Positions 1-64,000 of a stretch of DNA of 64,000 nucleotides are shown one piece after another; within the stretch, counting starts at the first letter, position 1; each line of letters begins with the position of its first letter. Where the stretch lies: the NCBI GenBank assembly GCA_934045905.1, contig OW203762.1, forward strand, positions 3,968,001 through 4,032,000, in the 5' to 3' direction. The notes beneath the pieces were generated by a model. The model saw only the letters and a list, made by a program, of their open reading frames with translations, made no database searches and was not told where the DNA came from. The DNA is from Leuctra nigra (lineage: Eukaryota > Arthropoda > Insecta > Plecoptera > Leuctridae). Both the position numbers and the translations under genes were made by a program.

Positions 1-424
1 CTGCGATTCTTCTTTCTTTGAAATTTTATTTCCTCCCTCAAACACAACCCAATTTGGTATAAATAAACTTACTGTGACTTTCCAAGGAAGATTTTTTCCA
101 TTCCAAGTGTAGAGTAGATTTTAAGGAACAAAGTTATACCAAATTTATAGCAATGTACGGCCTGATTTACAAGAAAATATCTCAAATCTTCTTACTGTCA
201 CACATTAAATCTACATCTATTAAATCTATTAAATCTATCTATTAAATCTATTAAATGTGACAGATTAAATCTATCTGTCAGATCTTCTAACAGAACATTC
301 GTGGTGTTTTTGAAGAAGGCTGTGGTTATATCGCTATGGACTCGATAGGTCCACAAACAGAATATCACGCGTCGAGAGAAATAGTTCACAAATCATCTAA
401 TATGGCAAGAACAAGTGGTCAACA
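1..424. other. Non-coding stretch with ATTAAATCT repeats
   Basis: No gene is visible. Positions about 206-285 carry a degenerate run of the unit ATTAAATCTAT on the + strand. The rest is AT-rich sequence I do not recognise. It ends where similarity to the X repeat family starts. Confidence 0.5.
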
Positions 425-1890
425 TGGATCTTAAAATTGGTAAATCTCACATTGTTGCGAAATATCTTAATTTCGAGCTATGGCCCACCCTACAACATAT
501 ACCAAATTTGGGAACAGTAAGTTACGCCCTTTGCGCGCTAGAGGGCCGTGAAAACAGTGTTTTAGGGCGGTTTTCGTAATCAGTAATCTCCGTAGGCTGG
601 GATCTAGAATCCGGTAAACAGGCCACAGCCTAAACGGCTGAACCCATTGATCTGAAATTTTTACCACGTGTGCACTTTTGGCGTCTGATTTGCCCTCCTC
701 ACTTATGATTTTTTTGTGCCGCCATTTTGAAACCGGAAGTGACGTCATATCTCGTCAACGGTTGGACCGATCGGAACGAAATTTGCGCCAATCGATTCAG
801 ACGGTCATCTTTATGGATTATCAGTAGAAAAAGGCTAAACATTATGTTAAAGAAACCGGAAATGACGTTATGAAATTTGAAATACATCGATTGGCATTTC
901 GGCAACAAATTTGATCCGATTATTTTGATATTTATGTAACGTATGTACTTTTGATATCTCATTTGACTTGTTATAAACCAACTAGAAGCCGCCATTTTGA
1001 AACCGGAAGTGGCATCATATCTCAATAACGGTTAAATAGATTTGAACGAAACCAGCGCTAAACAATTAAGACGGTCAACTTTATGTATTATCATCAATAA
1101 TATTTGCAGTTACCCATACCAAAACCGGAAATGACGTCACACTTTTAAAAAATCTCACATATTTAGATTTTGTAGCAATAAATATACTATTTCAGACAGC
1201 TTATAATAAAATGTAATCATGTTTAAATTATAATTCAAGGAGTCAGTGATTTCAGCAGCCATTTTTAAAACCGGAAGAAACGCCATATCTCGAAAACTGG
1301 TTGACAGATCGGTATGAAACTAGCGCGAAACGATCTATGGAATAGGAACAGTCAAACTAGAATGTTCCTATTTATGAGACCGGAAATGACGTCATTCAAA
1401 TTTATAAATTATTATAATCCCCTCCTATACAATAAATACATATTCAGAAAGCTAAAAATGATACACATCATTTATAGTTATAAATTCTATGTAGCAGCGC
1501 AGAAAGTTCAGCAGCCAATTGACAACGGATATGTTGCCATATTTCGGAACTTGGTTGACCGATTGGAATGAAACCTTTGCTATTCCTGATGAAAATAACC
1601 AAATTGTAAAGGGTGATTTTTGTTAAAGGATTTAGTAATTGTTCATTTGATTGTCACAAGTTGTAAGAATAAACTAAAAAAAGGAGTAATATCCCCATAA
1701 AAAACACTTCGTGTTAAAATAACAGCCAAGTCTCTTCAACTAAAAAAAAATATGAAATCTAAAAATTCTGCACTGAAAAGTAGTGATATCAAGAAATGGG
1801 CCAAGTCAAAACTTTATTTGAAAATCAAAAAATACTTGGCGCATCGTTTTTTTAGAGCATTATAGGTATACTATATGTCTACTATATGTC

Positions 1891-2528
1891 TATAACCCAA
1901 CGGCTGGTGTATTGGATACCTTGGTTCTCGTCAGATCACCGAGGTTAAGCAACATTGAGCGGGGTCAGCTGTTGGATGGGTGACCATTCTTCTTTTTTTT
2001 CTTTCACTTCCGGTTTTAATGGCACTCGACATCTATGGTCATACTGGCCAGCTTTAATTTATATTCGATGTAGTTTTATAATGTTTCAATTTATTATTAT
2101 GCTATATATTTTCACTCGTTGTACTTTGGCACATAGGCCAGTTAGTAGTTGTTTAAAATTCAGAATTATTCTATTCTTTATTGGCGCCTGACATGGTCAG
2201 ATAGGCCAGCAGTATTTTCGTGACCATTCAACTCTGTCCTGCCAGTTGCTGCCGTTGGGCCAGAGAGACTGGGGTGGTTGGGGGTTAGTGTAACGACACC
2301 CCTCCACCTGATATCAGTCTCTCGACGGGCGTTACACCGTCCTTGGAATGGGACGTTAAATACCAGCAGAGCGCAGGGAGCTAACTACTCATGCGCTTAA
2401 CATCCCTAAGTTACGAATCCTCAACCAACTTCACCTCCTATATAATGGCGCATCGTCAATGGAGTAGAGTTGTTGAGGCGGCAATAGGACTACCAGTCCT
2501 GTAACGCCATTAAAAAAAAAAAAAAAAA
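1891..2528 (+). mobile_element. 5S rRNA-derived SINE with poly(A) tail
   Basis: The first ~95 bases follow the 5S rRNA gene closely: GGTTCTCGTC at ~1920, GATCACCGAGGTTAAGCAAC, then GGTCAG and TTGGATGGGTGACC, which are the internal promoter elements (box A, intermediate element, box C). A long unrelated body follows, and the element ends in a run of 17 A (2512-2528). This is the layout of SINE3-type elements, transcribed by RNA polymerase III from a 5S-type promoter. It lies in the loop of the X1 hairpin; other X copies lack it there. A second insertion (1990-2219) splits head from body, so the SINE itself is about 400 bp. I found no clean target duplication. Confidence 0.8.
1990..2219 (-). 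mobile_element. Small A-tailed retroposon nested in the 5S SINE
   Basis: A 230-bp insertion is bounded by the 10-bp direct repeat GTGACCATTC (1980-1989 and 2220-2229), which belongs to the box C region of the 5S SINE. Read on the - strand it ends in an A-rich tail (complement of TTCTTTTTTTTCTTTC at 1990-2005). A 10-bp duplication plus an A-rich tail indicates target-primed retroposition. The body has two related stretches with GGC..GACAT..GGTCA..GGCCAGC and no ORF. Confidence 0.6.
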
Positions 2529-2750
2529 TGTATTATGTATATTTGATGTATATTTTCTATCTGGTCTATACTTCTAAACTATGTATAGTACACGATGCGC
2601 CAAGTATTTTTTGATTTTCAAATAAAGTTTTGACTTGGCCCATTTTTTGATATCACTACTTTTCAGTGCAGAATTTTTAGATTTCATATTTTTTTTTAGT
2701 TGAAGAGACTTGGCTGTTATTTTTACACGAAGTGTTTTTTTATGGGGATA

Positions 2751-3061
2751 TAGATGTTCCTGGATGATTTACTGTGCTATCATTCTTTCGGTTTTTCGCA
2801 CTTTTTTCCGAAATTCAATACTTGATTTCGAAACCCAGTACTTTATCAATAACCTATACAAACATTTTATGCCTGGAAGTAAAAGACCCTGATTTCTTTA
2901 TTAGTTTCTAAGTATTCCTATCATTCATTTTTTCTGTATGTATGTCAACCATGATGTCAACTGTGATTGTAAATCCATGTACATGTGTAAATAAAGATTT
3001 TATAAAAAAAAAACTGAGCTATGAGGGGTTTACTGCTTTATTTTTACGCTTTAATTTCTAA
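2751..3061. other. Non-coding spacer
   Basis: AT-rich with no gene. It contains a short T-rich tract and an AATAAA followed by a run of A near 2990-3012, which could be the 3' end of a retroposed fragment. Nothing further can be supported. Confidence 0.4.
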
Positions 3062-3780
3062 AGGAGGGACACCACCGAAAATCGTGCTATTATTTTAATT
3101 TTTCTATATATATTTTTTTAATGTCATTAAATTATTTATAATGTTAATTTTAGGCTAGTGAAAAAAATTATGTGAATAAGTGAACTGGAAAAAATATATT
3201 TAACATTTAACATTTAACATTTTGCATTCGCATTTCGCGGTTAAATACTGGCAATGTTTGAATGCCGTTTCCTAGCAATATTTTTTTCAAGGTTATTTGC
3301 AATGGAGAATAAAATGAAATCTAATGTACTTGGTGGATTTGCACAATATTTTTTGTGTATGTTATAAACATAATAATGAACAAATTTATGTATTACCAAT
3401 AGTATATCTTGAGAGTATCATGCACAAAAAAAATTATAAAAATGGGAAATTATGTAAAATTAGCTGAAAAAGAAATTTGTTCAATTAATTAATTTTTCAA
3501 TCCCACAATTATAATCATAAAATAACGCCGATACATAAATTTGTCAAATGCACTTTATTAAACAGAATGAAATTTTTTATAACATTCTAAATCAAACCGT
3601 TTTCAAGAAAAAAAGTGTCTCCATAGATACCGTAAATTTTTTGGAAAATAATAAAAAAAAATTAAAAAATTTTGCAATTTTTTTTATATTTTTTTATAGG
3701 TAAAGTTTGACAATAATATAAAAAATCAAGTCGTTTGGGTTACAAACATACAAGTTGGGATTTTCGGTGGTGTCCCTCCT
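3062..3780. mobile_element. TIR element with 3-bp TAA target duplication
   Basis: Perfect 22-bp terminal inverted repeats beginning AGGAGGGACACCACCG lie at 3062-3083 and 3759-3780. They are flanked on both sides by TAA (3059-3061, 3781-3783). The interior is very AT-rich and has no coding potential, so this is a MITE. A TWA-type 3-bp target duplication is typical of PIF/Harbinger elements, but the superfamily is inferred from that alone. Confidence 0.75.
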
Positions 3781-4023
3781 TAATTCCATGTAAAATTACG
3801 AACACATGGAACAATTTTCGTATCATGAATATTTTCAACGGGCCTTGAAAATGTTGATGGAATGAAAATGTTTATGTGTTTTAAAGAGCGGAAACACTGT
3901 CAATAACTCTGCGCTCTTTCGAATGCACGAATTAGGTGACGTGAAAACTGTCCGCCAATCAGAGAGCTGGAGAGTGACTTGACAGCAAGTTGGAGACGCT
4001 CGAGATGTGTTGTTGTTTCACAG

Positions 4024-4203
4024 ATTCACAACCCGACGTCATGCGCGGCCTTCTACAGCAAGCGCAAGGTCAAGCGCCGGGCCAAGAACGCGCCATCGTC
4101 CTCGTCAGCTCCGTCCACCCCGCCGGCCAGGCTTGCCCCAGATCCCATCATGCCGCCAGTCCCGGCAGACATGGCCCCAGGAGCGTCGCCACCGCCTGCC
4201 TCG
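4024..4203 (+). CDS. Exon 1 (first in window) of unrecognised multi-exon gene
   Basis: A 60-codon exon between the acceptor GTTTCACAG (ends 4023) and the donor GTAAGA (4204), phase 0 on both sides. It is much more GC-rich than its flanks. It encodes a basic stretch, KRKVKRRAKNAP, that resembles a nuclear localisation signal, followed by Ser/Pro/Ala-rich sequence. No known domain is seen. The ~40 bp before the acceptor (AGCAAGTTGGAGACGCT and GTTGTTGTTTCACAG) recur before exons 4 and 6, which marks them as duplicated exon borders. Upstream exons, and the true start codon, must lie outside the window. Confidence 0.7.
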
Positions 4204-5150
4204 GTAAGATCACGTTCATCTACTTCATGATTCTGTCACTTGGAAAAGGGTCGGTTGTTCTGTAGGCCAGTCTCATTATTTTTTTGAATTTAAAATTAAA
4301 AACTCAAGGAAAAATGATCTCAACTCGTTGTTCAATCTTCCATTTTCATTGTGAAATCTCGCATTGAAATATTGCCTAGCATTCAGGTCATGTAAATTTG
4401 ACATTTGTAAATTCGGTAAATTCGACTGTAAGCTTTGATCGAGCTGAAATTTTGCATACTTGTTTAGACCATCTCTGGACGTTGCAGACCCTTTTTCTTA
4501 AATCCGCTAATTGGTTCATTATGCTCGTTATATTTTTCTCTATACTTTGATTGCTTGAATTTACAGATTTTAAGTTTATATAGTGGTTCTAACTAATAGT
4601 ACAGGAGCAAATGTAATTCCGCTCGATTGGAGTGCCGAAATTGATTTTTTCATAATTATCGTCTGTTTACATCATTCTCAATATTACCTGACGTGCCTTC
4701 AATTTTTTTGGTGGCCATCTTGGAAAATATGGCGGAAAACGTAAATTTTACAAATTATTTAATTGTTGGTAGAGGAAAGGTTGAAAAATTATGAAATAAT
4801 TCACTAAATCTAAATCAAATATGGAGACTTGAAAAAAAATACGCCGTGAACGACATTTTATTTTTTCATTGTTGGAATTGACCAATCACGTTTCTGTGTT
4901 TTTTTGCTCTCAATTTATTACGAAACGCGTGGACTTAGACTTAAATATGTGGAATTAAAAATTGTAGGCAATTTCATTGTGAACAATATGCATTTTACAA
5001 AATTTTCCTGCGACTAACAGTTTTCAGTTTAGAGCAATTATTGTGCGACTTTCCGAGTTAAGTCATCACCTCAGTAGATGCCATGGCCCCATACACGGTC
5101 AATAGTCCAGAGTCTAAGCTGCAAAAAGGGGCCTAACCCGCACCTCTGTA

Positions 5151-5788
5151 ACGTATGAAAAGTTCTCCGAAATTAGATTAGGGTGGGTGGGCCAAAATGC
5201 CAAATTTGTCAAAAAGTCATTGCCGTCATTATCAAATAATCAAATCATATCAACCTAGTCGAGTAGCATATCAAATGAAAGCTTATCTTTAGAACAATTA
5301 TTAAAAATATATATCACCATTGTAAAGTTGATACAGAGGTCAAAAGGGGTCAAAAAGTAGTCAAAATCACATTTTTTAAGTATTCCAGGAAAATGCGGTA
5401 TCTTCGTCCCTAATAAAGATCATAACAAACTTTTTTATATTAATCGATCCGATATGAATCTGATTATAACATATTAAAAGTTATCCAAAATTTTTCTGTG
5501 AACATGAATGGGCTAATGAATCTCTCATATAGTTTATAAGGGCAATTTTTATTTTGAGTGCAAAATCTAAGATTATACCAATTTCCTAGCCACTAGGTAC
5601 TTAAAACTAAAGGTTTTTTGGTGTGAAACGATACAGAACAATGCTGTCTAAAACATATCAAAAGTTCTCCAACTTTTGATTAGGGTGGTTGGGCCAAATT
5701 TCAAAATTTTGATTAAACTCATTGTTGTCATTTTCAAATTATCAAATTATATCAACCTAGTCGAGTAGCATATCAAATGAGAGCTTAT
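5151..5788. repeat. Two direct repeat units of ~137 bp, 501 bp apart
   Basis: Segments 5151-5286 and 5652-5788 are similar along their length, sharing AAAGTTCTCC, ATTAGGGTGG.TGGGCCAAA and TCAACCTAGTCGAGTAGCATATCAAATGA in the same order. This looks like an ancient tandem duplication of a ~500-bp unit. Confidence 0.65.
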
Positions 5789-6059
5789 GATTAGTACAAC
5801 AAATTAAAATAAATATGATAAATAATAAATAAATAAATAATAATAAATAATAAATAATAAATAAATAATAAATATAAATATGTTTTGGAATTGGTATTAA
5901 CTATTGTTTGAGGTATATTTCAGGTACATTTGAAGCATTTAAAAAATACTAATGGGAGAACTATTGGAGGCAAAACATATCCCAAGACAACCATAGAAAA
6001 CAGTGTTCACTGTATTGTCAATCAGTACTGTCAATCAGCAAACAGTACTGTCAATAGAA

Positions 6060-6560
6060 ATTTTACAAATTAAAGTGATGCAAGCGCTCGGCCGTTTTAG
6101 CAAATTCAGAGAGAAAAATTGTTTCATAAGTAGGTGTAACTTTGATAGGATGTTCACATGATCAGTCTGATTGTATATTAGTAGCACTTTTTCATTTATA
6201 CTTGGTGCCTTGTTAATTAGGCTCCGGTTATTCAACAAAACCGCGCAAAACTATGAAATTTCCCATACGATTGAAGCCCAAACCCGTTAACCAATTGATC
6301 TTAAATGTTAATCTTTAATTAGATAAAAGACAAACTTAGGGTAATCACTTGGCACATTTAAAAAAAAATCATACGTCACCCATTGAGACATGAAAATATA
6401 CAATTTTCCACCAAAAATCAACTAATTACTAATTAACGAAGCAAAATATTAAAAAATATGTACCAAGTGATAACCCTCAGTTGTTTTTTATCTAATTAAG
6501 ATTATGAATATTAATTGCATGATTCCAATAATTTCGTCAACCCACTGTGTCTCCAACCGT
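6060..6560. repeat. Repeat family R, copy in intron 1
   Basis: This segment (GCGCTCGGCCGTTTTAG, AGAGAAAAATTGTTTCATAAG, GATGTTCACATGATCAGTC, then an imperfect inverted section around TTAGATAAAAGACAAACTTAGGG) recurs at about 7735-8120, 13556-13925 and 43735-44270. It has no ORF. The internal TAATTA-rich inverted section suggests a non-autonomous DNA element, but no clean end was found. Confidence 0.55.
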
Positions 6561-6652
6561 AGCCAAAAAAAGTGCCTGCAAGCGGCTAAATCGCTCGTAC
6601 ATTTTCAAGTGTCTTGACATTTGCGTGAACCACCTGAAATGTTCTGTTACAG

Positions 6653-6853
6653 ACTCAAGAACCAGAGGCGAAGGCCCCCAAGGTCAATGGCAAGAAGCCT
6701 TGCGGCAATGACAAGGCTTGTGGCCAAGGCTCCAAAGCCGACAAGCCCCCCAAGAAGGCCGAGGACCGGAAGACCCTGCAAGCCAAGATGAAAACGGCAT
6801 TTGCAAAGGCGAAGACAGCTTCGGAAAATGTATTCGGCTCGGCCAAGAACAAG
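6653..6853 (+). CDS. Exon 2 of unrecognised multi-exon gene
   Basis: A 67-codon exon, phase 0 to 0, between the acceptor CTGTTACAG (ends 6652) and the donor GTATGT (6854). It encodes a Lys/Ala-rich segment with two short Cys pairs (KPCGNDKACGQG) followed by a stretch likely to be helical, AKMKTAFAKAKTASENVFGS. The composition (K, A, P) and strong GC bias over AT-rich introns support coding. No family was recognised. Confidence 0.75.
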
Positions 6854-7046
6854 GTATGTTATAACATTGTGGAAATCAACTCAATGATTGTCAGCGACTC
6901 ATTCATACCACTTCTGTCTTTCTGTTTAATATCTGTCCTTCGCAACTATATTTTGAATACGATCACACTATGGAAATGATAAATAAGATGAACATCTGTT
7001 AGCTAGCAACTAGGGTGATGTTGTAAAGAGATGTTTGTTTGAGCAG

Positions 7047-7169
7047 GAGCCAGAGCGCTGCTACCCTCAGCGCGAGCGAAGCTCATGGTGGAGGAACCTG
7101 AAGTTGGCGACCACCAGAGCTCGGGAGCAGACAGAGACCGAGTCCGACTCGGAAGAAGAGTCGACAGTG
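7047..7169 (+). CDS. Exon 3 of unrecognised multi-exon gene
   Basis: A 41-codon exon, phase 0 to 0, between the acceptor TTTGAGCAG (ends 7046) and the donor GTGAGT (7170). It encodes an Arg/Trp-containing segment (RSSWWRNLKLATTRAREQ) and then an acidic Ser/Glu cluster (TESDSEEES) that looks like a casein kinase 2 target. It is only 193 bp after exon 2, the shortest intron but one in the gene. Confidence 0.7.
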
Positions 7170-7291
7170 GTGAGTTCATCCCAGCATTTCACTTCCTCAA
7201 TGTTGTCCCCACACCAGGGACATGTGTTTTATTGAATCGCAGCAAGTTGGAGACGCTCATGAGAAAGCTGAGACGTGTTGTTGTTTCACAG

Positions 7292-7418
7292 ACGACTTCT
7301 AAAGGCGGCAAGCGCCTGCGGACGCCCACGCAGCCGCGAAAGAAGCAGGCACCTCCACCGGCCTCCTCGTCATCGTCATCGTCCTTCTGGGACCCGGCCG
7401 AGGACTCGCAAATGAGCG
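7292..7418 (+). CDS. Exon 4 of unrecognised multi-exon gene (duplicate of exon 6)
   Basis: 42 codons plus one base, phase 0 to 1, between TTGTTTCACAG (ends 7291) and GTAAGT (7419). It encodes a basic segment (KGGKRLRTPTQPRKKQ), a Ser run, and SFWDPAEDSQMS. The single leftover G joins exactly with exon 5 (GAT codon). Exon 6 at 13104 is a close copy, with a few changes and a Ser tract two codons longer. Confidence 0.78.
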
Positions 7419-8128
7419 GTAAGTCAAATGTACCCTCCATCTTTAGAGTCAAATGTACTAAAAGGTGAAGAGATAATATTTCTAGAACATCGCTAAATCT
7501 TTTGAGCAATTCAAATTGTGAAAAATGTGAAAAACAATTAGCTTGGTTAATTTTTTATTCCATCTTAGTAATATTTATCTTATGAAGACGATTTATGCCC
7601 AAACTCGTAGAAAATAAAAATGGACTGAAAAATGAGCATCGCTTATTATTTTAAAATTTTTTCGTAAAATAAATGGTACCGAAATTATGTCTAGAATGTT
7701 TACTTCGATTTTGCTGTTTTTTGTAGACTCTTTTTTGGATACGATTGGAGACGAAATGGGTGGACGAAATTATTTGAAATGTTGATCGTGATTAAATAAA
7801 AGACAAACTTAATTGATTATCCCTTAGTACGTTTTTATTTTTTGCTTAGTTAATTAAAATAATTTGTTGATTTTTGGTGAAAAAAATTATATTTCTTGTC
7901 TCGCTGGGCGCTGTATAAAAATTAATTTATAAGTGTGAGAAGTTAGTCTTTTATCGAACCATGATTAAAATTTGAGATCTATTGGTACACGGATCTCCAA
8001 TCGTATCCGAAATGTCATAGTTTTGCGCCGTTTTGCTGAATAACCGGCGCCTAATTAATAAGGAACGAAGCAAAGATGAAAAAATATCAGACTGATCATG
8101 TGAAGATCCTATCAACGTAGTACTCAGG
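7419..8128. other. Intron 4, proximal part (R repeat)
   Basis: Intron sequence without a gene. Positions about 7735-8120 belong to repeat family R and are matched by 13556-13925 in unit B of the duplication. Confidence 0.5.
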
Positions 8129-8968
8129 CATAGCCAACTGACATTTCGTGGATGAAAACACCACATCAGCCTTCTCCAAAGAACCCATTTCCAATGGTAA
8201 AGCAGGATCCCGAGGGCGCCACCTACCGTCCTTTTGTTGGGTGGGCAAAATTTAGACGTTGACAAATTATTTTGTATACGTTCATTGGCACTTTTACCAA
8301 CGTGCTTTTACTGTCATGTCTTAACCTTACCTTATAAAACAATCCACACTTGCTTTTGACGGGCGTAAACTCATAATTGCAGCTTAATATTGATGATACT
8401 TGCATTAATTGCATATCAATAATGTTTCATAACAGATAATTTAACTAAACACATTATTTACACAGAGATTACTCTTCAAAAATAACTACAAAAACAAATC
8501 GCTTTTCTGATCACGGCACACTTTTAAAACGTGATTTTCTAGCTGTGCGTTTTGTTTCCATCATCAACTGTCAAACAAAGTCCGACTGTCAAAGTGAATA
8601 AATAAAGGATTACAAACGTGTGTAGACAAAAACATATGTTATTAAATATATTATTTATTATATGTATACAACTGGGTATGTGTGAACTTATAACTTGATT
8701 TATTTGCTTATATTGCTAGATTTTCCCTCCAAAACAAATCATTTCTACTTGCCGTCCTTTGCATTGATTATTATTATTAATACGTAAGATGAAACTTCAG
8801 GACCAATCTACTTTGGTGCTGCCATCTGTTGGTAAAAAACGGCGGCGTCGGTACCTAGCGCTATTTGCGGAAAAAGCCAAACACTAATACAAAAATTGAA
8901 TCCTAGAAAATACGCGATTGGGGAAGGCTGATGTGGTGTTTTCATCCACGAAATGTCAGTTGGCTATG
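8129..8968. mobile_element. TIR element of 840 bp with 7-bp target duplication
   Basis: Inverted repeats of at least 46 bp, beginning CATAGCCAACTGACATTTCG, are perfect at both ends. ACTCAGG flanks both sides (8122-8128, 8969-8975). The paralogous position in unit B (near 13921) has no insertion. There is no transposase-like ORF. A 7- or 8-bp duplication is compatible with hAT-type elements, but the TIR does not settle the superfamily. Confidence 0.75.
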
Positions 8969-9170
8969 ACTCAGGAAACAATTATTGATCCCTCTCAATT
9001 TGCTCCAACGGCCGAGCGCTTGAACCACCTTAACAGGCCTCGTGAGGCAGCGGGTCTTCAAAGTGGTCCTTTCAGATTTTACTTCGCGCAACCAACAGTT
9101 TACAATTCATTATCTTGAACACACATTGCACACTCCCTCTACTAATTAATGCCACTCACTTCAGTAGGTA

Positions 9171-11211
9171 CACTCGGCACATTTAAATATGATCGTCGAT
9201 TTTTCTTCAGAGTCCCACGTTGTATACCCCTAATACCTACCGACCGGTTAGATCACGTGACTTCCTTATCAGTTCTCTCGCGGAACAAAACAAGGGAAAA
9301 CAAGGGGGGGGGGGGGTAGTTCGCCGTCAATAGGAAACAAGTAATATTCTCTTTCAATATCTGAATCTGATCGACATTGCATTACGAGGTCTTCATTCGA
9401 ATCCCACTTCAGTGTGTCGGATCGTGGTTTCACGTGATTTTGACGCAAAGTTGCCCATTAACTTACTAGTTCTGTGGATATTTATCGATAAGTTTACTCA
9501 ATGTCATATGCCAGATGAAAAATTTGTTTCAAACTTTTACTCGATTAATTTAGAGGTGCTTACGCCATCCACAAAAGAAATAAATTTACATTCTAGAGAT
9601 CCGATTATGTGGTTTTAAAAACTTGACAATTTCGTTTTTGGAAGTGGAAATTTCGCGTTTTGAATGAAGAGGGAGGGTCAATTATATTATTCAAAAATTT
9701 AAACCCTAGGAAGCCCAGTGCAGTGCCCAGTGTATGAAAACGATCTGAGTAACGCGTTGATGAGCGAGCACGGATACGCGCAACACCTCGAACCGAAATT
9801 CTGTTCATCGAAAATGTCCTGAGCCAATAATAAGGACAAGCCAATAATTCTTGAATTTCGCCACATACTTGTATGAAAATCTCAAACAATTCTCAAAATA
9901 TTGGTCCCAATAACCACGCAAAGTTTTAAGTTGATCGATTGAACCTTTATGATTGAATGATTCCTTGTTAATTTCCAAAAATCACAGGATCTCGTTAAAA
10001 AAATATTTAAACGGTCATATCAGTTTCGTAATATACGTTTGAAAGTTTCTGCTCTAACAACCTTGAAGTGAAGATTCGAAGATGCCGTGAAATGTGAAAT
10101 TCGAGAACTGACAGCCAACACGCAAAATATCCGTAAACTGTCAATAACTTTAGAATGTATATACACAGTTTATTCTGAAAATTGTCAAAAAAACAGATAA
10201 TGTTGGACCAGATGACCATGCAAATTTTTAAGTTGATCAGTCAAACGGTTCTGGTTTAAATTTCAAAAAGCACATGAAATATTTTTTTAAATTTTAACCA
10301 ATGAGAGGATTTGGCTCAAAATTTGTATAATAAGAGACAATAATGTTGGTGACCATGCAAAATATAAGGTTAGTCACATTTGTCGAAGACCATTTTCATT
10401 TTTCAGCCTATCAGGAGATGTGTATTTAAATTTTTACCAATCACTGGATTTCAAAAAAAATTAGGGTCAGCAAACAGAAAAGGTTGTCTCTACATGTGTG
10501 CAAAATTTCAGATCGATCGGTGAAACTGTGCGACGCTCGCTTCGCTCGCTCAATTAAAAGCTGTTTCCTGCTGTTTGTTTATGTATTGCGACTGTAAAAG
10601 ACATTATGTCAACTTTATTTTCACGTGATAATGCGAGGTCACTGCCCCTCCCACTAAGCAACCCCAAGTTGTTTTCTACAAGGTCAGAGCTCTTCTGTCA
10701 TTTACGCGAATAGGGGAGGATCACTGACTGGACTTAAGAAATAAAAATGGTTGGATATTGGGGGTTACCTTGGTGATCATTAGAAAAAAGCAAAAAAAGC
10801 AAAGCTCATTAGAAAAGCAAAGCTTTTCAATTAAAAAAAGTATGAAATTGAAATGTAATGTAGACTTTTCAAATCATTCATCTGGCATATGACATTGAGT
10901 ACACTTATCGAATAATGTCCCCAGAACTGAGGCGTTAATGGGCAAATTTGCGTCAAAATCACGTGAAATCACGATCTGACACACTGAAGTGGGATTCGAA
11001 TGAAGACCTCGCAATGCAATGTCGATCAGATTCAGACATTGAAAGAGAATATTACTTGTTTCCTATTGACGACGAACTACCCCTTCCCCTTGTTTTGTTC
11101 GCGAGAGAACTGATAAGGAAGTCACGTGATCTAACCGGTCGGTAGGTATTAGGGGTATACAACGTGGGACTCTGAAGAAAAATCGATGATCATATTTAAA
11201 TGTGCCGAGTG
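9171..11211. mobile_element. TA-flanked element of 2041 bp with ~340-bp TIRs
   Basis: Long inverted arms (about 9171-9519 and 10879-11211) start CACTCGGCACATTTAAAT and are flanked by TA (9169-9170, 11212-11213). In unit B of the duplication the same place reads as one uninterrupted TA (14120-14121). The target TA suggests a Tc1/mariner-type mechanism, but no transposase is present. The spacer contains an older H-family copy (9733-10553). A run of 13 G (9304-9316) lies in the left arm; the right arm has only short G runs there. Confidence 0.82.
9733..10553 (-). mobile_element. Family H (rolling-circle-like) element, old copy
   Basis: Read on the - strand it starts TTGAGCGAGCGAAGCGAGCG after an A (position 10553 downward) and ends near 9733 with GTGCTCGCTCATCAACGCGTTAC, like the other H copies. 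Its terminal CCTAG has decayed. It is buried in the loop of the TA-flanked element. No protein is encoded. Confidence 0.5.
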
Positions 11212-11823
11212 TACATTGGGCATCTGGCACAGCCTCAAAGTGTTAAAACGATTATTTAACAAAATAATTCGTATTCAACAATGTGAGGATGAACACTTGG
11301 CACAACTAAAATTGAGCGTTCAATAAATCTGATTGACTGAACAATGATCCATCAGATCATCATCAACATCATCAGAACATCATCATCTGATCATCTGATC
11401 AACATCATCAGAACATCATCGATCCATCAGAAGTGAGTCCAAGCATCTCCTTGTCTCATTCTAGTAGGTGACCTCTCATTTCAATGATAATAACAAGCAT
11501 TGCTTATTATGAAGCATGACCAGCAGCTATTCAAATTTGTTCGTCGAATTAATCGGGCCTACCAATCGGAAGATTACTTTTTCAAAACTCAAAATGTTTG
11601 GTTAACCAATCAACGGATTTAAAACAAAAAAATATGGTCTGCTTCGCGCAGAGATGGTCCGTACATGTGTGCAAAATATCGGCTCGATCGGATGAAAACT
11701 GTGACATGTATTGCTCCAGTAACAGAAAAAAAACACACAAAAACAGAGGTCCGTGCCAAAAGAAGCTAAAAGGAGTCGCTCGCTTCACTCGCTCAACTAT
11801 TGACTCGAAAATAGTAATAAATA

Positions 11824-12761
11824 CGAGGTCTGTTCAAAAAGTATCCGACCTTATTTTTTTTCTCTGAAACCAGTTGGGTATAAGAGTTCATAGTGGGCCA
11901 TGATTGGTGGTCAACCTTACTGGGCTTGCGTGATTTTTTTCAGCCTTGCCTCATAAGTCAGGCGCCGTCAGGCTACCGGTGAGCATGGTCACCTTACATA
12001 CGCTCGGCGCATCTTCAAATTTACATCTGCGATGACGGAACAATATGATCAGCGTTAGAGCCTTAAATTTTAACAAAAGCTTTGTGAAAAAATTTCTAGG
12101 ATTAAGCAGACTTTCGGCAAAGATGCTATGGTGGTCACAAAATTAAATAATGGTTTACCCAGTTTAAAGATGACCGTAATTTGGTTGACAATGACCAACA
12201 GCGTTCTGATCGGCAGCCAACACAACAAGATCCCCAAATTATTAACCAATTGATGATGGATGATGATCATTGATCTGGATGATGATCATTGATCATCTGA
12301 GAGACTTCTAAAAGTCCTATCAAGAAGTTATCCGTTTTCTTCATGCTGCAGTTCGGCGCAAGAGACCCGACCTGTGGTGACTGTCACACAACTGGCCACT
12401 GCTTCCACAAATCTCTGGTGCCTTCTTACCCTCTGGTCAAACAGTTCAGGCTAACAAGGGGTCAGATAGGCCCCCTGGTCTACAGACATAGCTCGTAATG
12501 ATTTCTGGTGGTTCCCAAGCTGATGGAGCCGGATTACGTAATCGTGCGTGAAGTGGAATTGGAAATTTGAAAATTCGACGAGCGTATGTAAGGTGGCCAT
12601 GCTCACCGGCATCCTGACATTGCCTGACTTATCAAGCAAGGCTAAAAAAAATCACGCATGCCCAGTAAGGCTGACTACCAAACATAGCCAACTATGAACT
12701 ATCACACCCCATTGGTTTGAGAGATAAAAAATAAAGTCGGATACTTTTTGAACACACCTCG
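11824..12761 (+). mobile_element. Internally deleted mariner-family element
   Basis: The ends CGAGGTCTGTTCAAAAAGTA and its inverse are flanked by TA (11822-11823, 12762-12763). Inverted arms extend roughly 190 bp. The unit B paralogue has the empty TA site (14663-14664). Inside are mariner transposase remnants on the + strand: a helix-turn-helix-like piece WFTQFKDDRNLVDNDQQRSD (about 12140-12215) and a C-terminal piece FWWFPKLMEPD (about 12500). The catalytic middle is deleted and frames are broken, so it is non-autonomous. Confidence 0.85.
12073..12240 (+). pseudogene. Mariner transposase N-terminal remnant
   Basis: Conceptual translation in changing frames gives the first-domain pattern of mariner transposases: a Phe/Lys-rich helix, then W-F-x-x-F-K-D and an acidic D-x-x-R-S-D-R-Q-P. 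Frameshifts and stops interrupt it. The DDD catalytic core is not found. Confidence 0.65.
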
Positions 12762-12799
12762 TATTTTCAAACGCCTGAAGATGATCTCTCTCTCTTCAG

Positions 12800-12885
12800 A
12801 TATCACCGACTACATCAATGTCGCCTTAGAGGCGAGTCCGTCGACCTCTGCGACTGCACCGGCTACGTCGTCCTCCTCTGCATTG
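12800..12885 (+). CDS. Exon 5 of unrecognised multi-exon gene (duplicate of exon 7)
   Basis: An 86-bp exon, phase 1 to 0, between TCTCTCTTCAG (ends 12799) and GTATGT (12886). It encodes DITDYINVALEASPSTSA and then an Ala/Thr/Ser-rich tail. It follows exon 4 after a 5.4-kb intron inflated by three transposons. Exon 7 (14701-14786) looks identical in sequence, so the copies are young or conserved. Confidence 0.78.
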
Positions 12886-13103
12886 GTATGTGTTATACGC
12901 TCACTTTATTTCATCATTTCATTTGACTTTGGCACAGAATAAAGAATCTGTTGACTTTCTTCTATGCTTAAGCCTGTACAGTCCTGGAAATTAGATGGTT
13001 ATAAACTCTATCTCTCTCTGCTCCATATAAAAACATGTTTGAGTGAATCCCAGCAAGTACCGGCTGAGCAAGTTGGAGACGGGTTGTTGTTGTTGTTTCA
13101 CAG

Positions 13104-13236
13104 ACGACTTCTAAAGGCGGTAAACACCTGCGTACGCCCACGCAGCCGAGAAAGAAGCCGGCACCTCCACTGGCCTCGCCCTCCTCGTCATCGTCCTCGT
13201 CCTTCTGGGACCCGGCCGAGGACTCGCAAATGAGCG
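13104..13236 (+). CDS. Exon 6 of unrecognised multi-exon gene
   Basis: 44 codons plus one base, phase 0 to 1, between TTGTTTCACAG (ends 13103) and GTAAGT (13237). It encodes TTSKGGKHLRTPTQPRKKPA, a Ser-rich run and SFWDPAEDSQMS. Most changes from exon 4 are synonymous or conservative, which suggests the copy is still under selection. It lies 218 bp after exon 5. Confidence 0.78.
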
Positions 13237-14700
13237 GTAAGTCAAATGTAGACTCCATCTTTAGAGTCCGATGTACTAAAAGGTGAAGAGATAATATTTC
13301 CATAACATGGCTAAATCTTTTAAGCAATTCAAATTGTGAAAAATTTAAAAAATAATTAGCGTGGGTATTTCTTATTCCATCTTAGTAATATCTTATGAAA
13401 ACGAATTATGCCCAAACTCAAAGAAATCTAAAAAAACAACTAAAAATAAGCATTGCTGATTATTTTACAATTTTTTCGTAAAATAAATGGTAGTACCGAA
13501 ATAATATCTTGAATATTTACTTCGATTTTGCTGTTTGTGTTGACACTTTTTTTGGATATGATTGGAGACGAAATGGGTGGACGAAATTATTTGAAATGTT
13601 TATCATGATTAAATAAAATATTAACTTAATTAATTATCCTTTAGTACGACATCATTTTTTTGCTTAGTTAATTAGTAAAAATTAGTTTGTTTTTGGTGAA
13701 AAAGTTAATATTTCTTGTCACGCTGGGTGCAGTATAAAAATAATTTATAAATGTGAGAAGAAAGTCTTTTATCTAATCACGATTAAAATTTGATCTCCAA
13801 TTGTATCCGAAATTTCATAGTTTCGCGCGGTTTTGCTGAATAACTGGCGCCTAATAAATAAGGCACGAAGCAAAGTTGAAAAAAATATCAGACTGATCAT
13901 GTGAAGATCCTATCAAAGTAGTTACAAAACAATTATTGAACTCTCTCAATTTGCTTCAACGGCCGAGCGCTTGAACCACCTTAACAGGCCTCGTTAGGCA
14001 GCAGGTCTTCAAAGTGGTCCTTTCAGATTTTACTTCGCGCAACCAACAGTTTACAATTCATAATCTTGAACACACATTGCACACTCCCTCTACTAATTAT
14101 TGCCACTCACTTAAGTAGGTACATTGGGCATCTGGCACAGCCTCAAAGTGTCAACACGATTATATATCCAAATAATTCGTATTTAACACTTTGAGGATGT
14201 ACACTTGGCACAACTAAAATTGATCGTTCAATAAATCTGATTGACTGAAAAATGTTACATCGATCCATCAGAAGTGAGTCCAAGCGATCTCCTTGTCTCA
14301 TTCTAGTAGGTGACCTCTCATTTCAATGATAATAACAAGCATTGCTTAATATGGAGCATGACCAGCAGTCATTCAAATTTGTTCGTCGAATTAATCGGGC
14401 CTACAATCGGAAGATAATGTTTTCAAAACTCAAAATTTTGGTTAACCAATCAACGGATTTAAAACAAAAATATGGTCTGCTACGCGCAGAGATGAGAATT
14501 TTTCATGTGTGCAAAATTTCAGCTCGATCGGATGAAAACTGTGACCTGTATTGTTCCAGTAACAGAAAAAAACACACACAAAAACAGTGGTCCGTGCCAA
14601 AAGAAACCAAAAGGAGTCGCTCGCTTCACTCGCTCAACTATTGACTCAAAAATTGTAATACATATTTTCAAACGCCTGAAGATGTTCTCTCTCTCTTCAG

Positions 14701-14786
14701 ATATCACCGACTACATCAATGTCGCCTTAGAGGCGAGTCCGTCGACCTCTGCGACTGCACCGGCTACGTCGTCCTCCTCTGCATTG
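14701..14786 (+). CDS. Exon 7 of unrecognised multi-exon gene
   Basis: An 86-bp exon, phase 1 to 0, acceptor CTCTCTTCAG (ends 14700), donor GTATGT (14787). It matches exon 5. Because each pair (4+5, 6+7) goes from phase 0 to phase 0, either pair could be skipped or used alternatively without breaking the frame. Whether both are used in one mRNA cannot be seen here. The following intron is about 30.3 kb. Confidence 0.78.
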
Positions 14787-14875
14787 GTATGTGTTATACG
14801 CTCACTTTATTTCATCATTTCACTTGACTTTGGCATAGAATAAAGAATCTGTTGACTTTCTTCTATGCTTATGCC

Positions 14876-15486
14876 CAGAGCCAGTTGTTTGTGGTGATAA
14901 AAAAGCCAAAATTCGTTTTCAACATTCTGAAAGTGGTGAATTGGTGGTGATAATTATGTTAATTTTCGCGATTGGTGGTGAAATGGAAAAAAATATTTTT
15001 GTAAGAATAAGTGTGAGATATGACGCGCGAGCGAGCCGCAATACTACCAACCCCCCTCCCACTAGCGAGACTCGGCGCGTGCGCATGCGCACCCCTGTTC
15101 AAGGTTATGTAGATGCGTCATTCCATGCTCAGCAGCCAACCAACTGGCACCCCCATACATTCATTGGCTGGCACTTAAAGCTAACTTACGAAGAAAACAG
15201 TGTGATTATTTCTATTTCGTGGTACTTTTGACACAGATCGAGGGTATTTTCGTAAAATATATACTCGGAATCGGGAAATGTTGCAAAACACGTAGTTTTG
15301 GGACAAAATCGCGTGAAATCGCGAGAATTCGTCAATATCGCGTCAAAACACAAATTTCGCGAAAATTCGCGAGAAAAAGATACATATATTTGGAATCAGG
15401 AGTGTATGAAACGCAAAGATATGACAGAAAATTCATGTTTCTAAACATTTCGCGTTTATCGTGGAAACCATAAACAACTGGCCCTG
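14876..15486. mobile_element. hAT-like non-autonomous element (611 bp, 8-bp target duplication)
   Basis: The ends CAGAGCCAGTTGTTTGTGG and the inverse of CAGGGCCAGTTGTTTATGG are flanked by CTTATGCC (14868-14875, 15487-15494). Unit A has the single site CTTAAGCC at 12967-12974. An 8-bp duplication plus a CAGRG terminus is the hAT hallmark. The interior includes a GC-rich patch (about 15020-15095) and many CGCG/CGAAA motifs but no transposase. Confidence 0.85.
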
Positions 15487-15541
15487 CTTATGCCTGTGTC
15501 CTGGATATTAGATGGTTATAAACTCTATCTCTCTCTGCTCC

Positions 15542-17850
15542 ATAAAAAACATGTTTGATATAGGTCAGAGAGGCAGAGTAAAACCATCTTATTTCCACGA
15601 CTGTACACCCGACGTATTCAATTTAATTGTTCAAGGACATGCACTTGTGATATAACATTTTAGATATGGGTTCTAAAATCCAAGGTCACATTTAATGTTC
15701 AGGGTAGATCCTGCTGTGGGATATATAACAGTTCGTTTTTCAATTATCTGTTAAATCAGTTGTTTACTCTAACATTTACTTAGTCGTTTGTTACTTAGCG
15801 GTCATTCAAGGAATGTCATTGGTTGTTGCCATGACATTATACTCATAATCAACTGTTCAAAATTTAGAAGAGCATTAAAAATAATAATTCATAAGGAATG
15901 TTTTGTGGTGACTAATTGTTATCATTTTCGATGATGCAATTGACATGGTGGAGACTAGCAACTTGTTGTTTATCAACTTAGCTAGACATAAGAACCATTT
16001 GACCTTTTTATGCAGATGTAGGGAGGCTGGCATAATTTCGTTTGGGTTCAGGATCAAGATTCAATATAATGCTACACAGGGTAGCTGGAGGGTGACTGAA
16101 ACCATGGAATAATAAATTATGAATGAATGAATGAAACTATGACATTATGCATGAAACAGTACAATTTGATTGTGAAAATGTTGTTGTTTTCAGTATAGAT
16201 TGTTTTGTTTGTTGTTTGTGATTTTGTAGGCAATGGCCAGCAAAAACTGTGCAACCAATCGATCTGAAATGTGGTACACCGACTAATGTCACAGTGCGGT
16301 CCCAAGGTATAGGTTTTACACGAGATCATGTAATTGGTTGAATATTAAAACTCGAACCGCTTGACCGGTTCAAAGTTTGCATGGTCATCGGGGACCATGG
16401 TTCAATGATATTCTTCTATCGGGGACGACATTTAAGTGTGTTTCCCAATTTAAAATTGAAATCTAAAGTTAACTTCAAACGTTATTGGCGATTACCAGCA
16501 AAGCTCAGTGACATCTGGCGGCGAAACGCTGAACCCGCTAGGTGCGGATTGAAGAACCCAACATGGCTGCTATGCACGCTATTAGTCATTGACGCTGGCC
16601 ACTGCTAACTATTTGATTTTTCTTAAATATAATTATGGAAATAGTGTCAAAGCACGGATATGCGTAAGGAACAAAGAGTACCGTTAGTAATAGATACTTT
16701 TCAGTTCCACAATGTAAAATAGAGCGGGAATAAATTCCTTTCATTCATTTCCAAATGAACCATTAATGCGGGCAAATTGGGCGAAACCAGTGGAAATTTC
16801 ATACAATCTTGATGGTTCGGTTGATTAAAACTTTTGTAGTTCTATAGTGAAATATAAAACCTTCATAACCTCTTCTTTAGCTTATGATTAATTAATTAAT
16901 TGACACAAAAATCGAAATGAGAACAGAACTTATGATTGCAAAGCGAATTTGTTACTCGGGTACAAAATCTATGTGAATTTGCCCCATTTCCTGTCTAGGT
17001 TTCCATCCATACATCATTACGCATTTAAATTGCTGCCACTCTATAATAGATTGCTGAAAATTTCCCACGTACTTCATGATTTTATATAATTAAATGTCCG
17101 AGGTATCCATATTAATTCGTAAATAAAATAAAACTCCCCCAAAACTCGCCGAAAAAATCCCGCTGTTTGCGAGTTCACTCCGACAGAATTACAAATGATA
17201 AGGAGCTGAAATTTGTACACGTTATAGGACACATGATAATTTATTGCATGCGATTTGTAGAAATATTTCTATAAAATCACCTACTTCCAAAAAAATGTAA
17301 CTGCAAACAAATCCTTCAAACACGTAATTTTGTATGGTTTATTCTGTTTTTTCAAAAACAACTTCGGTAATTTTTCCCATTTTTCCCATTCAATAAATAT
17401 GTTTGAAACTTACATATATTATATGTCAGTATGTTTTCTAAAATATGTTAAAGTTTCAAACCCCTATCTTTAATAGTGTTGATGTAGTGACCTCTCAAAC
17501 AAGGGGATGTTTTGCGCCACCCGGTATAAGAATAGCACACAGCGCGTGAAATCTCCACCTGCTTATCCGCACCCGGTCCGCCATTCGCAGGCGATCTCAG
17601 CGCTACTAGCGGAGGTGGTAACCGCGAATTGACATTTTACGGATATTTTATGCATGTTTGGAATTTTTTTCAAAATACATACTTGAAGGAAATTTCAAAT
17701 TATGTATCCCTGCTTCTTTAACGCATTTTGTTTCGGTGTCTTCCAAGGTGTGTGGAGCAGAAACTTGCAAACGCATTTAATTCACATGCAATACGAAGTA
17801 AATGAATGTGAGGAATCTTCATTTCCTACTTAATGTGTTGACGTGGAGGT
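15542..17850. other. Intron 7, proximal part, no gene seen
   Basis: AT-rich. It contains a GAAT simple repeat (about 16117-16135) and a fragment with the CCGCTTGACCGGTTCAAAGTTTGC motif shared with H-type repeats (about 16255-16420). No exon with good coding signal was found. Confidence 0.45.
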
Positions 17851-18560
17851 TGGGTATGGAGGTACTCTGTTGATCGACGGGTCCAGACATCTTGGCTTCG
17901 ATGCGAGAGAATAGCGTGGCGTATTCTTCATGCGTTTGTGGCGTGTCTCCTATTAGGCGTTTCAGTAGCCTTGGCAGATTTCACCCCAGCTTCCCAGAGG
18001 CCGCCAAAGTTTGGGCCAGATGATGTCTCTCAAGGCAAGAGAGTCTGAGATAGAAGTCTCGGATTTTGACATAAATCGTAGACCTCGCGAAGTTGGCGAG
18101 CCGCGCCTACGAAATTGCGGCCGCATTCTGAATATATATGTTCGACGGCAGACCTCGACGAGACGAGAAGCGATCAAGGCAGGCGAGGAATGCCTCCGTG
18201 GAGAGATCGGAGACGACTTCCAAATGGACTGCCTTCGTGGCCATGCATACAAAAAGACACAAATAGCATTTTATGATTAGAGCTTTCCTTTGATTGCTAG
18301 ATTTTACGTGAAAAGGACCAGCAAAATCAACACCAACGTGAGCGAAAGGTTGCGAAAGTTGCACTTGAGGTGCTGATAAGTCGGCCATTTGAGGCTGAAG
18401 CGACTTGTGGCATGTTAAGCAAAGACGAATGCAATCCACGGATCGACGTAATCCAAAAGCGTTGTTGAATTAATGCTTGAACGGTCCGTGGCCCGGCATG
18501 CAGTAAGATCTTGTGCATGGAGTCAGGATCCATCTTATGTTGAAGATGGTTAGTCCTTTT
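17850..18560 (-). pseudogene. BEL/Pao pol remnant: integrase
   Basis: On the - strand, translation shows the His-His part of the integrase zinc domain (MHKILLHAGPRTVQALIQQR), its Cys-Cys part (CLTCHKS), then VGVDFAGPF with the first catalytic Asp and MATKAVHLEVVSDLSTEAFL, all typical of BEL/Pao. The second catalytic Asp is lost: the usual YSDNG is replaced by YIQNA. Downstream a frame reads GGLWEAGVKSAK, the region of the catalytic Glu. At least two frameshifts separate these pieces, so it is dead. Confidence 0.8.
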
Positions 18561-18865
18561 GGTTGTGACCGGATTCCATCAGGTATGGAATTGGGAAAAC
18601 GTTCTAGAATAGGCCTCCAGTTACCTACTTCTCTATATATAAAAACCCAAATATATATTTTCTTGCAGTAAAACCGTAAATACAGTAAAACCAAATAAAT
18701 TATATCAAAATGTACACAATTGTTTTGATTGGATGGGGGGGGGGGGGGGGAGGTTAGAAATATGTAACATAATTATTGAGGTAGGGTCATTGATTTTGTG
18801 ACAAGCTGTGACATGGGGGGGAGGAGGGATTATTACTGTGACATAATTAATGGATCTGATGAGGA
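18561..18865. other. Insert-like sequence with 16-G run inside BEL remnant
   Basis: AT-rich sequence between the BEL integrase and the tandem repeat, with a run of 16 G at 18735-18750 and a related G-rich section near 18814. No coding similarity is seen. Confidence 0.4.
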
Positions 18866-19205
18866 GGTTCAGAGCATCTTGAAGTCCGCTCGGTTCCAAA
18901 GTGAATCGCACGATGTGGCCAAATACACGCTGAGCGCGGAGAAGAGAGGAGGTTCAAAGCATCTTGAAGTCCGCTCGGTTCCAAAGTGAATCGCACGATG
19001 TGGCCAAATACACGCTGAGCGCGGAGAAGAGAGGAGGTTCAGAGCATCTTGAAGTGCGCTCGGTTCCAAAGTGAATCGCACGATGTGGCCAAATACACGC
19101 TGAGCGCGGAGAAGAGAGGAGGTTCAGAGCATCTTGAAGTCCGCTCGGTTCCAAAGTGAATCGCACGATGTGGCCAAATACACGCTGAGCGCGGAGAAGA
19201 GAGAA
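18866..19205. repeat. Four tandem 85-bp repeats inside BEL pol
   Basis: Units start at 18866, 18951, 19036 and 19121, exactly 85 bp apart, and are nearly identical (GGTTCAGAGCATCTTGAAGT and so on). On the - strand each reads as the linker between RNase H and integrase (SLLRAQRVFGHIVRFTLE). Since 85 is not a multiple of 3, each added unit shifts the frame. Confidence 0.9.
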
Positions 19206-19637
19206 CGTCTCCAGACGTTTGAAGCGAGGATCGGTCTCGGAGTGAGCGACGAGGACGACAAGGAGACGATGGAACCAGTTAGCCACAGCGGATGGTCCAC
19301 GCGATGCACAAGCAGCAGGATCATCTTCTGACGACATGAGCCCAGTCCGTGGGCGATGAAGTCTCCAAAACTTCGACGACGCGATTTGCGACGAAAGTTT
19401 TGAGGCGATGTGGTGGAGTTGTAAGCCACGCGAGGACGATCATTGAGTCCGTGTAGAGTACGACGGAATCAACGGCAAGTGTCGAGAGGGACAGCAACGT
19501 CGTCTGGACAAGCCGGGACAGCAAAAGTGCAGACGATAATTCCAGCTTGGGAATTGTGAGTGGCTTGAGGGGAGCGACCTTGCTTCTCGCGCGCAGCAAC
19601 GTGGTGTGCGAAGAAGAAGGTGATTGCGTGTGCAGAT
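19206..19637 (-). pseudogene. BEL/Pao pol remnant: RNase H region
   Basis: The - strand frame at 19321-19599 carries ARSKVAPLKPLTIPKLELSS, LYTDSMIVLAWL and TFVANRVVEVLE, the usual BEL/Pao RNase H series. It is split from the reverse transcriptase part (21443-22260) by X element copy 2, and from integrase by the 85-bp repeats and a non-coding insert. Confidence 0.8.
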
Positions 19638-21442
19638 CTAGTGGAGCGGTCGCTCCACGCCAGCCAAGTCGTACGGCGCGCGCACACTCTCATATAAAGG
19701 CTGGAGCAAACCCACTTTTACTGTAGGCATCAAAGTGGCATTTTCGGCCTACTGGATCTTAAAATTGGGGAATCTCACATTGTTGGGAAATATTTCAATT
19801 TCGAGCAATGGCCCACCTACAACATATACCAAATTTGGGAACAATAGGTTACGCCCTTTGCGAGCTAGAGGGCCGTGAAAACCGTGTTTTAGGGCGGTTT
19901 TCATAATAATAATAATAATCTCAGTAGTAGTCTCCTGGAATTCAAATCCGGTAAAGAGGCCACAGCCTAAACGGCTGAACCGATTGATCTCATATTTTTA
20001 CCACGTGTGCACTTTTGGCGTCTGATTTGCCCTCCCCCCCTTGACTTTTTTTGTGCCGCCATTTTGAAACCGGAAGTGACATCATATCTCGACAACGGCT
20101 GAGCTGATTGGAACGAAAATAGCGCCAAACGATTCGGACGGTCAACTATATGGATTATAAATAGCAACAGACTAAAATTTATGTTAACGAAACCGGAAAT
20201 GACGTCATGAAATTTGAAATACATCGATTGGCATTTCGGCAACAAATTTGATCCGATTATTTTGATATTTATGTAACGTATGTACTTTTGATATCTCATT
20301 TGACTTGTTATAAAACCAACCGGAAGCCGCCATTTTGAAACCGGAAGTGACATCATATATCAATAACGGCTAAATAGATTTGAACAAAACCAGCGCTAAA
20401 CAATTTAGACGGTCAACTTTATGTATTATCATCAATAATATTTGCAGTTTTTCATTACAAAACTGGAAATGACGTCACACTTTTTAAGCATCTCACAAAT
20501 TTACATGTTGATGCAATAAATATACTATTTCAGACAGCTTATAATAAAATGTAATCATGTTTAAATTATAATTCAAGGAGTCAGTGATTTCAGCAGCCAA
20601 TTTGAAACCGGAAGAAACGCCATATCTCGAAAACTGGTTGACAGATCGGTATGAAACTAGCGCGAAACGATTCGGAAGGCCATCTCTTTGGAATAGGAAC
20701 AGTCAAACTAGAATGTTTCTATTTATGAGACCGGAAATGACGTCATTCAAATTTATAAATTATTATAATCCCCTCCTATACAATAAATACATATTCAGAA
20801 AGCTTAAAATGATACACATCATTTATAGTTATAAATTCTATGTGGCAGTGCAGAAAGTTCAGCAGCCATTTTGACAACGGATATGTTGCCATATCTCGGA
20901 ACTTGGTTGACCGATTGGAATGAAACCTTTGCTATTCTTCATGAAAATAACCAAATTGTAAAGGGTGATTTTTTTTAAGGATATAGTAATTGTTCATTCG
21001 ATTGTCACAAGTTGTAAGAATAAACTAAAAAAAGTAGTGATATCCCATTAAAAAACACTTCGTGTAAAAATAACAGCCAAGTCTCTTCAACTAAAAAAAA
21101 ATATGAAATCTAAAAATTCTGCACTGAAAAGTAGTGATATCAAAAAATGAGCCAAGTCAAAACTTTATTTGAAAATCAAAAAATACTTGGCGCATCGTTT
21201 TTTTAGGGCATTATAGGTTTACTATGTATATGGATATTTTATGTATATTTTATAATTGGCCTATACTTCCAAGCTTTTTATATACACGATGCGCCAAGTA
21301 TTTTTTGATTTTCAAATAAAGTTTTGACTTGGCTCATTTTTTGATATCACTACTTTTTAGTGCAGAATTTTAGATTTCATATTTTTTTTTAGTTGAAGAG
21401 ACTTGGCCGTTATTTTTACACGAAGTGGTTTTTAATGGGATA
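19638..21442 (+). mobile_element. Family X element, copy 2, inserted in BEL pol
   Basis: It starts CTAGTGGAGCGGTCGCTCCAC and ends in GGGATA. The body contains the leader and several GCCGCCATTTT / ACCGGAAGTGACRTCA modules; the hairpin arms are about 21041-21197 and 21287-21442. BEL coding resumes right after GGGATA. The right TIR found in copy 4 is absent, so this copy ends at the hairpin. No ORF is credible. Confidence 0.8.
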
Positions 21443-22260
21443 CAACCTTCTCGCACCAGTCACAGAAACCAACGAGTCGATGTGAGCTGTGACTGACTGG
21501 AAGAAGCGAAGGAGCTGCTGCATGATGATCTTCATCCATATTACGAAGTGTGAGAGAAAACCCAAAGGGTCAAAGATCCTAGCGATGTAGGATAAGGCTG
21601 ACCTCTTTGTTGCTTGACCTTGAAAGGGTTGGGTGTGGAATGAGAATGCGTCCCACATTAGGCCAAGTATCTTGATGCCTTGTTCTTCTGTGCCGAACAC
21701 GAGGGGCGTCTCTAGGTGCTCGTCAGAGAGCGAGGTCAAGGCGGCGGAATCGTTGCTGGCGAGCTAGAAGCGCTTGCAATTCAGATTGCAAGATGAAAGC
21801 GTGTTCGACACTTTGTCATCGATGTACGTTTGATTCTTGATGGCGTGAGCGCCAAGTGGGAAGCGTTCTCCCTCGTAGTCCACCAGCTGGTGTCGTACTC
21901 GTTGAGCCAAGAAGGCGGAGGGAACTGGACCGTAAGTCACGGTGTTGAGCTCGTACTCGATGACGCCAGAAGTTGTGCTGATGAGCGCGATCTTATTGAC
22001 GGACTTCTTCTACCTGACGGTACATTTAACGAATGTCATGGCAGAGGGCGACGGCGTGCTTTCGGAAGGTGGTCAAGATGCTGGGCAGATCAGCTTGTAG
22101 CTTCGGACCACTCAGCAAGTTCTGGTTGAGCGTGACGCCGTTTCTGTCCGGTGAGGAGGCGTTGAAAACGACGCGAAGTTTGGTGCTAGAGCTGTTGATT
22201 TTGTGAACACAATGGTGAGGTATCACGTAGTCAGCGGATTTTGCAGCGGGTTACACGTGA
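21443..22260 (-). pseudogene. BEL/Pao pol remnant: reverse transcriptase
   Basis: On the - strand, MIPHHCVHKINSSSTKLRVV and the following GPKLQADLPSILTTFRKHAV match the start of BEL/Pao reverse transcriptase. Further on, ILGLMWDAFSFHT and ALSYIARIFDPLGFLS match the connection region. The YVDD catalytic section is missing or out of frame. No LTR was found. Confidence 0.8.
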
Positions 22261-23825
22261 TGAGAATCAACCAGTGGTCGAATTGGGGGGAGGGGGGGGG
22301 GGGATGCGGGGGAGATGGAATTCCCCATGGGGAATATATTGATTGTTTCATCCCCCCATGGCTAATTTGATCACTTCACCATTCCCCCATGAAAGTTTCA
22401 CAATCAGCAGCTGTACCTCAAAATAATATCATTTTCAGTGAATTTTACAATTTCTGTCTCTGTAGATACCATTTGTTGAGATACAAATAGGCTTTAAAAG
22501 AAGCCAAAATAGCGTAAAAACGCACCAAGTTAATTTCTGAAGTAAAAAAATTCCAGACCTGTGTGCTCCAGACTTGCATGGTGCTGGAGGGGGGGGGGGG
22601 GGGGGGGGGCTTGCCAACGCCATTAACTTGTTTTCAAAGTGCCAATAGAGCAAAAACTGGCCTGCGGGGCAAGGAGGGGGCATGCCCAGTACATTCCAAA
22701 GAGTCAAAATTTAAAAAAAGTTGGATATTTAAACAAAAACATATCTTAAGAGGCAAACGGAAGCAAATGGCAATTGCACGGTTCTTCAGAGCGGTTTTTT
22801 GAAATATTGTCTTCCCACTAAATAATTTTAAAAAATCAGATAGTAACGACCCATAACAGCCTAAAAGACTAAATAATGCCACACACTGGAGTACTTTATG
22901 ACCTCTGATGCGACCTCAAAGTGTTAAATACGATTATTTTTCGTATTTTTCGATATATTTTCGTATTTAACACTTTGAGGTCGTACCAGAGGTCATAATG
23001 AACTCCAGTGTGCGGCATTATTTAGTCTATTAGGCTGTTATGGGTCGTTACTATCTGATTTTTTAAAATTATTAAGGGGGAAGACAAAATTTCAAAAAAA
23101 CGCTCTGACGAACCGTGCGATTCCCGTTCGCTTCCGTTTGCCTCTTAAAAGTAAAACGTCTCAAAATTGATTTCAAAGTGTCATAAAACCTTAAAACGCC
23201 CTACATGACAGGGTTGGAGGCGCACCTCCCTACCGTCCCCCTTATCCAGTGGCAAAGGGATTTTCTTACCTGCCCCCCCCCCCCCCCCACCCCCCTGACA
23301 GAAATCGATGTTCTTTCACCTGGCTGAATAATTATGATGATGATTTGGAAAGGTGGTGAAGAGTAGGTAAGGATGGAAGGTGGGATGGAGGCAGTCGTGG
23401 CCTATTAGTACTTAGTAAATAATACACCCCCCCCCCCCCCATGGGTTACTTTATAGGCCCACAGTTCATCGGGTCCGGCGTGCATATGACTCCGAAAAAA
23501 TTGGGAAGGCTCCTCTAGTGTGAATGAATTAAATAACTAATATTCTGGGGTTTTGCGTTATAACTCATTTGCTCATTTGTCATACTTTCTCCTAAAAGTC
23601 TTTAATTATACACAGAAATAGGTATATCTACGCCCAACACACGGGCCGGCCCTGAATATGATATCGTTTATATTTTCTGTGTTTTACAGTACCTATTACG
23701 AATCGTGGTGTTACATTCTCCGTGCTCGGTTTCACGATCATCAACACGTTATTCGAGTTGTACCTAATATTATTGTAGGTAACATTGTTTACCACAATGC
23801 ATTTAATTTTAAAACAATGTACAAA
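22261..23825. other. Non-coding, several G/C homopolymer runs
   Basis: It holds runs of G (22292-22303, 22589-22609) and C (23273-23288, 23427-23440), and a 400-bp palindrome (22745-23149). No gene is seen. Confidence 0.5.
22745..23149. repeat. Near-perfect palindrome, arms ~189 bp
   Basis: Arms 22745-22933 and 22961-23149 are inverted copies around a 27-bp AT spacer. Inner parts (CCTCAAAGTGTTAAATACGA and CCACACACTGGAGTAC) recur in short palindromic repeats near 11240, 14150, 45720-45830 and 57840-57890. It looks like a foldback MITE. Confidence 0.8.
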
Positions 23826-26093
23826 ATTACATAATTTGATAACAATCGGTACAGCCGTTTTCGATATATAACGTCACTTCCGGTTTTGAAATGGCGGCCG
23901 AAAATAATGTCTTCTTGAATTCATAATTATAATATGTCCTACATATTTCCAAAATTTGGTTGCAATCGGTACAGCCGTTTTCGATATTTGACGTAAATTC
24001 ATGTTTTAACAATGGCGGCCGAAAATAATGTCGTCTTTAATTCATAATTATTAGTCCTACACATTTCCAAAATTTGGTTGCAATCGGTACAGCGGTTTTC
24101 GATTTATGATGTCACTTCCGGTTTTGAAATGGCGGTCGAAAATAATGTCGTCTTGAATTCATAATAATAAGTCCTACAAAATTGCATAATTTGGTGGCAA
24201 ACGGTACAGACGTTTTCGATAAATGACGTCACTTCCGGTTTTAACAATGGCGGTCGACGATAATGTCGTCTTTAATTCATAATTTGTAGTCCTACATATT
24301 TCCAAAATTTGGTTGCAATCGGTACAGCCGTTTTCGATATATGACGTCATTTCCGGTTTTAACTATGGCGGCCAAATATAATGTCGTCTTGAATTCATAA
24401 TTATTAGTCCTACACATTTCTAAAATTTGGTTGCAATTGGTACAGCCGTTTTCGATATATGACGTCACTTCCGGTTTTAACAATGGCGGCCGAAAATAAT
24501 GTCGTCTTGAATTCATAATCAATATTCATATGTCCTACATATTTACATAATTTAGTTGCAATCGGTACAGCCGTTTTCGATATATGACGTCGCTTCCGGT
24601 TTAAACAATGGCGGCCGAAAATAATGTCGTCTTTAATCCATAATTATTAGACCTACACATTTCCCAAATTTGGTTGCAATCAGTACAGCTGTTTTCGATA
24701 CATGACGTCACTCCCGGTTTTAAAAATGGCGGCCGAGAACACTGCAACCTTAAATTTATAATTATTCACAATGTTCGTTTACTAATATCTATTTAAAAGT
24801 ATAAAGTGGTGAATTTAGTGTCATTTAGCATATTTATGACGTAATTTAGCATATTTATGACGTTATTTCCGGTATAGGTAATAAGAATACAATCTAGTTT
24901 TATCTAGTTGATACTTCATGAACGACCATCTGAGTTCATAATCCCTATATTTCCGTAAAATCGGTCATGCCGTTTGTAATATATGACATCACTTCCGGTT
25001 TCATTAAGTGGTTCCTGCTACCATTTCTGGTACCGTTCATTTGTTTATTCATTTTTCACAATTGATTTTTCAAATAAATAGTAGAATGAATACGCAGGAG
25101 CTAGTTAAGTTGCAATATGTACAGGTGTTTTAGATATATGACGTCACTTCCGGTTTCAGAAATGGCGGTCGAGAACACTGCAACCTTGAATTTATAAATT
25201 GTATTGTCTATATTACAATGTAAGTTAATTATGTACGTGTTTTAAGTATAATTTGTTGAAATAAGTGAAACATTGCGTATTTATGACGTCACTTTCGGTT
25301 TAGAAAAAAGAAAATAATTTTTTTTTATTGATACTTCATATAGATGACCATCTTAATCGAATGGCGCTAATTTCGTACTAATCGGTTCAGACGTTTTTGA
25401 GATATGACGTCACTTCCGGTTTAAAAATGGCGGCACAAAAAATCACAAGGGGCAAGGTATCATCAGACGCCAAAAGTGCATATGTAGTAAAAATTTCAGG
25501 TTGATCGGTTCAGCCGTTTAGGCTGTGGCGGTGATAAAGTTCATTCACGATTAGAATTGCAAGCCGTAATGGCGGCCGTGTAGATACTACTGTAGTCAAA
25601 TGAACAATTGTATACCTACATATGAAAATATCAATAGAATAATCCAAAACTATGTATAATACGACTGTAGATGGAAATAAATCAATTTGATTGAATTTTT
25701 CTAACATTTTCTAATAATAAAAATAGTGTATTTGACATAATTTATACAATTTCAATAATACAAAGAAGAAAGTCTTGCCGTTGACAGGGCAGTGTTCAAG
25801 TGACTGACCAATGAACGACGTGATCGACTAAAACGACAGTGAAATTCTTATCGTGAACGAACTTTAGCAACTTTTTCGGGAATCAGAATCTGAAGAAGAA
25901 GAAGAAGAAGAAAGCGGTGTAATTTCACGATTTTCACTGCCCTCTAGGTCGTAAACGGCATGACCGGTTGTTGTCGCGTGATGTATATGTTGTCAGGTGG
26001 GCCATAGCTCAAAATTAAGACATTTCACAACAATGTGAGATTTTCCATTGTTGAGATCCAGTAGGCCGAAAATGCTATGTTGTTGCTTACAGT
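23826..26093 (-). mobile_element. Family X element, copy 3 (inverted)
   Basis: It is the reverse complement of the leader and modules of copy 4. About 23850-24780 is a tandem array of ~117-bp units with TGACGTCA-type cores. It includes an AT-rich section at about 25540-25790 and a GAA simple repeat (25891-25911). Its hairpin and right end are absent. It meets copy 4 head to head, separated only by the remnant AGTGGAGCGGTCGCTT. Confidence 0.75.
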
Positions 26094-26106
26094 GGAGCGG
26101 TCGCTT

Positions 26107-29070
26107 CTAGTGGAGCGGTCGCTCCACCCAGCCAAGTCGTACTATACACTCACAGTCACTCAACATACCGTAAATGCCTAATAAACTGAGGAGCAGACTA
26201 ACCACTTTTACTGTTAAAGCAACAACATGGCATTTTCGGCCTACTGGATCTCAAAATTGAAAAATCTCACATTGTTGCGAAATATCTTAATTTCGAGCTA
26301 TGGCCCACCCCACCCCATATACCAAATTTGGGAACAACAGGTTATGCCTTTTGCGAGCTAGAGGGCCGTGAAAACAGTGAAATTACACCCCTTTTAAAAG
26401 CTATCTGATGATGATGATTCAGATTCAGATCAGGAAACGTTGCTATCACCGCCACAGCCTAAACGGCTGAACCGATCAACCTCAAACTTTTACCACATGT
26501 GCACTTTTGGCGTATGATGATACCTTGCTCCTTGTGATTTTTTGTGCCGCCATTTTTAAACCGGAAGTGACGTCATATCTCAAAAACGTCTAGGCCGATT
26601 AGAACGAAATTAGCGCCATTCGATTAAGATGGTCATCTATATGAAGTATCAATAAAAAAAAAAAAAAAATCTTATTTTCTTAACCGGAAGTGACGTCATA
26701 AATACGCAATATTTAACTTATTTCAACAAATTATACTTAAAATACATACATAATTAACTTAAATAGTAACATAGACAATATAATTTATAAATTCAAGGTT
26801 GCAGTGTTCTCGGCCGCCATTCCTGAAACCGGAAGTGACGTCATATATCTAAAACGCCTGTACCGATTCCAACTGAACTAGCTCCTGCGTATTCATTCTG
26901 CTATTTATTTGAAAAATCAATTGCGAAAAATAAATAAACAAATTAACGGTACCGGAAATGACGGCAGGAACCACTTAATGAAACCGGAAGTGACGTCATA
27001 TATTACAAAGGGCATGACCGATTTTACGGAAATAAAGGGATTATGAATTCAGATGGTCGTTCATGAAGTATCAACTAGATAAAACTAGATTGTTTTCTTA
27101 TTACCTATACCGGAAATAACGTCATAAATATGCTAAATGACACTAAATTCACCACTTTATACTTTTAAATAGATATTAGTTAACGTACATTGTAAATAAT
27201 TATAAATTCAAGGTTGTAGTGTTCTCGGCCGTTATTTTTAAAACCGGAAGTGACGTCATGTATCGAAAACGGTTGTACTGATTGCAACCCAATTTAGGAA
27301 ATGTGTAGGCCTAATAATTATGAATTAAAGACGACATTATTTTTGGCCGCCATTGTTAAAACCGGAAGTGACGTCATATATCGAAAACGGCTGTACCAAT
27401 TGCAACCAAGTTTTGGAAATGTGTAGGACTAATAATTATGAATTAAACGACATTATTTTCGGCCGCCATTGTTAAAACCGGAATTGAAGTCATGTATCGA
27501 AAACGGCTGTACCGATTGCAACCAAATTTTGGAAATATGTAGGACTAATAATTATGAATTCAAGACGACATTATTTTCGGCCGCCATTTCAAAACCGGAA
27601 GTGACGTTATATATCGAAAACGGCTGTACCGATTGCTATCAAATTATGTAATTTTGTAGGACTTATAATTATGAATTCAAGACGACATTATTTTCGGCCG
27701 CTATTTCAAAACCGGAAGTGACGTCATATAATATCGAAAACGGATGGACCGATTGTAACGAAACCTAAGCTATATTCTTCTTGGATAATCATTTTAATCT
27801 TTTACCAAACGCAACTTTTCTTAGTACCTATCCAAATCGGTTGAGGCGTATTTTTTTAAAGAAATTAGTCCTTGCTCGGACATGTGCTACAAGCTGTATG
27901 AATAAACTCACAAAAGAAGTGATATCCCAGAAAAAAACACTCCGTGTAAAAAAGGCAGCCAAGTCACTTTACTTAAAAAAAATTCAACACCGAAAAGGAG
28001 TGATATCAAAAAAGGAGCCAAGTCAATGACATTTCCAAATATTTAATCGTATTTTTGAAATAAAAGAATAAACACCGAGAAATACTTTACAAAAGGACTT
28101 GGCGCATCGTTTTTTTAAAGACATTTTTCTATTCATAAGCATATGCCATTTATATACAACCGTCATTAAGAATTTTTAGAATAATAGGGAAACATCTTTC
28201 AATTACATATTATACATACCTGCTGTAAAATATTTTCTATTTGAATATTTACGCGATTAAACTTGTTGCCTATGCTTTCTATAAATACACAATTATAGTT
28301 ATCTTCGTAATATTGTTTCGTGGTCAACATAATTAAGTCTCATGCGTTATACCTTCGCATCATGAAATACATTTCAAATAATCCACATTTTATAACAATA
28401 CATTTCACAAAGTACAGTCACATTGTATTTATATTAAAAAATTTAACTTTATACACTTGACACTTCAAAAATATATAATAGTGTTCCATAGATAGTAAGT
28501 AATTATTTGACAACGTTTCATGATTTCCTTCAGTCAAGATCAAATTATGAAAAGATACCCTTCTAATATCACCATATTAACAGTACTGCAAGAATATGAG
28601 CCCACTTTCAATTGTTATTTAATTCTTCCATCCTTATATTACTTATCTATTACAGCATCAAATCTTTCTTCTATCGCCATTGACAAAACTATAAAATAGT
28701 CATTACTAAAAGTAGCTTAATTCATAGATTCTGGCTCTAATAGAAAGAGGAAAATGTACCAACTTATAAAATTCTTTCCACTTTTAGGATAGAATGATGT
28801 CTTTAAAAAAACGATGCGCCAAGTCCTTTTGTAAAGTATTTCTCGGTGTTTATTCTTTTATTTCAAAAATACGATTAAATATTTGGAAATGTCATTGACT
28901 TGGCTCCTTTTTTGATATCACTCCTTTTCGGTGTTGAATTTTTTTAAAGTAAAGTGACTTGGCTGCCTTTTTTACACAGAGTGTTTTTTTCTGGGATAGG
29001 CATTTACGGTATGTTGAGTGACTGTGAGTGTACGGTACGACTTGGCTGAGTGGAGCGACCGCTCCACTAG
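26107..29070 (+). mobile_element. Family X element, copy 4 (complete, 2964 bp)
   Basis: The only copy with both ends. The left end begins CTAGTGGAGCGGTCGCTCCAC and continues to AACATACCGTAAATGCCTA. The right end (28999-29070) is its inverse, giving ~70-bp TIRs. Each terminus can itself fold (GTGGAGCG / CGCTCCAC). The order is left TIR, leader, modules, ~117-bp tandem units (about 27190-27770), hairpin arms of ~200 bp (27923 onward and up to 28998) around an AT-rich loop, right TIR. No enzyme is encoded. Confidence 0.82.
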
Positions 29071-29953
29071 ATTCGTGCATAAACAAGGGCTTTAAACATG
29101 TATGTAATTTTCCCTTAATATGACTACTTATTTTATGAAAAATAATTCATGAATTTTATTTTTAAATACAAATAATTATTTATTTAGTCAAATACTTTGG
29201 TTGCTAGGAAACACAGAAATTAGTTTGACTTATACTAGAGTAGAAACCGCGTAGAAACGCACCAAATGAACCCGTGAAATCCTATCCTGCATGGCACGGG
29301 GGGGCCCTTCCCCCAGACCCCACCATTGCTTCCGTGAACAATCGTTTTTCCTGTCATGTATTTTACGCACCATAGTGGGCCGCGAAGTCAAAAGCTGTCT
29401 ACCTCTGTTTTAAAAGATGGCGCATAAAAACGCATTATTCAGATTATAAAGCATAAATCGCATATATTTAGGTGGGGGGGGGGGGGGGGGGGGGGGGTAG
29501 TAGTGCATAAGTGAATGCTTATTTTAGGGTTTCATATTTCATAACTATTCTGACTCAAGGGTGAAATAGTTCATATTATTAGTCAGGCGTCTAAAAACGA
29601 AGTCTCATTTTACCAAACATTGCCCAACGGTCCTAAAAATTAAGCCAAATCTTTTTTGTGGACATGAATGTACAGGGGAGGGGGGGGATCGATTCCTGCT
29701 ACATGCGGGTCCGGTCAAAACTGACCAGGAAAATTGTTGAATGGCAAAAATTAAATTCGATTATTTCTATTTGTACTTATTGTGATAGGTAAGGTTGGAA
29801 AAATAGTTTAGTGGTATTTTGACATTTGATCACCTAAAACATCACCTAAAAACACAGAGATTCGAGCCATAAGTTTCTGGTGGAGATGCTCACCATACGC
29901 TCGCTTAATAAAAGCATAATTACTTTAGATATATTGCCTTTCATTGCTACATT
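29071..29953. other. Non-coding, contains a 24-G run
   Basis: No gene is seen. The longest homopolymer of the window, 24 G, is at 29474-29497. Confidence 0.5.
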
Positions 29954-30049
29954 TGCTACAAGCTTGTCCATTCCGCAAACCTATTTCAAACAAACATTAT
30001 TCTTGTATTTTAAAGTTACTTTTCTACCTAGATAGGCCAACCTATTACA
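29954..30049 (-). repeat. 3' LTR of the short LTR element
   Basis: 96 bp, TG...CA. It is very similar to 31671-31765 with a few substitutions and small indels, so the insertion is not brand new. Confidence 0.75.
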
Positions 30050-30434
30050 GAGCCCCCTGATTCCTTGTTGCTCACCTTTGACCGAAGTCAAACTTAAAAT
30101 ACATTGAAAATCGGAATAAGAACATTGTGATAAAACAAGGATTCACATAGACTGGACAATCTAGCTCAGGAATAATCTCTTCCTTTTGACAAACAAAAAG
30201 TTTCTTTCAACAGATGCAAGTTTATTTCCAATTACAGCTGCCTAATCTAAACCTGAATGAATGAACTCACCCCTCCCTCTACAAAACAAAAACAAAACGC
30301 ATCCTACCTCCCGGAAACGATGTTCAACTCAACCCTCTTCTCTTCTCTTATCACGATCCCGTTATTGGCCCAGTGACCTACTTCTGCTGGGTCATCATAC
30401 CTCGACCAAAACAATCAACATTGCTTCGTGTTGT

Positions 30435-31639
30435 CATCAGTAAGAATCAGCTGATCGACGTATTGTTTTTCTTTCTTCCGTCCACGATCATATGAAAATG
30501 AAATCATTCCGTCTTCTCCACCGTCTTGGGCTCTTACTCTTGACATTTCTTCAAGTAGTTGTTTCCGAATAGAATTTTCCTTGTTTTCTTGAGCAGTGGT
30601 CGATGTAAAATTTTCGTTTTCTTCAGCTACCTTCTCGTACGTTTATTTGCAGTCTATCTTGCAAACAAACATTTTCGTCGTCTCCTCTAAAATTTTCATT
30701 CTTCAACTCTTTCTTCGAAACATCATCGCTTTCTTCCATAATCACCGCGTCATTTTTCTCATCGTACAAAAAACTCTTCACAATAAATTTCAAAGTCGTC
30801 TGGAGACTTCAAAACATCGCCTATTTCTTCAAATTTTCGTACGTTGTCGAAATTATCTTGATTTACCCTAGGAATCTGCAATTCTTCCTTCTCGCCCACA
30901 CTACCTCGCAAGTGTCTTCAAAATTCTTCCGTCGCGATACATCTTCGTCTTTCTTCATCTTGGTAGATTCACCACTACTTTCTTTAACTCCTTCTTTGTC
31001 TGGGTCATCCAAACTTGCAATTTTCTTTTCGCCGATTTCTTCCAGCACACAGCCCCCCTCTGTACTCTCTTGTGATGGCAACATCTTGCAAGCAGCAGCG
31101 TCTTCAATTCCTTTCTTGAAAAGCAAAAAATCTATTTCAAGTTGTTTTTCTGCAGAAACCTCTGCTTCTCTGGTGGATTCTCGTTCATCCGTCTCTTTCT
31201 TCCATCGTCTTGAAGATCCGCGTATATATTCCTTAAGATCTTCACGCTCATTCTTCTGTATTCTCCTTATCTCTTCTATTCTCTCTTTGAAACTTGTTTT
31301 CTCGGTCGACGCAAAATCGTGTCCCTTCTCTACTTTCCTTTCTGTGCCGACCTCTGTTCGTTTCCCGAATTCTCGTTCCTTGTTCCCCTCGTATCGGACT
31401 CTGGTGGACGATTATTATAATTCCTGTTTGCATAGCCATTCCCGTGACCATACCCACTTATATGTCATAGCCGTTCCTGTCGTAACTGTTTCTCCTGTTG
31501 TTGTTATTGTAATTTCTGTCATAGCTATTCCTGCTATTGTATAGCCGTTCCTAATGTCATTGTAACAGTTCCCGTTAGGAATGGGCTCATATTGTTTTGG
31601 ATATCTTATTAGTTTCTCAGTGAATTCATCATGCTCCAA
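30435..31639 (-). pseudogene. Gag-like charged ORF, multiply frameshifted
   Basis: On the - strand a Met at 31639 opens an Asn/Arg/Tyr-rich section (RNSYDRNYNNNNRRNSYDRN in an alternating frame), then acidic/basic segments (EESDDVSKKELKNENFRGDD) and a basic end (DRGRKKEKQYVDQLIL). Three frames must be followed, so it is broken. The Asn/Arg-rich part resembles nucleic-acid-binding regions of some retroelement Gags, but no zinc knuckle is seen. The function is inferred only from position and composition. Confidence 0.5.
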
Positions 31640-31670
31640 GTCTTGATAACCTTGACTCTAAGGAATGCCA

Positions 31671-31765
31671 TGCTACAAGCTTGTCCATTCCGCAAACCTA
31701 TTCCAAACTAACATTATTTTACAATGTTTTAAGTTTTTCTACCCTAGATAGGTCAACCTATTACA
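31671..31765 (-). repeat. 5' LTR of the short LTR element
   Basis: 95 bp starting TGCTACAAGC and ending ACCTATTACA on the + strand; the inverse orientation is the functional one given the primer site and purine tract. Confidence 0.75.
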
Positions 31766-31779
31766 CCTTCATTCTCAAA

Positions 31780-32690
31780 CTATTCATTTTTCATTTCATT
31801 TATTTATTTAATTGTCAGTTACAATTTACATTGTTTTAACAATAGTTTATAGTAAGTGTAAATAATTAAAATACTCTCATCCTTCAAATCCAGTCTTGAG
31901 AAATATAATATAAGAGAAATATAACATGAAATAGAATTACATTTGTCAATAGTAACTCTAATCTTATTCTTAACTTTATTCATCCATATATTCCTGTACA
32001 CTATAAAACGATTTATCAATAAGGTAATCTTTAAGGTTATTATAAAATACACTTGTATTCTTCATCTCTTTAATTTTGTTGGGAAGTTTATTGAAAAGAT
32101 TTATTGCTGCTGCACTAGGCGCTCTGCTTGAAATTTGAAGCCTTCTCTATTCCACATGAATATCATTTTTTCTCCTTGTGTTATGTGTATGTACACATTC
32201 GTTCGTTTTATTTAGTGCCCCATTTTTCATGGCCATCATTATAGTTGTGTGTACTGTATATAGATTCCTGGTACGGTCATAATGCCTAATTCCTTAAACA
32301 TAATTTTACATGAGTCCATATTTTTAAGTTCTAAAATAATCCTAACTGCCCTTTTTTGTAGAATTAATATCCGATCGATATTTTTCTTAGAACTATTTCC
32401 CCATACACAAATGCCGTATCTTATGTGGGATTCTATTATTACAAAGTACGCTAACATAACTTATTCTTTATTGTGGTGTAGTGAGAGGTTTCGTAGCACA
32501 AATAGACCTGAAGATATTTTTTTGCTGTTCTATCGACATGAGAATTCCAGTCTAAGTGTTGATCAATAATTGTACCTAGGAATGGGAAATTACACACTTG
32601 CTCAAGTTGGGTGCAATTCAGCAGAACATTTATATCTTCTCGTGGCTTATGGCCCAGATTGTAGGGTAAAGGGATACAATATCGCCACCA
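31780..32690 (-). pseudogene. 5'-truncated LINE fragment (end of reverse transcriptase ORF)
   Basis: On the - strand: FLGTIIDQHLDWNSHV, then SHIRYGICVWGN and KNIDRILILQKRAVRII, then INLFNKLPNKIKEM and KSFYSVQEYMDE. This is the standard C-terminal series of CR1/Jockey-type non-LTR reverse transcriptases. An internal stop and frameshift make it inactive. Confidence 0.75.
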
Positions 32691-33025
32691 TTTTGTTTTT
32701 TTCTTTATATCTTTAATAATATTGTGGTAAAAAATGTGGAATTTTTTATTTAGAAAGCCTATTATACTGTTATACTAATAATTGAATGTTTTCATGCATA
32801 TTAATTGTGGTTACTATAATAAAAATATATAAATACAATATTGACACATGGTGATATTGCATCCATTTTGGATATAATATCGCCATGCTCATAATGTGCA
32901 TATAAGATTTTTTTCAATGATCAAATTTGTTGAAATATAATGACAATGCATAATTAAACTGATTTATAAAGTTTAATAAAGGTACACTGAATGAAAGATG
33001 ATTTTTCACATTATTTTTCTAATAA

Positions 33026-33430
33026 GCGACATCGCTTACAAAATCTACTCGAGCATTCTTCGTAAAACCATGTTCAACACTGTTAATTGTAGACCAATCT
33101 CGATCCAGGCCATCGTCTTCATAATAATATCCCTGGCAAAAGTCACAATGATCAGGTCAACTCTAATTCACAGGTTTGCTAGAAGTTTTGCGACATTTCC
33201 TCGCTGCGTTGGAAACCGATTTAGAAAGAATCGGTGACTTCTCAAAAGACTTTGGAGGTTCTGGCTCACTGTGATGTACAAACAATTCCTTTCTCATCAC
33301 AAGAGCCTCAGAATGTTTTGATTTCTTTGGATTTGGAGCAGCTTAAACTGCTTTTGATCGATTTTCCGATTCCTTAATGATATCTCGAATTTCATTAGCT
33401 CTTGCCTTCCTAAGTATGTTTTTCCACGCT
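33026..33430 (-). pseudogene. Decayed transposase-like remnant, pogo/Tigger-like tail
   Basis: A mostly open - strand frame with a few stops reads NEIRDIIKESENRSKA, PEPPKSFEKSPILSKS and ends near CDFCQGYYYEDDGLDRDW. A charged linker ending in C-x2-C and an acidic patch before W is typical of the C-terminal tail of pogo-like transposases. The match is by eye and weak. Confidence 0.35.
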
Positions 33431-34312
33431 ATTTTCCACGCTCATTTTGGCTATTTTATGGCACTACCTCCACCTCACCACATAACAATAGAGGAGCAAA
33501 GGAAATCCACATTTCTGAGGTGTAGATATACAGCATTTTATAAGCGATTGTTTTTGGCATTTGCCCTCAGGCGATGAAAGGTCCTCCCCGAATGAGTTAC
33601 AGCCTGGTGATCGGAACAAACATTTCATCATGTTTTTTAATTGAGCGAGCGTCACCACGGTACTCTTATGGCACTTTCTCCCTTTTTTGTCTGCACAGCC
33701 CAGGTTAAACCGCACAACCAATCGATCTGAAACTTATGCTAACGTATCTATGCGGTCCCTGGGATCGTTTTTGAACGGGCTCCTGTGATTGGTTCAAGTT
33801 TAAAAAAATTATCTTTCGATTGGTTGCTCCGATCAATTTGAAATTTAAAAAAATCATTGCAACCAATATTTTACCCAATCATAACAAGTTTCAGCCAAAT
33901 CCTCCCATTGATTCAAATTTGAAACCATTTTTCATGTGATTTTTTACATTTAAACTAGAACCGATTGACCGATCAACTTAAAACTTCGCATGGTCATTGG
34001 TACCAACATTTAAGGTATTTTTGCCAATTTTCAGTCTAATCTGTCATTTTTTCAAAAGTTTTTGTCATTTTAGGGACATTTTATTCCACATAATCTTGAA
34101 ATATTTTGATACTTCATTTTCATCCCTGCCTTCTTTATTATTCTGCTCCACCAAGGCCTGTAGAGCAGCCAAGCAGTCCACAATTTACAATAAAACTAGC
34201 GCATATCAAATCGGATGCAGTACGAAGGAAATCCTCCAATTAACGTAGTTTAAATACAATCAAAATGTTCCGATTAAGTTCAAATTTTGCATGGTGATCA
34301 AGACCAACATAA
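33431..34312. other. Non-coding, H-type repeat fragments
   Basis: Contains GCGAGCGTC near 33645 and motifs such as ACCGATTGACCGATCAACTT (33960) that recur in H elements. No gene is seen. Confidence 0.4.
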
Positions 34313-35697
34313 TTGAGCGAGCGGAGCGAGCGTCTCCACTTGAAACTTATGGCTCGAATCTCTGTTTTTTTGTTTGTCTGTCTGTCTATCTGTGTATTTC
34401 GCATTAACTTTTAAACGAAGTAATGAATCTGGCCAATTTTTTTTTACAAAAGGTGCATTACAATCCGTAGCAGAAGGCTATTGATTTCCAGCAAAATCGA
34501 TCTATTACTTTTATCAGAATCTTGATTAAAGTTGTACCTATACTAAGCTTGGCAATGTGAAAGTAACTCAACTCTGTGTGCAATAAAGCTGGAATCGGTT
34601 AACCGATCATCACCATATTTTGCATGGCCATTAATATCAGCATTATAAGTGTTATTTTACAAATCTGTAATCTGTAATGAACCTTAAAAGAAAAATACAT
34701 TTTACTGACACTTGTAAGCTTAATTTATAATGGCCTGTAGCCACACCACCAATTGACCTATCAAGTGGTCTTCGAATAATCTGATCAATCAAACTCATAT
34801 TTTGCATGGTCGTTAAGACTAACATTGTCTCCTATTTTACAAATTTTCAGCCTTACCAGTCAAGAACATAGATGCACTTATTGACAGTTTTAATAACTGT
34901 CAGAAATGACATTTCAAAACAGAAATTCCACTGCATTCTGCGTTGCTCTATGTAGCAAAGCAAAGTTTATAGATGGCTATTCTCAATATCAATGTAAGAC
35001 AGATTCTTTTCTTAGTGGATCATATTGCAATACATAATGTAGTCAAAATGTAATGTAGGTATTTCATATACATAGGTTTAGGTGTACCTTATCTAAAATA
35101 ATTTATTTTACGATATGGATTGTGTTTCACAGTTATGAAAACAACGTTTTGACTAGATAGCATCATATTTTACACGTTTCCAGCCCAATCGGTCAAGAAT
35201 TTACAGACTTATTGCTGTTTTAAGTGTTTGAATATCTGTCCAAAGAGATTGATGGAAAAATATCAGTACAATAATCTGTTATTTAATTGATCCAGAGTGT
35301 TTATGAAATGAAGCAAGGAAAATAGGTAATAAATAATGTATAGTTAGTTATCTTTGATAGAATGGATCGTGCTTGATTGGCGATGTCGTGCGTGTCGGTG
35401 CTCGCTCATCAACGCGTTACACCGAGCGTTTTCCTAGTCTAAAATTTTACACATGTTAAGCCCAATCAGTTAAGTATTAATAATTTGTCATTTTACAAGT
35501 TTAGTATGGGTTGTCAAAAGCTGGAAAAAGTATGAAGGAAAGTCACGACACAATGGATCTGATATTCATCCAGAGTATTTATATGGAGATTGGAAAGTTG
35601 CAGATAAAATCGTCTTGTGCCATGTCGTTTATCCTGACTGGGGATGTTGCATGTTCTGTGCTCGCTCATCAACGCGTTACATTGAGCGTTTTCCTAG
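34313..35697 (+). mobile_element. Family H element with tandem 3' ends
   Basis: It starts TTGAGCGAGCGGAGCGAGCG after an A and ends GCGTTTTCCTAG before a T. The 3' end has a stem CGCTCA ... TGAGCG around AACGCGTT, nine bases before the end. The terminal ~260 bp are present twice (ends at 35437 and 35697). Hairpin, CTAG end and lack of target duplication fit a Helitron or Helentron-like rolling-circle element. No Rep/helicase is encoded. Confidence 0.6.
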
Positions 35698-36632
35698 TAA
35701 AAACGTAATAAGAAAGCCAATAATTTAAGAACCTGAAGTGCTAGGAAATCATTGTCAAAATTGATCAATCGACAGAGTAATTGTCACTCACCGTAAGGTT
35801 TTGATTTTAAGGGATTACACTTAGAATATTTTTGTATTTGTATTTGTATTTTTTATTCGTGTAGTTTGAAGCATTAACTTTTGGGAAATGTCAACGCGAT
35901 CTGCTGTTTATTGAGGAAGTTTGTCAAAAAATAAATAGTTACCATCACCCTTCATATTTTTAGTTATTATCATTGACTATTTGCCAATTAAAACGAAACT
36001 GATTGACCAAAATACATACATATTTTTTTGTAAATACTAAATAGGAACATTTCACACCTCTGGTTGGTATTAAAGCCACTGATCTAAAGGAGGCAGTGCT
36101 TAGCTGTCAAACATACTGAAATATGAACGTTAATAAAAGATCAAATGAAATAGATAATTTGAACTTTACATGCCGTTTTCTCAAAATCGAATTTTTCTTT
36201 GTTTAGGAACATTTATCTCAGTAACCGTTGAGTCTAGCAGCTGATTTTTTTTATCCCATAGTCCTGACAGCTTAATGAATAAAATGAACTACAATCAAGT
36301 CTCTGCTGACATATTTGAAGATAAAAAAAATATATTTCTTAAAAAACAATTTTAATTTCGTAACTATAAATTAATTGTATCTTCCCAAGTAGTTATCCCA
36401 CACTCTTGATTCTAGTTCATTTGGTAGATAACAAATAAAATAATAATAGAAAAAAACTAATATCTCTGATAGTTTCCTTAAAAAGTGTTCCTAAGTAGCA
36501 TACAAATTTACCTTCGTGCAGCAGTCCCCTCAAGAGTTATCTGCACTCGAAATCTAGTGGAGCGGTCGCTCCACCCAGCCAAGTCGTACCGTACACTCAC
36601 AGTCACTCAACATACCGTAAATGCCTATAAAC

Positions 36633-36644
36633 TGAGGAGCAGAC
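36633..36644. repeat. Target-site duplication of the LINE, left copy
   Basis: TGAGGAGCAGAC; identical to 41316-41327. The same 12 bases occur once in intact X copy 4 (near 26190), which is the empty site. Confidence 0.9.
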
Positions 36645-36777
36645 ATAGTTCGGTCTCAACCCCCATCGAGGTTGGAAGTGTTCTTCCCGACGTAAGTGTT
36701 CTTCCCGACGTCTGGTGTAGCGCAGACCGTGTGAGTTTTAAGTGTTTTATATTTTTGTATTTTCTCGCCTGATTAAC

Positions 36778-38007
36778 ATGGCATATGCTCACCGAGCCGC
36801 TCAACTAAACGCTAACAACTCTGCGCTTCACGCCGTGACATACGCTCGCATTTATACGCTCAAATGCGAATTTCAGCGAGGACTCGGCCTCCCGCGGCCA
36901 TCCTCTGCTGAAATTCATGAATGGATGCATTCCACGCTACACATTGATCCGGCGTCCGTCGACGCTCTTCAGCTCGACGGCGGTCAACAAGCAATCTATA
37001 TTAAATTTAACACCGGTCAACAGTGCGAGGCGGTCATCTCCAAGCACCGGGGCAGCGCGAAGTTCCGTCACAGTAATGACGTCATCAGCGATGTGGCGCT
37101 CCGACACGCTGACCTCGGGTACCGTACGGTGCGAGTGTTCAATTTACCTCGCGAAATGCCCAACGAAGTAATTCGCGCCCGATTGCAAACTTTTGGCTCC
37201 GTCCGTGAAGTCACCGAAGAATCGTGGTCCACCGCCTACCGTTACCAGGTTAAAAACGGGATACGGTCAGTCAAAATTGACCTGAAATCACACATACCAT
37301 CATACGTGATGATCGGTGGCTACCGGTCACTGATCACGTATGAGGGCCAATTAGCTACCTGCTCCATCTGCCATAGTACCTCACATTTTAGAAACGAGTG
37401 TACTCGTCCCAGACGCACTCCTACGCAGCTGCTTCCACTAGACGACTTTTCCTCTCATCCAACATCATTCCCAGTTCTCCCGAAGTCTGGGAACCCAGCT
37501 CGACCTTTGACCTCCCAAGTCACCCCTCCCGATGTCACTCAAGAGGCAATTGAGAAGGATCCTGAAATCACCCCCTCCTCCCCCTCTTCGCCGACAAGTG
37601 CCGCGATGTCTGGCGAGTCGGTCGGGTCGGAGCTGCCTACAGGGGTGTCCAACCCTGTTGTCCCTCTGGCCACTCATCCGTCGTCAGACAACATGGAAGT
37701 GGAAGACGCGACGAGGAAGCGTCCCATCTCACCAGGGGACGGGAAGCAGGTCCTCCAGAGGAAGAACAAGAAGGCTTCCTCCACGCCGTCCACACGCACT
37801 CGATCCAGGTCTCAAACCCCAGCACAGCATAAAGTTAACCTCGCGGCTCTTCGTGCCGACCTCCCAACCAATAATAACATCCCCAAAGTAACAGCAGCCG
37901 ACGTCCCAGCTAGCAGGGCGTCGAGTCCGTCCCATACCATCACCGAAAGCCAAAAACACCGTGGTGACCGCTGGTGTGAAGACAAGGAGCCGGACCCCGC
38001 AACATAG
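36778..38007 (+). CDS. LINE ORF1, Gag-like RNA-binding protein
   Basis: 409 residues. I chose the ATG at 36778 rather than 36742 because the extra N-terminal residues are hydrophobic and unlike the rest. Residues ~120-190 have an RRM-like pattern (VRVFNLPREMPNEVIRARL). A single zinc knuckle of the form CX2CX4HX4C lies at about 195-208 (CSICHSTSHFRNEC). The C-terminal half is Pro/Ser-rich and ends in a basic Lys/Arg patch (RKRPISPGDGKQVLQRKNKK). It probably coats element RNA in a ribonucleoprotein. It overlaps the ORF2 frame by 28 bases. Confidence 0.88.
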   Translation: MAYAHRAAQLNANNSALHAVTYARIYTLKCEFQRGLGLPRPSSAEIHEWMHSTLHIDPASVDALQLDGGQQAIYIKFNTGQQCEAVISKHRGSAKFRHSNDVISDVALRHADLGYRTVRVFNLPREMPNEVIRARLQTFGSVREVTEESWSTAYRYQVKNGIRSVKIDLKSHIPSYVMIGGYRSLITYEGQLATCSICHSTSHFRNECTRPRRTPTQLLPLDDFSSHPTSFPVLPKSGNPARPLTSQVTPPDVTQEAIEKDPEITPSSPSSPTSAAMSGESVGSELPTGVSNPVVPLATHPSSDNMEVEDATRKRPISPGDGKQVLQRKNKKASSTPSTRTRSRSQTPAQHKVNLAALRADLPTNNNIPKVTAADVPASRASSPSHTITESQKHRGDRWCEDKEPDPAT

Positions 38008-40769
38008 CAGGTCTACACATCGGATTTGCGAACTGCCGTGGATTTCCACGTAAAAAGCCACTGATCGAAAATCTCTGCTCTCACAACCGCCTCCATGTTC
38101 TCGGCCTGGCAGAGACCTGGACGTCGCCGCGTCACTCTCTACGCATGCCAGGACTCTCCTGCTACCGACGAGATCGCCCTTGCCCTCCTGGTCAGGCTCC
38201 CCGAGGAGGCGTCGCTCTCTTTATTGATCAACATCTTCCAGTCACTCAACTCACTCTGCCAAGGCGGTTTCAACATCACGAGGCAATAGTCTGCTCCATT
38301 CAACGTCCTAGAGGTCCCATTTTGGTCGCCCTTGTTTACATTCCTCCGCATATTCCTCTGGACTCACATGTTGAGTTCATCACCTATATCTCTTCTTTCC
38401 CAAACTTCATTATCATGGGAGATTTCAATGCTCGCCATGTCTCATTTGGGGACACGGCTTCGAACTCCAGTGGAATCACTCTAGTGGATCTCCTAATAGA
38501 TCTCCCACTCAATCGCCTCTACAACACTGCACCGACTTTTATCGGCGCCCTGGGTTCATCCATTCCTGACCACATTCTTGTCAGCGATGGGTTGACAGGT
38601 CACATGGGAGACGTGATCATTGGCCCCTCCATTGGCAGCGATCACCTCCCACTAATTGTCACCTCCGACGCCGTCGACGCCCCTCCCCTACGCCCCCTTC
38701 TTCGCGTGATCGCCGACTACAAGAACGCCAACTGGGACCTGTACCGCCACACCATAGACCGTCTGCTGCCAGACTCTCTGGACGTGAAGGACTGTGCTGG
38801 GATTCGAACATCAGTATCCCAGCTGATTGCCATCCTAAAACGAGGGGAGGCGGCAGCGATTCCGAAGAAAACCATCGATACTACCCGCCGCCCCCTGCCG
38901 CCACACATTCTAGCACTGATCCGCGAGAAGCGCCGGGTGTATAACAGTTTCAAGATTTCACGTGACCCAGTACTGAAGACAGAGTGGAACCGTTTAAACG
39001 CCATCGTCCGTCGCAGTGTCATCCGTCATCGCGAACATACATGGACGGAGGCTTGTTCCTCTCTCGACCACAGGAACGGTTCTAAATTCTGGCACAAATT
39101 TAAGTGTCTCACTGGCCAGAAGTCTCAGGAAGCAGTCCCACTGCTGGTCAACGGCGTCGTTCACGCCGCGGCGGCAGATAAAGCTAAAGTATTTGCCGCC
39201 TCCCTGTCTCGCACTTACGAGTTCCCTCAGAACGCTCTATTTGACTCGTCTTTTCGGGAAACAGTTGACGCCTCGCTATCTTCTCTCGAGCCGGCTCTCT
39301 CTTCGCACACTACTCTACCCGACAATGACGAGCCTCACAGCGAGTTGGCGGCTCCAATCACTGTCTCAGAGGTCCGCAACGCTGTTGGCAGGAGCAGGAA
39401 CTCAGCGCCTGGAGAGGACGGCATTAGAAAGGTCCTGCTTCTGCACGCTCCTGACAAACTCCTCGCTCATCTGTCGACGATCTTCACGGCGTGCCTCCAG
39501 CTTGGATACATACCTCCTCGCTTCAAAACCTCCGTCATCGTCATGATCGGGAAGGGCGCTCTTCCACAGACTGACCCTGGCAATCACCGTCCCATCAGCC
39601 TCCTGAACGTGCTCGCGAAGGTGCTGGAAAAGATCATCCAGATCCGTCTCTCCTCATTCGCTGAGGAGAACGGCCTCCTTCCCGAGGTCCATAGAGCAGG
39701 CCGCGGTACGACAGATCCACTTATACGCATCATCACCGATGTCACTGCCTCCCTGAACAGAGGGAGGTGTGTTCTGGCAGCCTTTTTAGATATCTCGAAG
39801 GCGTTCGACAAAGTATGGCACGCCGGCCTATGCTACAAACTGCTGCGTTTGAACGTGCCTCTGCCTCTCGTCCGTTTCCTTCGAGCTTTTCTGACAGATA
39901 GAATAGCCCGGGTCCGCGTCGAAGACACTCTCTCGGACCCCTTCACACCGCTGTCCGGCGTCCCCCAAGGATCTTGCCTCTCTCCGCTACTCTACCTACT
40001 CTATTGTCACGACATCCCAATGCCGCTCAATACCAAGACCTCGCTGGCGCAGTACGCGGACGACACAGTGTACTGGACCTCCGGCAGGACAGCACGGGAA
40101 TCCTTCCACGGCCTGCAAATACACATCTCCGCACTGCAGGAGTGGATGTCCAGATGGCGCGTACTGCCTAACGCCAGCAAGACCCAGTTCGTTCTGTTTC
40201 ACCACCGGCATAAATCGCAGCGTATCTCTCAACGCCCTCTCCTCCATTACATCTCCCTGTGGGGTGACCGCGTGTACCCCAGCAGTTCGGCCCGATACCT
40301 CGGCGTCACGCTCAACAACATCCTGAGCTGGTCGGAACACCTCGACGACGTCATCTGTCGGGCGCGCAAGCGTCTCAACCTGCTTGTCATGCTTCGCGGT
40401 CGACTGCAGGGATGTAGCTTCTCCACCCTCCGACATACCTACAAGATGTTCATCCGCCCCCTATTTGAATACGCCGCCCCCGCACTAGCGCCCGTCCAGG
40501 CACAACACCTGGCCCGCTACTCCTCACTAGAACGTCGAATACTCCGCCGCATCGCTCGCCTCCACCCTATGACTCGTAACGAGGACGTCTACGTTGCAAC
40601 GGGGATGGCTCCACTGGCAGAGCGTCTCTCCGCACTCGCCGACGCCTACGTCAATCGACTCGCCAACAACAATAGAGAGGAACTTTCCAACCTCCTCTCT
40701 ACAGTAATTACTTTCCCTCAAAAACCAAAATTCAAATACCCCTACCCTCCCCACGTACTGACACACTGA
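37980..40769 (+). CDS. LINE ORF2, endonuclease and reverse transcriptase
   Basis: The open frame runs from 37980 to the stop at 40767-40769, but its first ATG is at 38145, after the first endonuclease motifs (FANCRG, LAETW). Expression by frameshift or reinitiation at the ORF1/ORF2 overlap is therefore likely. Numbered from the 38145 Met: GDFNARH at 92-98 and SDHLP at 165-169 complete the APE-type endonuclease; FLDISKAFDKVW near 547, GVPQGSCLSPLLY, and the catalytic YADD near 637 define reverse transcriptase. No RNase H domain follows. It would nick the target and prime reverse transcription there. The frame shows no damage. Confidence 0.9.
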   Translation, partial: RQGAGPRNIAGLHIGFANCRGFPRKKPLIENLCSHNRLHVLGLAETWTSPRHSLRMPGLSCYRRDRPCPPGQAPRGGVALFIDQHLPVTQLTLPRRFQHHEAIVCSIQRPRGPILVALVYIPPHIPLDSHVEFITYISSFPNFIIMGDFNARHVSFGDTASNSSGITLVDLLIDLPLNRLYNTAPTFIGALGSSIPDHILVSDGLTGHMGDVIIGPSIGSDHLPLIVTSDAVDAPPLRPLLRVIADYKNANWDLYRHTIDRLLPDSLDVKDCAGIRTSVSQLIAILKRGEAAAIPKKTIDTTRRPLPPHILALIREKRRVYNSFKISRDPVLKTEWNRLNAIVRRSVIRHREHTWTEACSSLDHRNGSKFWHKFKCLTGQKSQEAVPLLVNGVVHAAAADKAKVFAASLSRTYEFPQNALFDSSFRETVDASLSSLEPALSSHTTLPDNDEPHSELAAPITVSEVRNAVGRSRNSAPGEDGIRKVLLLHAPDKLLAHLSTIFTACLQLGYIPPRFKTSVIVMIGKGALPQTDPGNHRPISLLNVLAKVLEKIIQIRLSSFAEENGLLPEVHRAGRGTTDPLIRIITDVTASLNRGRCVLAAFLDISKAFDKVWHAGLCYKLLRLNVPLPLVRFLRAFLTDRIARVRVEDTLSDPFTPLSGVPQGSCLSPLLYLLYCHDIPMPLNTKTSLAQYADDTVYWTSGRTARESFHGLQIHISALQEWMSRWRVLPNASKTQFVLFHHRHKSQRISQRPLLHYISLWGDRVYPSSSARYLGVTLNNILSWSEHLDDVICRARKRLNLLVMLRGRLQGCSFSTLRHTYKMFIRPLFEYAAPALAPVQAQHLARYSSLERRILRRIARLHPMTRNEDVYVATGMAPLAERLSALADAYVNRLANNNREELSNLLSTVITFPQKPKFKYPYPPHVLTH

Positions 40770-41315
40770 CCATCATCATCATCTCATCACATCGATCTTA
40801 CCAACCAGAACGATCATAAACAAAGCCCCGCTTCATCCACCGTTTGTTGCGCTTTTTGTTTCTTCGTATTTTTATCTACTTGTGTGTGTGAAGTGTTATT
40901 TTTTTTTATTTTACTCGCTTTTTACTTTTACTATTAATTATTATTTTTTTTTCTTATTTTTTGTGCATATCGGTCATGTTACAGCTGTATCGATAATGAA
41001 CTACTATTATAGACACATATCTCTCATTTGTCTCACTAATAGCGATTCTATGCCCTGTGAAATTTTATATCTCTTAATTAACCTTGTTTTCTACTGACAC
41101 TCCACTTGTTGGATGCATGCACTTGTGTACTGTTATAACGTAATATAGCACTGTGTACCATGTACTTACTTACTACATTTAAACTACCGACTAGCACGTA
41201 ATATGTAGAAACATTAAAATTATTGTAACCAGGCTAAAGAGGGCGATCCTTAACATCGCCCTACACTGGCCTCCTGCCCTTGAGCAGGTTTAATTTCAAT
41301 AAATAATAATAATAA
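40770..41315 (+). other. LINE 3' UTR and (TAA)n tail
   Basis: T-rich then A-rich untranslated sequence. Near the end an imperfect hairpin forms between GAGGGCGATCC and the following GGATGTTAAGG-type complement (about 41239-41263: GGGCGATCCTTAACATCGCCC). The tail is AATAAATAATAATAATAA. Confidence 0.7.
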
Positions 41316-41327
41316 TGAGGAGCAGAC
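41316..41327. repeat. Target-site duplication of the LINE, right copy
   Basis: TGAGGAGCAGAC, identical to 36633-36644. X element sequence resumes right after it. Confidence 0.9.
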
Positions 41328-43575
41328 CAAACACTTTTACTGTAAGCAACAACATGGCATTTTTGGCCTACTGGATCTCAATAATGGAAAATCTCATATT
41401 GTTGCGAAATATCTAAATTTTGAGCTATCGCCCACTCGACAACATGTACAAGACGCGACAACAATTAGTCATGCCGTTTTTGAACTAGAGGGCAGTGAAA
41501 ATCGTGAAATTACACCGCTTTCATCTGCTTCTGCTTCTGCTTCTTCAGATTCCCGAAAAAGTTGCTATCACCGCCGGCTGAACCGATCAATCTGCCATTT
41601 TTACTACATGTGCACTTTTGGCGTCTGAGGTGCCTTTTGTTATGACGGATTTGGTGCCGCCATTTTGAAACCGGAAGTGACACCATATCCCAAAATCGGC
41701 TTAACCGATCGGAACGAATTTTACGCCAATCGATTCAGACGGTCATCTAAATGAAACTTCAATAGTCGAAATATACATTTATTATTACCGAAACCGGAAA
41801 CGACGTCATAAAAATTAAAAATTAAACTTTAATCCCCATTTTCTACAATAACTACATTATTTAGAAGAGTTATAGTGGTACATACCATTTATAAAAATAC
41901 ATTCTAGGTGGGGTGGTAATGATTTCAGCCGCCATTTTTGTAACCGGTGATGCCATATCTCGAAAACGGCTGGACCGATCGGAACAATGCTTTCGCAATT
42001 CTTCATGGAATATCACTTTAAGCTTATATTTAGAACCAAATACAATTTTTCTTTGTTACCAATTCGGAAATGGCGTATTTTTTTAAAGGAATTAGTCATT
42101 GTTGCTCCGAGATGTGTTACAAGCTGTGTAAATAAACTAAAACAATTATTGATATCCCCATAAAAAACACTCCGTGTAAAAATACCAGCCAAGTTTCTTC
42201 AACTATAAAAAAATATAAGAAATCTAACAATTCTGCACTTAAAAGTAGTGATATCAAAAAATGGGCTAAGTCAAAACTTAATTTTAAAAACCAAAATATA
42301 CTTGGCGCATCGTTTTTAAGGGCATTATAGATATATTATGTATATTTAGGTACATATGATTTTTGGCATATACTTCTATACTATTTATATACACGATGCG
42401 CCAAGTATATTTTGGTTTTTAAAATTAAGTTTTGACTTTGCCCATTTTTTGATATCACTACTTTTCAGTGCAGAATTGTTAGATTTCTTATATTTTTTTA
42501 TAGTTGAAGAGACTTGGCTGGTATTTTTACACGGAGTGTTTTTTATGGGGATAAAAATTAGTCGATCTATAAGCAAAATAAACTGCATCATTTCTACCCA
42601 TACTCGTGGAAATTCTGAAGTATCCTATATTTTTCAGAATTTCCACGAGCTTACAAACATTGTCAACAAACAACATTGTTAACAATATTGTCTGTGTAAA
42701 TGAGTGATTTTAAAAGCAACTAAAAAATTAGCTTTGCTATTAATTTTTCACATATTTCATGACTAGAATAGTTTAAAAGTTATACCGATATTTATTAAAC
42801 ATAATATCTCTTATGTTTACTTTTCAACTTACAGCTCATACACATTGTGTTTTCCTAGTCATTACGTTTGAATATAGAACAAGGAAGCATTCAGAGGTTA
42901 TACCAAACTACAAAATAAATACAAGGCAAACGCTCTGTGTAACGCGGTCATAAGCGAGCTTATTGCATGCGAATTGATATGCATGTAACATTTTCTAAAC
43001 TATAGACCTTGGACAATCTAGAAGCAGGCGCGTAGGAATAGGGGGGGGAAGTTGGGAACGGCCCCCCCTGTCTGGAGCCTGACCACCCCTGCCAAAGATC
43101 CTGCCCCCCCCCCCCCCCCCCCTGCTAGAGATCCTGAACACATCCAGATATTCACAAATGTTGATTAAGTGTTGCACAGAATGCACAGGTTTGCTCTATT
43201 ATGAGGTTGAATTCTCAAAATTTTCTCAAGTTTTGAAAAACTAATTGAACAGAGGTATTATCCAATGAGACAACTTATTTACTCATTTGTCCAACTTGAT
43301 CATACTCATGAATTAAAGAAAATAATTACACGTTAAACTATTAAATTCCAAAACACATACAGATATTTCTTATTGATTGCTTATTGCTGTTGCTCTTGCA
43401 ACCTTTTTCAAAGGTCGATTCCAAAATCAAATCATAATCGATTCTCTTTCAATTCTAGTATTTCCCTGCGGGGCCATTTGGGATTTTGTCAAATAACAAT
43501 ATTTTCATTTTGTCTCTTGTTTCCTCAATAATATTTCATACACACATTTTACATTTCATTTTAAATTTAAATTTT

Positions 43576-43641
43576 AAAGCCCTGTCGCTGTGGTGTGAAC
43601 AGTGGAAGCTTAATCTAAATATATCCAAGTGTAATGCCAAA
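43576..43641 (+). pseudogene. Short non-LTR reverse transcriptase fragment
   Basis: Conceptual translation KALSLWCEQWKLNLNISKCN matches the conserved segment after the YADD motif in non-LTR reverse transcriptases (L-x-x-W-C-x-x-W-x-L-x-L-N-x-x-K-C). The flanks do not continue the match. It is probably a deeply truncated LINE. Confidence 0.55.
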
Positions 43642-43734
43642 AATGATGCCAAAAAAGCGTCGAATTCGATTCTTTTTTGATCAAGATGTAAAAAAATGCC
43701 CTGCGGGGACATTGCGTATTCTATAAAAACAATT

Positions 43735-44270
43735 TTTCTTAAGGTGATACTAGCGCTCGGCCGTTTTAGAAAATTGAGAGAGAAAAATTGTTTCATAAGT
43801 GAGTGTAACTTTAACAGGATGTTCACATGATCAGTCTGATCGTATATTAGTAGCCCTTTTTAATTTTTGATTATTGCATCGTTAATTAGGCGCCGGTTAT
43901 TCAACTAAACCACGCAAAACGATGAAATTTGCGATACGATTGGAGACCAAACCCGTTAACCAATTAATCTCAAATTTTATTCATGATTAGATGAAAGACA
44001 AACTTAGGGTTATCACTTGGCACATTTTTGAAATTTAATTTTATACGGCACCCAGGGAGACAAGAAAATAGCAAATTTTTGACCAAAAATCCACTAATTA
44101 TTACTAATTAACGAAACCAAAAAAATTAAAATGTACCAAGGGATAACCCTAAGTTTGTCTTTTATGTAATCACGATTAAAATTTCAAATAACTTGGTCTA
44201 CCCGTTTCGTCTCCAATCGTATCGCAAAAAGTGTCTACAAAAAGCAGCAAAATCGCTCGCGCTTGCAGCA
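43735..44270. repeat. Repeat family R, copy in intron 7
   Basis: Same element as at 6060-6560: GCGCTCGGCCGTTTTAG, GTTCACATGATCAGTCTGAT, an inverted TTAGATGAAAGACAAACTTA section, and CGATTGGAGAC. No ORF. Confidence 0.55.
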
Positions 44271-45101
44271 CCTTAAGTTTCCACAGAATATTGCAAATCA
44301 CACATTTTACATTTCTTTGAAAAGAATGACACAAATTAAAAATAGCTTAAAATTTGATTCTTTTGTATCAAAAATTCAAAAAAGGCCCTGCGGGGCTTAC
44401 TAGGGGGCGAGTTCCCCAGACCCCATGTAGCGGCGAACTACCTTTTCCTGACATCCATCGATACCCGAATATTTTGACCCCCTCTCTCAAAATAAAGTTC
44501 CTACGCGCCTGTAGAAGACGACATGCGTCAAATAATTTTGTATTTCAATTTATTTGAATATAATTGACAAATAATTCAAAGCAAGTCCGTAATGTTCGTA
44601 AAATGTCAATAACTCTTGACGATCTCGACAGATTTGCATGAAAACAAAAACACCTAAAATGTTAGTCCCGATGACCATGCAAATTATTGTGAAGTTGACC
44701 GGTCAAAAGGTTCTAGTTTTAATTTTCAATAAATCACGGGATCTCGTTCAAAACCTATTCCTGGAACCGCTCATATGACATTAGAGTGTGTACAAAATTT
44801 CAGGTCGATTGGTGGAACCATTGCTCACAAAAGTTAAAATAAAACAAATAAAGAAACATACAGAGAAGAACCTAAAGTGATGCTAAATTAAAATGACCTT
44901 GAGATTAAGTTAAGCAGGGTAAGCAAGGTATTGCTAGAATGTATTATAAACATTCTTGAAACATTTAATTTGATAATTGAACGAGAAAATATTTGTGAAT
45001 AATCGAACATTTTGAATTTTCACTCTCCGCAAATGTACAATAGTTTATGAAAACATTATGTTTTATGAAGAAATACCACTAAATGCTTTTTTTTTACACA
45101 G

Positions 45102-45279
45102 GTGCAGCCCTCGCAGCCACAGCCACCGCTGCCAATGCAGGCCTCCCCGCTGGCCCCACCGCAGGCCCCACCGCTGGCCCCCCCTCAGGACTCCTCGCAG
45201 GCCCCCCCTCAGGCCTCCTCGCAGGCCACTAGCCACGGGCCTCTGTCCGCTGAGGAAATCGAGCGCCTGCTACGACGCC
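45102..45279 (+). CDS. Exon 8 of unrecognised multi-exon gene
   Basis: 59 codons plus one base, phase 0 to 1, acceptor TTTTTACACAG (ends 45101), donor GTGAGT (45280). Pro/Gln/Ala-rich repeats (such as PLAPPQAPPLAPPQ) are followed by a short likely helix, LSAEEIERLLRR. The same helix-like ending recurs in exon 10 (VSDADIARLWRR). The ~120 bp of intron after the donor match those after exon 10. It ends the 30-kb intron that holds most transposons in this window. Confidence 0.75.
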
Positions 45280-45832
45280 GTGAGTGCATTCAAATATCTC
45301 ATTCCCAGTTCATTTAAAGTCGGCTGTACTGCAGGAGACATCGGAGATAATATTTTATAAATATATACTCATTACTTTTGGACCATTGCATTTACGAAAA
45401 TGTGAAACATAATTATAGCATAGCTAATTTCAGCTATAAATACCATAATAGAAAATCCTATATTTCTCTATTGTTTCAGCTAATTGACACGAGTTGCATT
45501 TTTCACATCTTTCATAATTTGAATCGTTCAAAAGATTTAGCGATGTATGAAATATTATCCCCAATGTTTACCTTCTAGTGCAGCCGACTTAAATTCAGGG
45601 GCAATGGAATTGGTCGAGGTTCAGTTCCTCAAAGAGTTTCTCTAGTTTTATCTTCACAAAAACAGAATTTAAGGAAATCAAATCAGCACATTTCAAGCTC
45701 AATGTATTAAATGCAGCCACACACTGGAGTACAATAGACCTCCCGTACGCCCTTAAATATGGCAATTATTGTTTAATAATCATATTGGTCATTTTAACAC
45801 TTTGGGGTCATAAACAAGGTCATAATTGTACC

Positions 45833-45838
45833 TACTCC
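45833..45838. repeat. 6-bp target duplication of the Polinton, left
   Basis: TACTCC, matched by 50598-50603. Removing the element restores a continuous stretch that also occurs uninterrupted at 62082-62103. Confidence 0.9.
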
Positions 45839-47438
45839 AGTAGATGCGAGATAGGGTTCCTGGCTCAGGATGAGGAGATGAGGAAAATCTAGGCTTAGAG
45901 CCTGACGTCACACCGATCAGTGGCTTAGCTATGAGTCATAGTAGTCGTATTTTGTCAACATGATGACTCATCGTTTGGACATTCAACTCTACACCTTATA
46001 GTTCTACAGAAATGTTATAAGTCACTCGCATGACATCATAGTGTCAACATGATGACTCATCATTTAGACATTGAACCCTACATTCACAGTTCTGTGAAAA
46101 TGTTATGGCCCATAGTAGTTGTATGACGTCATCACCTAATTTCAACATGATGACTCATCGTTTGTACATTGAACCCTAGTTCTGAGAAAATGCTATGAGT
46201 CACTCGTATGACGTCATCACCTAATTTCAACATGATGACTCATCGTTTGAACATTGAACCCTGCATCTAGTTGTGTTGTGATTAATGAAATAATGTGTTT
46301 TGCATCTTTTTATTCAACGTTAAAAGGTTGTTACTTAGTGAAAACTAAAACTAATCATTTTGATTCATTAAAAAATACGTTATTTTAATAATATTTGAGG
46401 AGAGTAGGTTGAGGGTGAAAAATGATTTACTCTTAATAATGAGTCGGTTAAGTTTGCTTATAAATGATTATCAAGTTCATGACTTTTAATTTAACTTAGT
46501 TTTATTTTAAATTTTCAACATTATATAAAATCAGATTCTAGTCACAACTTGATATTTTTCATAAGCTCCCCTAAAAGATCTCGACACATGTTTTTCTTAT
46601 TTTGTTCACTATTGAAAGCATATAAATGATACATTCAAAATATTATAAATTATCCCATTAAAATTATTATATATAAAAATATTGTTACAATTCACTTTTT
46701 TCTTAATTGTAGAGCATAACTGTTGAAATGATCTTGTCCTTCATATTGAATTTGATATAAACGTTTTTCGTTAATTTCCTTCAAATCATCATCATTAAAT
46801 ACATCGTTGAAACGTTTTGGTAAAAAAAATTTGATTGCGAAATGTTGCTCTTCTCCAATTTTTGGTTGGCATTCCGAGACATAGGAAACTGTTGCCAGGA
46901 GAGATGGACCATATCTTGTCTTGACACGTTTCATTTCTTCGATGGTGTACCACGCCAGGTGCTCCATTTCACATATTTTCTTCACTGGAATCATAGCTGA
47001 GATGTTCACGCTTCCCACATTGTTGAATTTCTCTACGAACGTCTAAAACAAATCAATGAAAGAAAAGAGTTTTACAAATGCTTTGATTTAATTGTAATAC
47101 AAATACATCCTAATATTTTTAAATGAAATTACTCACCATTGTTATGTTGAGATGATTTACTGCAGCGAAGAGCAAAGTGTTGAACGATGTCGACTGCTGA
47201 AGGTTGAAGGCTGTACTGATGACGACTCGCAAAATTTCAAGACACATCCGCTTCTTGATATTGTCAATTCATCAATTCACAAACGAAATATTGATGACGT
47301 TGTATTATTCTCACGAAACAGAAAGTTGGAGAATCACTCACTGAATATGCAATAGTTAGCATTTCTTTGAAATTTCAAGATTCATTTCTTTTAATAAAAA
47401 ATCCATTCCTAATTCAAACACAGCTCTCTGATTAATTT
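45839..47438 (+). repeat. Polinton left terminal inverted repeat (1600 bp)
   Basis: It is the inverse of 48998-50597; both ORFs inside translate identically in the two arms, so identity is close to complete. The outer ~430 bp hold imperfect 80-100-bp repeats with CATGATGACTCATCG. In this arm TGACTCA or TGAGTCA occurs six times and TGACGTCA three times. Confidence 0.9.
46692..47139 (-). CDS. TIR-encoded unknown protein, left copy (spliced)
   Basis: Mirror copy of 49297-49744. The body exon is 46692-47042 on the - strand, with an acceptor just before 47042, and the ATG would be at 47139-47137 beyond a ~94-bp intron. 117 residues are predicted. Motifs include VKKICEMEHLAWYTIEEMKR and RYGPSLLATVSYVSE. 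The pattern of a short protein with RV-x-TRYG-x-S resembles small uncharacterised proteins I associate with insect mobile DNA, but I cannot name a family. A single-strand DNA-binding role is only a guess. Confidence 0.6.
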
Positions 47439-47455
47439 GAAGTGAAAAAACCGAC

Positions 47456-47710
47456 ATGTTTCAACTGGAGCCAAGATTGAAATCATTTGCATCATTCCCG
47501 AATGACAATGTCACCGCACGCGACTTGGCCGAGGCTGGATTCTACTATATATTCCATGGAGACAAAGCTGCTTGCCCTTTGTGTGGAATAGTGATAAATA
47601 AATGGTTGCCTCAAGACATCCCGTTTTATGAACATAAACACTGGAGCCCTGATTGTATGTTCATTCGAGGTTTACCTATGGATGCGAAGAGTACTGTTGT
47701 TAAGGATTAA
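47456..47710 (+). CDS. BIR-domain protein (IAP-like) of the Polinton
   Basis: 84 residues, beginning 18 bp after the left repeat ends. The whole protein is one baculoviral IAP repeat. Start RLKSF.SFP, then a helix with AEAGFYY, then the zinc site C40-X2-C43-X16-H60-X6-C67 with spacing exactly as in BIR domains, including the D-x-P-x-x-EH and W-S-P-x-C-x-F segments. BIR proteins of viruses and cells bind caspases or their activators; here an anti-apoptotic role is inferred from family only. There is no RING finger, so it would not be a ubiquitin ligase by itself. The stop is 6 bp before the protease ATG. Confidence 0.88.
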   Translation: MFQLEPRLKSFASFPNDNVTARDLAEAGFYYIFHGDKAACPLCGIVINKWLPQDIPFYEHKHWSPDCMFIRGLPMDAKSTVVKD

Positions 47711-47716
47711 TTTAAA

Positions 47717-48232
47717 ATGTATGCAAATGTATTAAAAAATGCACTTTCTCAAGATAAATATACTAAAGATTTATTTATTGGTGTTTTTGCTGCTGATACA
47801 CTACCTAAACATGTGGGTCGTCCGATTCAATTGATTGCCAATACAGACATAGCAAGGTGCAAGGGTCAACATTGGGTCGCTTGTCACATTAATACGCATG
47901 GAAATGGGGAATTTTTTTGTAGTTTTGGCTATCCCCCGCTCATTCGACAACACCGTCAATTTCTAAATCAACATTGTAAAAGCTGGACATATAATCGTAT
48001 TCCACTACAAAGCGTTACATCAAATGTTTGCGGTGAATATTGCGCTATTTTCTTAGCTCATAGAGCTAGAGGGAAAACACTAAATTCGTTTCTCAAACAT
48101 TTTAATAAAAAATCACCTGAAAAAAATGATCGACTCGTGAGATCAACCTATTTTAAAATATTCGGCCACTGCATGAAACATGACACCGGATATGGTGGAC
48201 AGTGCTGTTGCGCACGTGCAATCAAAAAATAA
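47717..48232 (+). CDS. Adenain-like cysteine protease (Polinton PRO)
   Basis: 171 residues. N-terminal GVFAADTLP matches the opening of adenovirus/Polinton proteases. The catalytic His is H52 (KGQHWVACHIN), the oxyanion Gln is Q98 (IPLQSV), and the nucleophile is C105 (SNVCGEYC). The position normally holding the acidic triad member (F-D/E-S/P-F-G) is Cys68 (EFFCSFG), which is unusual. In adenoviruses this protease matures capsid proteins; no capsid gene exists here. It follows the BIR gene with a 6-bp gap, so both may come from one transcript. The frame is intact. Confidence 0.85.
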   Translation: MYANVLKNALSQDKYTKDLFIGVFAADTLPKHVGRPIQLIANTDIARCKGQHWVACHINTHGNGEFFCSFGYPPLIRQHRQFLNQHCKSWTYNRIPLQSVTSNVCGEYCAIFLAHRARGKTLNSFLKHFNKKSPEKNDRLVRSTYFKIFGHCMKHDTGYGGQCCCARAIKK

Positions 48233-48414
48233 TGCGCATTTCATAGGAGAGGTCAATGTCCTGCATTTCCTGTTCAAACCTGTCTTGTTTCAAAGTAAAA
48301 ATGCTGACGATTACATTTTGTTAGATTCAATTTGATTTGCGATTTACCATGAAAGAGGTCAGTTACCTCTGAAGATTTATCGAAGATAGTTGAAATTGTA
48401 TATTTAAAAAAAAA

Positions 48415-49080
48415 ATGGAAATCACTCCAGCAATAGACGAAAAACCATTGCTCGGTGTTGTGCAATCACTTTTCTATGTGAATCCATATCGATCAAAACT
48501 GATTATCGTTGGGCTGAATGCTGAAGATGAATTTACACCGTTTGTTAAATTAATTTCATCAGTAAATGGTTTTGGTGTGATTTTATCGTTTTTGGAATGG
48601 ACAGAATTTTTGGAAGAACTTAAGATGTGGTCCACATATGCATTTATCATCGATGTTCGAGATTCACCTCAGAAAGTGTTTGATAATCATACCATGTTTG
48701 TTGAAGAAAATGTTCATGGGAAATATATTGGTTTAAAATGTATAAGTAATGTGAATTTCGGTGTGATTTTAAGTGAAACGACATGTAAAGAAATTTTGAG
48801 GCAATCAGAAGCCATCACTTTTACTCTTACACAAGTCAAAGAAAAAAGCAGTGGTGTAAAGAATGCGTATTGCAGATTTGTGAAAACAACGTTAAATAAT
48901 TATCTAAAAACACGATTAATTAAAAAATCTGATGTTAATATGGATGATTTGTCCCATTTTGTTAAAACTATTGTGAAAATGAATAATCAACGTGATAAAA
49001 TTAATCAGAGAGCTGTGTTTGAATTAGGAATGGATTTTTTATTAAAAGAAATGAATCTTGAAATTTCAAAGAAATGCTAA
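48415..49080 (+). CDS. Polinton unknown protein, 221 aa
   Basis: An intact ORF whose last 83 bases lie inside the right inverted repeat. It has hydrophobic beta-like runs (SKLIIVGLNAED, GFGVILSFLEWTEF) and a Lys/Asn-rich C-terminal half likely to be helical. No motif was recognised. A strand-plus-'LEW/F' pattern followed by a basic region is seen in some small DNA-binding proteins, but that is speculation. Codon use is AT-rich like the other element genes and unlike the host exons. Confidence 0.6.
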   Translation: MEITPAIDEKPLLGVVQSLFYVNPYRSKLIIVGLNAEDEFTPFVKLISSVNGFGVILSFLEWTEFLEELKMWSTYAFIIDVRDSPQKVFDNHTMFVEENVHGKYIGLKCISNVNFGVILSETTCKEILRQSEAITFTLTQVKEKSSGVKNAYCRFVKTTLNNYLKTRLIKKSDVNMDDLSHFVKTIVKMNNQRDKINQRAVFELGMDFLLKEMNLEISKKC

Positions 49081-50597
49081 CTATTGCATATTCAGTGAGT
49101 GATTCTCCAACTTTCTGTTTCGTGAGAATAATACAACGTCATCAATATTTCGTTTGTGAATTGATGAATTGACAATATCAAGAAGCGGATGTGTCTTGAA
49201 ATTTTGCGAGTCGTCATCAGTACAGCCTTCAACCTTCAGCAGTCGACATCGTTCAACACTTTGCTCTTCGCTGCAGTAAATCATCTCAACATAACAATGG
49301 TGAGTAATTTCATTTAAAAATATTAGGATGTATTTGTATTACAATTAAATCAAAGCATTTGTAAAACTCTTTTCTTTCATTGATTTGTTTTAGACGTTCG
49401 TAGAGAAATTCAACAATGTGGGAAGCGTGAACATCTCAGCTATGATTCCAGTGAAGAAAATATGTGAAATGGAGCACCTGGCGTGGTACACCATCGAAGA
49501 AATGAAACGTGTCAAGACAAGATATGGTCCATCTCTCCTGGCAACAGTTTCCTATGTCTCGGAATGCCAACCAAAAATTGGAGAAGAGCAACATTTCGCA
49601 ATCAAATTTTTTTTACCAAAACGTTTCAACGATGTATTTAATGATGATGATTTGAAGGAAATTAACGAAAAACGTTTATATCAAATTCAATATGAAGGAC
49701 AAGATCATTTCAACAGTTATGCTCTACAATTAAGAAAAAAGTGAATTGTAACAATATTTTTATATATAATAATTTTAATGGGATAATTTATAATATTTTG
49801 AATGTATCATTTATATGCTTTCAATAGTGAACAAAATAAGAAAAACATGTGTCGAGATCTTTTAGGGGAGCTTATGAAAAATATCAAGTTGTGACTAGAA
49901 TCTGATTTTATATAATGTTGAAAATTTAAAATAAAACTAAGTTAAATTAAAAGTCATGAACTTGATAATCATTTATAAGCAAACTTAACCGACTCATTAT
50001 TAAGAGTAAATCATTTTTCACCCTCAACCTACTCTCCTCAAATATTATTAAAATAACGTATTTTTTAATGAATCAAAATGATTAGTTTTAGTTTTCACTA
50101 AGTAACAACCTTTTAACGTTGAATAAAAAGATGCAAAACACATTATTTCATTAATCACAACACAACTAGATGCAGGGTTCAATGTTCAAACGATGAGTCA
50201 TCATGTTGAAATTAGGTGATGACGTCATACGAGTGACTCATAGCATTTTCTCAGAACTAGGGTTCAATGTACAAACGATGAGTCATCATGTTGAAATTAG
50301 GTGATGACGTCATACAACTACTATGGGCCATAACATTTTCACAGAACTGTGAATGTAGGGTTCAATGTCTAAATGATGAGTCATCATGTTGACACTATGA
50401 TGTCATGCGAGTGACTTATAACATTTCTGTAGAACTATAAGGTGTAGAGTTGAATGTCCAAACGATGAGTCATCATGTTGACAAAATACGACTACTATGA
50501 CTCATAGCTAAGCCACTGATCGGTGTGACGTCAGGCTCTAAGCCTAGATTTTCCTCATCTCCTCATCCTGAGCCAGGAACCCTATCTCGCATCTACT
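48998..50597 (-). repeat. Polinton right terminal inverted repeat (1600 bp)
   Basis: Inverse of 45839-47438; the inner border is at AAATTAATCAGAGAGC (48998). It contains the end of the 221-aa ORF and a full copy of the spliced unknown gene, so that gene is duplicated and the copies point outward. Confidence 0.9.
49297..49744 (+). CDS. TIR-encoded unknown protein, right copy (spliced)
   Basis: The proposed start is ATG 49297-49299, followed at once by a GTGAGT donor (49300); the acceptor TTTTAG ends at 49393 and the coding exon is 49394-49744. The intron is 94 bp and separates only the Met from the rest. Without splicing the first Met is internal (49418) and eight upstream residues would be lost. 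117 residues are predicted, ending in Lys-Lys. Conserved-looking parts are MIPVKKICEMEHLAWYTIEE and FFLPKRFNDVFNDDDLKE. The function is unknown. Confidence 0.6.
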
Positions 50598-50603
50598 TAC
50601 TCC
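50598..50603. repeat. 6-bp target duplication of the Polinton, right
   Basis: TACTCC, identical to 45833-45838. Confidence 0.9.
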
Positions 50604-50695
50604 AGTGTATGAATTTATTAACTAGGATAAAAGTTTAATTTTGAAATGGCCTCAAGCTATACAGTATTGGTTCAAGGTTGTGTTGTCTTTTGCAG

Positions 50696-50869
50696 ACGCG
50701 CCACGCGCCCAGACCCAGGCCCCGCCTCAGGCCCAGACCCAGGCCCCGCCTCAGGCCCAGACCCAGGCCGAGCCAGAGGCACAGGCCCCGGCAGCAGGGC
50801 CATCGTCGGCAAACGATGAGGCCCCTCCAGTGAGGCACACGATGAGGCACACGGCCCATGAGCCTCACA
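50696..50869 (+). CDS. Exon 9 of unrecognised multi-exon gene
   Basis: 174 bp, phase 1 to 1, acceptor TTGTCTTTTGCAG (ends 50695), donor GTGAGT (50870). Gln/Ala/Pro repeats (units of QTQAPPQA), then AGPSSANDEAPP and a His/Arg/Thr section (RHTMRHTAHEPH). Being symmetric in phase, it can be included or skipped without changing the frame. The ~60 bp before the acceptor match those before exons 10 and 11. Confidence 0.72.
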
Positions 50870-51476
50870 GTGAGTACATACAACATGTCATTCAAGTGAT
50901 ACCTAATACTCCGGTATTGTTAAGAAGTGTGAACTTGATGTTTTAAGATTCCCTTCGTGGGAAGTCGAAACTGTACAAAACACTGATAATTGTGATTAGA
51001 GATAACAGTAAACTATGAATTTAATGATGTTTTTCAGTACTTGCAAAACACACGCGTAAGATTTTGCAGCAAGCCTATTCTTGAGTTTCATGTCAACATT
51101 GAAAAAAAACATACAAGTTTATTAAAAAATAAATAAAATAAATAATTTAAGGATCACTGAGAAAAATCACTTCGATAGGTATTCAATAACTCGACACTTG
51201 AAATTTTGGATCGAACTTGCCAAAGTCGTAGCTAAGACATGGGGCCTGTGGATTGGAAACGGGTTATTTTGATTTGCATCACTTTCTTTACCTGCGCGCG
51301 CACAATGCCCCGTTGATACGTCTCTTAGGTTGACCTCACTAGAGAGCTAACAAAACACTGGGTTATAAGAAACGTTCAATCCTCAGATCGCATGTTGGTT
51401 TCAGAGTATGAGTAAAGTTTAATTTAGAAATTGCCTCCAGCTATAAGTAGGTTCAAGGTTGTGTTGTCTTGTGCAG
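50870..51476. other. Intron 9, no other feature
   Basis: AT-rich intron; the last ~200 bp (51236-51430) are duplicated upstream of exon 11 (62280-62440), sharing GCTAACAAAACACTGGG and ATAAGAAACGT. The duplication includes the acceptor. Confidence 0.55.
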
Positions 51477-51788
51477 ATGCGCCTCCTAACAACATGGCCG
51501 AGCAGACCGCCCCGGGCCCACTGCGAGCACCACGGCAGGCCCCCCACCCCCCGCAGGGCCCACTGCGAGCACAACGACAGGCCCCCCACCCCCCGCAGGG
51601 CCCACTGCGAGCACCACGGCAGGCCCCGCCGCAGGGCCCACTGCGAGCACAACGACAGGCCCCGCCGCAGGGCCCACTGCGAGCACCACAACAGGCCCCC
51701 CACCCCCCGCAGGGCCCACTGCGAGCACCACGGCAGGCCCCGCCGCTATTGGTGAGCGATGCGGACATCGCGCGGCTGTGGAGACGAA
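51477..51788 (+). CDS. Exon 10 of unrecognised multi-exon gene
   Basis: 312 bp, phase 1 to 1, acceptor TTGTCTTGTGCAG (ends 51476), donor GTGAGT (51789). It encodes six repeats of a 12-15-residue unit with GPLRAPRQAP and GPLRAQRQAP, at the DNA level a minisatellite with GGCCCACTGCGAGCACCACG. The exon ends LLVSDADIARLWRR, echoing exon 8. Other reading frames across this exon are also open because of the repeat, but only this one agrees with the splice phases. Confidence 0.75.
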
Positions 51789-51915
51789 GTGAGTTCATTC
51801 AAATATCTCATTCCGAGTTCATTCAAGAGTCGGCTGCACTCGAAGTAGACACTGGAGATAATATTTACTTCGGTAAAATCGTCATGACTTTTGGACCATT
51901 GAATCATGGACGAAT

Positions 51916-53435
51916 CTAGTGGAGCGGTCGCTCCACCCAGCCAAGTCGTACTGTACACTCACACTCACTCAATGTACCGTAAATGCCTAATAAGCTGAGG
52001 AGCATACCAAACACTTTTACTGTAAGCAACAACATGGCATTTTCGGCCTACTGGATCTCAAAATTGGGAAATCTCACATTGTTGAGAAATATCTTAATTC
52101 TGAGTTAAGTGACTAGACCTACACTTCCCCCGCCCCACCACTGGGAAGAGCGTCAACTTGCAATGCTGCCAATGCTAATCCTTGAAGCACAAAAAAGTCC
52201 TGGAGCCGAAAATTCCCATCGCCATCTTCCACGTGACAGTGGAAGTAAATGAACAGTCGATGGCTCAGTCGATAAGGTTGCCATAGCAATCTACACAAAA
52301 GTATAGGGAATAAACAAATCTGACAGCGGCAATCCAAATCTCATATTTAGAGTGATTACTCGTGAAAGAAAGATATTTAAGTAAGTACAAGTTAATAATA
52401 ATACGCTATATTCATCCATACACATGTACAAGTTAAATATTCATCTGATGAACATGATTTACAGCTATTATTTATTTATAGCTTTGACACATTTCCCCTA
52501 CCAGAGAATCCTCCATTTTTCTACCACTGTGACGTCACGAGCAGGATTCCTATAGTAAACGCATTAAATACGTACATAGTAATTAAAAATACATGTATTT
52601 ATTCATTTATATATTTATTTATAAATATATACGTAAATATTCATATACATATTTACATATTTAGATTATATATGTAACGAATAGTTCTCTCAGTTCTTAC
52701 CACCACAGCGTTTCAGGAGCGCTGCGGTTTTTCGGCTCCCGATTTCCAACGCTTGTTATTGGCCATTTTCAGACCGCGAGAATTTGAAAGTTGACGCTCT
52801 TTACGTGTGGTGGGGCGGGGTAAGTGTAGGTCTAGTCTCTTTAATTCCGAGCTATGGCCCACCCCACCACATATACCAAATTTTAGGACAATAGGTTATG
52901 CTATTTGCGAGCTAGAGGGCCGTGAAAACAGTGAAATTACACCCCTTTTAAAAGCTATCTGATTCAGATTCAGATATCAGAAAACACCGCTGTCACCGCC
53001 ACAGCCTAAACGCTGAACCGATATATCTGACATTTTTACCACATGTGCACTTTTGGCGTCTGATGACACATTTTTTGTGACGCCATTTTGAAACCGGAAG
53101 TGACGTCATATACCAAAAATGGATGGACCGATCGATACGAAACTTCCACCAAACGATTCAGATGGTCTTCTTTATAAAATATCAATAGTCGAAATTGAAA
53201 AGTTACAATTACCAAAACCGGAAATGACGTCACAAAAATGACAAATCTGACTAAAATCATCTCTTATAACAATAACTACATATTTCGCAGGCTTATAATG
53301 TTACATAACTTTATAAATACAAATTTTATGTGGCAGTGATGTCAACCGCCATTTTGAAAACCGGAAGTGAAGCCATAACTCGAGAACGGCTGGACCGATT
53401 GGAACGAAACTTTCGCTATACTTCATAACATATTA
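51916..53435 (+). mobile_element. Family X element, copy 6 (3'-truncated)
   Basis: Left end CTAGTGGAGCGGTCGCTCCAC at 51916, inserted 127 bp after exon 10 in sequence that is uninterrupted after exon 8. The leader is split by a 736-bp insertion. A few GCCGCCATTTTGAAAACCGG modules follow. It is cut off at 53435 by an H element. Confidence 0.75.
52105..52840. mobile_element. Inverted-repeat element inside X copy 6
   Basis: Ends contain GACTAGACCTACACTT and its inverse, followed by CCGCCCCACCAC and GAGCGTCAACTT. It is flanked by the 11-bp TTAATTCYGAG (52094-52104, 52841-52851), single in other X copies. The section about 52260-52480 is also found inverted at about 57100-57310. No ORF is credible. 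Confidence 0.6.
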
Positions 53436-53849
53436 TTGAGCGAGCGTAGCGAGCGTCTCCACTTGAAACTTATGGCTCGAATCTCTGTTTTTTTTGTGTG
53501 TGTTTATTTGTGCATTTGGCGTCTCCTGCCAAACGAAGTAAGGGATCAGGCCAAATTTTTCACGAAACTTATATTACTATTCTCGTTATGGTCAAAATGA
53601 TTTTCAGCATGATTGATCCATTGGTTGCATCGGAAACTTGATGCGTACTTAATGCCGTGCTTGGCAATGGGGATGAAAGAAACTCTGTGTGTCAATATAA
53701 CTGCAATCGTTTGACCGATCATCACCAGAATTTGCATTGTCATTGGTACCAGCATTTTAAGATCCTATTTTTTGACAAATCTGTAAAATCTATAATGAAC
53801 TTTAAGAGTAATAGACATTTTAATGACATTTGTAAAGCTTAATTTATAA
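53436..53849 (+). mobile_element. Family H element, 5' part
   Basis: Starts TTGAGCGAGCGTAGCGAGCG after an A, then the CTTGAAACTTATGGCTCGAATC section also found at 34336. It is interrupted at 53850 by another element, and its 3' end was not found. Confidence 0.5.
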
Positions 53850-56006
53850 TACCCCTTCTACACGCTCACTTTAAAATAGTATGTTAAACATACATTTAAA
53901 TGACGTCTCACTTTAGCACGTCTACACACTCACTTTATCTATTGACGCACTATCTGGTGACGATTCTGTAATTATTACCTTAATTTGTCGATTCAGTGCA
54001 GTGTTATTCTAATGACAGTGAGGAGATTTCACATGAATGGTCCAGTGAAGTTATTTCCAAAATATGTTCCAGCTGTCAGTTCAAGTTGAAAACAAAATCA
54101 CTCTTGGATGACATAGCCTCACTTTTAACACTCATAAGCACTTATTTATTATTTTAAAATTGTTTTGAGCCTTTGTGTTAGGTTAAAAAACATTATTAAA
54201 TAGCACGCAACACACTTACAAATTCAATGAAACATTTTAACTTGAATAAATATACAATTTTACTATTAAATCTAGAACTGAAGAAGAACAAAAGCGAATC
54301 GTTTTTAAAAATAATCTCGCGAGATCTCGCGTCTTGCGTTAAACATAGGTTAAACATAGGTCCGTCGCGAACTTGAAGTGCGGTGTCATTTAAGGGAAGC
54401 TTGATCATCTACACGGTGTACTTAAAGGGCTTATGTCATCTTGAATAAAGCTTTGACTATGTGTTCTTACCATGTATTTAGGCAATATAAGACATACATC
54501 ATCTAAATTAATTGTACCCTGAATTAATTATTAATTATTTTTTGTTCGAAATTTGAACCTGGCGGGCGTGATTGCCTACGTCACTCTATGCGCAGCGCTG
54601 ATTGGTTAGCGTGAACACGGGGGGATAGATCACGCCCGCTATTGCCGCTCAACCCTTCTTTTGCACCACTGCCGGTGCACAATACACCGGACAATTAGTA
54701 AACAATCGAAAGTGGAGAATGCAGTGAAAGATTCCGTTAGCTGTACACATTTCGAAACAATTTTTTAAAACTGACAGAATCTGCACAGAAATATTGAAGT
54801 TTTATTTACCGTGCTAGCAATGCATTGTGGAGTAATTGTTGTTTAATTGTTTCGCCATGAACAATGAAGTGGAATATTATTTCTGTTGATTCAAAAATTA
54901 TTGCCGTTTGCCGGACTCATCAAGACTGATAGCGAATACATATCATACAAAATCAAAATTTTATATTGTGTGATAGTAAAAAACAGTAACACGACACGGA
55001 GCATCAATTGTCTATTGCAGAGATATAATTTAATTCTATACTGCTTAGGTAGAACGGAACAAAAACGAAACTGAAATTTCTTGTCCAATAAAGTCTGGCG
55101 ATTTGTTGCATATAAATCCTTTGTTTATTGGGTGACTTTTTGAGTGGTGTAAACGAAGAATTGACGAATTATTATTACAGGCTATAACCTTCCAATCCAT
55201 CTTCTACGAATGTGCAGAGCAATCATAATGGACTCGGAACAAAGTAAGGCGGTGCATTTTATGAAGCGCAACTCCGTGTACGATTCGGAGTACCTACTTT
55301 CCTTTGTACAAAATCTTATAATGAGTTGAATTTTTTCCTTGATAGATGGAATTGCTTTTTATTGCTCTTGTTATACACGAAGTAAGGGCCTGAAACGTTT
55401 TGGAAAAACTGATATTTAGAAACAAATTATCAAACAAGTTGATTGGGCGTGAGCGACGCTATTTGCAAGGAGCTGGTAACACTATCATAATGCAAATGTA
55501 TTTTGGAAAAGTTTTTGTTTCTATTTAAAACACAAATTCCCGGTATTTACACTTAAACTCTCTAGCATCCAACGTCATCTAGAACTTAGTCCAAACAAAT
55601 AACAATCACTCGATTAACGTTGAATGTCTCAATGAATGAAAACCAATTAAATCAACTTAGTCTATCCATAAATTCAATATTCCCTGGATGACATCTTCTC
55701 AGACAATGATAAACGCATACGGACTTTAAACTCTTCTAAAACAATGACATATTGCAAAAATAAGCTGTAGCAATGGGCTAACGCGTGGTCTGCGGGCAGG
55801 TAGTCTGCACAGAGTGATGTATGTATTAATTTCGGTCGAACCGCTCCCGAGCCCAGGAGACAGGATGGCGGGCGGAACAAAACACCGTCCAGTGTTGAGA
55901 GAAGGAAGACGGACCGATTAAAGATCACTTGCCACAAGATGACATAGGCCCTTTAAAGTGAGAGGCTACTAAAGTCCTATGTTAAAATGAGCGTGTAGAA
56001 GGGGTA
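53850..56006. mobile_element. TIR element with TAA target duplication
   Basis: Ends TACCCCTTCTACACGCTCA and its inverse, flanked by TAA (53847-53849, 56007-56009). A TTAA-specific element is nested inside. Directly to the right sits a 72-bp mini copy (56010-56081), again followed by TAA, and then a partial third end. Confidence 0.65.
54426..55952. mobile_element. TTAA-specific element nested in the TAA element
   Basis: TIRs AGGGCYTATGTCATCTTG, flanked by TTAA (54422-54425, 55953-55956). A TTAA target is characteristic of piggyBac and a few other superfamilies; the AGGGC end does not decide which. No transposase ORF is visible in 1527 bp. Confidence 0.65.
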
Positions 56007-56009
56007 TAA

Positions 56010-56081
56010 TACCCCTTCTACACGCTACTAAAGTGAGAGGCTACTAAAGTCCTATGTTAAAATGAGCGTGTAGAAGGGGTA
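56010..56081. repeat. 72-bp solo palindromic unit of the TAA element
   Basis: It consists of little more than the two inverted ends, between TAA sequences. It is probably an extreme internal deletion, or tandem end duplication, of the neighbouring element. Confidence 0.5.
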
Positions 56082-56110
56082 TAATACCCCCTATGTTAAA
56101 ATGAGCGTGT

Positions 56111-56404
56111 AGAAAAGTAGTGATATCAAAAAAAATGCCAAGTCAAAACTTTTCAAAAAATACTTGGCGCATCGTTTTTTAGGGGATTATAGATATATTT
56201 TATGTATATATGAGTATATTTGATTTCCGGCCTACTTCTATACTATTTATATGTACGATGCGCCAAGAATTTTTTGAAAAGTTTTGACTTGGCCATTTTT
56301 TTGATATCACTACTTTTCAGTGCTGAATTTTTAGATTTCTTCTGTTTTTTTAGAGTAAGAGACTTGGCTCGAATTTTTACACGGAGTGTTTTTTATGGGG
56401 TACA
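56111..56404. repeat. X-family hairpin on its own
   Basis: The arms (GTGATATC..., CTTGGCGCATCG and inverse) match the terminal hairpin of X elements without leader or modules. The left arm is truncated. It may show that the hairpin can move or survive independently. Confidence 0.55.
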
Positions 56405-56574
56405 CCTTTACAGGGATATATAACTTCGCGTTTCATTTGAACTACCCGGTTCTAAACACTTTTACATTCGTTTCATGCAGTTTTCATGATTGCGGAAAAA
56501 GTAATATAAACCACAGCCTTCTGAAAGTCACTTCATTGAAACATGTATCTTGTTTTATTTAATACTGACAATGC

Positions 56575-57732
56575 TTAAACAATGTACCTATTGTGAAAAA
56601 AGCTGTGATAAATACAATACATCACAAAACCTTGGAACTGAAGATTCGAAGATGTCGTGAAATATGAAATTCGAGAAATTTGACAGCCAACACTCAAAAT
56701 TTCCGTAAACCTGTCAATAACTTTTGGATTTAAACACAGATTAGTCTGAAAACTGTCAAAAATATAGATAATGTCGGTCCCAATTACCATGCAAAGTTTT
56801 AAGTTGATCGTTCAAACGGTTCTAGTTTTAATTTCAACAATCATATGATTTTTTATTTTATTTTAACCAATAAGAGGATTTGGCTGAAACTGTGTAAGAT
56901 TGGGGACAATGTTAAAGCCCTCACACTGAGTTGCATCCCGTGTATGGAACCGGCGGTTGGAAAATATGGTTGGCCGCGCATGTGCAGAGACTAAAATTTC
57001 GTCAACCCGCGGGTTGGTTTGAAAAATAGAGAAGTCTCTATTTTTCCGGTTCCAACAACTTGTTGTGGTACCACGTGACGTGAACTGACCAATACGATGC
57101 TATTAATAATAGCTATAAATCATATTTATCAGATGAATATTTAACTTGAACATGTGTATGGATAAATATTGCGTATTATTATTAACTTGTACTTACTTAA
57201 TTATCTTTCTTTCACAAGTAATCACTCAAAATATGAGATTTGGATTGCCGCTGTCAGATTTGTTATTCCCTATACTTTTATTTTGGTTACTATGGCAACG
57301 TTTTCCGGAACCGGAAACGGTGCTTTCTGCGCAACTCATGAGTGTCAATTGTGAACCAACCAACATCAAACCAAACCGTTTCGTGTGATAGACTTTTGCC
57401 TTTTGTTGCAACCAAAGTTTCCATACGACAGTTCCAACCAAGGGTTGCAACTCAGTGTGATACCCACTTTAGTCGTAATGACTTGACAAAATTTCAAATT
57501 GATCGAATAAACCAATCGAAAGATAATTTTTTTTAAATTTGAACCAATGAGTGGATTTCAAAAAATTTGGGTATACAAATCTCATATTTGGTCTGAAGAT
57601 GTGTGCAAAATTTCAGCTCGATCGGATAAATGGTGCGACCTGTATACAAACAGACGACAGAAAAAAAACAAAAAGAAACACAGAGGTCCGTTCCAAAAGA
57701 GCCAAAAGGAGACGCTCGCTTCGCTCGCTCAA
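56575..57732 (-). mobile_element. Family H element with a nested insertion
   Basis: The 5' end on the - strand (57732 downward) is TTGAGCGAGCGAAGCGAGCG after an A. It shares GAAGATTCGAAGATG and CAGCCAACAC sections with the H copy at 10060-10150. It is split by the element at 56931-57460. The 3' end is unclear. Confidence 0.5.
56931..57460. mobile_element. 530-bp element with imperfect TIRs
   Basis: Ends TCACACTGAGTTGCATCCC and the inverse of TCACACTGAGTTGCAACCC. It has further inverted GGTTGGAAC sections, and shares an inverted ~210-bp section with 52260-52480. The target duplication is unclear. Confidence 0.5.
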
Positions 57733-57904
57733 TTATGTGGTAAAATCATTATTTTATAAACGTGATTCTTTTACACTCAATAAATTAGTGAAAGATCTCC
57801 AATAGGTACTTCAGAAAACCGATCGATCCAGCCACCTTAAATGCAGCCACACTTTGGAGTACATTACGACATCCCGTGCGGCCTTAAATATGGCAATTAT
57901 TTAA

Positions 57905-58738
57905 CTAGGAAAACGCTCTGTGTAACGCGTTGATGAGCAAGCACAGGGACGTGCAAATTCTCGATCCGGAAATGCGTACACAACGCACAGAAAACATATT
58001 CATCCATATTGAATTGAACTATGATCACTCAATCAACACAACATAATGCTTTTCATTGAAACTTGAAAATAGCATCTTAGCACCCTGGTAAATATAGCAA
58101 ATCAGATTCAATTCAATTGGCACTGGAAAACATTCATTTCGATACTTCATATCTGACAGATTTGAAAAATGTAAATAACTTCATACGTTCTTAACTGATT
58201 GGGATGAAATTTTGTAAAATAAGAGACAATGTTGGTCTTAATGATCATGCAAAATATGAGTTTGATCATAATTATCGAAGACCGTTTTCATTTTTCAGCC
58301 TATCAGGAGATATTTATTTAAATTTTAACCAATAATTGGATTTCAAAAAAATTAGTGTCTGTAAACAGAAAAGGTTGGTTTTACATGTGTGCAAAATTTC
58401 AGCTCGATCGAAGAAAAACTGACCTGTATAGCCAAAATATGAGTTTGATCAGTTTTATAGAAGACCATTGCCATTTTTCAACCTACCATCAGGAGATGTT
58501 TATTTAAATTTTAGCCAATGAATGGATTTCAAAACATTTTGGGGTCTGCAAACAGAAAAGGTTGTCCCCACATGTGTGCAAAATTTCAGCTCGATCGATG
58601 AAAAACTCTGATCTTTATATAGTCAGGTAACAGAAAAAAAAATAAAAAAATAAAAAAATAAAAAAAATAAAAAAATAAAAAAAAAACAGAGGTCCGTGCC
58701 AAAAGAGCCAAAAGGAGACGCTCGCTTCGCTCGCTCAA
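57905..58738 (-). mobile_element. Family H element with recoverable empty site
   Basis: On the - strand it runs from TTGAGCGAGCGAAGCGAGCG (58738) to the 3' hairpin and CGTTTTCCTAG (57905). The host repeat around it is seen uninterrupted at about 45760-45810; comparison gives insertion between A and T with no duplication. There is an A-rich/AAAT simple stretch at 58635-58685. No protein is encoded. Confidence 0.62.
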
Positions 58739-58793
58739 TAATCATAGTGATCAGTTTAACACTTTGAGGTCATACCCAACCAAGGTATTATAA

Positions 58794-59113
58794 TCTAGTG
58801 GAGCGGTCGCTCCACTCAGCCAAGTCGTACCGTACACTCACAGTCACTCTACATACCGTAAATGCCTATATAAACTGAGGAGCAGACCAACTACTTTTAC
58901 TGTAAGCAACAACATAGCATTTTCGGCCTACTGGATCTCAACAATGGAAAATCTCTCATTGTTGTGAAATGTCTTAATTTTGAGCTATGGCCCACCTGAC
59001 AACATATACATCACGCGACAACAACCAGTCATGCCGTTTACGACCTAGAGGGCAGTGAAAATCGTGAAATTACACCGCTTTCTTCTTCTTCTTCTTCTTC
59101 TTCTTCTTCTTCA

Positions 59114-59144
<31 letters not shown>

Positions 59145-62081
59145 TGATGATGATATCAGAAAAAGTTGCTGTCACCGCCACAGCCTAAACGGCTGAACCG
59201 ATCAACCTGAAATTTTTACCACATATGCACTTTTGGCGTCTGATGATACCTTGCTCTTATAAATTTTTTGTGACGCCATTTTTAAACCGGAAGTGACGTC
59301 ATATATAAAAAACGGCTAGACCGATTAGAACGAAATTAGCGCCATTCGATTAAGATAGTCATCTATATGAAGTATGTTACTAAAAAATATAATTTTCTTA
59401 TTTTCTAAACCGGAAGTGACGTAATAAATTCGCAATATTTAGCTTATTTCATCAAATTATACTTTAAATACATATATAATTAACTTACATTGTAACATAG
59501 ACAATACAAATTATAATTTCAATATACAGTGTTCTCGGCCACCATTCCTGAAACCGGAAGTGACGTCATATATCGAAAACGCCTGTACCGATTACAACTG
59601 AACTAGCTCCTGTCTGTTCATTCTGCAATCTATTTGAAAAATCAATTGGGATAAAAAATATACAAATTTACGTTACCGGAAATGGCGGCAGGAACCACTA
59701 AATGAAACCGGAAGTGACGTCATATATTGAAAACGGCATGACCGATTTGACGGAAATTAGCGCTAATGAATTCAGAAGGTCATTCATGAAGTATCAACTA
59801 GATAAAACTAGACAGTTTTTTTTTATTACCTATACCGGAAATGACGTCATAAATATTCTAAATGACGTCATTAATATGCTAAATGACACTAAATTCACCA
59901 CTTTATACTTAAAAATAGATATTTAGTAAACGTACATTGCAAATAATTATAAATTCAAGGTTGCAGTGTTCTCGGCCGCCATTTTCAAAACCAGAAGTGA
60001 CGTCATATATCGAAAACGGCTGTACCGATTGCAACCAAATTTTGGAAATGTGTAGGACTAATAATTATGAATTAAAGACGACCTAATTTTCGGTCGCCAT
60101 TGTTAAAACCCCGGAAGTGACGTCATATATCGAAAACGGCTGTACCTAATGTAACCAAATTTTGGAAATATGTAGGACTAATAATTATGAATTCAAGACG
60201 ACATTATTTTCGGCCGCCATTTCATAACCGGAAGTGACGTCATATATCGAAATCAGCTGTACCGAATGAAACCAAAATTTGGAAATATGTAGGACTAATA
60301 AATATTAATTCAAGACACAATATTTTCGGCCGCCATTTCATAACCGGAAGTGACGTCATATATCGAAAACGGCTGTACCGATTCTAACCAAATTATGCAA
60401 TTATGCAGGACTTATAAATTTATGAATTCAAGTTGATATTATTTTTGGCCGCCATTTCAAAACCGAAAGTGACGTCATATATCGAAAAAGGCTGAACTGA
60501 TTACAACCAAATTATGCAATTATGTAGGACTTATAATTATAAATTCCAGACGACATTTTTTTCGGCCGCCATTTCAAAACCGGAAGTGACGTTATATATC
60601 GAAAACGGCTGTACTTATTGTAACCAAATTGTGCAATTATGTAGGACTTATAATTATGAATTCAAGACGACATTATTTTTGGCCGCTATTTCAAAATCGG
60701 AAGTGACGTCATATATCGAAAACGACTGCACAGATTTCAGCTTAATTATGCAATTATGTTGCACTTATAATTATGAATTCAAGGCGGCAGTATTATCGGG
60801 CGCCATTTTTTAAACCGGAAGTGACGTCAGATATCGAAAACGGCTGGACCGATTGTAACGAAACTTAGGCTTTTTTCCTTGGATAATCATTTTAAGCTTA
60901 TTCCAAACGTAACTTTTCTTAGTAACCAAATCGGTTGAGGCGTATTTTTTTAAAGTAATTAGTCCCTTCCTCCGACTTGTGTTACAAGCTTAATGAATAA
61001 ACTAACAAAAGAAATGATATCCCAGAAAAAACACTCCGTGTAAAAAAGGCAGCCAAGTCTCTTTACTTTAAAACAATTCAACACCGAAGATGAGTGATAT
61101 CAAAAAAGGAGCCAAGTCAATGACATTTCCAAATATTTAATCGTATTTTTGAAATAAAAGAATAAACACCGAGAAATACTTTACAAAAGGACTTGGCGCA
61201 TCGTTTTTTTAAAGACATTTTTCTCTTCATAAGCATAAGCCATGTATATACAACAGTCATTAAGAATTTTTAGAATAATAGGGAAACATCTTTCAATTAC
61301 ATATTATACATACCTACTGTAAAAATGTTCTATTTGAATATATACGCGATGAAACTGGTTGTCTATGTTTTCTATAAATACACAATAGTTATCTTCGTAA
61401 TATTGTTTCGTGGTCAACATAATTAAGTCTCATGCGTTATACCTTCTCATGAAATACATTTTAATTAATCCACATTTTACATTAATACATTTCACAAAGT
61501 ACACAGTCACATTGAATTTGTTTAAACATTTTAACTTTATACACTTGACACTTCAAAAATATTATATAATAGTGTTCCATAGATAGTTAGTAATTATTTG
61601 ACAACGTTTTATGATTTCCCTCAGTCAAGATCAAATTGTGAAAATATACCCTTCTAATATCACCATATTAACAGTGCTTTAAGAATATATATGAGCCCAC
61701 TTCCTTGTTATTTAATTCTTTCACCATATTACTTATCTATTACAACATGAAATCTTTCTTCTATCGCCATTGACAAAACTATAAAATAGCCATTACTAAA
61801 AGTAGCTTGATTCATAGATACTGGCTCTAAAGAAAGAGGAAAATGTACCTACTTGTAAATTTCTATCCACTTTTAGGATATAATGATGTCTTTAAAAAAA
61901 CGATGCGCCAAGTTCTTTTGTAAAGTATTTCTCGGTGTTATACTTTTATTTCAAAGATACGATTAAATATTTGGAAATGTCATTGACTTGGCTCCTTTTT
62001 TGATATCACTCCTTTTCGGTGCTGATTTTTTTAAAGTAAAGAGACTTGGCTGCCTTTTTTACACGGAGTGTTTTTTCTGGG
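58794..62081 (+). mobile_element. Family X element, copy 7
   Basis: Left end CTAGTGGAGCGGTCGCTCCAC; CTT and GATGAT simple repeats at 59081-59145; modules; then an array of ~117-bp units (about 59950-60850; spacings 116-120 bp); hairpin with arms of ~200 bp (61018 onward, up to 62081) around an AT loop that is conserved with copy 4. The right TIR is missing. Confidence 0.8.
59950..60850 (+). repeat. ~117-bp minisatellite inside X copy 7
   Basis: About eight units, each with GGCCGCCATTTCAAAACCGG, AAGTGACGTCATATATCG, AAAACGGCTGTACCGATTGC and a GTAGGACTAATAATTATGAA section. Spacing between successive AAGTGA marks is 120, 117, 116, 119, 117, 117 and 118 bp. The same unit forms arrays in copies 3 and 4. 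Confidence 0.85.
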
Positions 62082-62499
62082 TTGTACCTACTCCAGTGTA
62101 TGATATTATTTACAAGCGTGAGTTTAGAATGTGCACTTCGGCTATCGCGGATACGTCGATTAAAAAAACAATTTATTTTGTGTTTCGTCATCAGTGTCGA
62201 TATTGAAAACTCGAAACTTTGGAACTTCTTGAAACTTTCCAAAGGGATCATGTGATCTTAGGAAACATAGGGAACAAGTGATCTGTGGATTAGAAACGGG
62301 TTATCTATTTTGTTTTACGTCACTTACTTTACCTGCGTGCGCACAATATAGGTTAACCTCACTAGAGAGCTAACAAAACACTGGGTTATAAGAAACGTCC
62401 AATCCACAGATCGCACGTTGGTTTCAGAGTATGATTAAAGTTTAATTTAGAAATGGCCTCCAGCTATAAGTAGGTTCAAGGTTGTGTTGTCTTTTGCAG
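62082..62499. other. Intron 10, distal part
   Basis: Begins with the uninterrupted version of the Polinton target region (62082-62103). Positions 62280-62499 are a duplicate of the segment before exon 10. No gene is seen. Confidence 0.6.
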
Positions 62500-62774
62500 A
62501 TGCACCACGAGCCCAGGCCCAGGCCCCGCCACATGGCGCACCACGGGGCCCGCTTCAGGCCCGGCCACAGGCCCCACCACCACTTTATCATGGGGACATG
62601 AGGGCACATGTCAGGCGGGCCCATCAGCTAGGGGTCCACTTTCCCCTCGGCCGGCCCACCTACCAGACCGCCCATCGCCCTGCAGTAAGGGACGGATTTA
62701 TCTGTCGCCCTCTTCGCCAAGCAATACACAATATAAAGGACAAGTTATCAACAATATTAAAGTGGAAGAAATAA
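62500..62774 (+). CDS. Exon 11, probable last exon of the multi-exon gene
   Basis: Acceptor TTGTCTTTTGCAG (ends 62499), entered in phase 1. Gln/Ala/Pro-rich start (APRAQAQAPPHGAPRGP) like exon 9, then a more ordinary sequence (HVRRAHQLGVHFPLGRPTYQ and LRQAIHNIKDKLSTILKWKK) to a TAA at 62772-62774. The stop overlaps an AATAAA (62771-62776). Alternatively a donor GTAAGG at 62685 could be used, or a GTGAGT near 62797 if the frame differed. With the TAA all eleven exons add to 1875 bp, a multiple of three. Confidence 0.62.
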
Positions 62775-62797
62775 AGACTTGGCTGGCGGTCTGGAGG

Positions 62798-64000
62798 TGA
62801 GTACATACATTCGGTGGAGCCTTTGACATGCAAACTATCACTAGTCTTTACTAGTCGCTATGACAAGACATAGTCATGGATACAAACTAAATACTTTCGT
62901 TTTATATGCGATCTGCACAATTCGACGGTAAATGTGAAATGTCGCTAATTCTTGTGGTCGAGAATATTCATGGCACGGAAATCAAGCGAGTTCAGTGATC
63001 GTGAAATAACAGAATGGTTGCCAACACAACAAGGCTCTGTGTGTACAATTGAATCAAATTGTTATACATTTCCGTAGAAACACATGTTGAGTAATGTGTT
63101 TATTATCTTCAACTATAAAACTTATATTCCCGACGAGCAGCATTTGACAGTCGATTTGTTTTCCATGGCCTTCTTGTAGGACGTCAAGAAGAATTTCTCT
63201 TCGGTCAGTTCCAGGGATTATTCCATGATTAGATAATTTGTGAGAATACAAATAAAACTAAATTAAATAACATCACATATGCCCAAATATCAGACTTGGG
63301 TATATTACTTTTAAAAAGTAATAGAATTACGTAACAAATTACATGGGTTAAAATATAGTAAAATTACTTGATTGTTTCATTATACTTTATTTTCATGAAA
63401 AAAAGTAACGAAATTACTTCGACGTTAAAATGAAAGGTAAATTAATTATTTATCATGCTTCAGCGTTTTCAAAACAAGGTACCTACACTACCCAAAGTCA
63501 AAAATGGCGCCTATCCTATACAACCAGCATGCCAATCAATTCTCATGCCAATTTGGTGAAAATATCTACTTTAATCCTATATTTCAATGTGATGCGAATT
63601 CAATAATAACGTCCAAAGGAAAGAAGGAAAATCAATTTAGGTTCAAATTCACCTTACTCAATCAGGGTTGGGTAGGAATAATACTCGACGTCGCAAATGA
63701 GTATATTACCTAGTATCATACGCGACGAATATTACACGTCGAATATTAATGTTTTGCGACTTCAATAATGCGTCGAAAATTAATAAGGAAGTTTATGGAA
63801 TAGATTCAGTAAAATGTAGTGTACTCACTTATACAATAATTTTACATCATTATTATTAAATATTGTTATGATTTATGATATTACAATGTTTAATATTCAC
63901 CTGATGGTGTGGCACTCATTTTAAGGAGCAGTAGACATGCATCAACTTTTTTCATCTTTCAAACGTCAGTCTTTTTCTAATGTTATTATGCACGACCAGT
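62798..64000. other. Downstream sequence, no gene seen
   Basis: AT-rich. It begins with a GTGAGTACATAC that matches the intron start after exon 9, so this part comes from the exon duplication. At about 63290-63420 there are several GTAATAGAATTACGTAA-type inverted motifs. Nothing else is recognisable. Confidence 0.45.

Follow-up and report, generated by a model that had tools for sequence, protein, structure and literature searches.

A Polinton derivative of 4.8 kb spans positions 45839-50597 of the window, a 64-kb stretch of Leuctra nigra contig OW203762.1. Its termini, AGTAGA...TCTACT (AGTAGATGCG at 45839 and CGCATCTACT at 50597), are of the AGT type found in Polintons, with five of the six bases agreeing with (AGT)2, and they lead into inverted repeats. 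A perfect 6-bp target-site duplication, TACTCC, also a Polinton trait, lies on either flank (45833-45838 and 50598-50603). Each arm is 1600 nt long, and the left arm (45839-47438, minus strand) is 100% complementary to the right arm (48998-50597, plus strand), with 0 mismatches. This complementarity ends at the element termini, as the flanks beyond them are equal at 11 of 60 positions. The arms enclose a single-copy loop (47439-48997, plus strand), and the alignment places the putative snap-back join at its first two bases (47439-47440), which separate the arm side from the BIR side. The same ends, duplication and 1600-bp inverted repeats had been described in a sequence-only reading, and they were confirmed by the sequence and the arm alignment. 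The outermost ~339 bp of the arm (45839-46177) are the counterpart of the short TIR that the long relatives naturally have, matching the left ends of the C11, C1, C9 and C12 elements at ~90%. The outer arm also contained four spaced repeats with TGASTCA / TGACGTCA sites (45955-46268; mirror copy at 50168-50481).

The loop opens with a BIR ORF of 84 aa (47456-47710, plus strand), which matched the Pfam BIR profile with an E value of 3.9e-19. In the long relatives the counterpart of this ORF forms the C-terminal part of a frame of ~261 aa, and among the 124 BIR-bearing matches in the Leuctra nigra genome 103 sit in frames of at least 200 aa. Judged by these frames, the join has severed a ~261-aa protein and left the 84-aa ORF as its tail, with about two thirds of the protein lost, and the earlier description of an intact BIR gene does not hold. 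Fusion of the BIR protein with the protease, considered for frames of 254-264 aa, was rejected because the additional residues are upstream and the frame of the protease is separate. For the N-terminal part of the BIR protein the PDB offered no credible match (the hits to a trans-sialidase at 0.0012 and to designed "Pizza" proteins at 0.00014 were both disbelieved); this part may be exonuclease-like.

The second ORF of the loop (47717-48232, plus strand) encodes an adenain-like cysteine protease of 171 aa. By itself it had no match in Pfam; a profile built from it and five relatives matched S273R of African swine fever virus (2.8e-9) and adenain (7.8e-6). The protein retains His52, Gln98 and Cys105, and Cys68 stands at the usual acidic position; the catalytic roles of these positions are presumed to be those of adenain. 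All five database relatives carry Asp at the position of Cys68. Within the same genome 29 of 32 aligned pieces had Cys68, and the three exceptions were terminal parts of frameshifted pieces in L022 and L025; the divergent element L049 had Cys68 as well. The explanation of Cys68 as a lesion of one copy was rejected, since the residue is common to the copies of this genome and is thus a family trait.

ORF3 (221 aa, 48415-49080, plus strand) follows the protease, with its last 83 bases within the right arm. It had one database relative, P0006, at 57% over its length, and may be PC4-like. The right arm itself contains a probable two-exon gene (49297-49744, plus strand), with the ATG at 49297-49299, a putative intron at 49300-49393 that is predicted from its GT...AG borders, and a second exon at 49394-49744 that is conserved among the relatives. 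Because the arms are identical, a second identical copy lies in the left arm (46692-47139, minus strand). A homologue search with the exon of the arm gene returned no match, and the gene may be OB-fold-like. The predicted structures were poor, with a mean pLDDT of 33.8 for ORF3 and 37.1 for the arm-gene exon. ORF3 and the arm gene had both been overlooked in the earlier reading. Only two stop-to-stop ORFs of at least 140 aa occur in the element, namely the protease and ORF3. Neither a protein-primed polymerase B nor an rve integrase was found among the ORFs of 45839-50597, and no major capsid protein or packaging ATPase was recognised in the element.

Long Polintons with like ends occur in the same genome, and the nearest long relatives of the miniature are 14-17 kb in length. 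Perfect 6-bp duplications flanked all six of the other elements tested (C13, C4 and L041 lay outside this test). Six long relatives (C11, C1, C12, C9, C13 and C4) were colinear with element positions 1603-4759 at 95.3-96.8%, with C9 starting at 1593, C13 ending at 4738 and C4 ending at 4560. Their own left and right ends matched each other over only 249-358 bases (88.5-96.0%), and apart from this short shared TIR the arm sequence was found at their right end only. The BIR protein, the protease and ORF3 stand in the same order beside that right end, as they do in L049, where a capsid-like ORF adjoins the BIR protein. Pieces of two long relatives, C1 and C12, encode an integrase (PF00665 in C12, 1.3e-11), an ORF with polymerase motifs and an ATPase-like ORF. 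The polymerase motifs, found in an ORF of C1 that had no Pfam polymerase match, are taken to be of family B; the polymerase-like ORFs of L043 likewise did not match PF03175. The ATPase-like ORF has a Walker A motif, and the ATPase matches of the relatives fall under the Pfam cut-offs. The capsid identity of the ORFs in L033 and L049 is our assumption from their motifs, and that of L033 had no Pfam match above cut-off. No relatives were confirmed in the public collections viral_contigs and genome_contigs.

The earlier reading of the element as a non-autonomous mobile Polinton derivative is thus upheld: its ends are those of the long elements of this genome, and other copies share both the ends and the ORFs. 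Since two of these long relatives encode polymerase-motif, integrase and ATPase-like ORFs, mobilisation of the miniature in trans is plausible.

In alignments around the join, right-end copies matched 47391-47438 and other copies matched 47441-47490 on their BIR side; both sides were spanned by the window only (40 scored of 121 candidates). No template is apparent for the two join bases, a point against the snap-back origin proposed below. Because the six relatives are colinear with the right 3.16 kb of the element and their left ends match over only 249-358 bp, the miniature consists, on these alignments, of a parent's right 3.16 kb joined to the last 1600 bp of that end in inverted copy, which stands in for the parent's entire left and middle part. 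The element contains an end of the parent, an inverted copy of the same end and a loop, and its descent from a full-length Polinton by snap-back (fold-back) is, in our view, very probable. The element would have formed during linear, protein-primed replication, in which synthesis that began at the right end may have halted ~3.16 kb in, the new strand then folding onto itself ~1.6 kb from its start and being copied to its own 5' end. Both ends of the resulting short molecule would carry an origin and an integrase site, and the polymerase and integrase of a helper could replicate and integrate it. BIR, protease and ORF3 would have been carried along because they adjoin the right end of the parent. 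Two subfamilies contribute to the loop, with a switch near 48.4 kb, and this mosaic fits formation amid several co-replicating Polintons.

Mirrored elements were also observed elsewhere in the genome. Including the miniature, three right-end mirrors have perfect duplications. The C12 L022 mirror (TSD GTCATA) has arms of 3888 bp with 17 mismatches and a loop of 1773 bp that is colinear with L010 at 99.6%, and the mirror at C4:13438984-13453951 (TSD CACAGG) has 1 mismatch over the 1345 arm bases compared. The snap-back reading is also supported by pairs of matches at most 15 kb apart: neighbouring BIR matches formed eight pairs, all divergent, and polymerase matches formed 17 inverted pairs (11 convergent and 6 divergent) and one same-strand pair, against 0.4 and 0.19 pairs expected, respectively, if insertion is random. 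Two of the 17 inverted pairs were read, in part, and the mirrored pairs on C1, C2 and C7 were left unread. Other mirrored loci are less clean and tell against this reading. In L049 and at C4:5.10 Mb the arms are nearly identical, but the two ends are uneven by three bases and a 6-bp duplication is absent; the flanks of L049 agree at 23 of 60 bases. A mirrored pair at C13:77 kb was read to a point short of its ends. At C12:18.757-18.775 Mb the mirror runs past the element into the flanks, so this locus is either artefactual or an inverted duplication larger than the element.

Three other origins were considered for the miniature. Selection of a useful miniature, in which the BIR and protease genes were kept or acquired for anti-apoptosis, for trans-packaging with a helper or for a new protease role, would agree with the open frames of the protease, ORF3 and the full BIR domain and with the abundance of BIR-bearing frames in the genome (124 matches). 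This origin is very unlikely, since the BIR ORF is severed at the join with most of its protein gone, the gene content is whatever adjoins the right end of the relatives, and no second copy of the join was seen among the candidates scored. The mobile, non-autonomous part of the earlier interpretation is supported, and its purposeful apoptosis gene is not; the retention of a protease without a capsid, regarded there as a puzzle, is accounted for by the position of the protease beside the right end.

Rearrangement in place would give the same product in two chromosomal steps, with the left end of a full-length insertion first converted by its right end and the middle deleted afterwards, and the TSD and the ends would likewise survive. 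We regard it as improbable, because it requires an arm-long conversion and a ~11 kb deletion that share a breakpoint, the loop is a mosaic, and two more mirrored elements have other TSDs, one of them with a different arm length. Fold-backs of long reads yield perfect palindromes, and the C12:18.76 Mb locus, mirrored into its flanks, may be of that kind. An assembly or read artefact is nevertheless extremely unlikely for the miniature, whose mirror ends exactly at the termini between differing flanks and which has a perfect TSD and a single-copy loop. Judged from the assembly, the element also does not look like a collapsed full Polinton, since its arm and loop meet at a join that none of the other scored candidates showed.

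By the prevailing view, Polintons resemble viruses and replicate as linear DNA with protein priming at the ends; in animals this view is based mostly on gene content. Defective adenovirus genomes with symmetrical ends arise in protein-primed linear replication when an inverted copy of one end replaces the other; the miniature resembles them in this exchange, but it is integrated and they are not. In Foldback (FB) and other long-TIR DNA transposons, too, a loop lies between very long inverted repeats, whereas the ends and 6-bp duplication of the miniature are of Polinton type and its long relatives are known. The vertebrate Polinton/Maverick set (PMC8097293) comprises elements of 12.7-24.6 kb with TIRs of 46-1447 bp. 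The miniature shares with it the 6-bp duplications, the (AGT)2-type ends (here AGTAGA), the long TIRs and the adenain-like protease, and its long relatives share the polymerase-motif, integrase and ATPase-like ORFs. It differs in its 4.8-kb length, in its TIR of 1600 bp, which is a mirrored end containing a gene, and in having no recognised polymerase, integrase, ATPase or capsid ORF. The snapback genomes of adeno-associated virus (PMC8235507) are short, with one self-mirrored end, and occur as left- and right-end types; they resemble the miniature in the mirrored end, in the single-strand loop of their asymmetric forms and in needing helper functions. They are packaged parvovirus molecules, whereas the miniature is a Polinton copy integrated between 6-bp duplications, with another replication system. 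Among the open-licence papers searched, no title dealt with a Polinton BIR gene or with Polintons of a non-autonomous, fold-back or snap-back type. Integrated snap-backs with 6-bp duplications are the product expected of failed linear replication and integration in trans. Their arm length, loop and arm divergence provide a countable and datable signature that can be searched for in any assembled genome, and short Polintons with odd cargo need not represent functional gene capture.

It is possible, though we lean against it, that mirrored Polintons form a lasting class of elements, multiplying and spreading in mirrored form. They could then act as defective interfering genomes do, at the expense of full-length Polintons and perhaps holding them in check. 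If so, the class would be a genomic record of animal Polintons replicating as free linear DNA. In favour of this, the spacing of polymerase pairs was nearly constant at several places: 5.364-5.373 kb in six convergent pairs, 5.820-5.823 kb in three and 10.498-10.606 kb in three divergent pairs.

The miniature Polinton at 45839-50597 consisted of two arms of 1600 bases each, with 0 mismatches between them, and a loop of 1559 bases. The Polinton-type ends, the TACTCC flanking both sides and the perfect 1600-base arms had been described correctly in the sequence-only reading. In the flanks, 11 of the 60 adjoining bases were equal, and the mirror symmetry stopped at the element ends. That reading overlooked ORF3 (221 aa; one database relative, 57% identity) as well as a probable two-exon ORF, one copy of which lies in each arm. 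With the first 301 arm bases as the query, several long elements with like ends were found in the 536 Mb genome, of about 14.1-14.4 kb on sequences C11, C12, C1, C13 and C4 and 16.8 kb on C9; a related set contained elements of 7.8 kb (C3) and 10.4 kb (C9). Perfect 6-bp duplications were observed in 6/6 elements (C11, C1, C9, C12 and the related-set C3 and C9; C13, C4 and locus L041 lay outside the test). In the pieces of C1 and C12 examined, an integrase (PF00665, 1.3e-11) was identified in the C12 element, and both contained an ATPase-like ORF whose Pfam matches (0.01-0.1) did not reach the cut-offs; the one in C1 bore the Walker A motif GPTSCGKS. An ORF of the C1 element bore DVNNLYG, NAVFGKTM and FTDTDS, which we take to be family-B polymerase motifs, and had no match to the Pfam polymerase models. 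The earlier reading of the miniature as a non-autonomous Polinton derivative was supported, and a helper polymerase and integrase would act on it in trans.

The right ends of the six long elements were colinear with positions 1603-4759 of the miniature at 95.3-96.8% identity (C9 starting at 1593, C13 stopping at 4738 and C4 at 4560). Their own left and right ends matched over 249-358 bases only (88.5-96.0%). The 1600-base left arm of the miniature is therefore no normal left end but an inverted copy of its own right end, as a query across the join showed directly. The join between the left arm (45839-47438) and the BIR side of the loop (47439-48997) was located at 47439-47440. Of a 100-base query across it (47391-47490), bases 1-48 matched the ORF3/arm side of other copies and bases 51-100 the BIR side of many other copies, with two bases left over between the two parts; among the 40 of 121 candidates scored, no join-spanning match was present besides the window, the self match being best by far. 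Such a structure would be produced if a nascent strand folded back on itself and was then copied to its own end, a single step that would produce the arm and the loop and remove the left part all at once, leaving both ends usable. In-place conversion with deletion could also give rise to the miniature, but would require two events versus one for the fold-back. Protein-primed replication is common to adenovirus and Polintons, and adenovirus has symmetrical defective genomes. For the fold-back there is also a documented counterpart in the snap-back genomes of adeno-associated virus (PMC8235507).

Mirrored Polintons, in which one end and an inverted copy of that same end enclose a loop, occur repeatedly in this genome, with some groups equally spaced at several places, and this is the more interesting finding. 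With expected counts that presuppose random insertion and match counts that are lower bounds, BIR neighbours within 15 kb (120 of 124 matches taken) formed 8 pairs, all 8 divergent (0.4 expected), and the 82 polymerase matches, paired over the same distance, formed 11 pairs that were convergent, 6 that were divergent and 1 on the same strand (0.19 expected). The C1 polymerase piece used as the protein query gave at least 82 matches (82 of 239 candidates scored), from which the polymerase of L043 was missing. The BIR pairs read were all but the three on C1, C2 and C7. In L022 (C12:2389265-2398813; duplication GTCATA) the arms spanned 3888 bases and differed at 17 positions, and the 1773-base loop was colinear with L010 and 99.6% identical to it. 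The element at C4:13438984-13453951 (duplication CACAGG) had 1 mismatch in 1345 compared arm bases, L049 had 3660-base arms (99.97%) without a 6-bp duplication and with 23/60 flank bases equal, and the one at C13:77-82 kb had 5 mismatches in 3873 bases, over a span that stops short of the ends. On the polymerase side, arms of at least 2657 bases (99.4%; duplication CACTTT) were observed at C9:21.24 Mb, and L043 had arms of about 1.6 kb (98.3%; duplication TCAAAT) around two polymerase-like ORFs; in each of these two, one arm may be natural. The pair at C4:5.10 Mb had 2 mismatches in 2936 arm bases and no 6-bp duplication, and the centre of its sister pair at C4:7.27 Mb was a 3825-base palindrome (99.1%). 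The loci L056, L057 and L059 (C12:18.757-18.775 Mb), with arms identical over 2767 bases, were rejected since the mirror continues into the flanking DNA; they represent either an assembly artefact or an inverted duplication of larger extent.

The BIR ORF of 84 aa matched Pfam BIR at 3.9e-19 and contained CX2C-X16-H-X6-C, which we take to be the zinc pattern of this domain. The loop had at least 41 further matches at 93-98%, partly fragments of one copy (86 candidates, of which 40 were scored). A frame of about 261-264 aa ended with the BIR domain in most fetched copies, and the frames of L011, L029, L033 and L035 were shorter. Genome-wide, 103 of 124 BIR matches were in open frames of at least 200 aa (one with a stop inside the match); the window's own frame was 89 aa. 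The 84-aa ORF, whose ATG follows the join by 15 bases, is therefore a remnant. The gene order in the divergent L049 was a putatively capsid-like ORF, then the BIR protein, protease and ORF3, the BIR protein being 33% identical to its L010 counterpart; with the same BIR-protease-ORF3 order, the BIR protein is thus a regular gene of these Polintons. The earlier proposal of an apoptosis gene kept for use was not supported. PMC11071296 mentions homologues of anti-apoptotic genes for mammal-associated adintoviruses, relatives of Polintons.

The protease ORF (171 aa; 47717-48232) was adenain-like by profile and began 6 bp after the BIR stop, a gap that recurs in those fetched members of sets A and B in which both frames are retained. 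Between L049 and the window, the protease was 49% identical and ORF3 25%. Cys68 of the protease stands where Asp occurs in 5/5 database relatives, and a Cys occupies this position in 29 of 32 aligned pieces as well as in L049 (L049:6379-6909). Putative adenain-like proteases of this genome's Polintons thereby carry Cys at the expected triad-acid position in families only 49% identical. The miniature was compared with three elements of set A (L009, L010 and L017, out of 20 fetched loci) and five of set B (C11, C1, C12, C13, C9), and proved to be a mosaic of the two. The first 150 bases of the compared span were about 87-90% identical to both sets. From 47591 to about 48450 it was 98-100% like set A, with C11 of set B likewise at 99.3% over 47591-47740 and both sets matching equally over 47741-47890; from about 48490 to the element end it was 94-100% (mostly 98-100%) like set B, the set A comparison reaching only to about 49990.

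Within its outer 440 bases, the left arm contained 9 TGASTCA or TGACGTCA sites, against an average of 0.28 in 5000 Markov sequences; they are not independent, since they are located in repeats spaced 85-98 bases (45903-46243), and they are mirrored in the identical right arm (50193-50533). They resemble AP-1 and CRE elements. Most of the 36 TGACGTCA-type sites outside the element are probably from three tandem arrays (23820-24736, 27236-27763 and 59942-60863), whose 117-118-base unit contains TGACGTCA. At 37980-40769 an ORF of LINE retrotransposon type encoded an endonuclease and a reverse transcriptase domain; it is preceded by an ORF (36742-38007) with no Pfam match. Similar proline/glutamine-rich repeats flanked the miniature at 45058-45360, 50707-50867 and 51428-51919, and splice-like sites bounded 50707-50867 by eye; the repeats may be exons of a single host gene in whose intron the miniature lies.
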